Below are positions 1 to 64,000 of a DNA stretch of 64,000 nt, piece after piece. Each line of letters starts with the position of its first letter. The first letter of the stretch is position 1. Made by a program: the position numbers and the translations under genes. The DNA is from Chloroflexota bacterium (GTDB taxonomy: Bacteria > Chloroflexota > Limnocylindria > Limnocylindrales > CSP1-4): contig SCUO01000093.1 of the NCBI GenBank assembly GCA_004297395.1, positions 1-64,000 of the forward strand, written 5' to 3'. The notes under the pieces were generated by a model that saw only the letters and a program-made list of their open reading frames with translations, did not search any database and was not told where the DNA came from.

Positions 1-383
1 ACCGAGGCCAGGCGCCAGCCGAGGATGACCAGGTTGAGGGTGAGGAGCGTGCCCATGACGGTCGGCGAGATGACCGATGCGAAGAGCCGCGCCGGGGACC
101 GGGTCGCCACGACCAGGATCCCGATTGCCAGCAGGAGGAGGACCGGCAGCCCGAACCACTGGGCGAGACGCCGCCGACCGTTGATGAGCTGGCCGAGGCC
201 GGGCAGGATCGCCGAGGCGAACGCCGCAATCGTCCGACGGATGTCGTCGGGGGCGAAGAACGCCTGGTCCCGGGTGGCGGCTCGACCGGCCGAGCGGCGG
301 CGTGGCGCGGCACTGACCGATCGTGTGGGGCGACGGGCCGCGTGGGTCTCCGGACCCGACGGCCGCACCCTCCGTGCGTGCAC
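1..383 (-). CDS. Multi-TM membrane protein, N-terminal part only (possibly LCP family)
   Basis: Reading leftwards off the window edge, the frame encodes a basic/polar N-terminus of about 45 residues, then a hydrophobic stretch with the motif 'LPGLGQLINGRRRLAQW' and two further membrane segments ('GLPVLLLLAIGILVVA', 'GTLLTLNLVILGW'). This motif and layout resemble the membrane-anchoring start of LytR-CpsA-Psr (LCP) glycopolymer ligases in high-GC Gram-positives and Chloroflexota, but the catalytic domain lies outside the window. I chose the GTG at 383, which has GGGGAG upstream; a GTG at 368 is also in frame. The ORF track misses this frame because it is open at the edge. It is certainly a membrane protein; the LCP assignment is a guess. 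Confidence 0.5.
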   Translation of the reverse strand, partial: MHARRVRPSGPETHAARRPTRSVSAAPRRRSAGRAATRDQAFFAPDDIRRTIAAFASAILPGLGQLINGRRRLAQWFGLPVLLLLAIGILVVATRSPARLFASVISPTVMGTLLTLNLVILGWRLAS

Positions 384-473
384 GTGCGTTCGAGCTCCCC
401 TGCGAGATTCGTCCGTACGGCCGGTCGGGCACTACCGTCCGCGGCCAGCATACCAGCGTCGCGGACGTGTGAT

Positions 474-493
474 GCAGTGCAGTGCAGTGCGGT
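474..493. repeat. GCAGT pentamer tandem repeat
   Basis: Three perfect GCAGT units are followed by one GCGGT. It lies about 90 bp upstream of the leftward membrane-protein start, so copy-number change would alter promoter-region spacing. It is short and may be chance. Confidence 0.5.
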
Positions 494-556
494 GTGGTCC
501 GTGTCGAACGGCCGTCCGAACGCCCCCAACGCCCCACGAACGTCCCGTCCCAGGGA

Positions 557-598
557 GACGCCGGACGGACCGCTCTGCCTGCCTGTCCGTCCGGCGTC
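557..598. repeat. Perfect 14-bp inverted repeat (hairpin)
   Basis: GACGCCGGACGGAC at 557-570 is exactly complementary to GTCCGTCCGGCGTC at 585-598, with a 14-nt pyrimidine-rich loop. There is no T-run on either side. It sits between a leftward gene start and a rightward tRNA, so it is not placed as a terminator for either. It could be a 5'-UTR structure, a small RNA or a large operator. Confidence 0.7.
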
Positions 599-730
599 AT
601 GCCCAAGACGTCGTCCGATCAGGGAACGGTTCCCACCTCGTCGCGCGGCGTCGATGCCTGGCCGGTGAGGCCGCGGCTGGCCGGCGTGTCGGCGGCTCCG
701 GGAGTCCGAGGTCGTATGATCGGGCCGCCT

Positions 731-806
731 CGGGGTGTGGCGTAGTTGGTAACGCACGTGCTTTGGGAGCACGAGATCGTCGGTTCGAGTCCGACCACCC
801 CGACCA
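731..806 (+). tRNA. tRNA-Pro (anticodon TGG)
   Basis: Acceptor CGGGGTG pairs with CACCCCG. The anticodon arm is CGTGC-TTTGGGA-GCACG, placing TGG at positions 34-36, and the T arm is GTCGG-TTCGAGT-CCGAC. The 3' CCA is encoded (804-806). A second proline tRNA (CGG) lies at 18.4 kb. Confidence 0.93.
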
Positions 807-924
807 CGCCCAATCGGCGGCGGCGGCGGCGGGCCAGGTCGTGGCTCACCGCGGGTCGTGCGGACCCGGCGTTCGGGCCGTCCGGCCCCTGCCCAGCCGC
901 GGGGCGGCGCCCGAGGATCGGGCC

Positions 925-1275
925 ATGCACATCCTGATCATCGTCAACGACGGCCCGTACGGCACCGAGCGTTCGTACAACGGCCTCCGCCTGGCGCTCG
1001 CCCTGGCGAAGGTCGAGGGCACGACGGTCCGGGTCTTCCTCATGGCCGACGCGGTTGCCTGCGCCAAGCCCGGCCAGACGACGCCCGAGGGCTACTACAA
1101 CATCGGCCGGATGCTGAAGGGCCTCGCGACCCGGGGCGTGCAGATCGGCGCCTGCGGCTCGTGCATGGACGCTCGCGGCTACACGGAATCCGACCTCGCC
1201 GAGGGCGTCACCCGCTCATCCATGCCCGAGCTCGCCGCCTGGACGATCGAGGCCGGCAAGGTCGTCACCTTCTGA
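925..1275 (+). CDS. DsrE/DsrF-like sulfur-relay family protein
   Basis: Encodes 116 residues, the normal length for the DsrE/F/YchN fold. The start 'MHILIIVNDGPYGTERSYNGLRLALAL' is the family's beta1-loop-alpha1 element. The centre has 'VRVFLMADAVACA', and 'GVQIGACGSCMDARG' carries two cysteines where family members have their sulfur-handling or redox Cys. Such cytoplasmic proteins bind persulfide sulfur or act as small redox adaptors. ATG 925 is chosen because the homologous domain begins there; the 416-aa ORF in the track is an unrelated upstream extension. Its stop overlaps the convergent cyclase stop by 11 nt. The partner is unknown. Confidence 0.82.
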   Translation: MHILIIVNDGPYGTERSYNGLRLALALAKVEGTTVRVFLMADAVACAKPGQTTPEGYYNIGRMLKGLATRGVQIGACGSCMDARGYTESDLAEGVTRSSMPELAAWTIEAGKVVTF

Positions 1276-2497
1276 CCGGCCCGTCGAGCGGGCCGAGGAG
1301 CAGGTACGCCCGCAACCGGCCCTTGCCCTTGATCGCCACCTCGCCTCGATCCTCGAAGCGGTAGGCCTCGCGGAGGCGCTGGTACGTCGCCTCGGTGACC
1401 TGGATCCGGCCCGGCAGGCCGTGCGATTCCATCCGGCTGGCGGTGTTGACCGTGTCGCCCCAGAGGTCGTAGATGAAGCGCCGCCGGCCGATGACCCCGG
1501 CGATGACCGGGCCGCTGTCCATCCCGATCCTGATGTCGAGACCCAGATCCAGGGCGGCCGACAGCCGGGCGACCTCGGCCAGCATCTCGAGGGCCATGTC
1601 GGCGGCGGCGCTGGCGTGGTCGTCACGGGGGTCCGGCAGGCCGGACGCGACCATGTAGGCGTCGCCGATGGTCTTGATCTTCTCGAGGCCGTGCCGCTCA
1701 GCGAGGTTGTCGAAGGCGCTGAAGATCTCGTCGAGGACGCCGACCACCCGGGCCGGCCCGGTTCGCTCGGTGAACGGCGTGAAGTCGACGACGTCGGCGA
1801 ACAGGACGGTCACGGCATCGTGGTGCTCGGCGATCGTCCCGGAGTCGCGCTTCAGACGCTCCGCGATCGACTTCGGCAGGACGTTGAGGAGGAGCGCCTC
1901 GGAGCTCGCCATGGCCGCGTCACGAGCCCTGATCGCGTACTGGAGGAGCAGGTACGAGGTGACCGCGACGCCCGAGATGTTGAGGACGAAGAACGCCGTC
2001 GTGATCGCGGCCGGGATCGTCGCCGCCCGTTGCGAGACGAAGGGCTCGGCCAGCCCGGAAGCGACCGTCAGCCCGATGAACACGATGAACGACGGGATCG
2101 CCTCTCGGGCGCTGAAGAAGAACAGCGCCCCGAGGGCGCTGACGAGCGCCCACAGGCTCACCGCGCTCGAGGCGGCGTACCCGCCCAGGCTCCATTGGAG
2201 CAGGAACGGCAGCAGCATCATCAGGACTAGCTGGCTGGATCGGAAGAAGCGGTAGTCCTTCGTCCGGGCAAACCAGGTGAGGCTGAGGATGGACACGACC
2301 TGGTAGGCGAACGGGATTGCCGCCGAGACCGGCAGGCCGAGGGCCAGGTACGTCCCGACCCAGAACACGGCCAGCGTCGTTACGACGACCGAGGCCAGGG
2401 TCAGGCTGACCTTCCGGACACGGACCTCGTCCGAATCGGTGGCACTGACGCCGATGAAGGCGAGGGCCTCGATCAGCCGGCGCAGACGCACGACCAC
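1265..2497 (-). CDS. Six-TM class III adenylate cyclase
   Basis: About 410 residues: a membrane domain of six predicted helices (for example 'LVLMMLLPFLLQW', 'FIVFIGLTVASGL') followed by a class III cyclase catalytic domain. Metal-binding aspartates are in 'VLFADVVDFT', the purine-specifying Lys is in 'EKIKTIGDAYM', and 'YDLWGDTVNTASRM' carries the Asp typical of ATP rather than GTP cyclases plus the transition-state Asn and Arg. It therefore probably makes cAMP at the membrane in response to an unknown cue. The ORF is open up to 2671, but that would overlap the divergent LLM gene. I prefer a GTG around 2497 or 2491, just ahead of the 'RLRRLIEALAF' segment. Its neighbours give no regulatory clue. 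Confidence 0.83.
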   Translation of the reverse strand: MVVRLRRLIEALAFIGVSATDSDEVRVRKVSLTLASVVVTTLAVFWVGTYLALGLPVSAAIPFAYQVVSILSLTWFARTKDYRFFRSSQLVLMMLLPFLLQWSLGGYAASSAVSLWALVSALGALFFFSAREAIPSFIVFIGLTVASGLAEPFVSQRAATIPAAITTAFFVLNISGVAVTSYLLLQYAIRARDAAMASSEALLLNVLPKSIAERLKRDSGTIAEHHDAVTVLFADVVDFTPFTERTGPARVVGVLDEIFSAFDNLAERHGLEKIKTIGDAYMVASGLPDPRDDHASAAADMALEMLAEVARLSAALDLGLDIRIGMDSGPVIAGVIGRRRFIYDLWGDTVNTASRMESHGLPGRIQVTEATYQRLREAYRFEDRGEVAIKGKGRLRAYLLLGPLDGPVRR

Positions 2498-2638
2498 CCC
2501 CACGGGCTCGGAAGCTCGTCGGCCAACGAGCCAGGAATGTCGCCGGGCGGTTCCCGGCGGCACCGCCAATTCTGCGGCCTCGGGCGCCCGCGCTGCCGCG
2601 CGGATGTCCACTGCTGCTACGCTCCGGGTGTGGAGGCA

Positions 2639-3565
2639 ATGGGGGGCCGACCGCTCCGGGTGGGCGTGCAACTACCCGAGGTCGAGCGGGAGGTCCGCTG
2701 GCCGGAGTACGTCGCGATGGCGCGCCGGGCCGAGGAGCTCGGCTATGACTCGCTGTGGCTCGGCGATCATCTCCTGTACCGCTTCGACGACGGCACGAGC
2801 CACGGGCCCTGGGAGGCGTGGACGATGCTCGCGGCGATCGCCGCGTCCACCTCCCGGATCACGATCGGGCCACTCGTCGCGGCGACCGCGTTCCACAACC
2901 CGGCAATGCTCGCCAAGATGGCGGCCACGGTCGACGAGATCAGCGGCGGGCGGCTCGTCCTGGGCCTCGGCGCGGGCTGGAACGAGACCGAGTTCCGGGC
3001 CTTCGGCTTCCCGTTCGACCACCGGGTCGACCGGTTCGAGGAGGCCTTCACGATCATCCGGACGCTGCTCCGCGACGGCGCCATCGACTTCGACGGCAAG
3101 TACTTCCAGGCCCGCGACTGCGAGCTCCTGCCGCGCTCGCCTCGGCCGGGCGGGCCGCCGCTCCTCATCGGCAGCAAGGGCGAGCGGATGCTCCGGATCA
3201 CGCTGCCGCACGTCGACGCCTGGAACGTCTGGTTCAGCGACACCGACAACTCGCCGGCGGGCGTCCCGCCGCTCCGCGACCTCGTCGATCGGATCGCCCG
3301 CGAGGTCGGCCGGGATCCGGCCACGATCGAGCGGAGCGTCGCGGTCCAGGTCCGGCTGCCGGGCGGCATCGGGCGGGTCCAGGGCGCCTACGCCGAGCCC
3401 CGCTTCACGCCCCTGGCGGGAACCCCCGACGAGATGGCCGAGGAGCTCCGCGCCTACGCCCGACAGGGGCTCGCCGAGGTCCAGGCGGTGCTCGATCCCA
3501 TCACCCTCGAATCGATCGAGGCGTTCGCCAGCGTTCTGGAACGCCTGGACGCCGGCAGCAGCTGA
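2639..3565 (+). CDS. LLM class (F420- or FMN-dependent) oxidoreductase
   Basis: 308 residues with the luciferase-like monooxygenase TIM barrel. The N-terminal strand is 'RVGVQLPEVE', 'ARRAEELGYDSLWLGDHLL' is the characteristic first helix/strand, 'GRLVLGLGAGWNETEFRAFG' is the family signature, and 'PPLLIGSKGERMLRI' is late in the barrel. Such enzymes transfer hydride between coenzyme F420 (or FMNH2) and a substrate in the cytosol. The substrate cannot be deduced. ATG 2639 has GGAGG directly upstream. Transcription diverges from the adenylate cyclase. Confidence 0.88.
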   Translation: MGGRPLRVGVQLPEVEREVRWPEYVAMARRAEELGYDSLWLGDHLLYRFDDGTSHGPWEAWTMLAAIAASTSRITIGPLVAATAFHNPAMLAKMAATVDEISGGRLVLGLGAGWNETEFRAFGFPFDHRVDRFEEAFTIIRTLLRDGAIDFDGKYFQARDCELLPRSPRPGGPPLLIGSKGERMLRITLPHVDAWNVWFSDTDNSPAGVPPLRDLVDRIAREVGRDPATIERSVAVQVRLPGGIGRVQGAYAEPRFTPLAGTPDEMAEELRAYARQGLAEVQAVLDPITLESIEAFASVLERLDAGSS

Positions 3566-3636
3566 TCGCGGGGGCGCCGGACATGGTGGAATAGGCGCCG
3601 AACCGACCCCCGGGCAAGGAAGTGGAAAGGACGAGG

Positions 3637-4116
3637 ATGCCGAACGGCCGATCAGGACTCCGGCGCCAGGACGAGCTCTCGCCGCTCGACAAGCGGATCA
3701 TCGAGCACCTCCAGGCCGACGGGCGCCGACCGTTCACCCAGATCGCGCATGAGCTGGGCGTCTCCGAGGCCGCCGTGCGGGCTCGGACGAACCGGCTCAT
3801 CGAGCGCGGGATCCTCCAGGTCGTTGGCGTCGCCGACCCGGGCAAGCTCGGCTTCCAGCAGGCCCTCATCGGCATCCGCTGCCAGCCCGGCCGGCTCGTG
3901 GCCGTGGCCGAGGCGCTGGCCGAGCTGCCCGAGGTCGACTACGTCGTCGTGACCACCGGCCGCTTCGACATCCTCATCGAGACCGTGTCCGAGGACAACG
4001 AGGGCCTCCTCCGCTTCCTGACGGACCGCCTCCAAGCGATCGACGGCGTCCGCGACAGCGAGACGTTCACCTACCTCCGCCTGGTCAAGCAGACCTACCA
4101 GTTCGGGAGTCGCTGA
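3637..4116 (+). CDS. Lrp/AsnC family transcriptional regulator
   Basis: 159 residues. An N-terminal winged HTH ('LSPLDKRIIEHLQADGRRPFTQ' ... 'VSEAAVRARTNRLIERGIL') is followed by the AsnC/RAM effector domain ('VDYVVVTTGRFDILIETVSED', 'GVRDSETFTYLRLVKQTY'). Family members are octameric DNA-binding proteins that sense amino acids or related metabolites. ATG 3637 is preceded by AAGGACGAGG; the ATG-less extension to 3622 is not needed. It lies one base before the diguanylate cyclase, so the two are probably co-transcribed and translationally coupled. Confidence 0.9.
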   Translation: MPNGRSGLRRQDELSPLDKRIIEHLQADGRRPFTQIAHELGVSEAAVRARTNRLIERGILQVVGVADPGKLGFQQALIGIRCQPGRLVAVAEALAELPEVDYVVVTTGRFDILIETVSEDNEGLLRFLTDRLQAIDGVRDSETFTYLRLVKQTYQFGSR

Positions 4117-4117
4117 C

Positions 4118-5452
4118 ATGCCATCGGCGGCGCTGATGGTCATCATCGCCGCGGCGATCATGGTCAACGTCGTCGTCATGGGCGCGATCGTCATCCCGCC
4201 GCTCGTCGGGCGGCGGAGCCCGCTGGCCTCGGTCGGCGAGCCCGAGACCGACGCCCGCGAGCTCGAGCGGATCGACCAGGCGGCGCTCATCGGCGGCCTC
4301 GTCGGCCGGCCGGGCGAGGACCGGGCGACGTACGACCGGATCGTCCGGATCGTGAGCTGGGCGTTCCTCTTGTCGACCGCGGTCGTCGTCGGGACGAGCG
4401 GGCTCTGGCCGGCCACGACCCCCGCGATCTTCCTGCTGCTCGGGGTTGCCGGCGGCATCGTCCTCCTGGTCCACGATCTCCTGCCGCCGGCCGCGCTGGG
4501 CGCCGCGAAGTACGTCCTGGAGGGTACGGTCGCGCTGACCTTCGCGACCCTGCTCGTCCTCCTCACCGGCGGTCACGAGAGCCCGTTCTTCTTCACCTTC
4601 CCGCTCATCGTCGGGGCGGCCGCGCTCGTCGTCCGACCGACCGCCACGTTCGTCCTGGCGATCGCGGCCGCGGCCGGCTACATCGTGGCCACGAGCCTCG
4701 GCAGCGGGCCGGCGACGCCCGTCCAGCTGGCGACCGTGGCCATTGACCTGACGGCCCTCTTCCTGCTCGCCTACGTCGGCTCGGTCATCGGGCGGGAGCA
4801 GCGCCGGTCCCGTGACGCGGCCCTCCGGCTGTCGGCCGTGGATCCCCTCACCGGGCTCTTCAATCGATCCTTCTTCTTTGCCGCCCTGGAGCGCGAGATG
4901 GCCCGGAGCGCCCGGTCCGGGCGCGGCTTCTGCCTCCTCATGCTCGATCTCGACGAGCTCAAGGCGATCAACGACCGGGCCGGCCACCATGCCGGCGACG
5001 CGGCCCTCAGGGCCGTGGCCGACACGATCAAGGGCGGGATCCGTCGGATCGACGTCGCCGCACGCTACGGCGGCGACGAGTTCGTGGCCCTCCTCCCCGA
5101 GACGGACCCGACGGGCGGCTGGGTGCTGGCCGAGAAGATCCGGATCGGGGTCGCAGGGCGGCTGATCGACGACCTCGTCGAGCCCCCGACCGTGTCGGTC
5201 GGCGTCGTGTCGTTCCCGCGGGATGGTGCCTCGGCCGACGCCCTGATGATCAGCGCCGACCGGGCGATGTACGCCTCCAAGCGGGCCGGCCGGAACCGCG
5301 TCGCAGGCCCGGAATCCATCACCACCACCGCGATTGAGGAGGCCGTCGAGCCGTCGACCACGGCCCGGCCGGCCGATGCCGCGGCGGGGGTCCCGGTGAT
5401 GGCCGAGGACGGCCGGGCCACCCGTCCGGAGGCGGTCGAGCCGCCGGTGTAG
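4118..5452 (+). CDS. Membrane-bound diguanylate cyclase (GGDEF)
   Basis: 444 residues. The N-terminal half contains about six hydrophobic helices (for example 'AFLLSTAVVVGTSGLW', 'LATVAIDLTALFLLAYVG'). The C-terminal GGDEF domain begins at 'VDPLTGLFNRSFFF'. The active site is 'RYGGDEFVALLPE', and RRID lies five residues before it, matching the RxxD inhibitory site for product feedback. It is predicted to make c-di-GMP from GTP. A proline/alanine-rich tail follows the domain. Its start is one base after the Lrp stop. A 23-codon ORF (5464-5535) between this gene and resB has no supporting features. Confidence 0.9.
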   Translation: MPSAALMVIIAAAIMVNVVVMGAIVIPPLVGRRSPLASVGEPETDARELERIDQAALIGGLVGRPGEDRATYDRIVRIVSWAFLLSTAVVVGTSGLWPATTPAIFLLLGVAGGIVLLVHDLLPPAALGAAKYVLEGTVALTFATLLVLLTGGHESPFFFTFPLIVGAAALVVRPTATFVLAIAAAAGYIVATSLGSGPATPVQLATVAIDLTALFLLAYVGSVIGREQRRSRDAALRLSAVDPLTGLFNRSFFFAALEREMARSARSGRGFCLLMLDLDELKAINDRAGHHAGDAALRAVADTIKGGIRRIDVAARYGGDEFVALLPETDPTGGWVLAEKIRIGVAGRLIDDLVEPPTVSVGVVSFPRDGASADALMISADRAMYASKRAGRNRVAGPESITTTAIEEAVEPSTTARPADAAAGVPVMAEDGRATRPEAVEPPV

Positions 5453-5548
5453 GATCGGGGGCCATGACCGGCCCCCGCGATCCCCGGCGGATCCTCCCCG
5501 AGCCTGCCTGCGCTCCGGCGCGCGGCGACGCCTGACCGCGGAGCATCG

Positions 5549-7066
5549 ATGTCCACGCTGACCGCGGGCCGGTCGGCGGACCGGCCGGGAGATGGGATCG
5601 GCGCCCGCCTCGACGCCGTCTGGCTGGCGATCTGGCGGCTGTTCACGTCGGTGAACTTCGCCGTCCTCCAGATCATCGTCCTGGCCCTCCTCGCCGTCGT
5701 CGGGATGACGATCCGGCAGCTGCCCGGCTTCGCCTTCCGCTCGGCCGGCGACTACGCCGCGGCGATGGCCGACATCCACGCCCGCTACGACACCGTCCTC
5801 GGAGCGGGCGTGGTGGATGCCATGGAGCGCCTCCAGCTGTTCCACGTCTTCAGCTCGACCTGGTTCACGATCGGGCTCCTGGTCCTCATCCTGTCGATCG
5901 TCATCTGCACGATCGACCGGACGCCCCGCCTGTGGCGGATGGCGTCGGAGATCCGGGTCGTCCAGCCCGATGCGTACTTCGATCCGAAGCTGCCCGACCG
6001 GGTCCGGCTCGCCGGCGGCGAGACGGCACCCGATGCCGCGGCCGTGCGCTCGATCCTCCGCCGCCGGCGATTCGCCGTCCGGGCGACCGAGATCGACGGA
6101 GTCACCTACCTCTACGGTGATCGCAACCGCTGGACGAAGCTGGCGACGCTCGTCAGCCATCTCGGGCTCATCCTCTTCCTCATCGCCGCCGCGGTGACCT
6201 CGCGGCTCGGCGACGAGCAGGGCCTCGTCGTCGCCGAGGGCGACACCCTGACGGTCCAGCCCATCGGGACACCGGGCCTGCTCCTCGTCCGGAACAACGG
6301 CTTCGAGGCGCCCGGCCTGTTCGAGGACGGCGTGGCGTTCGACTTCGTCACCGACCTGTCCGTCTACCGCGACGGCGCGCTCCTGGCCCGCAAGCAGATC
6401 CGTGTCAACGATCCCCTGAGCGCCGGCGGCTACACCTTCCACCAGAACGGCTTCGGGCCGGCGCCGAACCTCCGCCTCCGCGACCTCGAGGGAGCGGTCC
6501 TGTGGTCCGGCCCGGTGCCGATGACCGACCAGGCTGGCGGCCTGCCCTTCGGGACCCTGGCGGTCCCCGGCCGCGACCTGGGGCTCCAGCTCCTGCTCGA
6601 CCGGACGTCGGCCGGCGTGGGGACGCTCCTCATCCTCCCGTACATCGTGATCGGGACGAACCCCGACGGGACGCCGGAGATCGAGACGGGCTTCCCGCTC
6701 ACGGTCACGAACGGGGCGACGGCCGAGTTCGAGGCGCTCGACCTCGAGGTCACCCTCGACGGTTTCAGCGAGTACACCCTCCTCATCGCCAAGCGCGACC
6801 CGGGCCAGGGGTTCGTGTGGTTCGCGTTCGGGGCGCTCATCGTGGGCCTGTCGATCACCTTCTACCTGCCTCGACGGCGCGTCTGGGCACGGCTCGCCCC
6901 GGACGGCGAGCTGGCGCTGGTCGGTCGGTCAGACCGGTACGTCGACTTCGACCGCGAGTTCGGGCGGCTCGTCGACGACCTCGTGGCGGCACGGGGGGTC
7001 GGGCCGGGTGCGGCGCGAGGCGGGGCGCGAGACGGGGCGCCCGAATCGGGAGCCGGCCATGCCTGA
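5549..7066 (+). CDS. resB: Cytochrome c biogenesis protein ResB
   Basis: 505 residues, normal for ResB/Ccs1 of system II cytochrome c maturation, which with CcsA delivers and ligates heme on the outer face of the membrane. TM helices are at 'FAVLQIIVLALLAVVGM', 'WFTIGLLVLILSIVICTI', 'LATLVSHLGLILFLIAAAV' (with the conserved His) and near the C-terminus 'FVWFAFGALIVGLSITFYLPRRRVW'. The large extracytoplasmic domain between helices 3 and 4 contains the family segment 'GGYTFHQNGFGPAPNLRL'. No ccsA/resC is in the window. The stop overlaps the next gene's start by 8 nt. Confidence 0.92.
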   Translation: MSTLTAGRSADRPGDGIGARLDAVWLAIWRLFTSVNFAVLQIIVLALLAVVGMTIRQLPGFAFRSAGDYAAAMADIHARYDTVLGAGVVDAMERLQLFHVFSSTWFTIGLLVLILSIVICTIDRTPRLWRMASEIRVVQPDAYFDPKLPDRVRLAGGETAPDAAAVRSILRRRRFAVRATEIDGVTYLYGDRNRWTKLATLVSHLGLILFLIAAAVTSRLGDEQGLVVAEGDTLTVQPIGTPGLLLVRNNGFEAPGLFEDGVAFDFVTDLSVYRDGALLARKQIRVNDPLSAGGYTFHQNGFGPAPNLRLRDLEGAVLWSGPVPMTDQAGGLPFGTLAVPGRDLGLQLLLDRTSAGVGTLLILPYIVIGTNPDGTPEIETGFPLTVTNGATAEFEALDLEVTLDGFSEYTLLIAKRDPGQGFVWFAFGALIVGLSITFYLPRRRVWARLAPDGELALVGRSDRYVDFDREFGRLVDDLVAARGVGPGAARGGARDGAPESGAGHA

Positions 7067-8663
7067 CCTCGCCGAGCTCGGCGCGGCGCTCTACCCGGGC
7101 GCTCCCCGGGTCGAGGGCCCGAGCCGCGGCCCGATCGCCTGGGTCCGGGTCATGCGGGCCAGGGTCCCGGCCTTCGATGCGCTCGAGGCGGGCGACCTGG
7201 CGATCGTGCCCGCCGCGGCCCTCGCGGTCGTCGCGTCGGGACCGGAGGAGGTGCAGGCCCTCGCCGAGGGGTGCGCCGCCGCCGGTGTCTCGGGGGTGGT
7301 CCTCGTGGAGGCCGACGCGGACGCCGACCTCGACGGGGCGGCGCCGCGCACGATCACCCTGGCTGCGGACCTGGCCCGTGTCGGGGTGCCGGTCCTCCGC
7401 CTCGGCCAGGCCGATGCCGGCGAGCTCGAGCGGAGCATCATCGGCTACCTCCTCACCCAGGGCGCCGAGCTCGAACGGCAGGCCGCCGCGCTCGAGCATC
7501 GCCTCGACCGGGTCGCCCTCGACGGCGGCGGCCCGACGGCCCTCGTGGCCGCGATTGCCGGCTTCTTCGGCCGGGCGGTGGCCCTCGAGGGTCGCCGCGG
7601 CGACGCGCTGGCAGTCCACGCCCCGGCGGAGATCCCGGACACGGCCCTGGCCGCCGCCCGCTACCAGGCAAAGCCGCGCGGCGCCGTTGCATTCCGGGTG
7701 CCGCTTCCGGCCCCGGCGCCGCCCGACGCGGCGCCACCACCCGTCGCCGGCGACCGGACCCGCACCGCCGGGTCGCCGTCAGGCGGTGGCTCCGGCCCGC
7801 GACGAGACGGAGGCCGGGCCCCGGCCCCGGCCGGCAGCCTGGTCCTGCTCGGCGACAGGCCGCCGACCGATCTCGAGCGGCTCGCGGTCGGCCGGATCGT
7901 CGGCCTCCTGGCGCTCGAGCTGTCCCGGGACGAGGCCGTCCGGCGGGCTCGTGACGCCGCTCGGCGGGCCGAGTCCCTGCCACCGGCCGGGCCGCCCTGG
8001 ATCGTCCTGCTGGCTCGCCAGCGGGTGCCCGGCGCGGGCGACGACACGCCGGTCGCGCGCGAGCGGCGGGAGGCAACCCGCCGGGAGCTCCGGCTCCTCG
8101 CCCCCGCCCGGCGCCTGGCCCTTCGCGGCGATGCGGATTCGCTCGAGGTCCGGGCGGTCGTGGCGGTCGACGCGCCGGGCGGACCCGACTCGGATGGCCG
8201 GGCCATCGGCTCGCGGATCGCCGCCTTCCTCGGCCGGACGGTGGCTCTCTCCCGGCCGTTCGACAGCGCCACGGACCGGCCGGGGGCAGAAGCCGATGCC
8301 CGCGCCGTCCTGGAGGTGGCCGAGGCACTCCCCGGCGCCGGGCCCGTGGTCCACGCCGCCCGACTGCCCGTCTATCGGCTGTTGGGCGCCCTGCACAACC
8401 TTCGGGACGGGGAGCGACTGGCACGGGCCCTGCTCGAGCCGCTCCTCGCCGGCCGTCCGGACGTCCGCACCGAGCACCTCGCCACGTTGCGAGCGATCCT
8501 CGATGGCGGCGGGGTGGGCGACGCGGCCGCCGCGCTGGGGATCCATCGCAACACGGTGACCTACCGCCTCGGCCGGATCGAGGAGCTGAGCGGCTGGGAC
8601 CTGGCGGATCCTGAGCTGCGCCTCGCCCTCAGGGTGGCTCTGCAATTTGTGCAGGATCAATAG
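7059..8663 (+). CDS. PucR/CdaR-like transcriptional regulator
   Basis: 534 residues. The C-terminal HTH 'GVGDAAAALGIHRNTVTYRLGRIEELSGWDL' is the PucR C-terminal HTH, preceded by a GGDEF-like degenerate central domain and an N-terminal sensory region ('GDLAIVPAAALAVV', 'TLAADLARVGVPVLRLG'). A low-complexity Pro/Gly linker lies near residues 220-265. PucR/CdaR proteins respond to small metabolites, often nitrogen or carbon sources. ATG 7059 overlaps the resB stop. Two glutamine synthetase genes start 188 nt downstream, with a direct repeat between, which suggests, but does not show, that it regulates ammonium assimilation. Confidence 0.82.
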   Translation: MPDLAELGAALYPGAPRVEGPSRGPIAWVRVMRARVPAFDALEAGDLAIVPAAALAVVASGPEEVQALAEGCAAAGVSGVVLVEADADADLDGAAPRTITLAADLARVGVPVLRLGQADAGELERSIIGYLLTQGAELERQAAALEHRLDRVALDGGGPTALVAAIAGFFGRAVALEGRRGDALAVHAPAEIPDTALAAARYQAKPRGAVAFRVPLPAPAPPDAAPPPVAGDRTRTAGSPSGGGSGPRRDGGRAPAPAGSLVLLGDRPPTDLERLAVGRIVGLLALELSRDEAVRRARDAARRAESLPPAGPPWIVLLARQRVPGAGDDTPVARERREATRRELRLLAPARRLALRGDADSLEVRAVVAVDAPGGPDSDGRAIGSRIAAFLGRTVALSRPFDSATDRPGAEADARAVLEVAEALPGAGPVVHAARLPVYRLLGALHNLRDGERLARALLEPLLAGRPDVRTEHLATLRAILDGGGVGDAAAALGIHRNTVTYRLGRIEELSGWDLADPELRLALRVALQFVQDQ

Positions 8664-8776
8664 ATTCTGAGCCCACCCTCGGTCTGCAACACCGGTAACA
8701 CGAGGACGCGAGCCCGTTACGATGGTCAGAACAACGCATGGTCGCCGGTTGATCGTGCGTTCGGCACAAGATCGCG

Positions 8777-8828
8777 CCCGGCAGTCGAGACCCCGCAGGT
8801 CGGGGCCTTGATCGCCCGGCAGTCGAGA
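8777..8828. promoter_or_regulatory. Direct repeat plus hairpin upstream of GSIII
   Basis: CCCGGCAGTCGAGA occurs exactly at 8777-8790 and 8815-8828, 38 bp apart, within longer imperfect copies beginning GATCGC. Between them CCCCGcaggtCGGGG (8791-8805) can form a hairpin. The second copy ends 23 bp before the GSIII start. The layout suits a tandem regulator site or leader control; the binding protein is unknown, with the adjacent PucR-like gene as the obvious candidate. Confidence 0.55.
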
Positions 8829-8851
8829 ACCGCTGCGTCCACAGGAGAGAC

Positions 8852-10996
<2,145 letters not shown>

Positions 10997-11001
10997 TCGG
11001 C

Positions 11002-12360
11002 ATGGTCGTCGAGACCGAGGACCGTCTCGCCCGGATCCAGGAGGCACGGGCCGCCGGGATCCGCTTCGTCCAGCTCCAGTTCACCGACATCATCGGGGTC
11101 GTCAAGGCCGTGACGATCCCGATCCACCAGCTCGAGGGCTCGGTCCGCCACGGGACGTGGTTCGACGGCTCGTCGATCGAGGGCTTCACCCGGATCGCCG
11201 AGAGCGACCAGTACCTCATGCCCGACATGGCGACCTTCGCCGAGATCCCGTGGCAGCGGGCCGACGGCCCGCGGGGCACGGCCCGCGTCATCTGCGACGT
11301 GTTCACCCCCCGCGGCGAGCCGTTCGTCGGCGATCCCCGCTACGTCCTGCGCCGCCAGGTCGAGCGGGCCCGCCGGCTGGGCTACGTCGTGAACATGGGC
11401 CCCGAGCTCGAGTTCTTCCTCTTCCGGCGCGACGAGGACGGCAAGGTCGCCCCGCTGCCCCACGACCTGGCCGGCTACTTCGACTTCTCGACCGACCTCG
11501 CGGGCGAGGTCCGCCAGGACATGGTCGACGCCCTCGAGGCCTTCGGGATCCGCGTCGAGGCCGCCCACCACGAGGTGGCCGCGGGCCAGCACGAGATCGA
11601 CTTCGAGTACGCCGACGCGCTCCAGACGGCCGACAACGCCGTGACGTTCAAGTTCGCCCTCAAGGCGATCGCCCAGCAGCACGGCCTGTACGCCACGTTC
11701 ATGCCCAAGCCGATCCACGGCATCAACGGCTCGGGCATGCACACCCACCAGAGCCTGTTCTCGATCGCCGAATCCCGGAACGCCTTCGCCGACCCGGAAT
11801 CGTCGTACGGCCTGTCGCCGATCGCCAAGGCCTACATGGCCGGCATCCTCGCCCACGCCCGGGGGATGATCGCGATCCTCGCCCCGCTGGTGAACAGCTA
11901 CAAGCGCCTCGTCCCCGGCTACGAGGCCCCGACGTACCTGACCTGGGGCCGGACGAACCGCTCCGCCCTCATCCGGGTGCCGATGGCCTCACCCGGCAAG
12001 TCGATCGAGGGAACGCGGGTCGAGGTCCGCTGCCCGGACCCGTCCTCGAACACGTACCTCGCGTTCGCGGCGATGATCGCGGCCGGCCTCGATGGCGTCG
12101 AGAAGGGCCTGACCCTCGGCGAGCCGGTCGAGGAATCGCTGTTCGAGATGGATGCCGCGACGATCGCGGCGCGCTCGATCCGGGAGCTGCCGGGCACGCT
12201 CGGCGAGGCCCTCGACGAGCTCGCCAGAGACGAGGTCATCCGGGAGGCCCTGGGCGACCACGTCTACAGCCACTTCGTCGAGGCCAAGCGAGCCGAGTGG
12301 GACGAGTACCGGACCCGGGTCTCGGAGTGGGAAGTGGAGCGCTACCTGGAGCTGTTCTAG
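11002..12360 (+). CDS. glnA: Glutamine synthetase type I (alpha subtype)
   Basis: 452 residues. Motifs: 'GTWFDGSSIEGFTRIAESD' (beta-grasp domain), 'GPELEFFLF', 'EVAAGQHEIDFEYADAL', 'HGINGSGMHTHQSLF', 'PGYEAPTYLTWGRTNRSALIR'. The C-terminus 'EYRTRVSEWEVERYLELF' and the absence of the adenylylation-loop motif (NLYDLP type) place it in GSI-alpha, the Bacillus/archaeal-like subtype. Control is therefore more likely by feedback or protein partners than by GlnE adenylylation. ATG 11002 follows the GSIII stop by 5 nt; the longer ORF in the track is a shadow extension. About 250 nt of non-coding sequence follow. Confidence 0.95.
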   Translation: MVVETEDRLARIQEARAAGIRFVQLQFTDIIGVVKAVTIPIHQLEGSVRHGTWFDGSSIEGFTRIAESDQYLMPDMATFAEIPWQRADGPRGTARVICDVFTPRGEPFVGDPRYVLRRQVERARRLGYVVNMGPELEFFLFRRDEDGKVAPLPHDLAGYFDFSTDLAGEVRQDMVDALEAFGIRVEAAHHEVAAGQHEIDFEYADALQTADNAVTFKFALKAIAQQHGLYATFMPKPIHGINGSGMHTHQSLFSIAESRNAFADPESSYGLSPIAKAYMAGILAHARGMIAILAPLVNSYKRLVPGYEAPTYLTWGRTNRSALIRVPMASPGKSIEGTRVEVRCPDPSSNTYLAFAAMIAAGLDGVEKGLTLGEPVEESLFEMDAATIAARSIRELPGTLGEALDELARDEVIREALGDHVYSHFVEAKRAEWDEYRTRVSEWEVERYLELF

Positions 12361-12608
12361 CTGTGGCTCGCGGGACGTTGTTGCCACCCGAGACGGGGAG
12401 CGGCGGTCTTCGTCAGTTTCGAACCGGGGCCGTACCAGAGGCTGGTCGCCGCCGGAGTCAGGGCCACCGCGGACGATCCTGAACGTGGCCGACGCCGTTC
12501 GACCGCCGCCGTTGGCCGAATCCTGCGCCTCCGACCACGGGGCATGGCCGAGGCCACGGTTACCAACCTGTCCGGGAATCACACCTGGCCCCAGTTTGGC
12601 CCAGGCCC

Positions 12609-13223
12609 TCAGGCGCGGCGACGGAGGCCGTCGACGACCACCTCGACCATCCGTGCCGTGTCCGCCTCGGACGGCGTGTCGCCAGTCGCGAGCAGGTGGT
12701 TCAGCGTCGCCCCGATGATGAGGTCGAACGGCAGGGTCGGGTCCACGTCGTCGCGGAAGCCCGCGGCCTCGGGGGCGGCGATGAGCTCTGCGGCCAGCCG
12801 CTGCCGGTTCGGCGCGATCTCGTCGTAGACGGCCGCCGGAGAGCTCGTCAGCAGGCCCCGGGCGAGCTCCGGGAAGATCGCCCGGAAGAGGGGCTGGGCG
12901 AGCGCGGTGCGGGCCCGCCGGGCGCCGGTCGCGAGGTCCGTCGCGAAGTCGCCGGTGAGGGGGTAGATCGGCTGCCCGAGGGCCTGGCGAGCGGCCGCGG
13001 CGAGGAGCGCGTCCCGGGTCGGCCAGCGCAGATAGACGGTCGCCCGGGCCACGCCGGCGCGGGCCGCGACGGCATCGATCGTCGTCTTTCGGAGCCCGGC
13101 CTCGGCCAGGAGCTCGATGGCCGCCTGGAGGATCGCCGCATCGGTGGCCTGGTCGCGGGGCCGACCGGCCGGGCGGTGGCTGTCGACGGTGGCCTCGATC
13201 GCGGGAGCGGCGTCCCTGCTCAT
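12609..13223 (-). CDS. TetR/AcrR family transcriptional regulator
   Basis: 204 residues. The N-terminal TetR HTH is 'ILQAAIELLAEAGLRKTTID' ... 'AARAGVARATVYLRWPTRDALL'. The C-terminal ligand-binding half contains 'LFRAIFPELARGLLTSSPA' and 'LPFDLIIGATLNHLLATGD', resembling the TetR_C family common in actinobacteria. The ligand is unknown. An operator-like dyad lies 25 bp upstream of the start, consistent with autoregulation. No divergent target gene is adjacent: the other side is the 3' end of a histidine kinase. Confidence 0.9.
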   Translation of the reverse strand: MSRDAAPAIEATVDSHRPAGRPRDQATDAAILQAAIELLAEAGLRKTTIDAVAARAGVARATVYLRWPTRDALLAAAARQALGQPIYPLTGDFATDLATGARRARTALAQPLFRAIFPELARGLLTSSPAAVYDEIAPNRQRLAAELIAAPEAAGFRDDVDPTLPFDLIIGATLNHLLATGDTPSEADTARMVEVVVDGLRRRA

Positions 13224-13247
13224 GGCCCGGAGGCTATCACAAATCCA

Positions 13248-13308
13248 ATACTAGACATCCAGTATAGTAATGATGTAGGCTGTGCCCTCGCGCCGCTGAA
13301 CCGGTTCA
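13248..13308. promoter_or_regulatory. TetR-promoter dyad and 12-bp palindrome
   Basis: ATACT-N8-AGTAT at 13248-13265 lies in an unusually AT-rich patch 25 bp upstream of the TetR start. A perfect 12-bp palindrome TGAACCGGTTCA is at 13297-13308. The first fits an autoregulatory TetR operator overlapping the promoter. The role of the second is unknown. Confidence 0.5.
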
Positions 13309-13550
13309 CAAGCCGGCCCGGCCGCGCCTGACCCAGACCCGCCAGACCGAGCCGAATGCCGCCACAGACACCCGAGCGTCCCAACCGCGCAGCCGCGCCG
13401 CGTCCACCCTCCGATCCCCCTCCCGACGCCCCCGACGGGAGCGGCTGGCCTGTTCCCCCCACAGCCCGGCCGCTCCCTTCGCGGGCGGAGGCGGCCGCGG
13501 CCTCGGCCGCTGCGGAGCGTGGCGCGGAGGAAGCGTCCCCCGAATCTGCC
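13309..13550. other. Low-complexity GC-rich intergenic segment
   Basis: Together with the TetR promoter this makes a gap of about 330 nt before the histidine kinase 3' end. ORFs here (such as 13356-13625) are Pro/Ala/Arg-rich shadows. I see no gene or clear terminator. Confidence 0.5.
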
Positions 13551-15170
13551 TCAGGCCTCGGAAGGGCCCTCCCGGATGGGGAGGCTGAAGCGGAACGTCG
13601 ACCCGGCACCGGGGGCACTCTCTAGCCACATCCGACCGCCGTGGTGCTCCACGATCTGTCGTGAGATCGGCAGGCCCAGGCCGGTGCCCCGGGGCTTGTC
13701 GGTGAGCGTGTCGCCGGCCTGCCCGAACTGCTCCCAGACCCGATCGTGGTCCTCGGCCGCGATCCCGATCCCCGTGTCGGCCACTGCGACAACGATCTCG
13801 TCCCCGGACCGGCGCGCCGAAATCGTCACCGAGCCCGAGGGCGTGAACTTCACGGCATTCGAGAGCAGGTTGATGGCGACCTGGATGAGCCGGTCGCGGT
13901 CGCCCCGGGTCGCCGGCAGGCCGGCCTCGATGTCGACGACCAGCTCCAGGCCGGTCTGCTCGAACAGGGCGGCCGTCGCGGCCGTCGCTCGCTCCAGGAT
14001 CTCCCCGACATCGACCGGGCCGTCGCGCCACTCGAGGCGGCCGGCCTCGATCTTGGCCAGGTCGAGGACGTCGTTGATGAGCGTCGTCAGGCGCTCGCCT
14101 TCGGCGACCATGATCCCGAGGTTGTCGCCCACCTGGCGCATCGCCCGCTCCAGCTTCGGGTCGGCGTTCACGGCCGCGGCCGGCACGACCGGGAAGACGA
14201 CCTCGTCGAGCCGCTTCCGGACGAGCTTGGCGAAGCCGATGACCGAGGTCAGCGGCGTCCGGAGCTCGTGGCTGACGTTCGACAGGAACTGGCTCTTCGT
14301 GGCCGAGGCGGCCTCGGCCACGGCCCGGGCGGCCTGGGCCTCCTCGATGGCGCCGGCCAGGGCCGCCGTTCGCTGGGCAACTCGGCGCTCGAGCTCGGCC
14401 TTCTGGGCCTCGACCTCGGCGTACAGGCGAGCGTTCTCGATGGCCCCGGCAATGAGCGAACCCAGGGTGTAGAGCAACGGCCCGTCGCTCCGGCTGACAT
14501 CCCGCCCCGAGAGGCGGTTGTCGACGGCCAGGACCCCTACCGTCGCCGACTTCGTCACCAGCGGCGTGCCCAGGAAGGACGTGACGCCGAGCGCCTCGGC
14601 GAGCTGCCGGTTGGGCTCGAAGGGGTCGTCGCCGACGTCCTCGAAGAGCATCGGCCCCTCGGCCCTGGCGAGCTGGCCCAGGAGGCTCTCCTCGGCGTCA
14701 ACGGGCGTCTCGAGCGCCCCGATGATCGCCGCGAGCTCGGGTGATGCGCCGACCGTCCGGCCGTGGGTCAGGACCCCGCGCTCGCGATCGACGAGCAGGA
14801 TCACCGCCCGGTCGAAGCGGAGGTGCCGGACGATCGACTCGAGGCTGACGTCGATGAGGGCGTCCAGGTCGAGCGTCGAGGAGATGGCCACGCCCAGCTC
14901 GTTGAGGGTCGTGAGCTCGGCCAGGCGGCTCTCGAGATGCGCCTTGGCGGCCGCCGTCTCGCGGAGCGTGCCCTCGATGATGACCCGCTGCTCGCGAAGG
15001 GCCCGGGCCCGGCGGCGCGCATCACCACCGTAGAGGATCAACCCGGCCGGCAGCAGGACCGCGGCAACGAGCGCGACCCCCTCCCAGTACGGCCCGCGAA
15101 CGAGGAAGTAGGCCAGCAGGGCGGCGCTGCCGCCCACGCCGAGGACGAGGCTCGGCAGGCGGGTGCCCAT
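13551..15170 (-). CDS. GAF-domain sensor histidine kinase
   Basis: 539 residues: two TM helices at the N-terminus ('LVLGVGGSAALLAYFLV', 'GVALVAAVLLPAGLILYGG'), a coiled coil, a GAF domain (about 95-255), a second coiled coil, HisKA with the phospho-acceptor in 'FLSNVSHELRTPLTSVIGFA', and HATPase_c with 'NLLSNAVKFTPSG', 'VADTGIGIAAEDHDRVWEQF' and 'GTGLGLPISRQIVEHHGG'. It autophosphorylates in response to a signal sensed by GAF or the membrane. It is the last gene of a leftward set with the GAF protein (13-nt gap) and the CheY-like regulator, its probable phosphate acceptor. Confidence 0.93.
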   Translation of the reverse strand: MGTRLPSLVLGVGGSAALLAYFLVRGPYWEGVALVAAVLLPAGLILYGGDARRRARALREQRVIIEGTLRETAAAKAHLESRLAELTTLNELGVAISSTLDLDALIDVSLESIVRHLRFDRAVILLVDRERGVLTHGRTVGASPELAAIIGALETPVDAEESLLGQLARAEGPMLFEDVGDDPFEPNRQLAEALGVTSFLGTPLVTKSATVGVLAVDNRLSGRDVSRSDGPLLYTLGSLIAGAIENARLYAEVEAQKAELERRVAQRTAALAGAIEEAQAARAVAEAASATKSQFLSNVSHELRTPLTSVIGFAKLVRKRLDEVVFPVVPAAAVNADPKLERAMRQVGDNLGIMVAEGERLTTLINDVLDLAKIEAGRLEWRDGPVDVGEILERATAATAALFEQTGLELVVDIEAGLPATRGDRDRLIQVAINLLSNAVKFTPSGSVTISARRSGDEIVVAVADTGIGIAAEDHDRVWEQFGQAGDTLTDKPRGTGLGLPISRQIVEHHGGRMWLESAPGAGSTFRFSLPIREGPSEA

Positions 15171-15183
15171 GGTGCTCCGCCGC

Positions 15184-15996
15184 TCAGCCGCGGCCGGTCG
15201 CCCCGACGACGGCCTCGTGGGCCCGGGCCTGATCGATGGTGGGCGCCGCGAGCGCGGCGATCGCGGCGAGGACCTTGAGGTCCGCGGCCCGGTAGTCGAC
15301 CGGCTGGTCGCTCCACGCCCCGACGAGCCCGATCCGCTGGCCCCGGACCTTGAGTGGCGCGGCGATGAGCGAGACCATCGATCGCTCGGCGGCGGTGGCC
15401 CGGGGATCGCCGGCCACGTCGTTCACGATCTCCGTCTCGCCATCGAGGATGGCGCCGAGGATCCCGGTCCCGGCTCGTGCGCCGGCGAGCCCGGGCGGTT
15501 GGGTCCCATCCTCGTCGTCCGTCGCCGATTCGAGGGCACCGCGGGCCGTCCGCAGGAGGAGGAACCCGGACCCGCCGGCCGGCAGGCGGCCGGCCTCGCG
15601 GACGGCGACGGCGGCGACCGCCGGGATCTCGAGCGTCGCGCCGATCTGGTCCGCGAGGTCGTAGATGAGGTTCAGCTCACGGTAGCGCTCGAGGGCCTCC
15701 TGGGCCAGGGCCCGCTTGTCGTGCTCGCGCGCGGCCGCGTAGCCGAGGACCGCCGCGACCGCCGCCGCGACGCGACTGCCCTGGACCCAGCCGACCGCCT
15801 CGCCCTCGAGCAGGATCGGGAAGCGCTGGGCCTCGCTCGTGAGCGCGCCAGCCGGCCCGGAGCCCTCGCGATGGAGGATGACCCCGCCCTCGGCGTCGGT
15901 GACGATGACCCTGGCGTCCGTCCCGGCCAGGAGGGCCGAGAGCATCGGCGCCACGTGGCGGTGCCGGGTGACGAGGCGCTTGAGATCGACATCCAT
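15184..15996 (-). CDS. GAF-domain protein
   Basis: 270 residues. An N-terminal roadblock/PAS-like region ('MLSALLAGTDARVIVTDAEG') is followed by a GAF domain (about 110-250: 'LADQIGATLEIPAVAAVAVRE', 'MVSLIAAPLKVRGQRIGLVGAW'). No output domain is visible, so it probably senses a ligand or redox state and passes this to the neighbouring kinase. ATG 15996 is chosen; the track's 487-aa ORF extends upstream through the response regulator in the wrong frame. It lies between the response regulator and the histidine kinase. Confidence 0.8.
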   Translation of the reverse strand: MDVDLKRLVTRHRHVAPMLSALLAGTDARVIVTDAEGGVILHREGSGPAGALTSEAQRFPILLEGEAVGWVQGSRVAAAVAAVLGYAAAREHDKRALAQEALERYRELNLIYDLADQIGATLEIPAVAAVAVREAGRLPAGGSGFLLLRTARGALESATDDEDGTQPPGLAGARAGTGILGAILDGETEIVNDVAGDPRATAAERSMVSLIAAPLKVRGQRIGLVGAWSDQPVDYRAADLKVLAAIAALAAPTIDQARAHEAVVGATGRG

Positions 15997-16019
15997 CGTC
16001 GTCGCCTGCCGGGCGCCGC

Positions 16020-16400
16020 TCAGGCGCCCATGCCGAGGAGCTCGCGGGCGGTCGCGAGGAGCTCGTCGGGGTCGAACGGCTTGGTGACGTAGCGATCGGC
16101 GCCGGCCGCCATCCCGGCCTCCCGGTCGACCGCCTGGCCCTTGGCCGTCAGGAGGACGACCTTCGTCGAGGCCAGCCCTCGTTCGTGCTTGATGGCATCG
16201 CAAACCTCGAAGCCGTTCTTCTTCGGCATCATCACGTCGAGGAAGACGAGCTCGGGCCGGTGGATCTCGACGACCTCGAGGGCCTCCTCGCCGTCCCCCG
16301 CCGTCAGCAGCTGGACGCCCTCGTCCTCGAGCTCCTCGAGGGTCTGCTCGATCAGCAGTCGAATGTGCTGCTCGTCGTCGACGATGAGAACGGTCGGCAT
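16020..16400 (-). CDS. Single-domain response regulator (CheY-like)
   Basis: 126 residues, a lone receiver domain. The acidic pocket is in 'VLIVDDEQHIR', the phospho-acceptor Asp in 'PELVFLDVMMPKKNGF', Thr in 'VVLLTAKGQ' and Lys in 'YVTKPFDPDEL'. There is no output domain, so it acts by protein contact or as a phosphorelay intermediate. Start ATG 16400 ('MPTVLIVDDE') is set by the domain boundary; the ORF extends to 16529 in frame without support. First gene of the leftward signalling operon. Confidence 0.92.
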   Translation of the reverse strand: MPTVLIVDDEQHIRLLIEQTLEELEDEGVQLLTAGDGEEALEVVEIHRPELVFLDVMMPKKNGFEVCDAIKHERGLASTKVVLLTAKGQAVDREAGMAAGADRYVTKPFDPDELLATARELLGMGA

Positions 16401-16521
16401 GCGAACTCTGTGCCTCAAGCCTGTGCTCGTGGGATCGGCGGCCGGTCCCGGCGCGCCTCGGCAACGATGCCGGAAACGGACGCCGGGCGCAACGCGCTGC
16501 CGTGCACGCGCGGTAGCGTAC

Positions 16522-16537
16522 TTGCGCAACTACGCAA
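16522..16537. promoter_or_regulatory. Dyad TTGCG-N6-CGCAA between divergent genes
   Basis: A five-bp inverted repeat lies in the only AT-richer patch of the 245-nt divergent intergenic region between the response-regulator operon and osmC. Its position suits an operator serving one or both promoters. No binding protein can be named. Confidence 0.4.
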
Positions 16538-16645
16538 ATAGCTGTACGGTTGCTGTCGCACCGCCCGGATGCTCCCCGCCAGACGGACAAGCCCCCACCC
16601 ACGCGTGGGCACCCTCGTCGACTCGTCTTGAAGGAGTTCCAGGCC

Positions 16646-17044
16646 ATGGAAATGCTGATCGACTTCCCGGGTGGCGCTCGCGTCGACGCGCACTTCGGCG
16701 ACTTCGTCGTGCCGACGGATCAACCGCCGGCCGGCGGCGGCTCCGGCTCCGCCCCGACACCCTTCGCGACGTTCCTGTCGACGATCGGGACCTGCGCCGG
16801 CATCTACGTCCTCGGCTTCTGCCAGCAGCGCGGGATTCCGACGGACGGCATCAGGCTCATCCAGCGAATGCGGACCGACCCCCTGACCCGCCTGGTCGGT
16901 GACGTGGAGGTCACGATCGAGCTGCCCAGTGGGTTCCCGACGAAGTACGCCGACGCGGTCGTCAGGGCGGCCGAGCTGTGCACGGTCAAGAAGCACTTCG
17001 AGCATCCACCCACGATTCGCGTCACCAGCGCCCTCGCCGCCTGA
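16646..17044 (+). CDS. OsmC-family thiol peroxidase-like protein
   Basis: 132 residues, typical of OsmC/YhfA-like proteins. The two conserved cysteines are in 'LSTIGTCAGIYVLGFCQQRG' and 'RAAELCTVKKHFEHPP'; in the family these reduce organic hydroperoxides. YhfA-like members have a less certain substrate. AAGGAG lies 9 nt upstream of ATG 16646, which fixes the start. The MFS gene begins 51 nt after its stop on the same strand. Confidence 0.85.
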   Translation: MEMLIDFPGGARVDAHFGDFVVPTDQPPAGGGSGSAPTPFATFLSTIGTCAGIYVLGFCQQRGIPTDGIRLIQRMRTDPLTRLVGDVEVTIELPSGFPTKYADAVVRAAELCTVKKHFEHPPTIRVTSALAA

Positions 17045-17095
17045 TCGACGCGCGGCGGGCAGCCACCGACGACCGCGGCCCGCTATCCTCCGGCG

Positions 17096-18376
17096 GTGCC
17101 ATCGAACCCGGCCGTGATACCCACCCGCACGGCCGCCATCGAGCCGGTGATCCACCCCGAGCGAACCCTGTGGCTGCTGTCGGTCGCCCACGCCGTCAAC
17201 CACGCCCAGGCCGTCGTCCTGCCGCTGATCTTCCTGCAGGTCATCGATGAGTTCGGCGTGGGCGTCGAGGCGGTCACCTTCGTGGCCGCGGCCGGCGCGA
17301 TCGGGTCAGGCCTCGTCCAGGCCAGCTTCGCCTGGCTGACCCGCCACGTCGCGCGGCGCTGGCTCATGGGCGCCGGTGGCGTCCTCTTCGGGCTGGGCTT
17401 CGCGGCCCAGGGCCTGGCCCAGTCGTTCGGGGCGTTCGCCGCGACGAGCATCGGCTCGCGGATCGGCGGCGCGCCCCAACACCCCGTCGGCAACGGCCTG
17501 CTCGCCGAGCAGTTCCCGCCGGAGCGGCGGGGCTTCGCCATCAGTGCCCACATCTCTGGCGGCAACGTCGGCACGGTCGTCGTGGCGCTGTTCGGGCCGG
17601 CCCTGCTGGCCGCCTACGGCTGGCGCGGGGTGTCCCTCATCTTCGGGCTGCCGGCGGCGCTCATCGCCCTCGCCATCGTCCGCTGGGTCCGCGAGCGGGG
17701 GACGGATCGGGCAGCCGCCAGGGCCGAGGGCACGGTCCGCCAGGCGCTCCGGGTCATCCTCGCCGACCGGGTCATCCGGCGCGTGTACCTGGCTTCCGTG
17801 CTCGGCGGCGGCGGCCGCGGGCTCGGGGTGGCCAACCTGTTCGCGCTGTTGTACCTGACGAAGGTCCTCGGCCTGCCGCCCTCCACGACCGACCTCATGT
17901 ACGGCGGGCTCATCGTCCTGTCGGTGCCGATGCCGCTCGTGGCGGGCTGGCTCTCGGACCGCCTCGGCCGACGCCCGGTGATCGTCGGCGCCTACGTCGG
18001 CGGTGCGTTCGGCTTCGCGATCTTCATCCTGGCCGGCTCGTCGCTCGTGGGCCTGTGGGCCGGGCTGGCGGTGATGGGCCTCTTCTCGTTCGCGGAGAGC
18101 CCCCAGCTCCAGGCGCTCCTGGCCGACGCCGCTCCGGCCGCCATCCGCGACACCGCATTCGCGATCTACTTCACCCTGGCCTTCGGGGTCGGATCGCTCT
18201 GGACCGCCCTCTATGGGGCCGTCATCTCGGGGGTGGGCGAGGCGGCCGGACTGCCGATCGTGTTCTGGGCGATGGCGGCCTCGTTCGTCGCCGCGGCGGT
18301 GGTCATGTGGCCGGTTCGCGATGTCGTCCGCGGCCCCGGATCCGCGCCCGCGCCGGAGCCGGTCGAGGTCATCTAG
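17096..18376 (+). CDS. MFS transporter
   Basis: 426 residues with about 12 hydrophobic helices. The loop 2-3 region 'LTRHVARRWLMGAGGVLFGLG' and the loop 8-9 signature 'LVAGWLSDRLGRRPVIVGAYVG' are MFS hallmarks. 'GGAPQHPVGNGLLAEQFPPERRG' suggests the FSR/NarK-like exporter group. The substrate is unknown. The start is GTG 17096. A tRNA-Pro gene follows at 18446. Confidence 0.9.
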   Translation: MPSNPAVIPTRTAAIEPVIHPERTLWLLSVAHAVNHAQAVVLPLIFLQVIDEFGVGVEAVTFVAAAGAIGSGLVQASFAWLTRHVARRWLMGAGGVLFGLGFAAQGLAQSFGAFAATSIGSRIGGAPQHPVGNGLLAEQFPPERRGFAISAHISGGNVGTVVVALFGPALLAAYGWRGVSLIFGLPAALIALAIVRWVRERGTDRAAARAEGTVRQALRVILADRVIRRVYLASVLGGGGRGLGVANLFALLYLTKVLGLPPSTTDLMYGGLIVLSVPMPLVAGWLSDRLGRRPVIVGAYVGGAFGFAIFILAGSSLVGLWAGLAVMGLFSFAESPQLQALLADAAPAAIRDTAFAIYFTLAFGVGSLWTALYGAVISGVGEAAGLPIVFWAMAASFVAAAVVMWPVRDVVRGPGSAPAPEPVEVI

Positions 18377-18445
18377 GCGCCGCCGGAGGGTTCGAAACGG
18401 CCTCGGTGCTATCATCCGCGAGCCCTGTCAAACGGGCACCTCGGT

Positions 18446-18522
<77 letters not shown>

Positions 18523-18637
18523 TTTGTTCTATTTCGCTCAGGAGCGGGCAACTCCGCGGGTGCGTCGAGGGGCCCCATGTCGCACCGACATACCTGAGTG
18601 TCCCGTTCCGGACGCTTGTGCGGGGACGGTTCAGGTT

Positions 18638-18679
18638 CCCGTGCCCGTGCCCGTGCCCGTGCCCGTGCCCGAGCCCGTC
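18638..18679. repeat. CCCGTG hexamer tandem repeat
   Basis: Five perfect CCCGTG units are followed by CCCGAG and CCCGTC, ending 14 bp before a TATAGT -10-like element. The expected -35 region of the LuxR-family gene falls inside this array. Slipped-strand changes would alter the promoter by 6-bp steps. Confidence 0.8.
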
Positions 18680-18692
18680 GCTCCCCCGTCTC

Positions 18693-18698
18693 TATAGT
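18693..18698 (+). promoter_or_regulatory. Candidate -10 element for the LuxR-family gene
   Basis: TATAGT lies six bases upstream of the GTG at 18705, so transcription would begin at or next to the start codon, giving a leaderless mRNA. No Shine-Dalgarno sequence is present. Confidence 0.5.
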
Positions 18699-18704
18699 TG
18701 ATTG

Positions 18705-21368
18705 GTGCCCGCGCCGGTCCTGGCCACCAAGCTCTACATCCCACCTTCGCGGCGTAGGGTTGTCCTCCGCCCGCGACTGGTCGAGCGGCTGAACGAAGGC
18801 CTCGCTGCCGGCCACAGGCTGACCCTGGTCTCCGCTCCAGCGGGCTTCGGCAAGACCACGCTGGTCGGCGAGTGGGTCGCGGGCTGCGGGCGACCGGTGG
18901 CATGGCTGTCGCTCGACGAGGGCGACAGCGACCCCAGCCGCTTCCTGGCATACCTGGTGGCGGCCCTCCAGACGGCGGCGCCCAGGATCGGGGATGGGTT
19001 GTTGACCGTGCTCCGATCGCCACAGGCCCCGCCACCGACCGAAGCGACGCTGACGGCCCTGCTCAACGACATCGCCACGATCCCGAACGATGTCGTGATC
19101 GTGCTCGACGACTACCACGTCCTCGACGCCAAGCCGGTCGACGATGCGCTGGCCTTCCTGGTCGAGCACTTGCCGCCCCAGGTGCACCTGGTCATCGCTA
19201 CCCGGGAGGATCCAGCCCTGCCCCTGGCCCGGTTGCGCGCCCGGGGCCAGTTGACCGAGCTCCGCGGCACCGACCTCCGCTTCACCCCGTCCGAGACCGC
19301 CGCGTTCCTCAATCAGGTGATGGACCTCGACCTGTCCACCGACGAGGTCGGTGCGCTCGAAGGCAGGACCGAGGGCTGGATCGCCGGTCTGCAGCTCGCC
19401 GCGATCTCGCTGCAGGGCCGTGAAGACGCTGCCGGCTTCATCGCGTCGTTCGCCGGCAGCCACCACTTCGTGCTCGACTATCTGGTCGAAGAAGTCCTCC
19501 AGCGGCAATCCGAACCCGTGCAGGCCTTCCTGCTGCGCACGTCCATCCTCGATCGGCTGTGCGGCCCGCTCTGTGATGCCGTGCTGCTCGACGCCTCGGC
19601 CCCCGGCCAGGAGACCCTCGAGTACCTCGATCGGGCCAACCTGTTCATCGTCCCCCTGGACAGCGAGCGACGCTGGTACCGGTACCACCATCTGTTCGCC
19701 GATCTGCTGCGGCGGCGCCTGCAGAGCGAGGTCTCGTCCGGGGCCGTGGATGAGGACCACCTCCGTGCCACCCAGTGGTATGAAGCCAACGGCCTCGAGA
19801 TCGAGGCCTTCCAGCATGCTGCGGCTGGCCATGACGTGGAGCGGGCCGAGCGCCTCATCGAGGGCAACGGGATGCCGCTCCACTTTCGTGGCGCGCTGGT
19901 CCCCATCCTTCGCTGGCTGGAGTCGCTCCCAACCACGCTGTTGGATGCTAGGCCGTCGCTTTGGGTGACCTATGCCCAGGTGTTGCTCAGCTCGGGCCAG
20001 AACACCGGCATCGAGCCGAAACTCCAAGCCGCCGAACGAGCGCTGCAGGACGCCAGGACGGACGACCGGACCCGCGACTTGGTGGGACGGATCGCCTCCG
20101 TGCGGGCTTTTCTGGTGTGGGGCCCGCACCAGACTGAGACGATCATCGCCCAGTCGCGCCGCGCCCTGGAGCATCTGGACCCCGACAACCTCCCGTTCCG
20201 CACCGCCGCTGCCCTCAGTCTGGGCCACGCCTGTGTGCTCCTGGGCGACCGCTCCGGGGCGCGGCAAGCCCTTACGGAAGTGACGGCGATCAGCGCGGCA
20301 TCGGGGAACACGATCTACGAGATCCTGGGGTCGATCGGTCTGGGCTACATCGAGGAATTGGACAATCGGCTCGGCCTGGCGGTCGAGACCTATCGTCACG
20401 CCATCGAGCTGGCAGCCGGTCTGCCGTTTCCCTTCGTCTGTGAAGCCCACCTGGGCCTGGCCCGTGTGCATTACCAGTGGAACGACCTCGATGCCACCCG
20501 ACAGCACCGCGAGCAGAGTCTCCAGCTGGCACGCCAGATAGCGGACAGCGACCGACTCGTTGCCTGTGAGGTGATGCTCGCCCGCCTGGCACTTGCCCGG
20601 GGAGATGCCGCCGGCGCAGCCGCCATCCTGGCTAAGGCCGATCGGGCCACGCGCCAGCATGACTTCGTCCTCCAGGTCCCCGAGGTCGCCGCCGCGCAAG
20701 TCCTGGCGTTCCTTCGCCTGGGCGATGTGGCGGCGGCCGCGCACGTGGTCCGGGCGCACCATCTTCCCCTCAGTCAGGCCAGGGTGCACCTCGCCCAGGG
20801 AGATCCCTCCCGAGCGCTGGCGGTGCTGGAGCCATATCGCCGGCAGATGGCGGAGAAGGCCTGGGCGGATCAACAGTTGCTGGCCCTCGTCCTGCTGGCC
20901 GTTGCCTTCGATGCCCATCGCGAGCGGGACAAGGCCGCGGAGCTGCTGGACGAAGCGCTCACGTTGGCCGAGCCGGGCGGCTTCATCCGCATCTTCGTCG
21001 ACGAGGGTGCGCCGATGGCTCGCCTGCTCTACGAGGCGTGCTCTCGATGGGTGCATCCAGGCTACGTTCGGCAGGTTCTGGCGGCCTTTCCCGTCCCTGG
21101 GACTGATGAAGATGCCTCACCGACGACGCCGGCATCTGGAACCCACCTGGCCGAACCGCTCAGCGCGCGCGAGCTCGAGGTGCTCCCACTCATCGCCGAA
21201 GGGCTGACCAATCAGGAGATCGCGGTCCGGTTGTACCTGTCGCTGCACACGGTGAAGGCGCACGCCCGCAACATCTACGCCAAGCTCGGTGTTAGTAGCC
21301 GCACGCAGGCCGTCGCCACGGGACGAGACTTGGGGCTCCTGTCCCCGGGCCGTCGCCCCGACGGCTGA
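18705..21368 (+). CDS. MalT-like STAND ATPase / LuxR-type transcriptional regulator
   Basis: 887 residues. The N-terminal NTPase has a P-loop 'APAGFGKTTLVGEW' and Walker B 'VVIVLDDYHVLDA'. The MalT-type 'EALFLLRTS'-like winged segment follows, then TPR-like helical repeats ('LGLARVHYQWNDLDATRQH', 'LALARGDAAGAAAILAKAD'). A C-terminal LuxR HTH is present: 'LSARELEVLPLIAEGLTNQEIAVRLYLSLHTVKAHARNIYAKLG'-type, quoted only to identify the family. Such regulators bind an inducer and ATP, oligomerise and activate promoters. Start GTG 18705 or TTG 18702. Target genes are unknown; dyads before the DUF4386 gene are candidates. Confidence 0.9.
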   Translation: MPAPVLATKLYIPPSRRRVVLRPRLVERLNEGLAAGHRLTLVSAPAGFGKTTLVGEWVAGCGRPVAWLSLDEGDSDPSRFLAYLVAALQTAAPRIGDGLLTVLRSPQAPPPTEATLTALLNDIATIPNDVVIVLDDYHVLDAKPVDDALAFLVEHLPPQVHLVIATREDPALPLARLRARGQLTELRGTDLRFTPSETAAFLNQVMDLDLSTDEVGALEGRTEGWIAGLQLAAISLQGREDAAGFIASFAGSHHFVLDYLVEEVLQRQSEPVQAFLLRTSILDRLCGPLCDAVLLDASAPGQETLEYLDRANLFIVPLDSERRWYRYHHLFADLLRRRLQSEVSSGAVDEDHLRATQWYEANGLEIEAFQHAAAGHDVERAERLIEGNGMPLHFRGALVPILRWLESLPTTLLDARPSLWVTYAQVLLSSGQNTGIEPKLQAAERALQDARTDDRTRDLVGRIASVRAFLVWGPHQTETIIAQSRRALEHLDPDNLPFRTAAALSLGHACVLLGDRSGARQALTEVTAISAASGNTIYEILGSIGLGYIEELDNRLGLAVETYRHAIELAAGLPFPFVCEAHLGLARVHYQWNDLDATRQHREQSLQLARQIADSDRLVACEVMLARLALARGDAAGAAAILAKADRATRQHDFVLQVPEVAAAQVLAFLRLGDVAAAAHVVRAHHLPLSQARVHLAQGDPSRALAVLEPYRRQMAEKAWADQQLLALVLLAVAFDAHRERDKAAELLDEALTLAEPGGFIRIFVDEGAPMARLLYEACSRWVHPGYVRQVLAAFPVPGTDEDASPTTPASGTHLAEPLSARELEVLPLIAEGLTNQEIAVRLYLSLHTVKAHARNIYAKLGVSSRTQAVATGRDLGLLSPGRRPDG

Positions 21369-21461
21369 GCTGGACAGCTTCGGCGACGATGCGCGGCCGG
21401 GCCGGCGGTCCGCCGGCTTGACCCTGTCCACCCTCCAGGGCGCCCGCGATTAGTCCCCCGA

Positions 21462-21490
21462 ATACCTCCTTGGAGGTATGACACTCATAC
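21462..21490. promoter_or_regulatory. Two overlapping dyads upstream of DUF4386 gene
   Basis: ATACCTCC-TT-GGAGGTAT (21462-21479, perfect 8-bp arms) overlaps GTATGA-CAC-TCATAC (21476-21490, perfect 6-bp arms). They lie about 100-130 bp upstream of the DUF4386 start and just after the LuxR-family gene. Dimeric HTH regulators such as LuxR proteins bind sites of this kind. Confidence 0.6.
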
Positions 21491-21590
21491 CGTCGAGGGG
21501 GCACGCTGCCTGTGCAGACCAGCGACAGGGGCCGCCAAGGACCGACCGGCCTGAGCCAGGTGTGAGCGAAACACACCAGGGAGAACAGCC

Positions 21591-22337
21591 ATGACGTCGT
21601 CTAGAAGGACCGCAGCCATCGTTGGTCTGCTGTTCCTGATTGCCACCGTTACCTTCATCGCGGCCGATACGCTCATCAAGGGGGTTCTGGATCGCCCGAA
21701 CTACCTGATCGGTGCTTCCGGCGACGCCAGCGCGCTGGCCGCCGGCGCGCTCCTTGCATTCGTCGACGGCCTCGCGGTCGTGGGTATCGCAGTCCTCATG
21801 TTTCCGTTCCTGAGACAGACTAGTGAGCCGCTCGCCCTTGGATACGTCGGCCTGCGAGTCGCCGAACTCGGAGTGGTGCTCCTCTACATGGTGGTTCCGC
21901 TCATCGTGCTCGCGCTCGGTAACGGAGCGCGCGACGGCACGGTCGATGCGACCGCTTCGCAATCGCTCGGCTCGCTGTTCAAGGCACTCCACGACGTGAG
22001 CCTCGTGCTGCTCTATCTCTTCACCGGCGCGTCCGGAGTCATCTTCGCCGTCCTGCTGTATCGATCGAAGCTGGCCCCGCGCCCGCTTGCAGTCCTTGGG
22101 CTCATCGGCTATCCGGTGCTGCTCGCGGGAGCCGCCCTGGCCATGTTCGGGGCGACCGACGTGCAACAGGGCACAGGGATGCTCGCCATGCTCCCTGGCG
22201 GCCTCTTCGAACTTATCCTCCCGATCTGGCTCCTCGCCAAGGGGTTCAGCCACCCGGTCGCGCCGGGGGTGAAGTCCTCTGACCCGACCGATCGCGCGCC
22301 CGTCGCGGCCCTCGGCCAGGCCACCGTCACCTCGTAG
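21591..22337 (+). CDS. DUF4386 membrane protein
   Basis: 248 residues with about six TM helices ('AAIVGLLFLIATVTFIAAD', 'LGVVLLYMVVPLIVLALG', 'LVLLYLFTGASGVIFAVLL', 'LAVLGLIGYPVLLAGAALAMFG'). The pattern 'RRTAAIVGLLFLIATVTF' ... 'VGLRVAELGVVLLY' is typical of the DUF4386 family, whose function is unknown. The gene stands alone behind the two dyads and downstream of the MalT-like regulator. Confidence 0.85.
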   Translation: MTSSRRTAAIVGLLFLIATVTFIAADTLIKGVLDRPNYLIGASGDASALAAGALLAFVDGLAVVGIAVLMFPFLRQTSEPLALGYVGLRVAELGVVLLYMVVPLIVLALGNGARDGTVDATASQSLGSLFKALHDVSLVLLYLFTGASGVIFAVLLYRSKLAPRPLAVLGLIGYPVLLAGAALAMFGATDVQQGTGMLAMLPGGLFELILPIWLLAKGFSHPVAPGVKSSDPTDRAPVAALGQATVTS

Positions 22338-22478
22338 TGCGCCGGGGCGGCGACCCTTGGCCGCCGCCCCGGTCCCCGATCCCGTCCAGCGCTGAGACCG
22401 GACGATCGTTGCCATGGGCAGCGACTCCTACGCGAGGAAGATCGTCGTGACCGACAAGTCCGGTCCGCCTGGAGCCCG

Positions 22479-22880
22479 ATGGAGATCGCCCTGGCCGACG
22501 ACATCGCCGAGCTCGACGTCAGCACCACCCGCATCGGGTACGGAGCGATGTCCCAGGAACTCGAACCACACGCCGACTCAAGCCAACCGATTGCCTATCA
22601 GATCCGGATCACGGGCCAGCTCGAAGCTCGATGGGCGGACTGGTTCGAGGGCTTGACGATCACGCTCGACGGCGGCGACACGCTCATCACGGGCCCGGTG
22701 GTGGACCAGGCTGCGTTGCATGGGTTGCTCAAGAGAGTGCGTGATCTAGGAATGCCCCTGGTCTCGGTCAGTCCTGTTGCATCTGGCCTTGCTGATCGAC
22801 TCGGACATCGACCAGCGTGCGAGCCACTTGAGCCGCCGACCGGCCAAGCCGTGCTGCCGGCCGGCGATTCACCGCCATGA
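22479..22880 (+). CDS. Small conserved protein of unknown function
   Basis: Up to 133 residues. The core 'YQIRITGQLEARWADWFEGL' and 'LITGPVVDQAALHGLLKRVRDLGMPLVSVS' matches a small protein type (about 80-90 aa) I associate with high-GC bacteria and Chloroflexota. It is probably a compact alpha/beta domain with no known role. ATG 22479 and ATG 22548 are both possible; the second gives a length nearer the family. The C-terminal 40 residues are low complexity. It carries no signal peptide. Confidence 0.6.
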   Translation: MEIALADDIAELDVSTTRIGYGAMSQELEPHADSSQPIAYQIRITGQLEARWADWFEGLTITLDGGDTLITGPVVDQAALHGLLKRVRDLGMPLVSVSPVASGLADRLGHRPACEPLEPPTGQAVLPAGDSPP

Positions 22881-22947
22881 GCCGCCCGGGATCGACTGGT
22901 CACCCACGAGGGCTCGATCGAGTGCGCATCCGGGGCGCCGGTGTCTC

Positions 22948-22959
22948 CTCGCCCCGACC
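22948..22959. repeat. Partial tRNA-Pro 3'-end copy (weak)
   Basis: CTCGCCCCGACC matches 12 nt of the 3' end of the tRNA-Pro(CGG) gene. Too short to be significant alone; noted because stronger copies follow at 24.26-24.29 and 25.77 kb, so that the phosphotransferase gene lies between two copies. Confidence 0.35.
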
Positions 22960-23054
22960 TGACTCCCCAATTCTGGTAATCGAGCTCGATCGGCTCCGGG
23001 CGAGGCGGCCGGCGCAACCCGATGACACGGCGCCCACCGTAGCCCGGCTGTCCC

Positions 23055-24068
23055 TCAGGGGTGTCCGTCGAGGAACATGCGGAGGCGCGTCCAGGTGGAG
23101 GTCGCGTCGATGCCCGGGACATGGCCGTTGACGGCCCGGCAGACCCAGCCGAGGCGGAGGGCGAGCGCGCAGGCAGCCCGAAGCTCCTCGCCGGTGCGGT
23201 CGCCGGCGAACGGCGCCAGGTAGGCGTCACGGAATGGGGCGACGTCGACCGAGCCCTGCACGTCATCGACCCCCCATCCGATGACGCCCTCGAGGGTGAC
23301 GGACATCGAGAAGAACGGGTGCGAGACGCAGGCGTCGCCCCAGTCGAGGATGAGGTAGCGGCCGTCGCGGACGTAGATCGCGCCGTCGTTGAGGTCGTCG
23401 TGCTGGATTGTCTCGGCGAGACCGTAGCCGGCCAGCTCAGTGCACATCGCCGCCACCCGCGGGACCGCGTGGCGCAGCCGGCGCATCTCATCTGACGTGA
23501 GTGCGGCGGGCACACGGGGGAGATCGCCCCCGCCGGCGGCCTCGAGCCGGTCGAGTTCGCCGAGGGCGTCGGAGGCAACGAGCTCGTCGAGCAGCGCCTC
23601 GTACCGCGCCGGCAGCACGGGGAGCCGCATGTCGGGCGCGCCGAGTCGCAGGAGATCCGCCGCGGCCCCGGCCAGCTCGACCTGGAGCCCCGCGTACAGC
23701 GGCAGGACGTCGAGCCAGCGGGAGACGTCGCGCTCCGCCTCGACGAGCTCGCGGAGGGGCGTGCCCGCGTCGGCCATGAGCATCCAGCCGTGCTCGAGGT
23801 CCACGGCGAGCGGTGCGGGGATGACCTCGGGCAGGCGCCCGGCGAGGAACGCGACGATCGCGGCCTCGTGGCCGAGTGCCGGCGCGCTGGCCTTGAAGAA
23901 CTGGTCGCCGCGGTCCGTCGGCACCCGCAGGACCGTGGACCACGGCCGATCGTGGATCTGCTCGACCGGGCCGGTGAGGCGCATGTCGAGGTCCCCCAGG
24001 CGTTCGCGGATCCACGCGTGGGCGTCGGCGAGGAAGGGTGGCTCAGTCCAGTCCATCGGGTCGCCCAT
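23055..24068 (-). CDS. Aminoglycoside phosphotransferase-like kinase
   Basis: 337 residues of the APH/choline-kinase fold. The N-lobe has the nucleotide-binding Lys near 'DQFFKASAPALGHEAAIV'. The catalytic loop is 'ETIQHDDLNDGAIYV' (HDDLNDG in place of HGDLHPGN) and the metal-binding Asp is in 'YLILDWGDACVSHPF'. In this family it phosphorylates a hydroxyl of an antibiotic, sugar or other small molecule; resistance should not be assumed. I chose ATG 24068, with TATCCT nine bases upstream; ATG 24056 is also possible. It stands alone between tRNA-3'-end repeats. Confidence 0.82.
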   Translation of the reverse strand: MGDPMDWTEPPFLADAHAWIRERLGDLDMRLTGPVEQIHDRPWSTVLRVPTDRGDQFFKASAPALGHEAAIVAFLAGRLPEVIPAPLAVDLEHGWMLMADAGTPLRELVEAERDVSRWLDVLPLYAGLQVELAGAAADLLRLGAPDMRLPVLPARYEALLDELVASDALGELDRLEAAGGGDLPRVPAALTSDEMRRLRHAVPRVAAMCTELAGYGLAETIQHDDLNDGAIYVRDGRYLILDWGDACVSHPFFSMSVTLEGVIGWGVDDVQGSVDVAPFRDAYLAPFAGDRTGEELRAACALALRLGWVCRAVNGHVPGIDATSTWTRLRMFLDGHP

Positions 24069-24261
24069 CAGCGGGAGAGGATAGCCGCGCAAGTTGCCCA
24101 AGCCGAGCGCTCAGTAACTCATGCGCGCCTCAGCACTGGCGTGATGCTTGGACACCCGCGGCGTGCCCGCGCGATGTCCGAGGTCCGGTGGACGTGCATC
24201 GCGACGTTTGTGACCGGCTGCGGTTCGATGCGGATCGACAGTTGGACGGTGTCGGCGCCAG

Positions 24262-24294
24262 TCCTCTCGTCCCGACCACTCTCGCCCCGACCAT
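24262..24294. repeat. Tandem copies of tRNA-Pro(CGG) 3' end (att-like)
   Basis: TCCTCTCGtCCCGACCA (24262-24278, one mismatch to the tRNA) is directly followed by CTCTCGCCCCGACCAT (24279-24294), a 16-nt exact match to tRNA positions 18508-18523. Direct repeats of a tRNA 3' end are the usual footprint of site-specific integration. No integrase gene is in the interval. Confidence 0.65.
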
Positions 24295-24378
24295 ACCGAC
24301 CTTCCGTGACGGCGGCGACGCCGGCCCCGAAGGCCGCGTCTGTGCCGCCCGCGCCACCGGTGGCGGGATCGAGCGCGA

Positions 24379-25470
24379 CTACGGCCTCGACCGACGCGCG
24401 GCCTTGACCCTGAGCACGGCCTTATCGGCGCGTTCGGTCAGCCCGTCTGCGGTGTCGCCCGGCTCGAGCTCGGCGAAACCGACGCTGATCCGGACCCCGG
24501 CGTCGGCCTCGACCGCGCTCCCGATCAGGTCGAACCGGCGCCCCGCTTCGGCGAGGTCGGCGCCGCCCAGGCCGCACACGAACTCGTCACCGCCGTAGCG
24601 GACGATCGGGTCGAACGAGCGCAGCCGCGCCCGGATCGCGCGCACCACGGATTGCAGCACGCGATCGCCCGCCGCGTGGCCGTCGCGATCGTTGACCACC
24701 TTGAGCTCGTCGACGTCGACGAAGGCCACCACGAATGGCCCGCCCGACCGCCTTACGCGCTCGAGCTCGTGGGTGAGCGCCAGGCGGCCCATCTCGCGCC
24801 GATAGGCGCCGGTGAGGTCGTCGAGGTGCGCTGCCTGCAGCTCCTTCTCAAGCCGGGCTCGCTCCCGGGCCGCCTTGGCCCGGTCGGAGGCGGCCCGGGC
24901 GCGGTCTTCCGCCGCCCGGGCTCGATCCACCGCGGCCTGTGCACGCAGCTCCCCGAGCTCGCGGAGGAGCTGCGTCTCGCGTGCACTCGACGGCGCGGCC
25001 AGGTCGGCCGCGAGCGCGTCCCGATCCCGGCTTCCCTCGTCCCGGATGGCGGCCATTCGGTCGCGCTGGGTCGCCGCCTCGTCCCGGTCGCGCGCCGTCG
25101 CCTGGCGGCGGATCCGGGTGCCGAGGCGCTCGAATGCGGCAGCCTCTCGGCTCTCCCGAGAGCCCCCGTAGGCCTTTTCGTCATCGGGGGACAGGTCGTG
25201 ATGGGCCGCGCGGTCCTTGTCGGCCGTCGCCTGGTCCAGGTCCGATGCCCGCTGATCGCGGTCTGCGCCGGTCTGATCGCGATCCGATGCTGTCTGGTCA
25301 GTGTCCGACGATACTTGATCGGCGTCGGATGCCGACTGATCGGCATCGGCCACGATCTGCCCGGCGCTCGACGCGCGGCGAGCGTCCGAGATGGCGTTCC
25401 GGGCGGCGTCGACCGTGCCCTCGGGCAGCACCGATTCGAGTGTCGGTTGACCTCCGTTCGTCCTCGCCAT
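24379..25470 (-). CDS. Soluble diguanylate cyclase with heptad-repeat N-terminus
   Basis: 363 residues. Residues 40-88 contain about seven copies of a 7-residue unit of the type xASDxDQ. Further Arg/Asp-rich helical stretches follow ('DRARAAEDRARAASDRAKAA'), probably a long coiled coil or charged rod. The GGDEF domain begins at 'LDDLTGAYRREMG'; the active site is 'RYGGDEFVCGL' with RSFD five residues before it (RxxD inhibitory site). It has no TM helix, so it makes c-di-GMP in the cytoplasm. ATG 25470 follows GAGGTGG; the ORF can extend to 25488. Confidence 0.88.
   Translation of the reverse strand: MARTNGGQPTLESVLPEGTVDAARNAISDARRASSAGQIVADADQSASDADQVSSDTDQTASDRDQTGADRDQRASDLDQATADKDRAAHHDLSPDDEKAYGGSRESREAAAFERLGTRIRRQATARDRDEAATQRDRMAAIRDEGSRDRDALAADLAAPSSARETQLLRELGELRAQAAVDRARAAEDRARAASDRAKAARERARLEKELQAAHLDDLTGAYRREMGRLALTHELERVRRSGGPFVVAFVDVDELKVVNDRDGHAAGDRVLQSVVRAIRARLRSFDPIVRYGGDEFVCGLGGADLAEAGRRFDLIGSAVEADAGVRISVGFAELEPGDTADGLTERADKAVLRVKAARRSRP
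25207..25353. repeat. 21-bp coding tandem repeat in the diguanylate cyclase
   Basis: This is the DNA encoding the seven heptads (ADADQS / ASDADQV / SSDTDQT / ASDRDQT style). Units are diverged at third positions, so the array is under protein-level selection rather than freshly duplicated. Confidence 0.65.
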
Positions 25471-25765
25471 GTCCACCACCTCGCGCACAACCGGCGACCT
25501 TCACGCCGGTCGCCCGAAGGACAGCGCTGCGGCCTTCGTTCCTGAGTCTGCCCCTGCGTTTTCGTGGCTTCATGACGAACCGTCATGGTTCCTCGGGTCG
25601 AGCCATCTCACCCTGCCAATGTCCACGCTCGGCGCGAGGGCCACTGCGGGTTCGCGGCCGAAGATCGTGCTGGGCTGGGGTTCCATGGATCCTTCCGGCA
25701 ACTTCACGCGCCACGCCATCACCGCGACCAATCCGGTGTCCACACGCACCATCCGGCCGGGGTGT

Positions 25766-25781
25766 CCCCGACCATACCGAC
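25766..25781. repeat. Third att-like repeat
   Basis: CCCCGACCATACCGAC is identical to 24285-24300. The first ten bases match the tRNA-Pro(CGG) 3' end; the rest extends into the flanking sequence of the 24.3-kb copy. The repeat brackets the diguanylate cyclase gene. Confidence 0.55.
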
Positions 25782-25944
25782 GTTGCACGCACGCTGATTC
25801 GGGCGCGTCCGTCGTCGCCGCCGGTCGCGGAGGGCCCATCCCGCCCGGCTCGCCACCGGTCTGGGGTGGGGCCTCGACGCGCCACCGCTCCGACCCTGGG
25901 CCGCGCGGCTCGCCCGCCGCAAACGGCGCCTCCCTCGACTGCAA

Positions 25945-25978
25945 CTGACCCAGGCCGGCGTCGATCTCATCGGCACGG
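25945..25978 (+). pseudogene. Remnant of an Fn3-type secreted protein gene
   Basis: 32 of 34 bases match 29487-29520 of the intact Fn3 gene, encoding 'LTQAGVDLIGT' in both. Both differences fall at third codon positions. Upstream similarity is weaker and downstream similarity is lost, so this is a fragment of a paralogous or recombined copy. Confidence 0.65.
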
Positions 25979-26109
25979 CCCTCAGGACGGAGTCGAACAG
26001 CTCGGCGCCGACCGCCATGCCATAGGTCTCGACCTCGAACGGCGGCCGACGTCAGACTCGCGACCAACTCGCCGATCGAGCCGTTCCTTCGCTACACTCC
26101 CGCACCAAC

Positions 26110-27223
26110 GTGGGAGAGGGAACCGGTCGCGCTCCTGTCGCCGCCTCGACCGAATTGACGCCGCGGATCCCGGGCGGGCTGCCGCGGTCCGGTGCCGACC
26201 CCGTGCGCCTGCGCACGATTGTCGAAAGCCTGCCCGCGCCGAGGAGCCGTCTCCATAGCCCCGCGGCAATGGCTGCCACCGACGCCCTCCTCGTCGAGGC
26301 ATTCCTGAGATATGGCTGGGCAGCCGAGGTCCACCAGTTCGCGTTCGACCGCGTCTCCGGTTACGAGGACATCGGGACACTCCGACGGGGCCGGTGGGGT
26401 CCCACCGTCTACGACCATGTCGCGGGCGCGAACGTTGTCGCGGCACGTGGGCGGGACCCGTCGGCGGGGACGCTCGCCGTCGTGGCCCATCACGACACGC
26501 CGCGTGACCTGCCTGGCGCGGATGACAACGGGGCCGCGGTCGCCGTCCTCGTCGAACTTGCGCGCCTGCTCGCCGCCGACGCCCTCGGCCGGCGGGTCGT
26601 TCTGGCTGCCGTTGATATGGAGGAGGTCGGGATGTTCGGGTCGCGGGCGCTCGTCGGAGAGCTCGCCGCCGCCGGTCCTGTCCTCGGGGCCCTGACGATG
26701 GACACCGTCGCCTACGTCGATCGCCGACCAGGGACCCAGATCCTCCCGCCGGGGCTGGGCATCCTCTATCCGCGCGTCGTCCGTCGACTCCGCCGGGCCG
26801 GCATGCGCGGCGACTGGACGGGTGTGATCTTCCGGGGCAGCAGCCGCTTTCTCGCCGACGCGTTTGGGCACGAGCTGGACCCTCGAAGGTCCCGGGACGA
26901 GCGTCCTCCTCCGCGACCCCGGCGACCTGCCCGTGATCGGCGCTCCCCTCCGGGCGACGGTCCCGATGGTCCGCCAATTCGCGCGCAGCGACCATCTCTC
27001 GTTCTGGAACGCAGGCATCCCGGCCGTCGTCCTCACCGACACGACCTTCTTCCGGAACCCGCACTACCACGAGGCATCAGACCTCCCCGACACGCTTGAC
27101 TACGACCGTCTGGCAGCGATCGCCGACGCCCTGGCGGGGGTGGTCCGACGGCTGGCGGGGGGCCGACCGAGTTCCGCGGCCGCCGCCGACCCGAACCGCG
27201 CCTCGATGGGGGCCACGCTGTAG
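26110..27223 (+). pseudogene. M28 family zinc peptidase with frameshift
   Basis: Two overlapping frames encode one M28 aminopeptidase-like protein. Frame 1 (26110-27099) carries 'TLAVVAHHDTPRDLPGADDNG' (zinc His and bridging Asp), 'DMEEVGMFGSRAL' (catalytic Glu and zinc Glu) and 'LTMDTVAYVD' (zinc Asp). Homology then switches to frame 2 (ORF 26864-27223), which carries 'TSVLLRDPGDLPVIGAPL' and the last zinc His in 'NPHYHEASDLPDTLDYDRLA'. The switch, between about 26860 and 26890, is a +1-type frameshift. As read, the product loses its last zinc ligand. It is either a decaying gene or a sequencing error. The start, GTG 26110, is uncertain. Confidence 0.82.
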
Positions 27224-27857
27224 CACGCAGCGATTTCCGCAATGCAGACGGGGGCTCATTTCCGGGCGATTCGCCGGAGTCCGCACACGCCAGCCGCGAG
27301 CGTGCCCTGTCGGTGCCCGGCGTCGCGTTCGCCGGGCTGCTGGTCTTCCTTTCCGGCGATCGGGTCCAGGCCTTCGGTCAGGGCTTCCTGTTCGGCAAGC
27401 CGGGCCCCGGCCCTAGTCGACGATCACGGTCCGGTTTCGGCCATCGCCCTTGGCCTCGTACAGCGCGGCGTCCGCCCGCGCCAGCAGGTCGGCCGGCATG
27501 TCCGTCGGGGTGGCCGACGTGCCACCGATGCTGATCTGGACCGGGAACGCTCGCCTCGTCGGGCACGGCGTCCAAGGATGGAGGCCGTCTCGACTTCGTG
27601 GCCATGATGCGATGGGGAGCGAGCCGGATCGAGGAGCCGGACGGCCCGTTCAACCGGTCTGAATCGCCCCCCGACCGGCCGCCGCGCTGAGCCAAGTCCA
27701 TTCGAATCCAGCGCAGGCGCCCGAACCTACCCCAGGCAACTGACCTTCGTTCGCGCTGACAACGTCAACCCCGGTGGTCGCGTCCCGCCTCGGCGCCGTC
27801 GCGTGAGCGGTCGGGGTGCGCCCGGAGCCGGTCACCCCCGGGGCACCGGGCGGGCGG
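27224..27857. other. Gene graveyard between M28 and BMP genes
   Basis: No intact gene. The + strand at about 27364-27410 reads 'VQAFGQGFLFGKPGP', like the C-terminal end of an EAL domain. The minus strand at 27413-27560 is a GGDEF C-terminus, listed separately. From 27600 to 27857 I see nothing. Confidence 0.5.
27413..27560 (-). pseudogene. C-terminal remnant of a GGDEF gene
   Basis: The minus strand reads 'VQISIGG' ... 'PADLLARADAALYEAKGDGRN' then 'RTVIVD' and a stop, the exact C-terminal end of a GGDEF domain. The 5' portion including the GGDEF motif is absent upstream. It is not in the ORF track because the frame is short and has no start. Confidence 0.75.
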
Positions 27858-28925
27858 TCAGGGCGTCGTGGGGACGAGGATCGTGCCCGAGGCGATCATG
27901 GCGGCGAAGGCGTCGAGCTGCGCCCTGATCGGGTCGACGAAGCCGCCGGAGGTTGCGAAGCCCACGCCGCCCCGATCGAGGCCGAAGACGTTGTTGCCGT
28001 CCTTCGGGACGCCGTTCGCCACCTCCATCGTGATCGTGTACGTGGCGACATCGGCTCGTTTGAGCATCGACGTCAAGATGGCGCCGCGCACGGACGGGTC
28101 CGACGTCCGGTGCTGGTCGATGTCGACACCGATGGCCCAGAGCCCCCGTTCGGCGGCAGCCTGGATCACCCCGCTGCCTGACTCCCCGGCCGCCCCGAAG
28201 ATGACGTCGGCGCCCGCGTTGTACATGCCCAGCGCGGCCCCCCTGGCCGTGGCGGAGTCGCTGGAGCCGGCGTCGTCGGGCGGCCGGGAGAGGTAGGCGA
28301 CCTGGACCTCGACAAGCGGGTTGGCGGCCTTGGCACCCGCCGCGAATCCCGCCTCGAACTTCTGGAACAGCGGGACCTGGACCGCGCCGATGAAGCCGAT
28401 CTTGCCCGTCTTCGACGTGAGCGCGGCGGCCGCGCCGACGAGGAAGGAGCCCTGCTCCACGTTGAACTGGAGGCCGATCACGTTCGGCGCGTCCACGGTG
28501 GCGTCGTCGACGAGGACGAACCACATGCCGGGGTGCCTCGGGGCGACCCGGGCCATCGGGCCGGCGTAGGTGGAGCCGACGGCGATGATCGGGTAGTAGT
28601 TGGCGTCGGCTAGTTCCGTGAGGCGCTGCTCCCGGTCGGCATCGGTGTCGTTCGGCGCGGCGGTCATCTCCTTCAGCTCGGCGTCGAACTCGTCGGCTGC
28701 CCGCTTCGCGCCTTCCCACGCCAGATCGTTGAGGCCCGCGCTTCCGCGCCCGTCAAGGTCGTAGACGATGCCGATGCGCGGGACCGGGCCCGACAAGCTG
28801 CCGGCCCGCGGAGACATCGAGGGCTGGCCGGTTGACGGCGTGCCCATCACCGCGTCGATGGCGACGACCGCGAGCAGGCCACAGGTGGTGAGCACGAACG
28901 GGAGCCGCCGCTGCCAGTCGGTCAC
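27858..28925 (-). CDS. BMP-family (Med/PnrA-like) substrate-binding protein
   Basis: About 355 residues. An N-terminal hydrophobic anchor ('LPFVLTTCGLLAVVAIDAVMG') is followed by a type-1 periplasmic-binding fold: 'RIGIVYDLDGRGSAGLNDLAWEGAKRA', 'PIIAVGSTYAGPMARVAPRHPG', 'GKIGFIGAVQVPLFQKFEAGFAAGA', 'GADVIFGAAGESGSGVIQAA' and 'WAIGVDIDQ'. BMP proteins bind nucleosides or similar ligands for ABC import or sensing. No transporter genes adjoin it, so it is an orphan. GTG 28925 is preferred because it places the hydrophobic segment at the N-terminus; the ORF is open to 29000. Confidence 0.85.
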   Translation of the reverse strand: MTDWQRRLPFVLTTCGLLAVVAIDAVMGTPSTGQPSMSPRAGSLSGPVPRIGIVYDLDGRGSAGLNDLAWEGAKRAADEFDAELKEMTAAPNDTDADREQRLTELADANYYPIIAVGSTYAGPMARVAPRHPGMWFVLVDDATVDAPNVIGLQFNVEQGSFLVGAAAALTSKTGKIGFIGAVQVPLFQKFEAGFAAGAKAANPLVEVQVAYLSRPPDDAGSSDSATARGAALGMYNAGADVIFGAAGESGSGVIQAAAERGLWAIGVDIDQHRTSDPSVRGAILTSMLKRADVATYTITMEVANGVPKDGNNVFGLDRGGVGFATSGGFVDPIRAQLDAFAAMIASGTILVPTTP

Positions 28926-29192
28926 GAGTCCGGTTGCCTCCCTCGTTCGCTGGCTGGAGACGTCGGCGGTTCGCGCCAAACGCTGCGGCGTCGCTGCCAA
29001 CTGCGCGAGTCTACCGGGGCAGCTTCGGAAGCCGAGCGGGCGGCACCGAGCTGGGGACGAGGTCGAGCCCCGGCTCGAGCTGACGCGTAGTTGCTCGTCC
29101 CCCGGACGTGAGCGGGGCGCCCGGCACTGGCCGCCGCTGCGTTCTGTGGCCTCCGGGCGTCAGTCCCACATCCAGGCGACAAGGAGGCTGAC

Positions 29193-29633
29193 ATGGCTCG
29201 TTCAGTGGCTCGTTCACTTGGCCGCGCGGTCATCGCGACACTGGTGCTCGCGGCGCTCGTGAGCCCGGTTTCGACCCTTGCGGGGCGAGGGGCAGCTGCC
29301 GCCGGCCCGCTGGCCGCTTCCGACACGACGACAGTCGTCGATACCACCGCGCCGACGGCACCGACGGACTTTCGCGTGGTCAGCCGCACGAGGTCGGGTG
29401 CGATCACGCTTGGCTGGACCGCCTCGTACGACGCCGTGGGCGTGGCGGGCTACCGCCTCTACCGCAATGGCGCCTGGTTGGGCACCCTGACCCAGGCCGG
29501 TGTCGACCTCATCGGCACGGTCATGTACGACCGACTCGGCGGTCGTTTCAAGACCGCCGTCACATACGACCTGTACGCTTTCGATGCCGCCGGGAATGTC
29601 AGCGCGCCGGCCACCCTCGTGGTCACACCCTAG
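29193..29633 (+). CDS. Secreted single fibronectin type III domain protein
   Basis: 146 residues. It has a signal peptide ('AVIATLVLAALVSPVSTLAG'), then a Thr/Ala-rich linker and one Fn3 domain: 'DTTAPTAPTDFRVVSRT', 'ITLGWTASYDAVGVAGYRLYRNG', 'TYDLYAFDAAGNVSAPATLVV'. AAGGAGG lies upstream of ATG 29193. It is probably exported and mediates carbohydrate or surface contacts; no catalytic domain is attached. A diverged remnant of the same coding sequence lies at 25.95 kb. Confidence 0.85.
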   Translation: MARSVARSLGRAVIATLVLAALVSPVSTLAGRGAAAAGPLAASDTTTVVDTTAPTAPTDFRVVSRTRSGAITLGWTASYDAVGVAGYRLYRNGAWLGTLTQAGVDLIGTVMYDRLGGRFKTAVTYDLYAFDAAGNVSAPATLVVTP

Positions 29634-29657
29634 GCAACCGCACCGGGGCGGCCACGC

Positions 29658-30746
29658 TCACGCGACGGCGGGCGCCGCCTTCGTGGCGATCCGGGCCAGC
29701 ATCGCGTTCCAGGAGGCCACGAAGGCCGCGGCTCCCTTCGCCTGGAGGGTGGCCGCCACGGCGTCAACGTCGACGCCCGCCGCCTGGATCGCGGCGAGCA
29801 GCTCCTTGTCGTCGTCCAACCCCGCGGCGAGCGGGCCGTCGAGACGCCCGTGGTCCGCGTAGGCTAGCAGCGTCTCCTCCGGCATCGTGTTGACGGTGTG
29901 CGGGGCCGCGAGGCCGGCCACGTAGAGGTCCTCCGGAAGCGACGGGTCCTTGGTCCCGGTGCTCGCGAACAGGAGGCGCTGCGGTCGGGCGCCTGAGTTC
30001 AGGAGCCGCTGCCAGCGGTCTGTCGCGAAGAAGCGCCGGTACTCCGTGTACGAGCGGCGGCCGATGAGCAGGCCGAGCCGGTTGCGGAGCTCCGCCGGGA
30101 GGTCGGAGTTTGCGGCCGCGTCCCAGCGGCTGACGAAGACCGAGGCGACCGACGCGACGGCGGCTGGCCGCCCGGCTGCGACGCGGCGCTCGATGCCGCG
30201 GGTGTAGGCCTCCATGCAGGCGAGGTAGTGGGCCGGCGAGAACAGCAGCGTGACGTTCACCGGGACGCCCGCGAAGATCGCCTCCTCGACGGCGGGCAGG
30301 CCCTCGGCCGTGCCGGGAATCTTGATGAACAGGTTCGGGCGCCCGCCCAGGTCGTGGAGACGGAGGGCCTCGCGCACCGTGGTCGCCGGGTCGTAGGCGA
30401 GGAGCGGGCTGACCTCGAGCGACACGAAGCCGTCGACGCCGCCCGTCAGCTCGTGGACGGGGCCGAAGTGCTCCGCTGCGCGCCGCAGGTCCGCGAGCGC
30501 CAGCTCGAAGAAGGTGTCCTCGGGGGACAGGCCGCGGGCGGCGCATCGGGTGATGTCGTCGTCGTACGAGGAGCTGCCCGCGATGGCCTTGTCGTAGATG
30601 CTCGGGTTGGACGTCAGCCCGGTCACGCCGAGCTCGCGGATGTATCGCGCGAGGGTCCCGCGGGTCAGGAGGTCGCGGGTGATGTTGTCCAGCCAGAGGC
30701 TCTGGCCAAGCTCGTGGAGTCGCTGCGGGGCGTTCAGCTCGGTCAC
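29658..30746 (-). CDS. tal: Transaldolase
   Basis: 362 residues, the long TalA/Tal type of actinobacteria and cyanobacteria. Motifs: 'QSLWLDNITRDLL', 'GVTGLTSNPSIYDKAI', the Schiff-base Lys in 'NLFIKIPGTAEGLPA', 'VNVTLLFSPAHYLACMEAY', and 'LLFASTGTKDPSLPEDLYV'. It transfers dihydroxyacetone units in the non-oxidative pentose phosphate pathway. GTG 30746 has AGGAG upstream; the ORF opens at 30779. It is the last gene of the leftward deoR / E1 / E2-E3 operon, 42 nt after the E2-E3 stop. Confidence 0.93.
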   Translation of the reverse strand: MTELNAPQRLHELGQSLWLDNITRDLLTRGTLARYIRELGVTGLTSNPSIYDKAIAGSSSYDDDITRCAARGLSPEDTFFELALADLRRAAEHFGPVHELTGGVDGFVSLEVSPLLAYDPATTVREALRLHDLGGRPNLFIKIPGTAEGLPAVEEAIFAGVPVNVTLLFSPAHYLACMEAYTRGIERRVAAGRPAAVASVASVFVSRWDAAANSDLPAELRNRLGLLIGRRSYTEYRRFFATDRWQRLLNSGARPQRLLFASTGTKDPSLPEDLYVAGLAAPHTVNTMPEETLLAYADHGRLDGPLAAGLDDDKELLAAIQAAGVDVDAVAATLQAKGAAAFVASWNAMLARIATKAAPAVA

Positions 30747-30788
30747 GGCGGCGTCACTCCTGGCGCGCTGGTTGATCACGGTGGTCGA

Positions 30789-33545
30789 TCAGAAGTTGAT
30801 CGAGCGGCCCCGGACGGCCATCGCCGCCTCGCCCAGGACCTCGGAGAGCGTCGGGTGCGGGTGTGTCGCACCCGCCACCTGATCCGCCGTCGCGCCAAGT
30901 GCGGCGGCGAACGACGCCTCGCCGATGAGCTCGGTGGCGTGGGGACCGATGATGTGGACGCCGAGGACCTCGCCGGTCTCCGCGTGGGCGATGACCTTGG
31001 CGAAGCCTTCGCGGGAGCCGTGGATCACCGCTTTGGCGATGGCTTGGAACGGCACCCTGCCGACCTGGACCGGCAGGCCCCGCTCCGCGCACTGGCCCTC
31101 GGTCAGGCCCACCGAGGCGATCTCGGGCCGGGAGTACGTCGCCCGGGGCTGCCTGACGTAGTCCATGGGGTGGACGTCGCGCTCGCCCGCGATGGCGTGC
31201 GTCGCGATGAGGCCCTCGTGCGCGGCCGTGTGGGCGAGCAGCAGCCCGCCAACGAGGTCGCCGATCGCCCAGACGTGCGGCTCCTCGGTCCGCATGAGGC
31301 CGTCGACCCTGACGAAGCCGCGCTCCACGACCACGCGGGTCGTGTCGAGCCCCAGGTCTTCGGTGTTCGGTGCGCGGCCGGTGGCGACGAGGATCGCGTC
31401 GGCGCGGATCTCGCCGCGCTCGCCGCCGTCGGGCCCCACGGTCAACCGGACCCCGTTTTCGTCCACGACCACGGACGCGGTGTCGAAACGGGCGTTCGTC
31501 ACGACCGTCATGCCGCGGCGCTCGAAGGAGCGCTGCAGCTCCCGCGACACGTCGGCGTCTTCGAGCGGGACGATCGCGGGAAGGTACTCGAGCAGGGTCA
31601 CCTGCACGCCGAGGTCGTCGAAGGCCGAGGCGAACTCCACGCCGACCGCACCCGCGCCGATGACGACCAGGCTCGCGGGCAGCTCGGTCCAGCGCAGGAC
31701 GTCGTCGGAGGTGACGATCCGCTGTCCGTCTGGGGCGAGGCCCGGCAGGCTCTTCACGCGTGAGCCCGTGGCGAGGATCACGTCGTTCGCGGTGAGCGTC
31801 CGCGTCGCGCCGTCCACGAGGCTGACGACGACCGTGGACGGCCCCTCGAGGCGGCCACGTCCCGCGACCCACTCGACCCCGTTCTTGCCGACGAGCGACT
31901 TCAGGCCCGTCCACATCCGCTTGACGACCGCGTCCTTGTTGGCGGCCGTCGCGGCGTAGTCGATGCGGACGCCGTCGGAAACGACGCCGAGCCCGGCACC
32001 CTGCTCGCGCACGCGGTGGGCGAGGTCGGCCGATTCCAGGATTGCCTTGGTCGGGATGCAGCCGCGATGCAGGCAGGTGCCGCCAATCCTGTCGGCGTCG
32101 ACGAGCGCGACCTTGAGCCCGAGCTGGGCGGCCCGGAAGGCCGCCGTGTAGCCGCCGGTGCCGGCGCCCAGGACGATCACGTCGAACCAGTCGGGGTCCT
32201 CGGACCGGCGCGGCCGGGCCGGCTCGGGCGGGGTCGCGGCCTCGAGCCGGAAGCCGTCGGCCGCCTCGAGGCGCGCCTGGAGGGCGCGGACGAACTGGGC
32301 GCCCATCGCCCCGTCGACGAGCCGGTGGTCGGCGGACAGGGTCAGCCGCATGACCGGCCGGACCTCCACCTGGCCGTCCACGGCCACGGGCGTCGGGAGG
32401 GCCGCGGAGACCGCGAGGATCGCTGCCTCGCCCGGGTTGATGATCGCGCTGAACTCCTCCACGCCGAACATGCCCAGGTTCGAGACCGTGAAGGTGGAGC
32501 CCGTCAGGTCGTCGACGGAGGCCGTGCCGGCCCGAGCGGCGGCGGCGAGCGCCGCCGCGCGGTCGTGGATCTCGGTGACGGTGAGGGTGTCGGCGTCGCG
32601 AATCACCGGGACCACGAGGCCCCCGCTCGGGACCGAGACCGCCATGCCGAGGTGGACCCGGCTGCGAGGCCAGACCGAGGTGCCGTCCGTGCGGCTGTTG
32701 ACGTCGGGGAACTCGGCGAGCGTGTCGGCGGTCGCCGCGAGCACGAAATCGGTCACCGTAAGGCTCGATCCGGCCGCCTTGAGCCGCGCCCGGAGTGCCA
32801 TGAGCCTGCCGGCGTCCACGGCCACGGTGACGGTGAAGTGCGGGGTGGTGGTCCACGAGGCGGTGAGGCGCTCGGCGATCACGCGGCGCATCCGCGACAG
32901 CTGGCGCGGGCCCTCCTCACCGGGGACCACCGGGGCCGCGGCGGCCGGGACGGGCGGGACGGGCGGCGCCGGCCGCGAGGCGAGGGTTGCGGCCGCCGCC
33001 ACGACGTCCTTCTCGACGATCCGGCCACCGGGGCCGGTGCCGCGGACGACGGACGGGTCCACGCCGGACGCGGACGCCAGCCTGCGGGCGCGCGGGCTGA
33101 TCCTGACATCGCGGTCCGCTTCGCCGGCGGCCGGGGCGGCCGGGGCGGCCGCCCCGGCGGCCGGTGGGAGCGGCGCCTGGGCGACCGGCAAGGCCGGCGA
33201 GGCCGGAGGGGCCGGGCTGGCCGCGGTTGCCGCGGGCATGGCTGCCGTGGGTGGGGGTGCGATTGCAGGCGCGGGTGTCGTGGCCGGCGTCGCCGGGACG
33301 GCCTCCCCCGGCTCGCCAACCCATCCGCACACGGCGTTCACCGGCGCGGTCTCACCCTCGGCGACGACCTGCGCGAGCAGGACGCCCTCCTCGAAGGTCT
33401 CGACCTCCATCGTGCTCTTGTCGGTCTCGATCTCGAAGAGCACATCGCCCTTGTGGACCGCGTCGCCGACCTGCTTGCACCACAGGATCAGCGTGCACTC
33501 CTCGGTCATCTGGCCTGGCTTCGGCATCAGGATCGGGCGGGCCAT
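30789..33545 (-). CDS. Fused 2-oxoacid dehydrogenase E2-E3 (acyltransferase + dihydrolipoyl dehydrogenase)
   Basis: One 918-residue ORF. Lipoyl domain (1-80, lipoyl-Lys43 in 'EIETDKSTMEVE'), a long Ala/Pro hinge, peripheral subunit-binding domain ('RISPRARRLASASGVDPSVV'), E2 catalytic domain ending with 'SADHRLVDGAMGAQF' (HxxxDG), a short linker near 'PARPRRSEDPDW', then complete E3: FAD motif 'VIVLGAGTGGYTAAFRAAQLG', disulfide 'GGTCLHRGCIPTK', NAD motif 'VVIGAGAVGVEFASAF', and 'HPHPTLSEVLGEA' with the catalytic His. E2 and E3 are normally separate proteins. ATG 33545 begins the lipoyl domain; the ORF's further 425 codons are E1-gene shadow. It lies 38 nt after the E1 gene. Confidence 0.93.
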   Translation of the reverse strand: MARPILMPKPGQMTEECTLILWCKQVGDAVHKGDVLFEIETDKSTMEVETFEEGVLLAQVVAEGETAPVNAVCGWVGEPGEAVPATPATTPAPAIAPPPTAAMPAATAASPAPPASPALPVAQAPLPPAAGAAAPAAPAAGEADRDVRISPRARRLASASGVDPSVVRGTGPGGRIVEKDVVAAAATLASRPAPPVPPVPAAAAPVVPGEEGPRQLSRMRRVIAERLTASWTTTPHFTVTVAVDAGRLMALRARLKAAGSSLTVTDFVLAATADTLAEFPDVNSRTDGTSVWPRSRVHLGMAVSVPSGGLVVPVIRDADTLTVTEIHDRAAALAAAARAGTASVDDLTGSTFTVSNLGMFGVEEFSAIINPGEAAILAVSAALPTPVAVDGQVEVRPVMRLTLSADHRLVDGAMGAQFVRALQARLEAADGFRLEAATPPEPARPRRSEDPDWFDVIVLGAGTGGYTAAFRAAQLGLKVALVDADRIGGTCLHRGCIPTKAILESADLAHRVREQGAGLGVVSDGVRIDYAATAANKDAVVKRMWTGLKSLVGKNGVEWVAGRGRLEGPSTVVVSLVDGATRTLTANDVILATGSRVKSLPGLAPDGQRIVTSDDVLRWTELPASLVVIGAGAVGVEFASAFDDLGVQVTLLEYLPAIVPLEDADVSRELQRSFERRGMTVVTNARFDTASVVVDENGVRLTVGPDGGERGEIRADAILVATGRAPNTEDLGLDTTRVVVERGFVRVDGLMRTEEPHVWAIGDLVGGLLLAHTAAHEGLIATHAIAGERDVHPMDYVRQPRATYSRPEIASVGLTEGQCAERGLPVQVGRVPFQAIAKAVIHGSREGFAKVIAHAETGEVLGVHIIGPHATELIGEASFAAALGATADQVAGATHPHPTLSEVLGEAAMAVRGRSINF

Positions 33546-33583
33546 CGGTCGGCTCCTCGGGGCTTCGCGGGCTTCGAACGGGA

Positions 33584-35905
33584 TCAGAAGATGGCGGCGA
33601 CAGCCGCGACGATGTCCGCGGCGGTCGGCAGGAAGGCCTTCTCGAGGCTCTCGGCCTGCGGGCTGATGCCCGGCGCCGCGCCGATCCGGCCCACCGGGCC
33701 GTCGAGGTCGTCGAACGCCTCGGCCTGGATGCGGGCCACGATCTCGTTCACGAACGAGCCGGTGAGCACGGCCTGCGCCGCGACGACGACGTGCCCTGTC
33801 TTGCGCACGGATGCGAGGACGGTCTCCATGTCGAGGGGCACGAGGCTCCGCAGGTCGATGACCTCGGCCGACAGGCCGCGTTCGGCCGCGAGGGTCTCGG
33901 CCGCGGCCAGCGCGTCCGGGACGGCGGGCCCCCAGGCGATGATCGTGGCGTCGGTGCCCTCGCGGGCGATTCGGGCCTTGCCGATCGGCGTGGTGTAGTC
34001 GCCCTCCGGCACGACACCCTTGGTCGAGTAGAGGCCCTGGCTCTCGACGAAGACCACGGGGTTGTTCGTCCGGATCGCGCTCTTGAGCAGGCCCTTGGCG
34101 TCCTCGGCCGTGGCCGGGTAGAGGACGTACAGCCCGGGGATGTGGGTGAAGATGCTCTCGAGGCTCTGGCTGTGCTGGCCGCCGTAGCCCTTGCCCGCGC
34201 CGACCGAGCAGCGGATGACCACCGGCACCTCCACCTGCCCGCCCGACATGTAGTGCCACTTGGCGGCCTGGTTCGCGATCTGGTCCGAGGACATCAGCCC
34301 GAAGTCCATGTACATGAGCTCCACGACCGGGCGCAGGCCGACGATGCCGGCGCCGACCGCGGTGCCGCAGATGCAGGCCTCCGAAATGGGCGTGTTGAAG
34401 ACGCGCCGGCGCCCGAAGGCCTCCATTAGGCCCTTCGTCAGCTTGAAGGCGCCGCCGTAGTCGGCCACATCCTCGCCGTAGAAGATGACGCGGTTGTCGC
34501 GCAGCATCTCCTCGACGAGCGCCTCGCGGAGGGCGTCCCGGTAGAGGATCCGGCCATCGGCCTCGCGCTTCGCCCTCGGCGGCTCGGCGGCGAGGACCGG
34601 CTGCGCGGCCTCCTCGGGGACGATCTCCGACGTGCCGTCGGTGTAGAGCAGGTCGAGCAGCGTCTCGGGGGCCGGGTCCGCGCCGGCGGCCGCGCGCTGG
34701 GCCGCCCGGGCGTTGCGCTCGGCGGCGGCCGCCACCACGGCGGCGACCTCGTCGGCGGTCGCCGCGCCCGAAGTCACCAGCTGGGTCTTGAGCGTCTCGA
34801 TGGGGTCGACCGCGCGCCACGCGGCCTCCTCGTCACGGGTCCGGTACTCATTGCGCGGGTCGGACAGCGAGTGGCCGTAGTAGCGGTACGTCGAGGCCTC
34901 GATGAGGACGGGGCCCTCGCCGCGGCGGCAGAGCTCGGCGGCCCGGGTGACGGCGTCGCGTACGGCCAGGACGTCCATGCCGTTGACGACCTCGGCGTGC
35001 ATGTTGCCGTCGGCGAAGCCCGCGGCCCGGCGCGCCAGATGGGTCACGCCGGTGACCTCGTCGTCGGTCCGGTGGGTCATCCCATAGTGGTTGTTCTGGA
35101 TGAAGAAGATGAGCGGCAGCCCGAAGGGCTTGTCGCCGGCGTAGTGGTTCGTCCACTGCGCCTGTGCGGCCCAGTTGAGGGCCTCGAGCACCACGCCGTT
35201 GGCATAGGCGCCGTCGCCGGCGAAGCAGCAGACCACCGTGTCGCTGTCCTCGTACCGCCGGGCCATCGCGGCCCCGGCGGCGATGGGAACCGAGCCGCCG
35301 ACGATGGCGTTCGCGCCGAGGTTGCCCGTGCTGAAGTCGCCGATGTGCATGCCGCCGCCGCGCCCCCGGGAGTAGCCCTCGTCCTTGCCGAACAGCTCGG
35401 CGATCACCCGATAGAGGTGCTCCTCGAGGGCGGCCGCGAGCAGCTCGTCCCGCGTCCCGTCCGCCCGGCCGAGGCGGGCCCGCAGCCCTTCGAGCGTCAT
35501 CTGGCGCAGCGCCGAGAAGCCCTTGGCGATCGCGTCGCCGTGACCGCGATGCGAGGACGTGACGTTGTCGGTGATCCGAAGGACCGAGCTCGCGCCGACG
35601 GCCGAGGCCTCCTGGCCGATGGAGACGTGCGTGGGGCCGCGGTAGTCGTACGACGGCAGGGGCTCGTAGCCGCCGCCGCTCCGCAGCCGGACGATCATCT
35701 CCTCCATCTCGCGGATGGCGAGCATGTCGTCGAGCAGGCCGAGCGCCGAGGCCCGGTCGATCCGTCCGGCCGCCATCTCGGAGGCGAGGTCGCCTGCGTA
35801 CTGGAAGCCGCGGATGGACCCGAGCTCCTCCTCGAACGGCTCGAAGTCCGGGCGGGCGTCGCTGCGGAAGACGATGCTGGGGTCGGGCCGGACTTCGAGT
35901 GTCAC
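33584..35905 (-). CDS. Fused 2-oxoacid dehydrogenase E1 alpha-beta
   Basis: 773 residues. The alpha half (1 to about 410) has 'GPTHVSIGQEASAVGASSVL', 'SSHRGHGDAIAKG', 'GRGGGMHIGD' and the ThDP motif beginning 'GDGAYANG' and ending 'NN', with about a dozen extra residues inside it compared with usual E1alpha. The beta half (about 450-773) has 'VIFYGEDVADYGGAFKLTKG', 'TPISEACICGTAVGAG', 'HSQSLESIFTHIPGLYVLYP'. It decarboxylates a 2-oxoacid (pyruvate, acetoin-type or branched; not resolvable) onto lipoyl-E2. GTG 35905 has AGGAG upstream. Confidence 0.93.
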   Translation of the reverse strand: MTLEVRPDPSIVFRSDARPDFEPFEEELGSIRGFQYAGDLASEMAAGRIDRASALGLLDDMLAIREMEEMIVRLRSGGGYEPLPSYDYRGPTHVSIGQEASAVGASSVLRITDNVTSSHRGHGDAIAKGFSALRQMTLEGLRARLGRADGTRDELLAAALEEHLYRVIAELFGKDEGYSRGRGGGMHIGDFSTGNLGANAIVGGSVPIAAGAAMARRYEDSDTVVCCFAGDGAYANGVVLEALNWAAQAQWTNHYAGDKPFGLPLIFFIQNNHYGMTHRTDDEVTGVTHLARRAAGFADGNMHAEVVNGMDVLAVRDAVTRAAELCRRGEGPVLIEASTYRYYGHSLSDPRNEYRTRDEEAAWRAVDPIETLKTQLVTSGAATADEVAAVVAAAAERNARAAQRAAAGADPAPETLLDLLYTDGTSEIVPEEAAQPVLAAEPPRAKREADGRILYRDALREALVEEMLRDNRVIFYGEDVADYGGAFKLTKGLMEAFGRRRVFNTPISEACICGTAVGAGIVGLRPVVELMYMDFGLMSSDQIANQAAKWHYMSGGQVEVPVVIRCSVGAGKGYGGQHSQSLESIFTHIPGLYVLYPATAEDAKGLLKSAIRTNNPVVFVESQGLYSTKGVVPEGDYTTPIGKARIAREGTDATIIAWGPAVPDALAAAETLAAERGLSAEVIDLRSLVPLDMETVLASVRKTGHVVVAAQAVLTGSFVNEIVARIQAEAFDDLDGPVGRIGAAPGISPQAESLEKAFLPTAADIVAAVAAIF

Positions 35906-35959
35906 TGGAGTCTCCTGGCAGGTCGGTGGGCGATCGGTGTGGGTGGGGGCGTGGCGGGT

Positions 35960-36760
35960 TCAGGCCTTGATCACGGCGATGCCGCGCTTCTGGAGCTCGC
36001 GGGCCACGTGACTCTCGATCCCGGCGTCCGTCACGAGGACGTCCACCTGGTCGAGCCGGCCGGCGGCCGCGAACGCGGTCGTGCCGAGCTTGCGGCTGTC
36101 CGCGAGGACGATGACCTCCGTCGCGCGCTCCAGGGCCAGCGCCTTGGTGAATGCCTCGGAGGCGTCGGTGGTCGAGAGCCCTTCCTCGAGCGAGAGGGCA
36201 TAGGTGCCGATGAACGCCTTGCTCACGTGCAGGCTCTCGAGCACGTGGCGCGAGAGGGGGCCGACGAACGCCTGGCTGGTCGGGCGGAACTCGCCGCCGA
36301 TCATGATCAGCTTGGGGCCGTGCCCGCCGAGCTCGGCGGCGATGGGCAGGCTGTTGGTCACGACGGTGAGGCTGTCCCAGCCGCGCAGCAGCCGGGCGAC
36401 CGCGAGGGTCGTGCTGCCGCTGTCGAGGTAGATCGTCTCGTCCGGAGCGAGCAGGCTGACAGCCCGTGCCGCGATTCGCTCCTTCTCCTCCGCGGCCTCC
36501 GCCGCCTTGACCTCGAAGTGGGGCTCGGTCGGGCGCTCCGTCGCGACGGCGCCGCCGTGGACCCGGTGGAGGACCCCCTGGGACGCGAGCTCGTCGAGGT
36601 CACGGCGGATGGTCGCCATGGACACCCCGAGGGCGTGGCTCAGGTCCTCGAGGCGGGCCCCGCGGCGGGCGGACACGATGTCGAGGATCCGCCGGCGCCG
36701 TTGCGGGGCGAGGTCGCGCGAGGGGGCCTCGCCCGTATCAGGGGCCTGGCTGGTCGTCAT
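35960..36760 (-). CDS. DeoR/GlpR family repressor
   Basis: 266 residues. The HTH segment is 'RRRILDIVSARRGARLEDLS' ... 'VSMATIRRDLDELASQGVLHRVHGGAV', followed by the DeoR sugar-phosphate sensing domain ('IYLDSGSTTLAVARLL', 'LTVVTNSLPIAAEL', 'LIMIGGEFRPTSQAFVGPL', 'EVIVLADSRKLG'). These proteins usually repress sugar operons and are released by a sugar phosphate. As the first gene of the E1/E2-E3/tal operon, and divergent from the Gfo/Idh gene, it probably controls both. Confidence 0.93.
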   Translation of the reverse strand: MTTSQAPDTGEAPSRDLAPQRRRRILDIVSARRGARLEDLSHALGVSMATIRRDLDELASQGVLHRVHGGAVATERPTEPHFEVKAAEAAEEKERIAARAVSLLAPDETIYLDSGSTTLAVARLLRGWDSLTVVTNSLPIAAELGGHGPKLIMIGGEFRPTSQAFVGPLSRHVLESLHVSKAFIGTYALSLEEGLSTTDASEAFTKALALERATEVIVLADSRKLGTTAFAAAGRLDQVDVLVTDAGIESHVARELQKRGIAVIKA

Positions 36761-36767
36761 GCGCCAA

Positions 36768-36796
36768 ACATTGCACGATCTCTCTCAATCTGTCAA
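36768..36796 (-). promoter_or_regulatory. Promoter of the deoR-E1-E2/E3-tal operon
   Basis: On the minus strand, TTGACA (36791-36796) is followed after 17 nt by CAATGT (36768-36773), seven bases before the deoR ATG. The -35 is a consensus hexamer; the -10 is weak, as expected for a regulated promoter. The transcript would be nearly leaderless. Confidence 0.6.
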
Positions 36797-36937
36797 TACA
36801 TCGCATGAATGAGCACCATACGCTTTCCCCGCGAGGTGTCGTCCAGGTGGCCCTCGACGTGGAGGCTGGTACCCTCCTGCTCGAGGACTGCGCACGCCGG
36901 ATCGACCGTTGAGCGATCGCGATAGAGAGGGAGCCCG

Positions 36938-38095
36938 TTGCTGACCCGACGCAGCGATATCGGCACCGCGGTCATCGGCGGCGGCTTCATCGGCACCGTG
37001 CACATCGAGGCCCTGCGACGGATCGGGGTGCGGGTGACGGGCCTGCTCCAGGCCACGCCCGCGAGCGGCGAGCGGCGCGTCGCGGAGCTCGGCCTTCCAC
37101 GGGCCTACGTCTCGCTCGACGAGGTGCTCGCCGACCCGGCGGTCGCGGTCGTCCACATCACCTCGCCCAATGAGCTGCACTTCGCCCAGGCGAGGGCCAT
37201 CCTCGCCGCGGGCCGCCATGTCGTCTGCGAGAAGCCCCTCGCGCTGACCTCGGCCGAGTCTCGCGAGCTCGTCGCGCTGGCAGCGGGGTCGGGCCTCGTG
37301 AACGCCGTCAACTTCAATCTCCGCTGGTACCCGCTCAACCAGCATGTCGCGACCATGGTCGGGGCGGGGGAGCTGGGCGACGTGCGCCTGATCACGGGGC
37401 ACTACTTCCAGGATTGGCTGCTGTTCGACACCGACTGGAACTGGCGCCTCGAGGGCGACCGCGGCGGTGAGCTGCGCGCAGTCGGCGACATCGGCAGCCA
37501 CTGGCTCGACCTGACGAGCTTCCTGTCCGGGCTTCACGTGGAGGCGCTCATGGCCGACCTGGCGACGTTCATTCCGATCCGCCAGAAGCCGGCCGGCCCG
37601 ATCCACACGTTCTCGAAGGAGCGCGCCGCGGAGACCATCCCGGTCGAGATCCGGACCGAGGACACAGCGTCCATCCTGCTGCGCTACGAGAGTGGCGCTC
37701 GCGGGTCGGTCAGCATCAGCCAGCTCTCGCCCGGCCGCAAGAACAGCCTCGCCTATCAGATCGACGGATCGACGGCCGCCGTCGCCTGGAACTCGGAGCA
37801 GCCTGACTCGCTGTGGATCGGCCATCGCGACCGACCCAACGAGCAGCTGCTTCGTGACCCCGCGCTCATGAACGCCGGCGGGGTCGCTGCCACGCGGCTG
37901 CCCGGCGGGCACGTGGAGGGCTTCGCCGACACGTTCGCCGCCGTGTTCACCGCGGTCTATGCGGACGTCCTCGCAGGACGCCCGTCCCACCGTCCGCGCT
38001 ACGCCACGTTCGCCGCGGGGCACGAAGAGATGGCCATCGGCGACGCGGTCCTCGAGAGCTCCCGAACCGGTCGCTGGGTCGCGGTGACCCGGTGA
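36938..38095 (+). CDS. Gfo/Idh/MocA family oxidoreductase (1 of 3)
   Basis: 385 residues. The N-terminal Rossmann fold has 'TAVIGGGFIGTVHIEALRRIG'; 'HITSPNELHFAQARAILAAGRHVVCEKPLALT' has the EKP motif whose Lys is catalytic. The C-terminal domain has 'GELRAVGDIGSHWLDLTSFLSG' with the active-site Asp/His. It oxidises or reduces a sugar, inositol or sugar acid with NAD(P)(H). TTG 36938 has GGGAG upstream. Divergent from deoR and 52 nt before the isomerase gene, with which it is probably co-transcribed. Confidence 0.9.
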   Translation: MLTRRSDIGTAVIGGGFIGTVHIEALRRIGVRVTGLLQATPASGERRVAELGLPRAYVSLDEVLADPAVAVVHITSPNELHFAQARAILAAGRHVVCEKPLALTSAESRELVALAAGSGLVNAVNFNLRWYPLNQHVATMVGAGELGDVRLITGHYFQDWLLFDTDWNWRLEGDRGGELRAVGDIGSHWLDLTSFLSGLHVEALMADLATFIPIRQKPAGPIHTFSKERAAETIPVEIRTEDTASILLRYESGARGSVSISQLSPGRKNSLAYQIDGSTAAVAWNSEQPDSLWIGHRDRPNEQLLRDPALMNAGGVAATRLPGGHVEGFADTFAAVFTAVYADVLAGRPSHRPRYATFAAGHEEMAIGDAVLESSRTGRWVAVTR

Positions 38096-38147
38096 TCTCC
38101 ATCTGCATCGACCTCCGTCCGCACTGCGTCCCGAAGGAGCATCGGCG

Positions 38148-39062
38148 ATGAAGCTCGGTTTCCTGACCGCCCCGTTTCCGGAGACCCCGCTCATGGAGGT
38201 GGCGGACTGGGCCGCATCCGAAGGGTTCGAGGTCCTCGAGATCGCGTGCTGGCCAAGGAGCGAGGGCCCCACCCGCCGCTACGCCGGCACGAGCCACATC
38301 GACGTTGCCAACCTCTCGGCCTCGCAGGCCCGGGAGATCCGCGCCGAGATCGAAGCGAGGGGCCTCTCCATCTCGGGCCTCGGCTTCTACCCCAACCCGC
38401 TCCACCCGGACCCCGAGCACAGGGCGACGGTGATTGCCCACCTCAAGCACGTCATCGACGCGGCCGAGAAGATGGACATCGCGCTGGTCAACACCTTCAT
38501 GGGCGGCGACGGGTCGAAGAACCAGGACCAGAACTGGGAGGAGGCCCTCCGGGTCTGGCCGGACATCGTGCAGTACGCCCAGGACCACGGCCGGCAGATC
38601 ACCCTCGAGAACTGCCCGATGCTGTTCAGTCACGACGAGTGGCCGGGCGGTCACAACATCGCCACCACGCCCCGGATGTGGCGGCGGATCCTGGAGCAGT
38701 GGGAGGGCACGATCGGGCTCAACTTCGACCCGAGCCACCTGGTCCTCCAGATGATCGACGCGGGGCGCTTCCTGAAGGAGTTCGGGAGCCACGTCCTCCA
38801 CTACCAGGCCAAGGACCTGATGATCGACCGCGACGGCCTTTACGAGCGCGGCGTCTTCTCGATGGGCATGGGCTGGCAGGTCCCGCGAATCCCGGGCCTC
38901 GGCGAGGTCGACTGGGCGTTGGTCCACGGCGAGCTGTACCGCCAGGGGTACGAGGGCGACTGCATCATCGAGCACGAGGATCGGCGCTTCGAGGGCACGG
39001 ATGCCAGGGTCAAGCAGGGGTTCCTGATCGCGCGGGACGTCCTCCGCCCCCTGTGCCACTGA
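38148..39062 (+). CDS. Sugar phosphate isomerase/epimerase-like TIM barrel
   Basis: 304 residues of the AP-endonuclease-2/xylose-isomerase-like barrel. The metal site is spread over 'ITLENCPMLF' (Glu), 'IGLNFDPSHLVLQ' (Asp, His), 'LHYQAKDLMID' (His) and 'CIIEHEDRRFEG' (Glu). Members isomerise or epimerise keto-sugars, dehydrate inosose, or cleave 3-keto-glycosides. AAGGAG is upstream of the ATG. Pairing with a Gfo/Idh dehydrogenase is typical of inositol and 3-keto-sugar pathways. Confidence 0.88.
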   Translation: MKLGFLTAPFPETPLMEVADWAASEGFEVLEIACWPRSEGPTRRYAGTSHIDVANLSASQAREIRAEIEARGLSISGLGFYPNPLHPDPEHRATVIAHLKHVIDAAEKMDIALVNTFMGGDGSKNQDQNWEEALRVWPDIVQYAQDHGRQITLENCPMLFSHDEWPGGHNIATTPRMWRRILEQWEGTIGLNFDPSHLVLQMIDAGRFLKEFGSHVLHYQAKDLMIDRDGLYERGVFSMGMGWQVPRIPGLGEVDWALVHGELYRQGYEGDCIIEHEDRRFEGTDARVKQGFLIARDVLRPLCH

Positions 39063-39085
39063 CTGAACGAGGGGCGCTGGCCAGG

Positions 39086-40465
39086 CTATTCGGCGGGCCC
39101 GAAGAACGCGAGACGCGGGCCGCCGTCGAGCATCCGCTGGGCCAGCAGGGCCGCCTCGACGAGGTGGTAGTCGCCCCACATGACGGCCTCGCCCCGGGGG
39201 ACGCCGCCCCCGTCCGGCGCGAAGTCCCACCCACGCGGCCGGTGGTAGACGCCGTGCAGGAGGAGCCCCTGGTGGTTCCGATCGGTCGCCAGGAAGGGTT
39301 CCGAGAGCACGGTCCGGAGCGTCGTCAGTCCCGCGGCCGTGTAGCGTCGGCCATCGACGTCGTCACGGGCGGTCAGCCATCCCCCGAGGCGCAGGAGCCC
39401 CTGCGCCGCGATCGCCGCCGCCGAGCTGTCGACCGGCTCGTGGTGGTTGAACGGGTCCGACGGCCGGTCTCGCCAGCCCTCCATCCGCGCCAGGCCCGGC
39501 GCGCCCGTGTCCCAGTACGGGACACCGTCGCTGGCGGTATTGGCGATGAAGAAGTCGCAGGACGCCCTGGCGGCGCGCAGGAGCATGGCGGTGACCGCTG
39601 CGCGGCCGCCGAGCGGGTCGAGCTCCTCGTCCGACGCCAGGTCCAGGTACTCCAGCACTTCCGGATAGCCGGCCATGATCCAGGCCAGGCCGCGGGTCCA
39701 CGTTGAGAACGCGGAGTAACCCTGCTGTGTGGACGGTGTTCGGTAGCGGCCATCGTTGACGTTGAACACGCTCTCGTGGGCGACGCGGCCCCACTCGTCG
39801 TAGATGTCGCGGCCCTCGCCGTAGAACACGTTCCAGCGGGCGGTGGTGTCGGCGTGCTCGAGGCCGCGGCGGAGGAGCGAGATCCGCTCGTCGTTCTCGC
39901 CCATCAGGGCGTGACCCAGCCGGTGGGCGAGGAGCAGGACCCGGACGGACCGGATCGTGTCCGCGAACAGCGACTGCGGCCCGTTGAACGAGTAGATGTA
40001 GCCCGAACCCTCGTGCGTCGTGCGCCAGCGGGCCGCCTGCACCGCGCCCGAGACCTTGAGGGCGAGCTCGTAGAACGCGAGCTCCCACGGATCGCGAGCG
40101 ATGCGGCCCTCGAGCATCAGGCGCCGGAGGTTGCCGTAGGTGCTGACGTTGTTGAAGCCGTGGTCATGGACGCCGACGTGGGAGACGTGCGGTGCCATGT
40201 GCTCGACCGTTCCTCGCCGGCCGAGTTCGAGGAAGCGCTCGTCGCCCGTGGCGTCGTACTGCAGGATCGCCCAGCCGTACTGGAAGCCCTGCGTCCACTC
40301 GGTCCAGCCCTGGCTGGTGTAGCGGCCACGGACCGTGAACACCGGCGAGCCCTTCGCCGGGTCCCACGACTCGCACAGCGTCGCGACCTTCGCGCCGGAG
40401 ACGGGCCAGAACGCGCCGAGCGGCGCCCGCAGATCCTCGAGGGTCACGGACGAGTCGATGATCAC
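39086..40465 (-). CDS. GH88-like unsaturated uronyl hydrolase / (alpha/alpha)6-barrel protein
   Basis: 459 residues. The barrel pattern resembles GH88/GH105: 'HVGVHDHGFNNVSTYGNLRRL', 'STWTRGLAWIMAGY', 'DGVPYWDTGAPG', 'HEPVDSSAAAIAAQGLLRLG'. GH88 enzymes hydrate the C4-C5 double bond of unsaturated uronic acid at the end of lyase-generated oligosaccharides, in the cytoplasm; no signal peptide is present here, which agrees. GTG 40465 is preceded by AAAGGAG; the ORF extension to 40657 is not needed. Divergent from KDG kinase, which handles the downstream metabolite. Confidence 0.72.
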   Translation of the reverse strand: MIIDSSVTLEDLRAPLGAFWPVSGAKVATLCESWDPAKGSPVFTVRGRYTSQGWTEWTQGFQYGWAILQYDATGDERFLELGRRGTVEHMAPHVSHVGVHDHGFNNVSTYGNLRRLMLEGRIARDPWELAFYELALKVSGAVQAARWRTTHEGSGYIYSFNGPQSLFADTIRSVRVLLLAHRLGHALMGENDERISLLRRGLEHADTTARWNVFYGEGRDIYDEWGRVAHESVFNVNDGRYRTPSTQQGYSAFSTWTRGLAWIMAGYPEVLEYLDLASDEELDPLGGRAAVTAMLLRAARASCDFFIANTASDGVPYWDTGAPGLARMEGWRDRPSDPFNHHEPVDSSAAAIAAQGLLRLGGWLTARDDVDGRRYTAAGLTTLRTVLSEPFLATDRNHQGLLLHGVYHRPRGWDFAPDGGGVPRGEAVMWGDYHLVEAALLAQRMLDGGPRLAFFGPAE

Positions 40466-40890
40466 GGGATCTCCTTTCGGAAGAGCCGGCTCGAGTCGCT
40501 GCGGGTTCGTCGCTGATCGGAGACTGGTGGCGGGCATGGTATCGGCACGGCGCCAGCGGGTGGTCCCGACGAGGTCCTGGCGAACCGGGATCCCAGCACG
40601 ACGGTGGTCGTGGCGTGCGCTCGGGCCAACGGGTGATGCGGCTTCAGTAATCTCCACCTTCTGGCGACGCCCGTAGGTTTGCCGAAACGCCGACAGCCGC
40701 GTACCGTCCGGAGCGAAGTCGCGGTTCAGCGCTACACGTCGGAGGAGACGGGCGCCGACCGCACGCTTCGGCCGACTGGCCGCTGGCCGCCTCGGCGCTC
40801 ACCTTCGCTTCGCAGCCTCCTCCCGTCGTTCAGGTACCTCGCCGTCCGAGGCCCTGCACCTACAACGGCAAGAACAAGGACAACGACTGC
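40466..40890. other. Divergent intergenic region, GH88-like / kdgK
   Basis: 425 nt between two start codons, so it must hold both promoters. I cannot find a convincing -35/-10 pair or a clean dyad. ORFs here (such as 40679-40894) are basic shadow frames. Confidence 0.5.
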
Positions 40891-41937
40891 GTGATCAACG
40901 CGGCAGCCGCGAGCGTCGTAACGTTCGGTGAGGTCATGCTGCGTCTCGCCGCGCCCGATGGAGCGCGGCTCGCGAATGCCCAAGTGCTGGACGCGACCTT
41001 CGGCGGTGGCGAGGCAAACGTCGCCGCATCCCTTGCGGGTTTCGGACTCCCGGCCCGGTTCGTGACCCGGGTCCCCGCGAACGACCTGGGCGCGGGCGCC
41101 ATCCGCTTCCTCCGCGGCCTCGGCGTGGACACGTCGGGCGTCGTTGTCGAGGCCGGGCGCCTCGGCGTCTACTACCTGGAGCCCGGCGCCGCGCAACGCG
41201 CCAGCCGGGTCGTCTACGACCGGGCTGATTCGTGCATCGCCAGGGCGGGTGCGGGCGCCTACGACTGGGCCTCCCTCCTCGACGGTGCTCGCTGGTTCCA
41301 CACCACGGGCATCACCCCGGCGCTGTCGGCCGCTGCCGCCGAGGCGACCCTCGCTGCCGTCCGGGCCGCCCGCGCTGCCGGCGCCAGCGTCTCGGTCGAC
41401 CTCAACTACCGGGCCAAGCTCTGGGGCTGGGGCGCCGCAGCCGGCGAGGTGATGGCCGGGATCGTCGCCGAGGCCGACGTCCTCATCGGCAACGAGGAGG
41501 ACGCCGAGAAGGTGTTCGGCATCTCTGCGCCGGGAAGCGCCGTCGCCGAGGGCCGGGTGGATTCCGCGGGGTACGCCTCGGTCGCAGCGCAGCTCGCCGG
41601 ACGGTTCCCGCGGCTCCGCACCATCGCCTTCACCCAGCGCGGGTCGATCTCCGCGTCCGAGAACACCTGGACCGGCGTGATCTGGACGCCCGACGAATTC
41701 CATGTCGCGAGGTCCTACCGGATCGCCCCCATCGTCGATCGCGTCGGCGCCGGGGACGCCTTCGCCGCCGGGCTCATCTACGCGCTGCTCGACGGGCGCT
41801 CACCCCAGGCGGCCCTCGAGTTCGCGGTCGCCGCCTCGTGCCTGAAGCACTCCATTCGCGGCGACGTGAACCAGGTGTCCGTTGGCGAGGTGGACGCGCT
41901 CGCGGGCGGCTCCGGCTCCGGGCGGGTGGAGCGGTGA
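40891..41937 (+). CDS. kdgK: 2-keto-3-deoxygluconate kinase (PfkB family)
   Basis: 348 residues. 'VVTFGEVMLRLAAPDG' and 'ATFGGGEANVAASLAGFG' are the N-terminal KdgK/PfkB features; 'DRVGAGDAFAAGLIYALL' is PfkB signature 2 with the catalytic Asp. The ending 'CLKHSIRGDVNQVSVGEVDAL' is typical of KDG kinases rather than other PfkB members. It phosphorylates KDG to KDPG with ATP. GTG 40891 follows AAGGA. Its stop overlaps the aldolase start in GTGA. Confidence 0.88.
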   Translation: MINAAAASVVTFGEVMLRLAAPDGARLANAQVLDATFGGGEANVAASLAGFGLPARFVTRVPANDLGAGAIRFLRGLGVDTSGVVVEAGRLGVYYLEPGAAQRASRVVYDRADSCIARAGAGAYDWASLLDGARWFHTTGITPALSAAAAEATLAAVRAARAAGASVSVDLNYRAKLWGWGAAAGEVMAGIVAEADVLIGNEEDAEKVFGISAPGSAVAEGRVDSAGYASVAAQLAGRFPRLRTIAFTQRGSISASENTWTGVIWTPDEFHVARSYRIAPIVDRVGAGDAFAAGLIYALLDGRSPQAALEFAVAASCLKHSIRGDVNQVSVGEVDALAGGSGSGRVER

Positions 41938-42632
41938 CGCTGTCGCGACGGCTCGAGGTGCTGGTCGCGGCCGTCGATGCCGGCGTGCTGCCGCTGTTCT
42001 ACACGCCGGACGCCGAGCGCGCCCTTCGCATCACGGCCGCCCTCCGCGAAGGCGGAGCGCGGGTGATCGAGTTCACCGACCGCGGCCCGGGCGCATGGGC
42101 TGCCTTCACGGCCCTGGCGCTCGAGGCCGCAAGGCACGACCCGGAGTCCATCCTGGGCGCCGGCTCGATCCGCGACGCCGAGGCGGCCGACCGGTTCATC
42201 GCCTCGGGCGCCCGCTTCATCGTTGGTCCCAGCTTCTCGGCCGACGTCGCCCGCCTCTGCAATCGCCGCCGCATCCCGTACATCCCCGGGTGCGCCACGC
42301 CGACGGAGATCGTGACCGCCGAGGAGTGGGGCGTCGAGCTCGTCAAGCTGTTCCCCGGCGACAGCCTCGGCCCGGGCTTCCTCAAAGCGATCCGCGGCCC
42401 GCTCCCGGAGGTCCAGGTCGTGGTCACGGGTGGCGTCCAGGCGACCGAGGCCAGCGTCGGCGAGTGGATCGGCGCCGGCGCGGCGTGCCTCGGGTTCGGC
42501 TCGGCCCTCGTCACCCGGGCCATGACCGACCCGACCTCGGGGGCCGACCCCGCGGCCTTGACGCCCGCCGTGGCAAACCTCATCGCCCTCGTCGCTGCCG
42601 CCCGCGCCGGCGGCACGCCGCGAACCGCCTGA
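41934..42632 (+). CDS. eda: KDPG/KHG aldolase
   Basis: 232 residues. 'GVLPLFYTPDAERALRITAALREGGARVIEFTDRG' carries the active-site Glu; 'AGARFIVGPS'-like 'SGARFIVGPSFSADVARLCN', 'IPYIPGCATPTEIVTAEEWG' and 'VELVKLFPGDSLGPGFLKAI' contain the Schiff-base Lys. It splits KDPG to pyruvate and glyceraldehyde 3-phosphate. GTG 41934 overlaps the kdgK stop by 4 nt. Kinase plus aldolase completes the lower uronate/Entner-Doudoroff route. Confidence 0.92.
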   Translation: MTLSRRLEVLVAAVDAGVLPLFYTPDAERALRITAALREGGARVIEFTDRGPGAWAAFTALALEAARHDPESILGAGSIRDAEAADRFIASGARFIVGPSFSADVARLCNRRRIPYIPGCATPTEIVTAEEWGVELVKLFPGDSLGPGFLKAIRGPLPEVQVVVTGGVQATEASVGEWIGAGAACLGFGSALVTRAMTDPTSGADPAALTPAVANLIALVAAARAGGTPRTA

Positions 42633-42652
42633 CCCCGAAGGAGCAGCCAGCC

Positions 42653-44155
42653 GTGAGCTCGGCAATCACCGTCCGCGACTACCAGAACCTGATCGACGGC
42701 CAGTGGGTCGCCGCCGCCGACGGCGACACCTTCGAGCGCGTCAGCCCGGCCCACGACGTCGTGGTCGGCCGCTACCCGAGCGCCGGTGTCGAGGACCTCG
42801 GGCGGGCGGTCGTCGCGGCGCGCCGGGCCTTCGACGAGGGCCCCTGGCCCACGATGCCCGGCGTCGAGCGCGCCCGGATCCTGAACCGCGTCGCCGAGGC
42901 CATCCGCGCCAACGCCGACGACCTCGCCTACGTCGAGGCGCTCGAGAGCGGCAAGCCCGTGACCCAGGCGCACGACGAGGTCGTGTCGTCGGCCGACCTC
43001 TGGGAGTACGCCGCAACGCTCTGTCGCCACACCTACGGCGACACCTACAACACGCTGGGCGCCTCGATGTTCGGCATGGTCCTGCGGGAGCCGGTCGGCG
43101 TGGTGGGCATGATCACCCCCTGGAATTTCCCGTTGCTGATCATCAGCCAGAAGCTGCCGTTCGCCCTCGCCGTCGGCTGCACGGCCGTCGTCAAGCCCGC
43201 GGAGATCACGCCGGGCACCACCCTCCGCCTTGCGCAGCTGGCGCAGGAGGCTGGCCTCCCGGAGGGCGTGTTGAACGTCGTCACCGGTCCCGGGCGCGTG
43301 ATCGGCACGCCGCTGGCGGCGCACCCGGACGTCGACATGATCAGCTTCACGGGGTCCACCGACGTCGGCCGCCGGGTGATCGAGGCCTCCAAGAGCAACC
43401 TCAAGAAGGTCGAGCTCGAGCTCGGCGGCAAGAACCCCCAGCTCGTCTTCGCCGACGCCGACCTCGACGCCGCCCTCGACGCGGTCGTCTACGGCGTCTA
43501 CTTCAACATGGGCGAGTGCTGCAACAGCGGCAGCCGCCTGCTGGTCCAGCGCTCGATCGCCGACGAGTTCACCGCCCGCGTCGTCGAGCGGTCCAGGACC
43601 GTCCCCGTCGGCGATCCCCTCGACCCGACGACCAAGGTCGGAGCGATCGCGACCGACGAGCAGCTCAGCAAGATCGTCGAGCTCGTGGACTCGGGCCGCG
43701 CCGAGGGAGCCGACCTGCTCCTGGGCGGCGGCCGCCTCGCGACCGAGCGCGGTCGCTTCATGGCGCCGACCGTGTTCGCCGGTGTGGACCCCGCCATGCG
43801 GATCGCCCGCGAGGAGATCTTCGGTCCGGTCCTGTCGGTCCTGACGTTCGACACGCCCGAGGAGGCGGCGCGCATCGCCAACGCCACCCCGTTCGGTCTG
43901 TCCGCCGGCGTCTGGACCCGCGACCTCGACACGGCCATCGGCATGAGCCGCGCCATCCGGGCGGGGACGATCTGGGTCAACACGTTCCTGGACGGCTATC
44001 CGGAGCTCCCCTTCGGCGGCTACGGGGAGAGCGGCATCGGGCGCGAGTTCGGGCGGTTCAGCATCGACGCCTTCACGGAGCTGAAGTCGGTGCAGATGCA
44101 CCTCGGACCGCGCACGTCGTGGTGGATGCCGCGCCCGGGGGTCGCCCCCAGGTGA
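42653..44155 (+). CDS. NAD(P)-dependent aldehyde dehydrogenase
   Basis: 500 residues, a standard ALDH. 'GMITPWNFPLLIISQKLPFA' and 'AVVKPAEITPGTTLRLAQLA' form the cofactor site, 'ISFTGSTDVGRRVIEA' the nucleotide loop, 'KVELELGGKNPQLVF' carries the general-base Glu, and 'FNMGECCNSGSRLLV' has the catalytic Cys (second of the pair). 'EIFGPVLSVLTF' is the second conserved Glu region. It oxidises a soluble aldehyde, substrate unknown. GTG 42653 follows AAGGAG; the stop overlaps the CoA-transferase start by 4 nt. Confidence 0.92.
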   Translation: MSSAITVRDYQNLIDGQWVAAADGDTFERVSPAHDVVVGRYPSAGVEDLGRAVVAARRAFDEGPWPTMPGVERARILNRVAEAIRANADDLAYVEALESGKPVTQAHDEVVSSADLWEYAATLCRHTYGDTYNTLGASMFGMVLREPVGVVGMITPWNFPLLIISQKLPFALAVGCTAVVKPAEITPGTTLRLAQLAQEAGLPEGVLNVVTGPGRVIGTPLAAHPDVDMISFTGSTDVGRRVIEASKSNLKKVELELGGKNPQLVFADADLDAALDAVVYGVYFNMGECCNSGSRLLVQRSIADEFTARVVERSRTVPVGDPLDPTTKVGAIATDEQLSKIVELVDSGRAEGADLLLGGGRLATERGRFMAPTVFAGVDPAMRIAREEIFGPVLSVLTFDTPEEAARIANATPFGLSAGVWTRDLDTAIGMSRAIRAGTIWVNTFLDGYPELPFGGYGESGIGREFGRFSIDAFTELKSVQMHLGPRTSWWMPRPGVAPR

Positions 44156-45744
44156 GCCGCCTCGTGCCGGTCCTGTCGGCGGCCGAGGCCGTCGGGCGCA
44201 TCCCGACCGGGGCGACCGTGTCGGTCAGCTCCTCGAGTGGGCTCGGCTGCCCGGACGCGGTGCTGCGGGCCCTCGGCGAGCGCTACGCGGCGACGGCCGA
44301 GGGCGGCGACCTGACGCTCCTCCACCCGATCGCCGCCGGGGACATGTACGGCATCGACGGGGTCGACCACCTGACGGCAGCCGGGCAGATCCGCCGCATC
44401 ATCGCCGGCTCCTACCCGAGCGGTCCGTCATCGGCCGCGCCGCCGAAGATCGTCAGCGCGATCGAGTCGAACGAGATCGAGGCCTACAACATCCCGTCGG
44501 GAATCCTGTTCCAGCTCCACCGTGCCTCGGCGGTCGGCCAACCGGGCGTGCTGACCGAGGTCGGGATGGACACCTTCATGGACCCGCGTCGGCACGGCGG
44601 CCGCATGAACGACCGGACCACCGAGGACATCGTGTCGGTGGTCGAGTTCGACGGGCGTGAGTGGCTCTACATCCGGTCCATCCCCATCGACGTGGCGATC
44701 ATCCGGGCCACGACCGCCGATGAGTACGGGAACCTCACGAGCGAGGACGAGGGCGCCCCGCTCGGCGTGCTCGACCAGGCGCTCGCGGCCCACAACAACG
44801 GCGGCTACGTCATCGCCCAGGTGAAGCGGCTCGCCAAGGGCCGGACGCTGCCGGCGCAGGCGGTCCGGGTCCCGGGCATCGTGGTCGACGCGATCGTCGT
44901 CGCCCCGGACCAGCTCCAGACGACGCAGACCGAGCTGCTCCCGGAGGCGGCCGGCCACTATCGCGCGCCGACCTCGGCGCTCGAGCTTGCCGAGTGGGGT
45001 CCCGAGAAGGTGATCGCCCGGCGCGCGGCGATGGAGCTCTGCGACGGCGAGGCCGTCAACCTGGGCTTCGGCATCTCCGCGCTCGTGCCGCGGATCCTGA
45101 TCGAGGAGGGCCTCGACGGCGCCGTCACGTGGGTCATCGAGCAGGGCGCCGTCGGCGGCGTGCCGTTCCTCGGGTTCGCCTTCGGCTGCGCCCAGAACCC
45201 GGACGCCCTCCTGGCGTCGCCGGACCAGTTCCAGTACCTGCAGGGCGGCGGCTTCGACCGGGCGATGCTCTCGTTTCTCGAAGTGGACGGCCACGGCAAC
45301 GTCAACGTCTCCCGCCTTGCGACGCGCCCGCACGTCACCGCCGGCGTGGGCGGGTTCGTGGACATCACGGCCCGGGCGAAGCGGATCGTGTTCTCGGGCT
45401 ACTTCACGGCCGGCGCCCAGGTCACGATCGAGGACGGCCACGTCCGGATCGTCAAGGAGGGCAAGCACCAGCGCTTCGTGCCCGAGGTGCAGCACGTCAC
45501 CTTCAGCGGGCGCCGTGCTCGCGAGCTGGGCCAGGAGGTCGTGTTCGTGACCGAACGGTGCGTGATCCGGCTGCTCGCCGACGGGCTCACCGTCACCGAG
45601 ATCGCGCCCGGCATCTCCGTGACCCGCGACATCGTCGGCCAGACCTCGCTCGACCTCCGGATCAGCCCGGACCTGCGGCAGATGGACCCCGGCATCTTCC
45701 GGCCCGAGGCGATCGGGCTGCACCTGAGGAGTCGTGACGCATGA
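44152..45744 (+). CDS. Family I acyl-CoA:carboxylate CoA-transferase
   Basis: 530 residues with fused alpha and beta halves, as in propionate- or acetoacetyl-CoA-transferases (YdiF type). N half: 'AVGRIPTGATVSVSSSSGLGCPDAVL'. C half: 'AVNLGFGISALVPRILIEEG' and the catalytic Glu motif 'WVIEQGAVGGVPFLG'. It moves CoA between an acyl-CoA and a free acid; the acid is unknown. GTG 44152 overlaps the ALDH stop; its own stop overlaps the enoyl-CoA hydratase ATG (ATGA). Confidence 0.9.
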   Translation: MSRLVPVLSAAEAVGRIPTGATVSVSSSSGLGCPDAVLRALGERYAATAEGGDLTLLHPIAAGDMYGIDGVDHLTAAGQIRRIIAGSYPSGPSSAAPPKIVSAIESNEIEAYNIPSGILFQLHRASAVGQPGVLTEVGMDTFMDPRRHGGRMNDRTTEDIVSVVEFDGREWLYIRSIPIDVAIIRATTADEYGNLTSEDEGAPLGVLDQALAAHNNGGYVIAQVKRLAKGRTLPAQAVRVPGIVVDAIVVAPDQLQTTQTELLPEAAGHYRAPTSALELAEWGPEKVIARRAAMELCDGEAVNLGFGISALVPRILIEEGLDGAVTWVIEQGAVGGVPFLGFAFGCAQNPDALLASPDQFQYLQGGGFDRAMLSFLEVDGHGNVNVSRLATRPHVTAGVGGFVDITARAKRIVFSGYFTAGAQVTIEDGHVRIVKEGKHQRFVPEVQHVTFSGRRARELGQEVVFVTERCVIRLLADGLTVTEIAPGISVTRDIVGQTSLDLRISPDLRQMDPGIFRPEAIGLHLRSRDA

Positions 45745-46526
45745 GCGCCGTGACAGCCCCCGGGCTCCGCCTGGACCTCGACGGCCCGATCGCCACGATC
45801 ACGATCGACCGACCCGAGAAGCTCAACGCCATGACCCCCGGGATGCTCGAGGGCCTGGAGTCGCTGCTGGCCTCCATCGAGGCGGACGCGGACATCCGCG
45901 TCGTCGTGCTGACCGGTGCCGGGGAGCGGGCGTTCTGCGCGGGCGCCGACATCGATGCCTGGTCGGCGCTTGCCCCGATCGACATGTGGCGCAGCTGGGT
46001 GCGGCTGGGCCACCGGGTCGTGGATCGGCTGGAGGGTCTGCGTCAGCCCACGATCGCCGCCTTGAACGGCGTTGCCTTCGGCGGCGGACTCGAGCTCGCG
46101 CTCGCCTGCGACCTTCGGATCGCGGCCGACACCGTGACCCTGGCTGCACCCGAGGTGGGGATCGCCACGATCCCGGGCTGGGGCATGACGACCCGTCTCG
46201 CCGTGGTGGCCGGACCGGCGCGCGCCAAGCAGATGATCCTCACCGGCGAGCGGATCGATGCCCGGCGCGCCGAAGCCTGGGGCGTTCTCTCGGAGGTGGT
46301 GCCCACGGCGGAGCTCCAGGACGCCGTTCGCCGCACGGCCGAGCGCATCGCGGCAGGGGCTCCCGTCGCCGTCCAGGTCGCCAAGCAGCTGATCGACGGC
46401 CTCCGGCCGCGCGCGTCCGCGTCGCTCGAGGCACTGGGCAGCGGTCTGACGGCCTTCACCGACGATGCCAGCGAAGGCCGGGCCAGCTTCCGCGAGCGCC
46501 GTCAGGCCCGGTTCAAGGGGTCGTGA
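45741..46526 (+). CDS. Enoyl-CoA hydratase/isomerase (crotonase family)
   Basis: 261 residues. 'ATITIDRPEKLNAMTPGMLEGL', 'VVLTGAGERAFCAGADIDAW' (first oxyanion-hole strand), 'PTIAALNGVAFGGGLELALACDLRIAAD' (second oxyanion-hole Gly) and 'PEVGIATIPGWGMTTRLAVVAG'. The crotonase Glu at the 'ELAL' position is present, but the second Glu of classical hydratases (usually PE-x-x-x-G-x-x-P-G) is only partly conserved, so isomerase or other activity is possible. ATG overlaps the CoA-transferase stop. Last large gene of a coupled run from kdgK. Confidence 0.88.
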   Translation: MSAVTAPGLRLDLDGPIATITIDRPEKLNAMTPGMLEGLESLLASIEADADIRVVVLTGAGERAFCAGADIDAWSALAPIDMWRSWVRLGHRVVDRLEGLRQPTIAALNGVAFGGGLELALACDLRIAADTVTLAAPEVGIATIPGWGMTTRLAVVAGPARAKQMILTGERIDARRAEAWGVLSEVVPTAELQDAVRRTAERIAAGAPVAVQVAKQLIDGLRPRASASLEALGSGLTAFTDDASEGRASFRERRQARFKGS

Positions 46527-46639
46527 TGGAGACGATCCGCCTGGTCTCAGCCCAGCGCTCGCCGGGCGCTCTCGAAGCGCCGACGGGCCGACCCGGCACC
46601 GGCAAGAATCTCCCTTCAATTGGGCCGCAGGAGGTGTAA
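46526..46639 (+). CDS. Possible 37-codon peptide at the end of the operon (weak)
   Basis: Its ATG overlaps the enoyl-CoA hydratase stop (TGATG) and it ends in TAATG. A very short frame (MGR-stop, 46639-46650) with an AGGAGG ribosome site follows. The peptide 'METIRLVSAQRSPGALEAP' has no recognised domain. It may be the stub of a deleted gene or a translated leader for the transporter. Confidence 0.3.
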   Translation: METIRLVSAQRSPGALEAPTGRPGTGKNLPSIGPQEV

Positions 46640-46731
46640 TGGGGCGATAGACTGTCGCTTGTCCTTCCGCTGGCCCTTCGAGCGAAGACCATCGTGCGAA
46701 CCGCCAGTCCAGCCTTGAGGAACGAGAGTAG

Positions 46732-47691
46732 ATGAATCGAAAGCTAGCCACGGTTGCCGCCCTTGCGGCGGTGGCGATCCTTGTGGGGGCCTGCGGTGGT
46801 GGCGCCTCCCCCTCTGCCGGCAAGCCCAAGCTCACCTTCGTCGCACAGATCGACAACCCGTCCCAGGGCTTCTCTTGGAAGATGTACCAGAAGAACGCCG
46901 AGAAGTACGGCTTCGAGGTCTCAGTCTGCGACAACAAGAACGACGTCCAGCAGCAGACCACCTGCATCAACGACGCGGTCGCGGCGGGCGCCAAGGCCAT
47001 CGCGATCAACCCCAAGGACGAGATGGGCTACGTTCCCGCCACGAAGGCGGCCATGGAGAAGGGCGTGGTCGTTTGCCTCAGCATGGTGCCACCGGCTGCG
47101 GACGCGATCGACGGCTCCACCTGCTCGGTGAGCGTGGATGACATCCTCGGCGGCCAGACCGCCGCGGAAGCCATCATGGCGTTCTTTCCGGACGGCGCCA
47201 CCGGCGTCGAGATCGGCGGCCAGGGGGGCCACGTCGCCGCGAACAACCGCCACGAAGGCTTCAGCAAGGGCATCGAAGGCAAGAACATCGAGGTCCTGGA
47301 CTACCAGAACCCGACGGCGTGGGACACCGCCGAGGCCCAGGCCATCGCCGAAGACATGATCACCAAGTACGGTGACCAGATCCAGTTCGTCTTCTGCCAC
47401 TGGGACAACGGTGCCACCGGCGTCATCAACGCCCTCAAGGCCGTCAACGAGCCGTGGGCGGAAGATGTCCTGATCATCGGCGTCGATGGCAACAAGGTCG
47501 GCTTCCAGCAGGTCGAGAGCTGGAAGAACTACATCTCGATCGCCCAGAACGCCGAGACGATCACCTCGAAGGTCATGGAGCAGTCGATGCTCTGGATCAA
47601 GAAGGATCCCGCGGCGGTCAAGGCGAACATCATTCCGTTCGACATCATCAACAAGGAGACCATCGGGAACTTCACCGCTCCCGAGTGGTGA
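46732..47691 (+). CDS. Sugar ABC transporter substrate-binding lipoprotein
   Basis: 319 residues. Lipobox 'ILVGAC' with lipid-attached Cys21, then a type-1 binding protein of the RbsB/Peripla_BP_4 family: 'LTFVAQIDNPSQGFSWKMYQKNAEKYGF', 'CINDAVAAGAKAIAINPKDE', 'VFCHWDNGATGVINALKAV', 'IIGVDGNKVGFQQVESWK'. It binds a sugar or polyol outside the membrane and delivers it to the permeases downstream. A strong hairpin separates it from the ATPase gene, the usual arrangement for making more binding protein than transporter. Confidence 0.92.
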   Translation: MNRKLATVAALAAVAILVGACGGGASPSAGKPKLTFVAQIDNPSQGFSWKMYQKNAEKYGFEVSVCDNKNDVQQQTTCINDAVAAGAKAIAINPKDEMGYVPATKAAMEKGVVVCLSMVPPAADAIDGSTCSVSVDDILGGQTAAEAIMAFFPDGATGVEIGGQGGHVAANNRHEGFSKGIEGKNIEVLDYQNPTAWDTAEAQAIAEDMITKYGDQIQFVFCHWDNGATGVINALKAVNEPWAEDVLIIGVDGNKVGFQQVESWKNYISIAQNAETITSKVMEQSMLWIKKDPAAVKANIIPFDIINKETIGNFTAPEW

Positions 47692-47705
47692 GAGCCTGAT
47701 CAACA

Positions 47706-47736
47706 GAGGGACCCCATCCACCGGGTGGGGTCCCTC
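47706..47736 (+). terminator. Hairpin between binding-protein and ATPase genes
   Basis: GAGGGACCCCA (47706-47716) pairs perfectly with TGGGGTCCCTC (47726-47736) around a 9-nt loop. It lacks a T-run, so it is more likely a 3'-end-protecting or partial terminator structure than a full stop. Confidence 0.7.
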
Positions 47737-47822
47737 GGATTTCCCTGCCGCCGACCCGGCCACGGCGCAAGCTCCACGGCAGAGAAATCCGGCGTCGGTC
47801 ACCGGCGACAGAGGAGACATCG

Positions 47823-49331
47823 ATGGTCGTGGCGAGCGCGCCTGAGGCCCCGAGCGCCCCTGAGGCCCTGCTCCACGTCAAGGACGTGAGCAAGGCCTTC
47901 CCCGGTGTCAAGGCACTGGACCGGGTCACCCTCGACGTCCGCCCCGGCCGCGTGCACGGCATCGTCGGCGAGAACGGAGCCGGCAAGTCCACGCTCATGA
48001 AGATCCTGTCGGGGGTCTATGAGAAGGACAGCGGGGAGATCGTCTTCGAAGGCAACGTGATCGACAAGATCACGCCCGTTCAGTCCATGAACATGGGGCT
48101 GAGCATCATCTACCAGGAGCTCAACCTGGTGAACACGATGACCGTCGGGGAGAACATCTTCCTCGGCAGGTTCAGCGAATCGGGCGGCAGGGCCGGCGTG
48201 CACGCCAAGGCCAAGGCCCTCCTGAAGAGCATCGGCTCCAAGGTCAGCACCTACCGTCAGGTGTCCGAGCTCAGCGTCTCGGACAAGCAGATGGTGGAGA
48301 TCGCCAAGGCCCTGTCCTTCGACTCGAAGCTCATCATCATGGACGAGCCGAGCAGCAGCCTCACCGCGGATGAGATGGAGAAGCTCGTCCAGATCATCCA
48401 TGACCTCAAGAGCAAGGGCATCGCGATCATCTACATCTCGCACAAGCTGGACGAGATCTTCGGCTTCTGCGACGTCGTCACCGTCATGCGCGACGGCCGC
48501 GTGATCGCCACCCGGGACGTCAGCTCCATCACCCGCAACGAGATGATCTCGATGATGGTGGGCAGGACCATCGAGAACGAGTTTCCGCCTCGGCCGGACT
48601 GCGCCGGCGAGACGATCCTCGAGATCAAGAACATCAACACCAGGAAGCTCAAGGACGTCAAGCTCACCCTCAGGAAGGGCGAGATCCTGGGCCTGGTGGG
48701 GCTGGTTGGCTCGGGGCGCACGGAGCTCGTGAGAGCCCTGTTCGGGGCGGACAAGGTCGCGAAGAAGAGCATCTATCTCGAGGGCAGGCCGGTCAAGATC
48801 AGCAGCCCGATGGACGCGATCCGGCTGGGTCTGGCCATGGTGCCGGAGGACCGGAAGCTCCAGGGCCTCCTGCTCGGGTTCTCGGTCGAGCAGAACATCT
48901 CCCTGGCCGTCCTGGCCAGATTGACGGAGTACGGCTTCATCAACACCAAGGAAGAGGCGGCCGTCGGCGATCGACAGATCAAGGCCCTCAATGTCAGGAC
49001 GCCGTCCGCGAAGACCAAGATCCGGACGCTGTCGGGCGGCAACCAGCAGAAGGCGATCCTGGGCCGGTGGCTCGAGATGAGCCCGAAGGTCCTCGTCCTG
49101 GACGAGCCGACCAAGGGCGTCGATGTCGGCGCCAAGTACGAGATCTACTTGCTGATGAAGAAGATCGTGGAAGCCGGCGGGGCGATCATCCTGATCTCGT
49201 CCGAGCTTCCGGAGGTCCTCAACATGAGCAACCGGGTCAACACCATCTGCGAGGGTCGAATCAACGGTGAGTTCGACCCGGTCACCGCTTCCGCCGACGA
49301 GATCATGGCCAAGGCCTTCGAATTCGCATGA
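47823..49331 (+). CDS. Sugar ABC transporter ATP-binding protein (RbsA/MglA type)
   Basis: 502 residues, two fused ATPase domains. Domain 1: Walker A 'GENGAGKSTLMKIL', 'SVSDKQMVEIAKALS', Walker B 'LIIMDEPSSSLTADEM'. Domain 2: the degenerate Walker A 'GLVGLVGSGRTELVRALFG' and 'LSGGNQQKAILGRWLEMSP' with 'VLVLDEPTKGVDVGAKYEIY'. It powers import with the two permeases that follow. AGGAG precedes the ATG, and the stop overlaps the first permease start by 4 nt. Confidence 0.94.
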   Translation: MVVASAPEAPSAPEALLHVKDVSKAFPGVKALDRVTLDVRPGRVHGIVGENGAGKSTLMKILSGVYEKDSGEIVFEGNVIDKITPVQSMNMGLSIIYQELNLVNTMTVGENIFLGRFSESGGRAGVHAKAKALLKSIGSKVSTYRQVSELSVSDKQMVEIAKALSFDSKLIIMDEPSSSLTADEMEKLVQIIHDLKSKGIAIIYISHKLDEIFGFCDVVTVMRDGRVIATRDVSSITRNEMISMMVGRTIENEFPPRPDCAGETILEIKNINTRKLKDVKLTLRKGEILGLVGLVGSGRTELVRALFGADKVAKKSIYLEGRPVKISSPMDAIRLGLAMVPEDRKLQGLLLGFSVEQNISLAVLARLTEYGFINTKEEAAVGDRQIKALNVRTPSAKTKIRTLSGGNQQKAILGRWLEMSPKVLVLDEPTKGVDVGAKYEIYLLMKKIVEAGGAIILISSELPEVLNMSNRVNTICEGRINGEFDPVTASADEIMAKAFEFA

Positions 49332-50332
49332 GTGCCGCAACGCAGCCGGTCGGTCGTCGGGTGAGCCCGCGAGCAGCGGGCGACTTCCTGAAGAACAACC
49401 CCATCTACGTTGCGATCGCCCTGCTGGTGATCGTCACGTCGGTCGTTGAACCCAAGTTCCTGACCCTCAACAATTTCGACAACATCGTCCGGCAGTTCGG
49501 GGTGCTGATCTTCGCCGCCCTCGGGATGACCTTCGTGATCATGGCGGGGTTCCTCGACCTCTCCATCGGCGGCATCATCTCCCTGGTGGCCGTGGTGACG
49601 GTCACCCTGATCGACCCCATCGGGCAGGGCCCCGCGATCCTGGTCGGCCTCGCCGTCGGCCTGGCCTGCGGGCTGCTCAACAGCATCTTGATCGTCGCGA
49701 GCGGTGCCTTGACGCAGGCGGAGTCGCTGTTCATCACCTTCGGCATGAGCCTGGTCTATGGCGCGGTCGCCCTGATGTATGTCCAGGGCGTCACGCAGTT
49801 CCTGACCTACTCGGAGTCGGATATTTCGATCTTCGAGGCGCTCAACTCGGGCCAGATCGGGTTCCTGTCCGTCGCCACCGTGGTGTTCCTCGTCTGTCTG
49901 GCAATCCTCGCGGTGATCGAGAAACGGACCTACATGGGACGGTCGGTCGTGCTCACCGGGGGTAACAAGGTCGCGGCCCGCCTGGCCGGGATCCCGATCA
50001 GCAGGACGATCGTGATGATCTACGCGATCTCCGGCTTGCTGTCGGCGATCGGTGCGATCGTCCTGATCTCGCGAGTCACGCTGGCCGACCCGACGATGGG
50101 AACGCCCTACATGACCCAGGCCATCCTCGCGGTCGTGGTGGGTGGCACGGCATTGATCGGCGGCCGAGGCAGTGTCCTCTGGACGGTCGCCGGAGCGTTC
50201 CTGTTGATCCTCCTGAACAACTGCCTGAACCTCCTGGGCGTGTCGTCGTACGTGCAGTTCATGATCTGGGGCGTGGTCCTGATCGCCGTGATCTGGCTGG
50301 ATGCGGTGAAAGAAACGCGGGTGAGCGGCTAG
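49328..50332 (+). CDS. Sugar ABC transporter permease (RbsC family) 1
   Basis: 334 residues with about eight to ten TM helices. 'FAALGMTFVIMAGFLDLSIGGIISLVAVV' is the BPD_transp_2 signature (GxxDLSIG); 'GNKVAARLAGIPISRTIVMIYAISGLLSA' and 'AVVVGGTALIGGRGSVLWTVAGAFLL' are typical of RbsC-like permeases. ATGA overlap with the ATPase; the next permease begins 2 nt after its stop. Confidence 0.92.
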   Translation: MSAATQPVGRRVSPRAAGDFLKNNPIYVAIALLVIVTSVVEPKFLTLNNFDNIVRQFGVLIFAALGMTFVIMAGFLDLSIGGIISLVAVVTVTLIDPIGQGPAILVGLAVGLACGLLNSILIVASGALTQAESLFITFGMSLVYGAVALMYVQGVTQFLTYSESDISIFEALNSGQIGFLSVATVVFLVCLAILAVIEKRTYMGRSVVLTGGNKVAARLAGIPISRTIVMIYAISGLLSAIGAIVLISRVTLADPTMGTPYMTQAILAVVVGGTALIGGRGSVLWTVAGAFLLILLNNCLNLLGVSSYVQFMIWGVVLIAVIWLDAVKETRVSG

Positions 50333-50334
50333 CC

Positions 50335-51348
50335 ATGAATACACGCCAGCTCAACCTGAACTCACGCATCCGCAGCTCGTCGAGGACCGTCCTCGGGCTA
50401 CAGAAAGCGTTTCTGGCCATCCTCCTGGTCGTCCTCGCGATGGCTGTGTTCAACCTGATCCCAGAGACGAGGAACAACTTCTTCTCCGAGGCCAACTTCA
50501 TCAACATCCTGAAGTCGGCGTCGATCTTCCTCATCCTGGCGATGGGCGAGACGGTGGTCCTGATCGCCGGCGGCGTCGACCTGTCGATCGGCGGCATGAT
50601 GGCGTTCTCGGGTGTCGTCGTGATCCTGCTGATGAACGCCGGCGTGCCGATCCCGGTCGCAATCGCCCTCACCCTCCTGATGGGGGTCGCGGTCGGCGCG
50701 GTCAACGCGTTCATCTCCGTCTACCAGCGAGCCGAGCCGTTCATCATCACCCTCGGCATGGGGATCGTGCTGACCGGCGCAGCGCAGCAATTGACGAATG
50801 CCCGTTCGGTGTCGAGTACCCTCCCGGACTTCCAGCTCATCGCGAACACCCAGATCCTCGGCTGGGTGCCGATCCTCGTCGTCGTGATGCTCGCCGTGCT
50901 GGCCGTCACCTACTGGATGCTTCGGAGCACATCGTTCGGCAGGAACGTCTACGCCGTGGGCGGCGATTACGAGGTCGCGAAATACTCGGGCATCAACGTC
51001 CGGCGGACGAAGGCGGCGACCTACCTCATCTGCGGCCTGACAGCCGCGCTCGGCGGCGTGATGCTGGCCTCGCAGCTCAACTCGGCGAGCTCGATCGCCG
51101 GGGAGAACACCGCGCTGTACGTCGTATGCGCCGTCGTCGTAGGCGGGACATCCGTGGCCGGAGGCGTCGGCGGCGCCATCAAGTCGACCATCGGTCTGCT
51201 CCTTCTCGGCCTCCTGACGAATGCCTTCAACCAGCTGCGGATCGACTCCCTGGTGTCGTATCTGTCCACGGCCCTCCTGGGCATCATCATCGTGTCGATC
51301 CTGTGGCTCGACAGCTACGGGCGAAAGCGCCGCCGGGAAGCCGTCTGA
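50335..51348 (+). CDS. Sugar ABC transporter permease (RbsC family) 2
   Basis: 337 residues. 'ILAMGETVVLIAGGVDLSIGGMMAFSGVV' and 'GGDYEVAKYSGINVRRTKAATYLICGLTAALGG' show the same family, but the sequence is clearly different from permease 1. The importer is therefore probably an RbsC heterodimer rather than the more common homodimer. Stop at 51348 is followed by about 330 nt without a gene. Confidence 0.92.
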   Translation: MNTRQLNLNSRIRSSSRTVLGLQKAFLAILLVVLAMAVFNLIPETRNNFFSEANFINILKSASIFLILAMGETVVLIAGGVDLSIGGMMAFSGVVVILLMNAGVPIPVAIALTLLMGVAVGAVNAFISVYQRAEPFIITLGMGIVLTGAAQQLTNARSVSSTLPDFQLIANTQILGWVPILVVVMLAVLAVTYWMLRSTSFGRNVYAVGGDYEVAKYSGINVRRTKAATYLICGLTAALGGVMLASQLNSASSIAGENTALYVVCAVVVGGTSVAGGVGGAIKSTIGLLLLGLLTNAFNQLRIDSLVSYLSTALLGIIIVSILWLDSYGRKRRREAV

Positions 51349-51675
51349 CGGGTGCGAGTGTCAGGGCGGTGAGGTAGCGGCCGCGACGGCCTCGCTGGTA
51401 GTCCTCAGGCGCGGGCACGGCGATGGTCATGGCCGGGTTGCCCTCCGCGGGACCGTCGTCGTTAGCCGGACACGGAGCGGTCACTCGTGTCCACCTTTCG
51501 GCGACCGGAGGGGGTGGCGACCGGGGCCCGCCCGGACTACGTTGATGAATGTCGCAGGGATGCCCCGACATCGAGGCCTGCCTTCCGATCCTCAGGCATA
51601 CGGAACGACTCGCGCCCGAGAGGCCGGCGCCTCATCAGCGGGATGACGGCCGGCCCGGTGAAAGGCTGACCCTGC
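51349..51675. other. Intergenic region before the GMC genes
   Basis: No gene. The minus-strand ORF 51287-51571 overlaps permease 2 and has no recognisable domain. I see no clear terminator hairpin or promoter. Confidence 0.5.
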
Positions 51676-53196
51676 ATGACCTCGCAGACTGACGGCTCCA
51701 CGATCTCCACCGACATCGCCATCATCGGCAGCGGCATGGGCGGCGGCACCCTCGCCTACGCCCTCCGGAATCACGGCGCCAGGGTGCTCATCGTGGAACG
51801 GGGCGGCTACCTGCCCCGCGAGCCCGAGAACTGGAACCCGACCGCCGTCTTCGGCGAGAGTCGGTACCGCACGACCGAGCATTTCCTCGACGAGCACGGC
51901 AAGCCCTTCAGGGCGTCGATCTTCTACGGCGTCGGCGGCAACACAAAGGTCTACGGCGCGGCCCTTCCACGCCTGCGCAAGGAGGACTTCGGGGCTCTCG
52001 AGACCGAGGACGGCGTCTCGCCCGCCTGGCCGATCACCTACGAGGAGCTCGAGCCCTACTACGCCGAGGCCGAGCGACTCTTCCGTGTCCACGGGACGAT
52101 GGGTGCCGACCCGATCGAGCCCCCGCGCTCGACGCCCTACCCGTTCCCCGCCGTGCCGCACGAGCCGGTCATCGCGGAGCTGGCGGACAGCTTCACGCAG
52201 CAGGGTCTCAGGCCCTACCCTCTCCAGCTCGGCGTGGACCTGCGCGAGGGAGGCACCTGCATCCGCTGCAAGACCTGCGACGGGTTCCCCTGCCAGGTGC
52301 TTGCCAAGAGCGACGCCGAGACGTGCGTGACGACTCCCGCCCTGGAGTCGCCGAACGTCTCGATGCTGACCCACGCCCGAGCCATCAGGCTCGACACCGA
52401 CGCCACCGGCCAGCGCATCACCGGCCTCGTGATCGACCATGGGGGCGAGCGCAAGACGGTCCTCGCGAAGACCTATGTCCTCGCGACGAGCGCCATCAAC
52501 TCCGCGGCGATGCTCCTCCGCTCGGCATCCGACAAGCACCCAAATGGTCTTGCCAACTCGTCGGGCCTCGTCGGCCGCGGCTTCATGATGCACGTCAACT
52601 CCGCGATGATGGCCCTCCGCCCCAGGGCGAACCCGACCGTCTTCCAGAAGACGCTGGCGGTGAACGACTGGTACTTCGGCGACTCGAAGTCCCGCCTCCC
52701 GATGGGCAACGCGCAGCTGCTCGGCAAGCTCCAGCCCGGCATGCTCGCTGCATCCGTCCCGCTGATGCCCCGGCGGATGCTGGCCGAGGTCGCCGGCCGC
52801 AGCGTCGACTGGTACCTCATGACGGAGGACCTGCCCGACCCGGACAACCGGATCACGCTCGACTCGACGGGGCAGATCGTCATGCGCTGGCGACCGAACA
52901 ACCTCGGCGCCCACAGGCGCCTCACCCGGGCGATGAGCTCGGCGATGCGCCGGGCAGGCTACCCGCTGATCCAGGTCCGTCGACTCGGGATGGATGCGGT
53001 CGCCCATCAGTCCGGCACCCTGCGCTTCGGAGACGACCCGGCGACCTCCGTCCTCGATCCGCTGTGCCGGACGCACGACGTGGCCAACCTGCTCGTCGTG
53101 GACGCGTCATTCCTCCCGTCGTCGGGTGCTCAGAATCCGGCGCTGACCATCGCCGCCCAGGCGCTTCGAGTGGCTGCCGAGGCCGGCTTCAACTGA
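51676..53196 (+). CDS. GMC family FAD oxidoreductase with Cys-rich insert
   Basis: 506 residues. FAD-binding 'IAIIGSGMGGGTLAYALRNHG' at the N-terminus and 'YGVGGNTKVYGAALPRLR'. The C-terminus 'GMDAVAHQSGTLRFGDDP' and 'SSGAQNPALTIAAQALRVA' carry the catalytic His/Asn pair of pyranose-oxidase/dehydrogenase-like GMC proteins. In the middle, 'CIRCKTCDGFPC' plus a further Cys 11 residues on places five Cys within about 23 residues. It oxidises an alcohol of a sugar or glycoside. It lies 58 nt upstream of a second GMC gene. Confidence 0.88.
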   Translation: MTSQTDGSTISTDIAIIGSGMGGGTLAYALRNHGARVLIVERGGYLPREPENWNPTAVFGESRYRTTEHFLDEHGKPFRASIFYGVGGNTKVYGAALPRLRKEDFGALETEDGVSPAWPITYEELEPYYAEAERLFRVHGTMGADPIEPPRSTPYPFPAVPHEPVIAELADSFTQQGLRPYPLQLGVDLREGGTCIRCKTCDGFPCQVLAKSDAETCVTTPALESPNVSMLTHARAIRLDTDATGQRITGLVIDHGGERKTVLAKTYVLATSAINSAAMLLRSASDKHPNGLANSSGLVGRGFMMHVNSAMMALRPRANPTVFQKTLAVNDWYFGDSKSRLPMGNAQLLGKLQPGMLAASVPLMPRRMLAEVAGRSVDWYLMTEDLPDPDNRITLDSTGQIVMRWRPNNLGAHRRLTRAMSSAMRRAGYPLIQVRRLGMDAVAHQSGTLRFGDDPATSVLDPLCRTHDVANLLVVDASFLPSSGAQNPALTIAAQALRVAAEAGFN

Positions 53197-53254
53197 TCCC
53201 CCCACGCCCACGCTCCTTCGATCGTCGTTCACCACGTTCCCGGAGGACCGCCGG

Positions 53255-54853
53255 ATGAGCCAGCGCTACACCCACATCGTCGTCGGCGCCGGGGCGGCCG
53301 GCTGCGCCGTCGCCGCGCGCCTGAGCGAGGTTCCGGACAATCGGGTCCTCCTCCTCGAGGCCGGGGGGCCGGACAGCAATCCGCTCATCCACATGCCGGC
53401 CGGCTTCACCAAGCTCACCGGCCCGAGCGTGAACTGGGGCTTCCAGACCGTCCCACAGTCGCAGTTGAATGACCGCCGGATGCACTACCCGCAGGGGCGC
53501 ACGCTCGGTGGCAGCACATCGATCAACGCCATGATCTACATCCGCGGCCACCGCCTCGACTACGACGCGTGGCATGACCTCGGCAACGAGGGCTGGGGCT
53601 ACGACGGCGTCCTGCCGTACTTCACGAAGTCCGAGAACAACGAGCGGCTCGTCAACGAGTTCCACGGCACCGGGGGCCCGCTCAACGTCACCGAGCAGGT
53701 CGGGCACAACCCGATCACGAAAGGGTTCGTGCGCTCGCTGCAGTCGCTGGGCATCCCGTTCACCCACGACTTCAATGGCGCCGAGCAGGACGGCGTGGGC
53801 TACTACGACGTCACCCAGCGCAACGTCCGCCGCGAGAGCGCGGCGACCGCGTTCCTCCGTCCGGCCAAACGCCGCAGGAACCTCGTCGTCGAGACCCACG
53901 CAATGGCCACCAGGGTCCTCGTGGACGGGGACCACGCGGTCGGCGTCCAGTACATCTACCGTGGCAAGCCGGCCGAGGTGCGGATCGAGGCGGGCGGCGA
54001 GGTCGTCCTCTCGGGTGGTGCCGTCAACTCACCGCGCTTGCTGCTCCTGTCGGGCATCGGCCCGGCGGACGAGCTCCGCGCCCTCGGGATCGAGGTGGTT
54101 CACGACCTGCCAGGGGTCGGCAAGAACTTCCAGGACCACATGGACGTGTACCTGACCGCCGAGACCGCGCCGGTGAGCTACAACGGCGAGGACCGCTGGG
54201 ACAAGGCGGCCCGCCATGGGATCCAGTACCTGCTCTACAAGACGGGGCCGGTCACGGCGTGCGTCGCCGAGGCGGGTGCCTTCCTGCGCTCGAGCAGCGA
54301 CGTCCGATCGCCGGACATCCAGATTCACTGTCTGCCCGCCTACGTGGTCGACCATGGTCGGATGCGGATCAAGGGCCACGGCGTCACGATCAACACCTGC
54401 AACCTGCGGCCCAGGAGCATCGGCTCGGTGACGCTCCGGTCATCGGACCCTACCGTGGAGCCGGCGATCGACCCGGCGTTTCTCCAGGACCCACACGACT
54501 GGACGATCTCCATGGAGGGCTTCGAGCGCGGGCGCGAGATCATCCACGCCCCTGCCTTCAAGGACCTGATCCGGAGGGAGCGCCTGCCGGGCAGTGACGT
54601 GAAGTCGGAGAAGGGCATCCGGGAGTACATCAAGCAGTGGTCGAAGACCGACTACCACCCGGTCGGCTCCTGCAAGATGGGCGGCGACCCGATGGCCGTC
54701 GTCGATACCCAGCTGCGCGTCCACGGCATGGCCGGCCTGCGTGTCATCGACGCCTCGATCATGCCGACCCTCATCTCCGGCAACACCCAGGCGCCCTCGA
54801 TCATGATCGGCGAGAAGGGTGCCGCGATCATGCGCGCCGGCAGGGTCGTCTGA
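53255..54853 (+). CDS. GMC family oxidoreductase (choline/alcohol dehydrogenase-like)
   Basis: 532 residues. 'IVVGAGAAGCAVAARLSE' binds FAD, 'QGRTLGGSTSINAMIYIRGH' is GMC signature 1, 'SGGAVNSPRLLLLSGIGPAD' is signature 2, and 'DYHPVGSCKMG' plus 'ISGNTQAPSIMIGEKGA' hold the catalytic His and Asn. It oxidises a primary or secondary alcohol, substrate unknown. The pair of unlike GMC genes suggests two oxidation steps or positions. It is followed after 58 nt by a Gfo/Idh gene. Confidence 0.92.
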   Translation: MSQRYTHIVVGAGAAGCAVAARLSEVPDNRVLLLEAGGPDSNPLIHMPAGFTKLTGPSVNWGFQTVPQSQLNDRRMHYPQGRTLGGSTSINAMIYIRGHRLDYDAWHDLGNEGWGYDGVLPYFTKSENNERLVNEFHGTGGPLNVTEQVGHNPITKGFVRSLQSLGIPFTHDFNGAEQDGVGYYDVTQRNVRRESAATAFLRPAKRRRNLVVETHAMATRVLVDGDHAVGVQYIYRGKPAEVRIEAGGEVVLSGGAVNSPRLLLLSGIGPADELRALGIEVVHDLPGVGKNFQDHMDVYLTAETAPVSYNGEDRWDKAARHGIQYLLYKTGPVTACVAEAGAFLRSSSDVRSPDIQIHCLPAYVVDHGRMRIKGHGVTINTCNLRPRSIGSVTLRSSDPTVEPAIDPAFLQDPHDWTISMEGFERGREIIHAPAFKDLIRRERLPGSDVKSEKGIREYIKQWSKTDYHPVGSCKMGGDPMAVVDTQLRVHGMAGLRVIDASIMPTLISGNTQAPSIMIGEKGAAIMRAGRVV

Positions 54854-54911
54854 CCGTCCCCCGACACCGATTCGCGACGCACGCATCGACGACAGCTCGA
54901 GGAGGAGCACC

Positions 54912-55907
54912 ATGGCCGCGCTTCGTTGGGGGTTGATCGGCGCCAGCGATGTCGCCGCCACGCGAATGATCCCGGCGATGCGCCGGCTCGGCCACGAGGT
55001 GGCGGGGGTGGGAGACCCGACGCCCGACTGGGCGGCCACGTACGCCGAGCGCAATGGCATCCCGTTCTCGGGCACGGTCGAGGAGCTGGCGGCGCGCGAC
55101 GACGTCGATGCCGTCTACATCAGCACGAAGAACGAGTACCACCGTGACCATACCCTGCTGGCGGCCGCCGCCGGCAAGCACGTCCTGTGCGAGAAGCCAC
55201 TGGCACTCTCCGCCGACGACGGGCGGCGGATGGTCGACGCGTGCGAGGCGGCCGGAGTCATCCTGGGCACCAACCACCACCTCCCCGGCGCCGGCACGCA
55301 CAGCAAGGTCCGAGAGCTCGTCGCCGGCGGAGCGGTGGGCCGCGTCCTGGCCGTGCGCGTCTTCCATGCGGTCATGCTTCCCGAGCGACTGCAGGGCTGG
55401 CGCCTCGGCAGCCGGGCGGGCGGCGGGGTCGCCCTCGACGTCACCTGCCACGACGCGGCCGTGATCAACCCGCTCCTTGGCGCGCTCCCGGTCGACCTCG
55501 TGGCGCTCGCGACGCACCAGGGCCCCTGGGAGGCGGCCGCCGAGGACGCCCTGATGTCGACGATGCGGTACGCGGACGGCACGCTGGTCCAGACGCATGA
55601 CGCCTTCACGGTCCAGTACGCCCCGACCGGTCTCCACGTGATCGGGTCGGACGGCGCGATCTTCGCGACGGCCGTCATGACCCAGGACCCGATCGGGACG
55701 GTCGTGCTCCGCGACGCCTCCGGCGAGCGGGAGATCGAGGTCGCTAACCGGCGCGACCTGTACGAGATCAGCGTCGGCGGCTTCGCCGCGGCGGTGAGCG
55801 GCGAGTCCGAGCGACCGGTCGTCACCGGCCTCGACGGGCTGCGCGCCGCCCAGGTGGCGCTCGCGGTCAGGCAGGCCGCGGAGAGCGGCGAGCGCGTCGT
55901 CCTCTAG
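54912..55907 (+). CDS. Gfo/Idh/MocA family oxidoreductase (2 of 3)
   Basis: 331 residues. 'LRWGLIGASDVAATRMIPAMR' (NAD(P) fold), 'VYISTKNEYHRDHTLLAAAAGKHVLCEKPLAL' (EKP), 'GGGVALDVTCHDAAVINPLLG' (active-site Asp/His). The short form resembles 1,5-anhydro-D-fructose reductase and D-xylose dehydrogenase relatives. ATG 54912 follows GGAGGAG. It is probably in one transcript with the two GMC genes. Confidence 0.9.
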   Translation: MAALRWGLIGASDVAATRMIPAMRRLGHEVAGVGDPTPDWAATYAERNGIPFSGTVEELAARDDVDAVYISTKNEYHRDHTLLAAAAGKHVLCEKPLALSADDGRRMVDACEAAGVILGTNHHLPGAGTHSKVRELVAGGAVGRVLAVRVFHAVMLPERLQGWRLGSRAGGGVALDVTCHDAAVINPLLGALPVDLVALATHQGPWEAAAEDALMSTMRYADGTLVQTHDAFTVQYAPTGLHVIGSDGAIFATAVMTQDPIGTVVLRDASGEREIEVANRRDLYEISVGGFAAAVSGESERPVVTGLDGLRAAQVALAVRQAAESGERVVL

Positions 55908-55939
55908 CCGCCGTCGGCCGGATCCGGGTGGGGAGCGTG

Positions 55940-55979
55940 GTACGTTGACGCTCCTGAGCACCCACGCCCGGAGTACGTT
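55940..55979. promoter_or_regulatory. Direct repeat upstream of the AraC-family gene
   Basis: GTACGTT occurs at 55940-55946 and 55973-55979, 33 bp apart (about three helical turns). The second copy ends 8 bp before the regulator start. Tandem half-sites on one helical face suit an AraC-type protein. Confidence 0.45.
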
Positions 55980-55987
55980 CGAACCGA

Positions 55988-56785
55988 ATGGATCGAGACG
56001 CGGTCTGCCGGTACCTCGCGTCGACCAACATCGAGCACGCAACGCTGCAGTTCTGCGAGCGATTCGATGAGAAGAGCCGCATCTGGAACTTCAGCAAGCA
56101 CTCGCACCCGTTCTTCGAGCTGATCTTCTTCCTCGAAGGCCGGGCCAACATCGACGCGGGTGACGAGTCCGTGGACGTCCTCGGCTTCGACGTCCTGATC
56201 TACCCGCCGGGCCTGGAACACGCCGAGCACCTCGACCTGCGCCATCGGCAGGAGATCATCTGTCTCTGGGCGGACACCGGGCCCACCGGGTCGTTCGACC
56301 ATGCGATCAAGCTCATGGACGAGCGCGGCACACTGCGCTCGCTGTTCGAGATGGTGTACGACGAGTTCACGACCAACCGCCCGTTCTCGCCCGACCTTAT
56401 CTCGTGCTACCTCCAGGCCATCTTCCTCCAGGTGCGGCAGCACTTCTCCGAGCCATCCCGCGACGCCAGCACGCTCGTCGAGCGCTGCCTCGGGTTCATC
56501 CACGAGCACTATGCCCGGGACTTCGACATCGGGGAGCTGGCGCGACAGGTCTCGGTCAGCCCGAGCTACCTGTTCCGACTCTTCAAGAAGAAGATGCACG
56601 TCACGCCGATGCACTATCGGAACATCGTCCGCCTCGACAAGGCGAAGCTGCTCCTCGCCGACCAGGCGCTCACCGTCGACGACGTCGCCGAGCGCGTCGG
56701 ATACGAGGACCCCAAGTACTTCTCGCGCGTCTTCCGGGATCTCGTGGGCGTGTCGCCGAGCGCCTACCGCAAGGAACGCCTCTGA
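55988..56785 (+). CDS. AraC family transcriptional regulator
   Basis: 265 residues. The N-terminal cupin has 'FSKHSHPFFELIFFLEGRANI' and 'VLIYPPGLEHAEHLDL'. The C-terminal double HTH has 'DIGELARQVSVSPSYLFRLFKKKM' and 'VDDVAERVGYEDPKYFSRVFRDLVGVSPSAYR'. It probably senses a sugar or small acid and activates the glycyl radical operon that begins 125 nt downstream, and perhaps itself through the direct repeats. Confidence 0.92.
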   Translation: MDRDAVCRYLASTNIEHATLQFCERFDEKSRIWNFSKHSHPFFELIFFLEGRANIDAGDESVDVLGFDVLIYPPGLEHAEHLDLRHRQEIICLWADTGPTGSFDHAIKLMDERGTLRSLFEMVYDEFTTNRPFSPDLISCYLQAIFLQVRQHFSEPSRDASTLVERCLGFIHEHYARDFDIGELARQVSVSPSYLFRLFKKKMHVTPMHYRNIVRLDKAKLLLADQALTVDDVAERVGYEDPKYFSRVFRDLVGVSPSAYRKERL

Positions 56786-56855
56786 TCTCCTGAGACCCGG
56801 GTGCGTCCGGCCCGATTCGCGTCACTTCCATCCACCTACCCGCAAGGCGTCTCGG

Positions 56856-56884
56856 TTCACCCGCCGCCCAGGGCTGGCTACGAT
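56856..56884 (+). promoter_or_regulatory. Candidate promoter of the glycyl radical operon
   Basis: TTCACC (56856-56861), a 17-bp spacer, then TACGAT (56879-56884), 26 bp before the ATG, with GAGGAG as ribosome site between. A weak -35 fits activator dependence on the adjacent AraC protein. Confidence 0.5.
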
Positions 56885-56910
56885 GCGGACAAGTCGAGGA
56901 GCGACGTGCA

Positions 56911-59283
56911 ATGACCGTGGCGCAGCAACCGGCGGTGACGGGCCCGACCGAGCGCATTCGCGGCCTGAAGGAGCGGATGCTCGACGAGCCGCGGTACCTC
57001 TCGATCGAGCAGGCGCTGATCGTCACCGACGTCTACCAGGCCCACGAGGGCGAGACCGCCGCGGTCAAGCGGGCGCTGTCGCTCGCCGAGGCGATGCGCC
57101 GCATCGAGATCCACGTCGACCCCGACGAGCTGATCGTCGGCAACCGCACGACCGGCGTCCGCGCCGGCGTCGTCTTCCCCGAGGCCGGGATCAGCTGGAT
57201 CGACCGCGAGCTCGACACGATGTCGAGGCGGCCGCAGGACAGGTTCAATGTCCGCCCCGAGGACGCGGCAACGTTCCGCGCGCGGATTCTCCCGTACTGG
57301 CAGGGCAGGACCCTCGAGGACACGCTCCGTGCCGAGGACGGGCCGCTCCTCGACGCCATCGCCCGCGTGGTCAAGATCAACCAGAAGGACCATGCCCAGG
57401 GTCACATCTGCCCCGACACGGCCAAGTGGATTCGGCTGGGGCCCGCCGGAATCCGCGCCGAGGCGGCGGCCAGGGCGGTCTTCGCGACGCCCGATCAGCG
57501 CGAGTTCTACGACTCGGTCCTGATCGTCCTCGACGCATCGATGGACTTCATGCGCCGCTACGCCGACCTCGCCGGCGAGATGGTCGCGACGGCCGACTCG
57601 CCGGAGCGCGCCGCTAACCTCCGCGAGACCGCCCGCATCTGCAGCAAGCTCGCCGAGGGCGGCGCGGAGACCTTCCGGGAGGCCGTCCAGGCGCTCTGGT
57701 TCCTGTTCGCGCTGCTCCACCTCGAGAGCAACGCTTCGTCGTTCTCGCCCGGGCGCGCGGACCAGTACCTCTATCCCTACTACCTGGCCGACATCGAGGC
57801 CGGCCGCCTGGACCGGGCGGGCGCCCTCGAGCTCATCGAGGCGCTGTGGCTCAAGTTCAACCAGATCGTCTACCTCCGGAACTCGCACTCGGCGTCGTTC
57901 TTCGCCGGCTTCCCGATCGGCTTCAACGTCGCCTTCGGCGGCCGCGACGAGGCCGGCCGCGACGAGTCCAACGAGCTGTCCCACCTGTTCCTCGAGGCGC
58001 AGAGCCACATCCTCCTGCCGCAGCCCAACCTGTCGGCCCGGCTCCACGAAGGCACCCCGGACGCGCTCCTCGACGAGTGCACCAGGGTCATCGGCCTGGG
58101 ATCGGGCATGCCGCAGGTTTTCAACGACGAATCGATCATTCCCGCCCTCGAGGCGCAGGGCATCGCCCCCGCCGACGCGGTCAATTACTCGATCGTCGGC
58201 TGTGTCGAGCTCTCCACCCACGGGAACAACCTCGGCTGGTCGGACGCCGCGATGTTCAACCTCGTCAAGGCGCTCGAGCTCGCCATGAACGACGGCAAAT
58301 GCCTGCTGAGCGGCGCACAGCTTGGCCCACGGACCGGCTATCTCACCGACTTCGCCAGCTACGAGGACCTCGAGGCGGCCTTCGCGGTCCAGATCGACTA
58401 CTTCTTCGAGAAGATGATCGAGGCATGCGAGAAGGTCGAGGAGATCCACCAGCGGCTCCTGCCCTCGGCGTTCCTCTCGTCCGTCATCGACGACTGCCTC
58501 GACCGTGGCCTCGACGTCACCCGCGGCGGCGCGCACTACAACCTGTCCGGCATCCAGGTCATCCAGGTGGCCAACGTCGCCGACAGCCTGGCCGCCGTCA
58601 AGAAGCTGGTTTACGACGAGGGCACGGTGGACAGGGCCCGGCTCGTGGCCGCGCTCCAGACGAACTACGAGCATGACCCGGAGCTGGCACGGATCCTGAT
58701 CAACAAGGCCCCCAAGTACGGCAACGACGTCGAGTGGGTGGACGCCATCGGCAACAAGTGGGTCCACTACTTCGCTCGCAAGTTCGAGGGCCGCACCAAC
58801 TACCGCGGTGGTCGCTACCACACCGGGCTGTACACCGTCAGCGCGCATGTCCCGATGGGTGCCAACGTCGGCGCGACCCCCGACGGCCGCCCGGCCGGCG
58901 CCCCCCTCGCGGACGGTGGCATGTCGGCCGTCTACGGTCGCGATCGCCGCGGGCCGACGGCGCTGCTCTCGTCCGTGGCCCGGGTGGATTCGTACCTTGG
59001 CAGCAACGGCACGCTTCTCAACATGAAGTTCCTGCCGCGCCTGTTCAAGTCCCAAGAAGGGTCCCAGGCGTTCGCCTCGATGCTGCGCGGCTTCGTGAAG
59101 CTGGGCATCAACCACGTCCAGTTCAACGTCGTCACCCGTGACGACCTGATCGCCGCCCAGAAGGAACCCGACAAGTACCGCAATCTGACCATCCGGGTCG
59201 CCGGGTACACCGCCTACTTCACCGAGCTCGCCGAGGATCTCCAGAACGAGATCATCGCCCGGACGAGCTACGAGGACTCGTGA
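56911..59283 (+). CDS. Glycyl radical enzyme, dehydratase-like (PFL-like family)
   Basis: 790 residues. The thiyl-radical Cys431 is in 'NYSIVGCVELSTHGNN' with general-base Glu433 two residues on and Asp445 at C+14, as in glycerol and propanediol dehydratases. 'GHICPD' (His165) matches their substrate-binding His; 'SSFSPGRADQYLYPYY' is the family barrel motif. Glycyl radical site: 'IRVAGYTAYF' (Gly765), 25 residues from the end. It probably removes water (or another leaving group) from a vicinal diol, but the substrate is not assignable; 'CVELS' instead of the common CVEP argues against the best-known classes. Oxygen-sensitive once activated. Its stop overlaps the activase start. Confidence 0.9.
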   Translation: MTVAQQPAVTGPTERIRGLKERMLDEPRYLSIEQALIVTDVYQAHEGETAAVKRALSLAEAMRRIEIHVDPDELIVGNRTTGVRAGVVFPEAGISWIDRELDTMSRRPQDRFNVRPEDAATFRARILPYWQGRTLEDTLRAEDGPLLDAIARVVKINQKDHAQGHICPDTAKWIRLGPAGIRAEAAARAVFATPDQREFYDSVLIVLDASMDFMRRYADLAGEMVATADSPERAANLRETARICSKLAEGGAETFREAVQALWFLFALLHLESNASSFSPGRADQYLYPYYLADIEAGRLDRAGALELIEALWLKFNQIVYLRNSHSASFFAGFPIGFNVAFGGRDEAGRDESNELSHLFLEAQSHILLPQPNLSARLHEGTPDALLDECTRVIGLGSGMPQVFNDESIIPALEAQGIAPADAVNYSIVGCVELSTHGNNLGWSDAAMFNLVKALELAMNDGKCLLSGAQLGPRTGYLTDFASYEDLEAAFAVQIDYFFEKMIEACEKVEEIHQRLLPSAFLSSVIDDCLDRGLDVTRGGAHYNLSGIQVIQVANVADSLAAVKKLVYDEGTVDRARLVAALQTNYEHDPELARILINKAPKYGNDVEWVDAIGNKWVHYFARKFEGRTNYRGGRYHTGLYTVSAHVPMGANVGATPDGRPAGAPLADGGMSAVYGRDRRGPTALLSSVARVDSYLGSNGTLLNMKFLPRLFKSQEGSQAFASMLRGFVKLGINHVQFNVVTRDDLIAAQKEPDKYRNLTIRVAGYTAYFTELAEDLQNEIIARTSYEDS

Positions 59284-60188
59284 CCACGGGCCGGGTCTTC
59301 GATATCCAGCGGTTCTCCGTCCACGACGGACCCGGGATACGGACCACGGTCTTCCTCAAGGGCTGCCCGCTTCGCTGCCGGTGGTGCCAGAACCCGGAGG
59401 GATTGGAGCGGGCGATCTCGCTCTGGCACTTCGAGAACCTCTGCGGCCGCACGGGCCACTGCCAGGACGTCTGCCCGACTGGGGCGATCACCCTCACGCC
59501 CGTCGGCGTCGAGATCAACCATGCGGCCTGCACGCTCTGCGGCGACTGCGTCGAGGTCTGCCCGAACAACGCCCTCGCTTTCGACGGTCGGGACATCACC
59601 ACCGACGAGGTCCTTGCCGAAGTGTCCCGCGACGCGATCTTCCACGAGGTCTCCGGCGGCGGGGTGACTTTCTCGGGCGGCGAGCCCCTGGCCCAGCCGG
59701 CGTTTGTTCGCGACACCGCGGCGGCGCTCAAGTCCCGGGGCCTGCCGACCACGCTCGAGTCGTCGTTCCACGCGCCGTGGTCCTCCATCGAGCCGCTGCT
59801 CCCGGTCATCGACCTGTTCATCGTGGACGTCAAGGTTGCGGATCCAGCGGCGCACCGCGTCGCCACCGGCGTTTCGAACGAGCTGATCCTGGACAACCTC
59901 CGCCGCCTTACCAAGGCGCTCCGGGGCGAAGGGCGGATCCTGGTCCGCGTGCCACTGATCCCGGGCTACACGGCGACGCCCGAGAACCTGGGGGCGATCG
60001 CGGACCTGCTGGTGGCAGTTGACCCGTCGCTGCCCGTCGAGCTGATGAACTTCAACCCCCTCGCGAGCGCGAAGTACCGCCGGATGGGGATGGCGTACGA
60101 GTTCGCCGACGCCGCCAGAGCGTATTCGCCGGCCGAGATGGCCGGGTTCCAATCGTTGTTCGCCGAGCGTGGCCTCACCGTGCGGTGA
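59280..60188 (+). CDS. Glycyl radical enzyme activating enzyme (radical SAM)
   Basis: 302 residues. The radical SAM cluster motif is 'FLKGCPLRCRWCQNPEG' (CxxxCxxC). A ferredoxin-like insert holds two further Cys sets ('CGRTGHCQDVC', 'CTLCGDCVEVCPNNAL'), the form typical of activases for dehydratase-type enzymes. 'VTFSGGEPLAQPAF' is the GGE SAM motif. It uses SAM to place the radical on Gly765 of the neighbouring enzyme. GTG 59280 overlaps that gene's stop (GTGA). Confidence 0.94.
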   Translation: MTTGRVFDIQRFSVHDGPGIRTTVFLKGCPLRCRWCQNPEGLERAISLWHFENLCGRTGHCQDVCPTGAITLTPVGVEINHAACTLCGDCVEVCPNNALAFDGRDITTDEVLAEVSRDAIFHEVSGGGVTFSGGEPLAQPAFVRDTAAALKSRGLPTTLESSFHAPWSSIEPLLPVIDLFIVDVKVADPAAHRVATGVSNELILDNLRRLTKALRGEGRILVRVPLIPGYTATPENLGAIADLLVAVDPSLPVELMNFNPLASAKYRRMGMAYEFADAARAYSPAEMAGFQSLFAERGLTVR

Positions 60189-60219
60189 TGTCCCGACGGT
60201 CGCTGTCCGGAGCCCAACG

Positions 60220-62085
60220 ATGAGCAGCGTCGTCCGCGATCTGGTCGACGCCGCCAAGGGCGGCCGGCCCGTCTACATCAGCACCGTTCGCGAGCGCCTC
60301 GAGGGGCTGGACCCAGCCGCATCGTTCCGGGTGACGGCCACCCTCCAGGGCTTCGACGCACGCGTCCGTGCCTTCTCATTCGCGTTGCCGAAGTTCGCCT
60401 CGCTCGCCTTCGACGAGCGGGCGATGATCATCGAATACGTGCTCGCGAGCCTCTACAACATCATCTCGACGGTCGGCGGCCGGGGTCTGACGCTCGAGAC
60501 GAGCGACGACGACGGCGACGGGGTGGAGCTCGCGGCGATCTTCGAACAGGAGTTTGGCATCGGCCTGGCCCGTCTCGACCGGCCCGGCTACGGCCGGGCC
60601 ATCAACGTCGCCGAGCGCATGGACGAGGCGGTGTCCCCGGAGGGCACGCCGGACCGGGGCATGTTTCGGCTGGCCAGGCGGATGCCCTCCGAGTCACGCG
60701 AGATGCCCGTGTCTCGGGCCGGCCCAGGAGGCAGCATCGCGGAGCTCTGCGACCGTTCCCGACAAGGTCTAGTCGGCGCTGCGATCTGCGGCATCGACGT
60801 CGGTGGTACGGACATCAAGCTCTGCCTCGCTGTCGACGGTCAGGTCGCGAGCTTCCTCGAGTACGACTGGTTCCCCGCCGCGTTCACCGCCGTCGACCAG
60901 ATCATCGACCCCATTGTGCTTTTGGTCCGCCTCCTGCGGCTCGACGGCGCTTGTGCCCGGGGCCTGCCCAACACCGCCGCCGTCGCCGAGGTGCTCCAAC
61001 CGGCCTTCGGCCGTGGAGCGTCATTGGCGGTGATCGAGGCTGCTGTACGCGCCGGGGAGGCGCTCCTCGCCGAGCCGTTCGCGCTCGACGCCATCGGCGT
61101 CTGCTTCCCGGACGTCGTGGTGCGCGACAAGATCGTCGGCGGCGAGGTATACAAGACGCGCGGGATGCGAGACCACCTGGGGGCTGCCTACGAAGGCGAG
61201 TTCCGGCGTCTCTCGAGCCTGAGCGAGGAGCTGCGCACCTTCGTGAGGCCTGGCGGCGTCGTGGGGATCGTCAACGACGGGCCGATGGCTGCCTTCACTG
61301 CCACCGTCGAGCTCGGAGCCGCAGCCCCAGCATCGATCAAGGACGGCGTCTTCGCGCACACGCTCGGGACGGAGCTCGGGTCGGGATGGGTGACCGAGGA
61401 CGGCGAGATCCCGGAGATCCCCCTCGAGATCTACAACTGCATCCTTGATCTGGGCAGCTACCCGGAGCGCGCGTTCGCGCCCGACGACGTGCGCAGCGTC
61501 AACAACTTCAACACCCGGCTGGCCGGGACGCTCCAGAAGTACACCAGCCAGAGCGGGGTCTTCAGGCTCGCGGCCAAGTACCTGCCGGAGCAGGACCCCG
61601 CGCTCTACGCAGAGCTGCTCGACCGCGGCCTGCTCGAGGGCTCCCCGTCGGGCCTGTTCGTCCCGACCGAGCCCAGGGACATGCGGAAGCCGCTCCTGGA
61701 GCTCCTCATGGCGGCTGCCGAGGCGGGCGGGCACCCGGCCGTCGACCGGATCTTCCGCGAGGTCGGCGAGTTCATGGCCGTCGCCTGGCTTGAGTCGAAG
61801 TGGCTGCTCGACCCGGCCGTCGCTCAGCGCATCCTGTTCGGCCGCCTGGTCAAGCGCCGCGTGTGTTTCGACCTGATGGTCGAAGGCGCCCGCTCGATCG
61901 CCCCGTCGCTCGTGCTCGAAGTCGCCGACGACGAGATGGCGAACACCGACCTCATGCGCCAGCTCCGCGACAGCGATCGGTACACGGTGGCCCAGTTCGC
62001 CCAGGCGATCGGGGCCATCCACTACGCCAACTACCGGCGCAATGCGGCGTCGGTTGCCGCCCCGATGACGAGCGGGGCATCGTGA
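60220..62085 (+). CDS. Large ROK-like (ASKHA) sugar kinase
   Basis: 621 residues, about twice a normal ROK kinase. An unassigned N-terminal domain (1 to about 195) comes first. Then 'CGIDVGGTDIKLCLAVDG' (phosphate-1), 'GVVGIVNDGPMAAFTATVELG' (ROK ENDAN-like region) and 'AHTLGTELGSGWVTEDGEIP' (phosphate-2/hinge). The ROK zinc motif CxCGxxGCxE is not seen. It probably phosphorylates a sugar or anhydro-sugar for the glycyl radical branch. ATG 60220 is chosen by domain start; the ORF is open to 60169. The stop shares a base with the next ATG (TGATG). Confidence 0.72.
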   Translation: MSSVVRDLVDAAKGGRPVYISTVRERLEGLDPAASFRVTATLQGFDARVRAFSFALPKFASLAFDERAMIIEYVLASLYNIISTVGGRGLTLETSDDDGDGVELAAIFEQEFGIGLARLDRPGYGRAINVAERMDEAVSPEGTPDRGMFRLARRMPSESREMPVSRAGPGGSIAELCDRSRQGLVGAAICGIDVGGTDIKLCLAVDGQVASFLEYDWFPAAFTAVDQIIDPIVLLVRLLRLDGACARGLPNTAAVAEVLQPAFGRGASLAVIEAAVRAGEALLAEPFALDAIGVCFPDVVVRDKIVGGEVYKTRGMRDHLGAAYEGEFRRLSSLSEELRTFVRPGGVVGIVNDGPMAAFTATVELGAAAPASIKDGVFAHTLGTELGSGWVTEDGEIPEIPLEIYNCILDLGSYPERAFAPDDVRSVNNFNTRLAGTLQKYTSQSGVFRLAAKYLPEQDPALYAELLDRGLLEGSPSGLFVPTEPRDMRKPLLELLMAAAEAGGHPAVDRIFREVGEFMAVAWLESKWLLDPAVAQRILFGRLVKRRVCFDLMVEGARSIAPSLVLEVADDEMANTDLMRQLRDSDRYTVAQFAQAIGAIHYANYRRNAASVAAPMTSGAS

Positions 62086-63206
62086 TGGCCCCACGCACCG
62101 GCAAGGGCCAGCTTCGCGTCGGCGTGCTCGGCGCGGGCATGATCTCGACGATCGAGTACGGCTACCTTCCGCATCTCGGCAAGATCCGCGATCGGGTACA
62201 TGTCGTCGCCATCGCCAATCGCGGCCTGGAGAAGGCCCGCGCCGTGGCCGAGTCGCAGCACATCGACCACGCGGTTGCCTCGCTTGATGAGCTCCTCGCC
62301 TTCGACATCGACGCGGTCGTGAACCTGTTGCCCGGGCCCGACCACTTCCGTGCCTCACGCACGATCCTCGAGTCGGGGCGCCACCTCGTCACCGAGAAGC
62401 CCATCGCAGGCACGATGGCCGAGGCCGACGAGCTGCTCGACCTCGCGGATCGCGCCGGGCTCTACGTCGTCTCGGCGCCCGCCGACATGCTCGCGGCACC
62501 ATGGGCACGCGCCCGCGACCTCGTGGCCCGCGGGGCGATTGGCAAGGTTGCGTTTGCTCGCGTCCAGTCTTCGCACGCCGGGGCGGCCGGCCTGGCCTGG
62601 CCGGTCAACCCATCCCAGTTCTACCAGCGCGGGGTCGGGGCGCTGCTCGACATGGGGGTGTACGGCCTCACGCAGGCCACGGGCGTGCTGGGGCCGGCAC
62701 GGCGGGTGTCCGCCCTGTCGGGGATCACGGTCCCCGTCCGCCGGACGCGCGGTGGTCCGTTCGACGGCCTCGAGATCCCGGTGACCGCCCCCGACAACAA
62801 CCTCGTCCTTCTCGACTTCGGCGAGGCGACCTTCGCAGTCATCGACGGCACCTTCAACGTCGTCGCCTCACGGGCGCCTCGTATGGAGGTCTACGGGCTG
62901 GAGGGCACGCTGCTTGTCAACCGACCCGACGAGGCTGTGCCGCCGATCGAGGTCTACCGCCTGGATGCCGCCCCCGGAATCGCCGGCTGGGTGACGCCGC
63001 GGACCTATGAGATCTTCCCGGAGGGGTCGGACCGCTTTGTCGAGCTCCAGCGCGGAGCCCTGATCGAGCACCTGGCCGACTGCATCCGGGATGGACGGCA
63101 GCCGGTCGCGAGTGGCTACCACGCGCGCCACGTCCTCGAGGTCATGCTCGCGGCAGAACGATCGGCCGCAGAGGGAAGGGTCATCGATGTGGCCTCGACG
63201 TTCTGA
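62085..63206 (+). CDS. Gfo/Idh/MocA family oxidoreductase (3 of 3)
   Basis: 373 residues. 'RVGVLGAGMISTIEYGYLPHL' binds NAD(P); 'VVNLLPGPDHFRASRTILESGRHLVTEKPIAG' carries EKP; 'RGVGALLDMGVYGLTQATGVLG' is the C-domain substrate region, with Asp in DMGVYG as in this family. TGATG overlap ties it to the kinase. It probably oxidises or reduces the sugar handled by the kinase or radical enzyme. Confidence 0.9.
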   Translation: MAPRTGKGQLRVGVLGAGMISTIEYGYLPHLGKIRDRVHVVAIANRGLEKARAVAESQHIDHAVASLDELLAFDIDAVVNLLPGPDHFRASRTILESGRHLVTEKPIAGTMAEADELLDLADRAGLYVVSAPADMLAAPWARARDLVARGAIGKVAFARVQSSHAGAAGLAWPVNPSQFYQRGVGALLDMGVYGLTQATGVLGPARRVSALSGITVPVRRTRGGPFDGLEIPVTAPDNNLVLLDFGEATFAVIDGTFNVVASRAPRMEVYGLEGTLLVNRPDEAVPPIEVYRLDAAPGIAGWVTPRTYEIFPEGSDRFVELQRGALIEHLADCIRDGRQPVASGYHARHVLEVMLAAERSAAEGRVIDVASTF

Positions 63207-63257
63207 CACCACGCCCCGAAGCATCGTGTTCCGTTCGCGCCACGTCCGGGACCGATC

Positions 63258-63797
63258 TTGAGCGCCGCCGAAGGATCCGCCCGGCACGGAGCCGGGCGCC
63301 CCGCGACGATCATCGTCGTGATCGGGCCAGCGGGGTCAGGAAAGTCTACGGTTGCGGCCGCGCTGGGGCGCCGGCTCGGCTGGCCGATCGCCGACGGCGA
63401 TGACTTCCACTCGACCGCCAGCATCGAGAAGATGAGCTCGGGCCAGCCGCTGGACGACGACGACCGGTTGCCGTGGCTCGCGGCGATCGGACGGTGGATC
63501 GACGAGCAGGTGGCAGCCAACCGGTCCGCGATCGTGGCGTGCTCGGCGCTGCGGAGAACCTATCGGGAGATGCTCAGGGGCGGCCGCAGCGGGGTCTGGT
63601 TCGCGTGTCTCGAGGTGCGTCGTGAGGAACTCGACCGCCGGGTTGGACGCCGGCGGGGCCACTTCATGCCCGTCTCACTCGTCGCGGACCAGCTCAAGGT
63701 CCAGGAGCCGTTGGGGGCCGACGAGCCGGGGGTCATCGTCGACGCGGGTCAACCGCCGCAGGCCGTCGTGGCGGCGATCATCAGCCGCTTGCCCTGA
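63258..63797 (+). CDS. gntK: Gluconokinase (GntK type)
   Basis: 179 residues. P-loop 'IGPAGSGKSTVAAALGRRL', 'ADGDDFHSTASIEKMSSGQPLDDDDRLPWL' (GntK signature with substrate Asp/His), 'VACSALRRTYREMLR', 'RRGHFMPVSLVADQL'. It makes 6-phosphogluconate from gluconate with ATP, feeding the pentose phosphate or Entner-Doudoroff route. It begins with TTG 63258, 51 nt after the Gfo/Idh gene on the same strand. Confidence 0.92.
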   Translation: MSAAEGSARHGAGRPATIIVVIGPAGSGKSTVAAALGRRLGWPIADGDDFHSTASIEKMSSGQPLDDDDRLPWLAAIGRWIDEQVAANRSAIVACSALRRTYREMLRGGRSGVWFACLEVRREELDRRVGRRRGHFMPVSLVADQLKVQEPLGADEPGVIVDAGQPPQAVVAAIISRLP

Positions 63798-63852
63798 GGT
63801 ATCGGCCCGCGCGCTCCCAGGTCACAGGTGAAGCGCGGCAAGGACGAGCCGC

Positions 63853-64000
63853 TCAAGCCTCGGCGATCACCCCGATGGAGATCGAGAAGCCGGCCCGGCG
63901 ATGGGACAGCGGCAGGAGCGTGCTCTGGCCGATCGGCCCGTCGCCCGGGAACCAGCGGGCCCACTCCTCGTTGAAGAGATCGAAGTCGCCGGCCTCGCGG
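63853..64000 (-). CDS. RidA/YjgF-like protein, C-terminal part
   Basis: The minus strand reads in from the right edge as 'DFDLFNEEWARWFPGDGP' ... 'AGFSISIGVIAEA' then stop (TGA, complement of 63853-63855). The F-x-x-x-N-E-x-W-x-x-x-FP pattern followed by a short strand resembles the end of RidA-family proteins, which hydrolyse reactive enamines/imines. Only about 48 residues are visible; convergent with gntK. Confidence 0.6.
   Translation of the reverse strand, partial: REAGDFDLFNEEWARWFPGDGPIGQSTLLPLSHRRAGFSISIGVIAEA

Follow-up and report, generated by a model that had tools for sequence, protein, structure and literature searches.

We propose that the gene cluster in the 64,000-nucleotide stretch analyzed here (the window) degrades 1,5-anhydro-D-sugars, namely 1,5-anhydroglucitol (AG), 1,5-anhydrofructose (AF), and 1,5-anhydromannitol (AM), with AM as the hub of an oxidative and an anaerobic branch, a reading to which we give a probability of roughly 55%. 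AG would be oxidized at C2 to AF by the first of two GMC oxidoreductases (GMC1), and AF would be converted to AM, with C2 inverted, by a 1,5-anhydro-D-fructose reductase (AFR) homolog. In the oxidative branch, the second GMC protein (GMC2) and an aldehyde dehydrogenase (ALDH) would turn the C6 CH2OH of AM into a carboxylate, a CoA-transferase would form the thioester, and a crotonase would take off the C5 hydrogen and the 4-hydroxyl to give a 4,5-unsaturated anhydro-uronate. A GH88-type enzyme would then add water across the enol ether, so that the hemiketal opens to 2-keto-3-deoxy-D-gluconate (D-KDG), and KDG kinase and KDPG aldolase would convert D-KDG to pyruvate and glyceraldehyde-3-phosphate. 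In the anaerobic accessory branch, modeled on a known radical route that is sensitive to oxygen, AM would be phosphorylated by a kinase of the cluster, and a PflD-type glycyl radical enzyme would open anhydromannitol-6-phosphate (AM6P) to 1-deoxyfructose-6-phosphate. Gene content, homology, conserved catalytic residues, and linkage across phyla are the observations behind this proposal.

The GMC1-GMC2-AFR genes

The first-pass annotation pointed out that two dissimilar GMC oxidoreductases lie directly next to a Gfo/Idh protein at 51676–55907, and this was confirmed. GMC1 (51676–53196, + strand, 506 aa; Pfam GMC_oxred_C 67 bits, GMC_oxred_N 43 bits), GMC2 (53255–54853, +, 532 aa; GMC_oxred_N 175 bits, GMC_oxred_C 131 bits), and AFR (54912–55907, +; GFO_IDH_MocA 85 bits plus C-terminal domains) are each an open frame with a strong coding signal, and the two gaps between them measure 58 bp and 58 bp. 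The listed GTG start of the Gfo/Idh gene at 54819 overlaps GMC2; the true start is likely the ATG at 54912, because homologs begin at the Rossmann strand (xRWGLIGAS). Four further genomes from this family retain the order GMC1-GMC2-AFR (74–89% identity for GMC1, 83–89% for GMC2, and 73–83% for AFR), and the arrangement is therefore not due to chance.

The closest structures to the Gfo/Idh protein are 2glx (E 3e-85) and 4koa (E 9e-85). It is homologous over its whole length to 2GLX of S. morelense, with 47% identity, groups with the AFRs (the 2GLX/4KOA clade) apart from GfoA and GfoB, two further Gfo/Idh proteins of the window, and has equivalents of the catalytic Lys94 and His180. Judged by sequence, this protein is of the AFR type, that is, a C2-keto reductase. 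The NADPH-binding Ser33 and Arg38 are absent from the clade of the window AFR, which has Asp and Trp there (S33D, R38W); these positions are a criterion of cofactor preference and are inessential to the AFR family. S33D reportedly confers NADH use, and the two substitutions together suggest NADH as the cofactor. Since Asp33/Trp38 represents a cofactor change, the protein was filed as an AFR homolog with a different expected cofactor. S. morelense itself grows on AF and produces AM (PMC12441222).

The best solved relatives of GMC1 are fructose and glucose dehydrogenases (FDH and GDH; E 1e-41 to 3e-35, with 4e-41 against the FDH large subunit), and pyranose oxidases gave C-terminal matches only, near 1e-7. 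Both residues of the GMC pair, His and Asn, are present. A Cys-rich segment, CIRCKTCDGFPC, lies where FDH too has a Cys-rich stretch, and is absent from the Sinorhizobium and Microvirga homologs. GMC1 is FDH/GDH-like by sequence, and we propose it as a candidate AG 2-dehydrogenase; oxidation of AG at C-2 is known for pyranose oxidase, itself a GMC enzyme (PMC4870767). GMC2 scored 599 bits against PRK02106, just below the cut-off of 605, and is by sequence a choline-dehydrogenase-like GMC protein, proposed here as a candidate C6 primary-alcohol dehydrogenase. When kinship to C-glycoside 3-oxidase and pyranose oxidase was tested, neither GMC protein was found closest to these enzymes.

The first-pass annotation had read the three genes as candidate 3-keto-glycoside chemistry, with oxidation of a glycoside at C3 by the GMC or Gfo/Idh proteins, elimination by a TIM-barrel protein, and a possible supply of anhydro-sugars to the kinase and radical-enzyme branch. 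The anhydro-sugar chemistry and the tie to the radical branch are upheld; C3 oxidation and glycoside elimination by these three genes are not. The GfoA and TIM-barrel genes (36938–39062, +) are real. The best matches of the TIM barrel, both weak, are 2zds (38 bits) and the 2-hydroxy-3-keto-glucal hydratase 8ro4 (24 bits). The C3 route is favored by the 8ro4 match, by the resemblance of GfoA to levoglucosan dehydrogenase (149 bits), and by one relative (G406) in which the pair even shares an operon with the glycyl radical enzyme. Against it, the named Gfo/Idh protein is AFR-type, GMC1 is FDH/GDH-like, and GMC2 resembles choline dehydrogenase; moreover, no GfoA/TIM gene was found in the examined region of another relative, G469, which carries GMC1-GMC2-AFR. 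The CoA-transferase, crotonase, ALDH, GH88, and KDG kinase/aldolase genes also indicate CH2OH oxidation and opening of an anhydro ring rather than elimination, and an anhydro-sugar would here be the substrate instead of the product. We regard C3 oxidation by the GMC/Gfo proteins followed by elimination as unlikely, although the GfoA/TIM pair by itself may carry out 3-keto chemistry.

The proposed oxidative branch and conservation of its genes across phyla

Upstream of GMC1 lies a series of genes on the + strand. A PfkB-family KDG kinase (40891–41937; PfkB 111 bits, KDG/KDGal kinase 224 bits) overlaps by 4 bp a KDPG/KHG aldolase (41934–42632; PF01081 113 bits). These are followed by the ALDH proposed to take the C6 aldehyde to the carboxylate (42653–44155; PF00171 564 bits), which is 56–58% identical to the rhizobial operon copy, and by an alpha-beta fused CoA-transferase of the acyl-CoA:acetate type (44152–45744; CoA_trans 105 bits), 56–60% identical to proteobacterial operon copies. 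The enoyl-CoA hydratase (crotonase) proposed to eliminate the 4-hydroxyl (45741–46526; ECH_1 182 bits) has two catalytic Glu positions, both kept across operon copies. An Rbs-type sugar ABC transporter (binding protein, ATPase, and two permeases; 46732–51348) completes the series. We infer the substrates and order of GMC1, GMC2, ALDH, CoA-transferase, crotonase, and the GH88-type enzyme, as well as the kinase of the anaerobic branch.

The putative hydratase and ring opener of the 4,5-unsaturated anhydro-uronate is X459, a homolog of GH88-type unsaturated glucuronyl hydrolases (UGLs), which is divergently transcribed (39086–40465, −) and is the sole UGL of its own genome. Hydration of the 4,5-ene by GH88 was proposed from a sub-threshold Pfam match, before PDB comparison gave a UGL at 4e-52. 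X459 itself scores 19 bits against Pfam GH88, which is below the cut-off; it is 35% identical to the UGL of the G469 operon, which matches UGL 1vd5 at 4e-52, and 31–35% identical to other operon UGLs. Equivalents of the catalytic D88/D149 and of H193 are retained, and one His is replaced by Gln (GTHQG to STQQG). The AlphaFold model (pTM 0.81) retrieved UGLs as all of its top 11 PDB folds, and X459 can be placed in GH88 by predicted fold and catalytic Asp pair. The operons of G469, Thermomicrobiales, Thermoleophilia, and Verrucomicrobiota each include a UGL gene. Weighing against the proposal are the divergent transcription of X459, its low identity to the operon UGLs, its His-to-Gln replacement, and the joint occurrence of UGL and AFR at no more than 2 of the 80 CoA-transferase loci, plus G469. 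Fischer analysis, derived from established chemistry, indicated that AM leads to D-KDG and that AG would yield L-KDGal. We propose that AFR inverts C2 because the stereochemistry of AM, not that of AG, leads to D-KDG.

AFR, CoA-transferase, crotonase, ALDH, sugar ABC transporter, GMC1, and GMC2 form a module found across phyla. AFR, CoA-transferase, and crotonase occur together in 35 of the 80 named CoA-transferase loci, with AFR less than 400 bp from the CoA-transferase in 35 loci. Co-occurrence is strong between GMC1 and AFR (phi 0.81), which are also found as a stand-alone pair; for GMC2 and ALDH, phi is 0.61. In G469, the genes form one co-directional run (KDG kinase-aldolase-ALDH-CoA-transferase-crotonase-UGL-GMC1-GMC2-AFR), and an operon of S. 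meliloti pSymB carries the module, its AFR differing from 4KOA by one residue and being close to 2GLX.

The proteobacterial clusters encode neither UGL nor KDG kinase, having DUF993 and an SDR in their place; therefore, the second half of the pathway differs or is misassigned there. The C2 inversion might then be right while CoA-transferase, crotonase, and ALDH serve a second half other than KDG formation; for example, a beta-hydroxyacyl-CoA-type SDR might oxidize C4 and the DUF993 TIM barrel might carry out the cleavage. In proteobacterial clusters, DUF993 and SDR appear together (phi 0.67) to the exclusion of UGL, also at CoA-transferase/crotonase loci without AFR or GMC genes, and some clusters contain a glycerate kinase. 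Because UGL, KDG kinase, and KDPG aldolase are all encoded in the window and G469 clusters, whereas SDR and DUF993 are not, we consider a different second half rather unlikely. The same enzymes could also process ordinary glycosides as C6 uronates, with GMC2 and ALDH forming the uronate, the crotonase its 4,5-ene, the UGL freeing the aglycone, and the AFR-type protein adjusting C2. UGLs naturally cleave unsaturated uronyl glycosides and a homolog is encoded in the cluster, and AFR reportedly reduces other 2-keto sugars as well, a result attributed to Kuhn et al. in 2006. However, in the orthologous operon of Sinorhizobium AFR is the AF enzyme, the adjacent radical enzyme is of a type acting on an anhydrohexitol phosphate, and the cluster showed no further enzyme that cleaves glycosides, which makes such a use of the genes improbable. 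For the preferred anhydro-sugar reading, a supply of AF from starch through alpha-1,4-glucan lyase (GH31) was considered and rejected: no GH31 was found in the own genome, which is 85% complete, making this enzyme an improbable source of AF there.

The proposed radical branch

Downstream of AFR are an AraC-family regulator (55988–56785, +; HTH_18 90 bits), a PflD-type glycyl radical enzyme (56911–59283, +; PFL-like 655 bits, Gly_radical 99 bits), its radical SAM activase (59280–60188, +; TIGR02494 300 bits, above the cut-off), a 621-aa protein (60220–62085, +), GfoB (62085–63206, +), and a GntK-type kinase (63258–63797, +; TIGR01313 160 bits). The radical enzyme groups with PflD/8id0 (support 0.98 in a tree of seven sequences) and not with YbiW or glycerol dehydratase; it is 41–42% identical to PflD/8id0 and 35% to YbiW, and shares with the PflD type the signatures NQxDxxQGH, GCVELS, and ADGG[ML]S. 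It is thus PflD-type by grouping and active-site signatures, and we propose that it acts as an AM6P dehydratase.

The 621-aa protein, a possible anhydromannitol 6-kinase, is recognized by sugar-kinase-like (ASKHA) motifs only (GIDVGGTDIK, VNDGPMAAF, and LGTELGSGW). A ROK-kinase identity was considered for it, but it matched no Pfam family, hhalign aligned the phosphate-1 strip only (E 0.02), and its AlphaFold model (pLDDT 40) is too poor for fold comparison. The GntK-type protein is the alternative candidate.

GMC1-GMC2-AFR and the radical module might simply be unrelated neighbors, as G469 has the three genes without that module, and GfoB still adjoins the AraC gene there. Against this, of the 107 genomes of the family four have the 621-aa gene, and each of these is one of the five that carry AFR (chance about 1e-6 if the genes were independent, three of the genomes belonging to one genus). 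In addition, the known reactions converge on anhydromannitol: in the literature on relatives, as far as it is summarized in PMC12441222, AFR yields AM and PflD acts on AM6P, the latter shown in E. coli by Ma et al. (cited there). A mere neighborhood is accordingly a poor explanation.

With regard to the fate of 1-deoxyfructose-6-phosphate, the search for an FSA-type aldolase gave no convincing candidate, which weighs against the proposal, the TAL_FSA members of the own genome being transaldolase-like; the nearest FsaA homolog (38%) was rejected, having Glu at the position of FsaA Gln59. Acetoin-dehydrogenase-like E1/E2/E3 (30789–35905), splitting the product into acetyl-CoA and erythrose-4-phosphate for a neighboring transaldolase, were also considered and kept as no more than an attractive idea: many members of the family have E1 orthologs but no radical enzyme, which counts against it. 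The transaldolase lies beside the E1/E2/E3 complex in the window and G406 (both radical-enzyme genomes) and in 0 of 5 others examined.

Significance and relation to known systems

We tentatively suggest, at somewhat less than even odds, a widespread aerobic route from 1,5-anhydro-sugars to D-KDG in which C2 would be inverted by redox steps, an anhydro-uronate would lose water with the help of a CoA thioester, and a GH88 enzyme would hydrate the product, with a radical branch from the same intermediate in some Chloroflexota. No description of the CoA/crotonase route was found in the literature, a weak negative since subscription journals were thinly covered. According to a 2025 review (PMC12441222), no oxidative AG pathway has been described, the Sinorhizobium enzyme acting after anhydromannitol is unidentified, and an aerobic enzyme that degrades AG would be of interest as a means to reduce AG levels in two inherited neutropenias. 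The locus and its orthologs in culturable rhizobia supply named candidate genes for every step. If the proposal is true, a single locus serves oxic and anoxic use of anhydro-sugars, a sugar acid is dehydrated by a CoA-ester route, and a GH88 enzyme has been recruited away from polysaccharides.

The catalytic subunit of the FDH/GDH complex is homologous to GMC1 over its whole length; however, the complex has small and cytochrome subunits, and none lies beside GMC1, whose neighbors are an ABC permease and GMC2. GMC1 was therefore not filed as an FDH/GDH complex. X459 shares the fold and catalytic Asp pair of the GH88 UGL 1vd5, consistent with hydration of a 4,5-enol ether, but its substrate would be an anhydro-uronate instead of a glycoside, and it is encoded with a CoA-transferase and a crotonase instead of polysaccharide lyases.

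E. coli anhydroglycolysis (PflD/YbiW), to the extent of its published summary, has in common with the window a PflD-type radical enzyme, an activase, and a nearby AraC-type regulator. The window differs in that an ABC importer and a candidate ATP kinase replace the PTS, in the added putative oxidative branch, and in the lack of a clear FSA aldolase.

The Sinorhizobium AFR operon (4KOA/2GLX) contains orthologous AFR, CoA-transferase, crotonase, ALDH, and GMC1 genes, with GMC2 and glycerate kinase nearby. A published proposal that Sinorhizobium converts AM to mannose through C1 oxygenation (PMC12441222) counts against the oxidative branch. Compared with the window, the Sinorhizobium cluster has a MalFGK-type transporter, SDR, and DUF993, lacks UGL and KDG kinase, and encodes an AFR with S33/R38 (NADPH type) in place of D33/W38.

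Gene organization and an anhydrofructose reductase homolog

The first-pass annotation described two unlike GMC oxidoreductase genes and a Gfo/Idh gene as contiguous at 51676-55907, and this arrangement was confirmed: GMC1 (51676-53196), GMC2 (53255-54853) and Gfo/Idh (most likely 54912-55907) are all intact and on the + strand. GMC1 is preceded by an Rbs-type sugar ABC transporter (46732-51348) and, further upstream, by closely packed genes at 40891-46526 encoding 2-keto-3-deoxygluconate (KDG) kinase, KDPG aldolase, ALDH, CoA-transferase and crotonase. The Gfo/Idh gene is followed by genes for an AraC regulator, a glycyl radical enzyme and its activase, a 621-aa protein (60220-62085), a second Gfo/Idh protein (GfoB) and a GntK-type kinase. 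The 252-kb contig, of which the window covers the first 64 kb, belongs to a 3.08-Mb MAG (85% complete). A TadA-type secretion ATPase gene lies directly downstream on the opposite strand and extends past the window end (L007 3853-5667, contig 63853-65667), and its position likely marks the end of the cluster.

The best PDB matches of the Gfo/Idh protein were the 1,5-anhydro-D-fructose reductases (AFRs) 2GLX (3e-85) and 4KOA (9e-85), the next match being far behind (7e-24). It is 47% identical to 2GLX, retains the catalytic Lys and His, and clusters with AFRs, whereas the two other Gfo/Idh proteins of the window (GfoA and GfoB) fall outside this group (25% identical). We estimate the probability that it is an AFR and that the cluster carries out anhydrosugar chemistry at about 0.75. 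Where the reference and almost every other copy have the NADPH-type Ser33/Arg38, the window protein has Asp33/Trp38. The same pair occurs in three of the four AFR-bearing relatives of the same family, and the fourth, G469, keeps Ser33 but has Trp38. Judged by these residues, a switch from NADPH to NADH is suggested in this clade; in the AFR literature, S33D is described as shifting cofactor use.

GMC1 matched the fructose dehydrogenase large subunit (4e-41) and FAD glucose dehydrogenase (3e-35) over its full length, whereas pyranose oxidases matched its C-terminus only (1e-7). It retains the His/Asn of the GMC pair, and its CIRCKTCDGFPC stretch, which is missing in the Sinorhizobium and Microvirga homologs, aligns with a Cys-rich stretch of fructose dehydrogenase. 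Pyranose oxidase, also a GMC enzyme, is used clinically to oxidize 1,5-anhydroglucitol at C-2 (PMC4870767). GMC2 belongs to the choline dehydrogenase/alcohol oxidase group (PRK02106, 599 bits against a cut-off of 605).

A module shared across bacteria

Using tblastn, AFR and GMC1 homologs were found close together on plasmids. In annotated records of Microvirga, Peteryoungia, Rhizobium and Sinorhizobium meliloti pSymB, AFR, CoA-transferase, crotonase, ALDH, a sugar ABC transporter, GMC1 and an SDR form a single run, alongside which GMC2, glycerate kinase and DUF993 are found in most of these records. The S. meliloti orthologs are 61% (CoA-transferase), 58% (ALDH), 48% (AFR), 46% (crotonase) and 44% (GMC1) identical to those of the window. 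Since S. meliloti AFR differs by one residue from 4KOA (and is close to 2GLX), a named AFR resides in this module. An Arthrobacter plasmid (L028) carries a GMC1 homolog and two AFR-annotated genes.

Scanning GTDB genomes with a CoA-transferase alignment yielded at least 586 relatives, and the loci of the best 80 were examined. AFR, CoA-transferase and crotonase occur together in 35 of these 80, and in 35 loci the AFR and CoA-transferase genes are no more than 400 bp apart. Co-occurrence was scored in the 63 loci whose flanks were long enough: GMC1 and AFR were both present in 25, one or the other alone in 2 and 4, and both absent in 32 (phi 0.81), and GMC2 accompanies ALDH (phi 0.61); because these loci share phylogeny, Fisher p-values overstate significance. 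GMC1 and AFR also form a stand-alone pair in Bradyrhizobium, a Paraburkholderia plasmid and Pseudomonas. This pattern fits two units, one for C2 redox chemistry (GMC1, AFR) and one converting CH2OH to an acid (GMC2, ALDH). In L072 (5650-7917) and L067 (3920-6181), a single-chain fusion of gluconate-2-dehydrogenase subunit 3 and GMC lies between CoA-transferase and crotonase and apparently replaces GMC2. Five loci (L080, L083, L085, L124, L127) combine CoA-transferase, crotonase and SDR genes, in many cases also DUF993, with an acyl-CoA dehydrogenase-like gene but lack AFR and GMC genes; these probably represent a pathway whose starting substrate is itself an acid.

A possible oxidative branch to KDG

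In G469, of the same genus, KDG kinase, KDPG aldolase, ALDH, CoA-transferase, crotonase, a 379-aa gene, GMC1, GMC2, AFR, AraC and GfoB are all co-directional. Prompted by a sub-threshold GH88 match, hydration of a 4,5-unsaturated uronate by the 379-aa protein and its window homolog (39086-40465) was predicted from the chemistry before the PDB comparison, in which the 379-aa protein matched unsaturated glucuronyl hydrolase (UGL) 1vd5 at 4e-52. The window homolog, the sole UGL in its genome, retains the catalytic Asp pair, and the top 11 fold matches of its predicted model (pTM 0.81) are all UGLs. The corresponding operons in Thermomicrobiales, Thermoleophilia and Verrucomicrobiota also contain UGLs, and in further Chloroflexi UGLs adjoin CoA-transferase and crotonase. 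UGL and DUF993 were together in none of the best 80 CoA-transferase loci, and the proteobacterial version of the pathway must finish differently. DUF993, a DHDPS-annotated TIM barrel, is tightly linked to SDR and CoA-transferase/crotonase (L024 17462-18622; L055 7491-8660).

If C6 is oxidized, the 4-OH is eliminated and the ring opens at C5, the original C3 and C2 would become C4 and C5 in the resulting 2-keto-3-deoxy acid. By our derivation from Fischer projections, the product from 1,5-anhydromannitol would have both hydroxyls on the right and be D-KDG, and 1,5-anhydroglucitol would yield 2-keto-3-deoxy-L-galactonate. Thus, prior C2 inversion by GMC1 and AFR would supply what conventional KDG kinase and KDPG aldolase act on, and the cluster encodes both enzymes. 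We give even odds to an oxidative branch reaching D-KDG via a CoA ester, crotonase and GH88. No prior description of the pathway was found in the literature searched, most subscription journals lying outside its coverage.

A possible glycyl radical branch and its known counterparts

In the window, G379 and G409, AraC and GfoB flank the radical enzyme, activase and 621-aa genes. These genes are absent at this position in G469; in the same-family relative G406 they are on another contig, forming a single operon with GfoB, GfoA and the TIM-barrel protein encoded beside GfoA in the window (36938-39062). Of 107 family genomes, 4 carry the 621-aa gene, and each of these belongs to the five with AFR; in a 400-genome phylum sample it or the radical enzyme was detected, at the cut-offs set, only in the window genome and G379. 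The 621-aa protein matched no Pfam family but has sugar-kinase-like (ASKHA-like) motifs, and is tentatively proposed as the kinase. No convincing aldolase for 1-deoxyfructose-6-phosphate was found. At 29658-35905 (- strand), a transaldolase gene adjoins fused E2-E3 and fused E1 genes (2-oxo acid/acetoin dehydrogenase-like), a linkage found only in the two radical-enzyme genomes examined; this set might process 1-deoxyfructose-6-phosphate.

The radical enzyme groups with Escherichia coli PflD and 8id0 (41-42% identity, support 0.98; YbiW 35%) and shares with them the motifs NQxDxxQGH, GCVELS and ADGG[ML]S. The substrate of PflD is 1,5-anhydromannitol-6-phosphate and that of YbiW is the glucitol isomer (PMC12441222). 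On this sequence grouping, we slightly favor 1,5-anhydromannitol-6-phosphate as the substrate of the radical branch. The PflD-type and AFR reactions, which are independently known, would thus be encoded by neighboring genes and meet at anhydromannitol.
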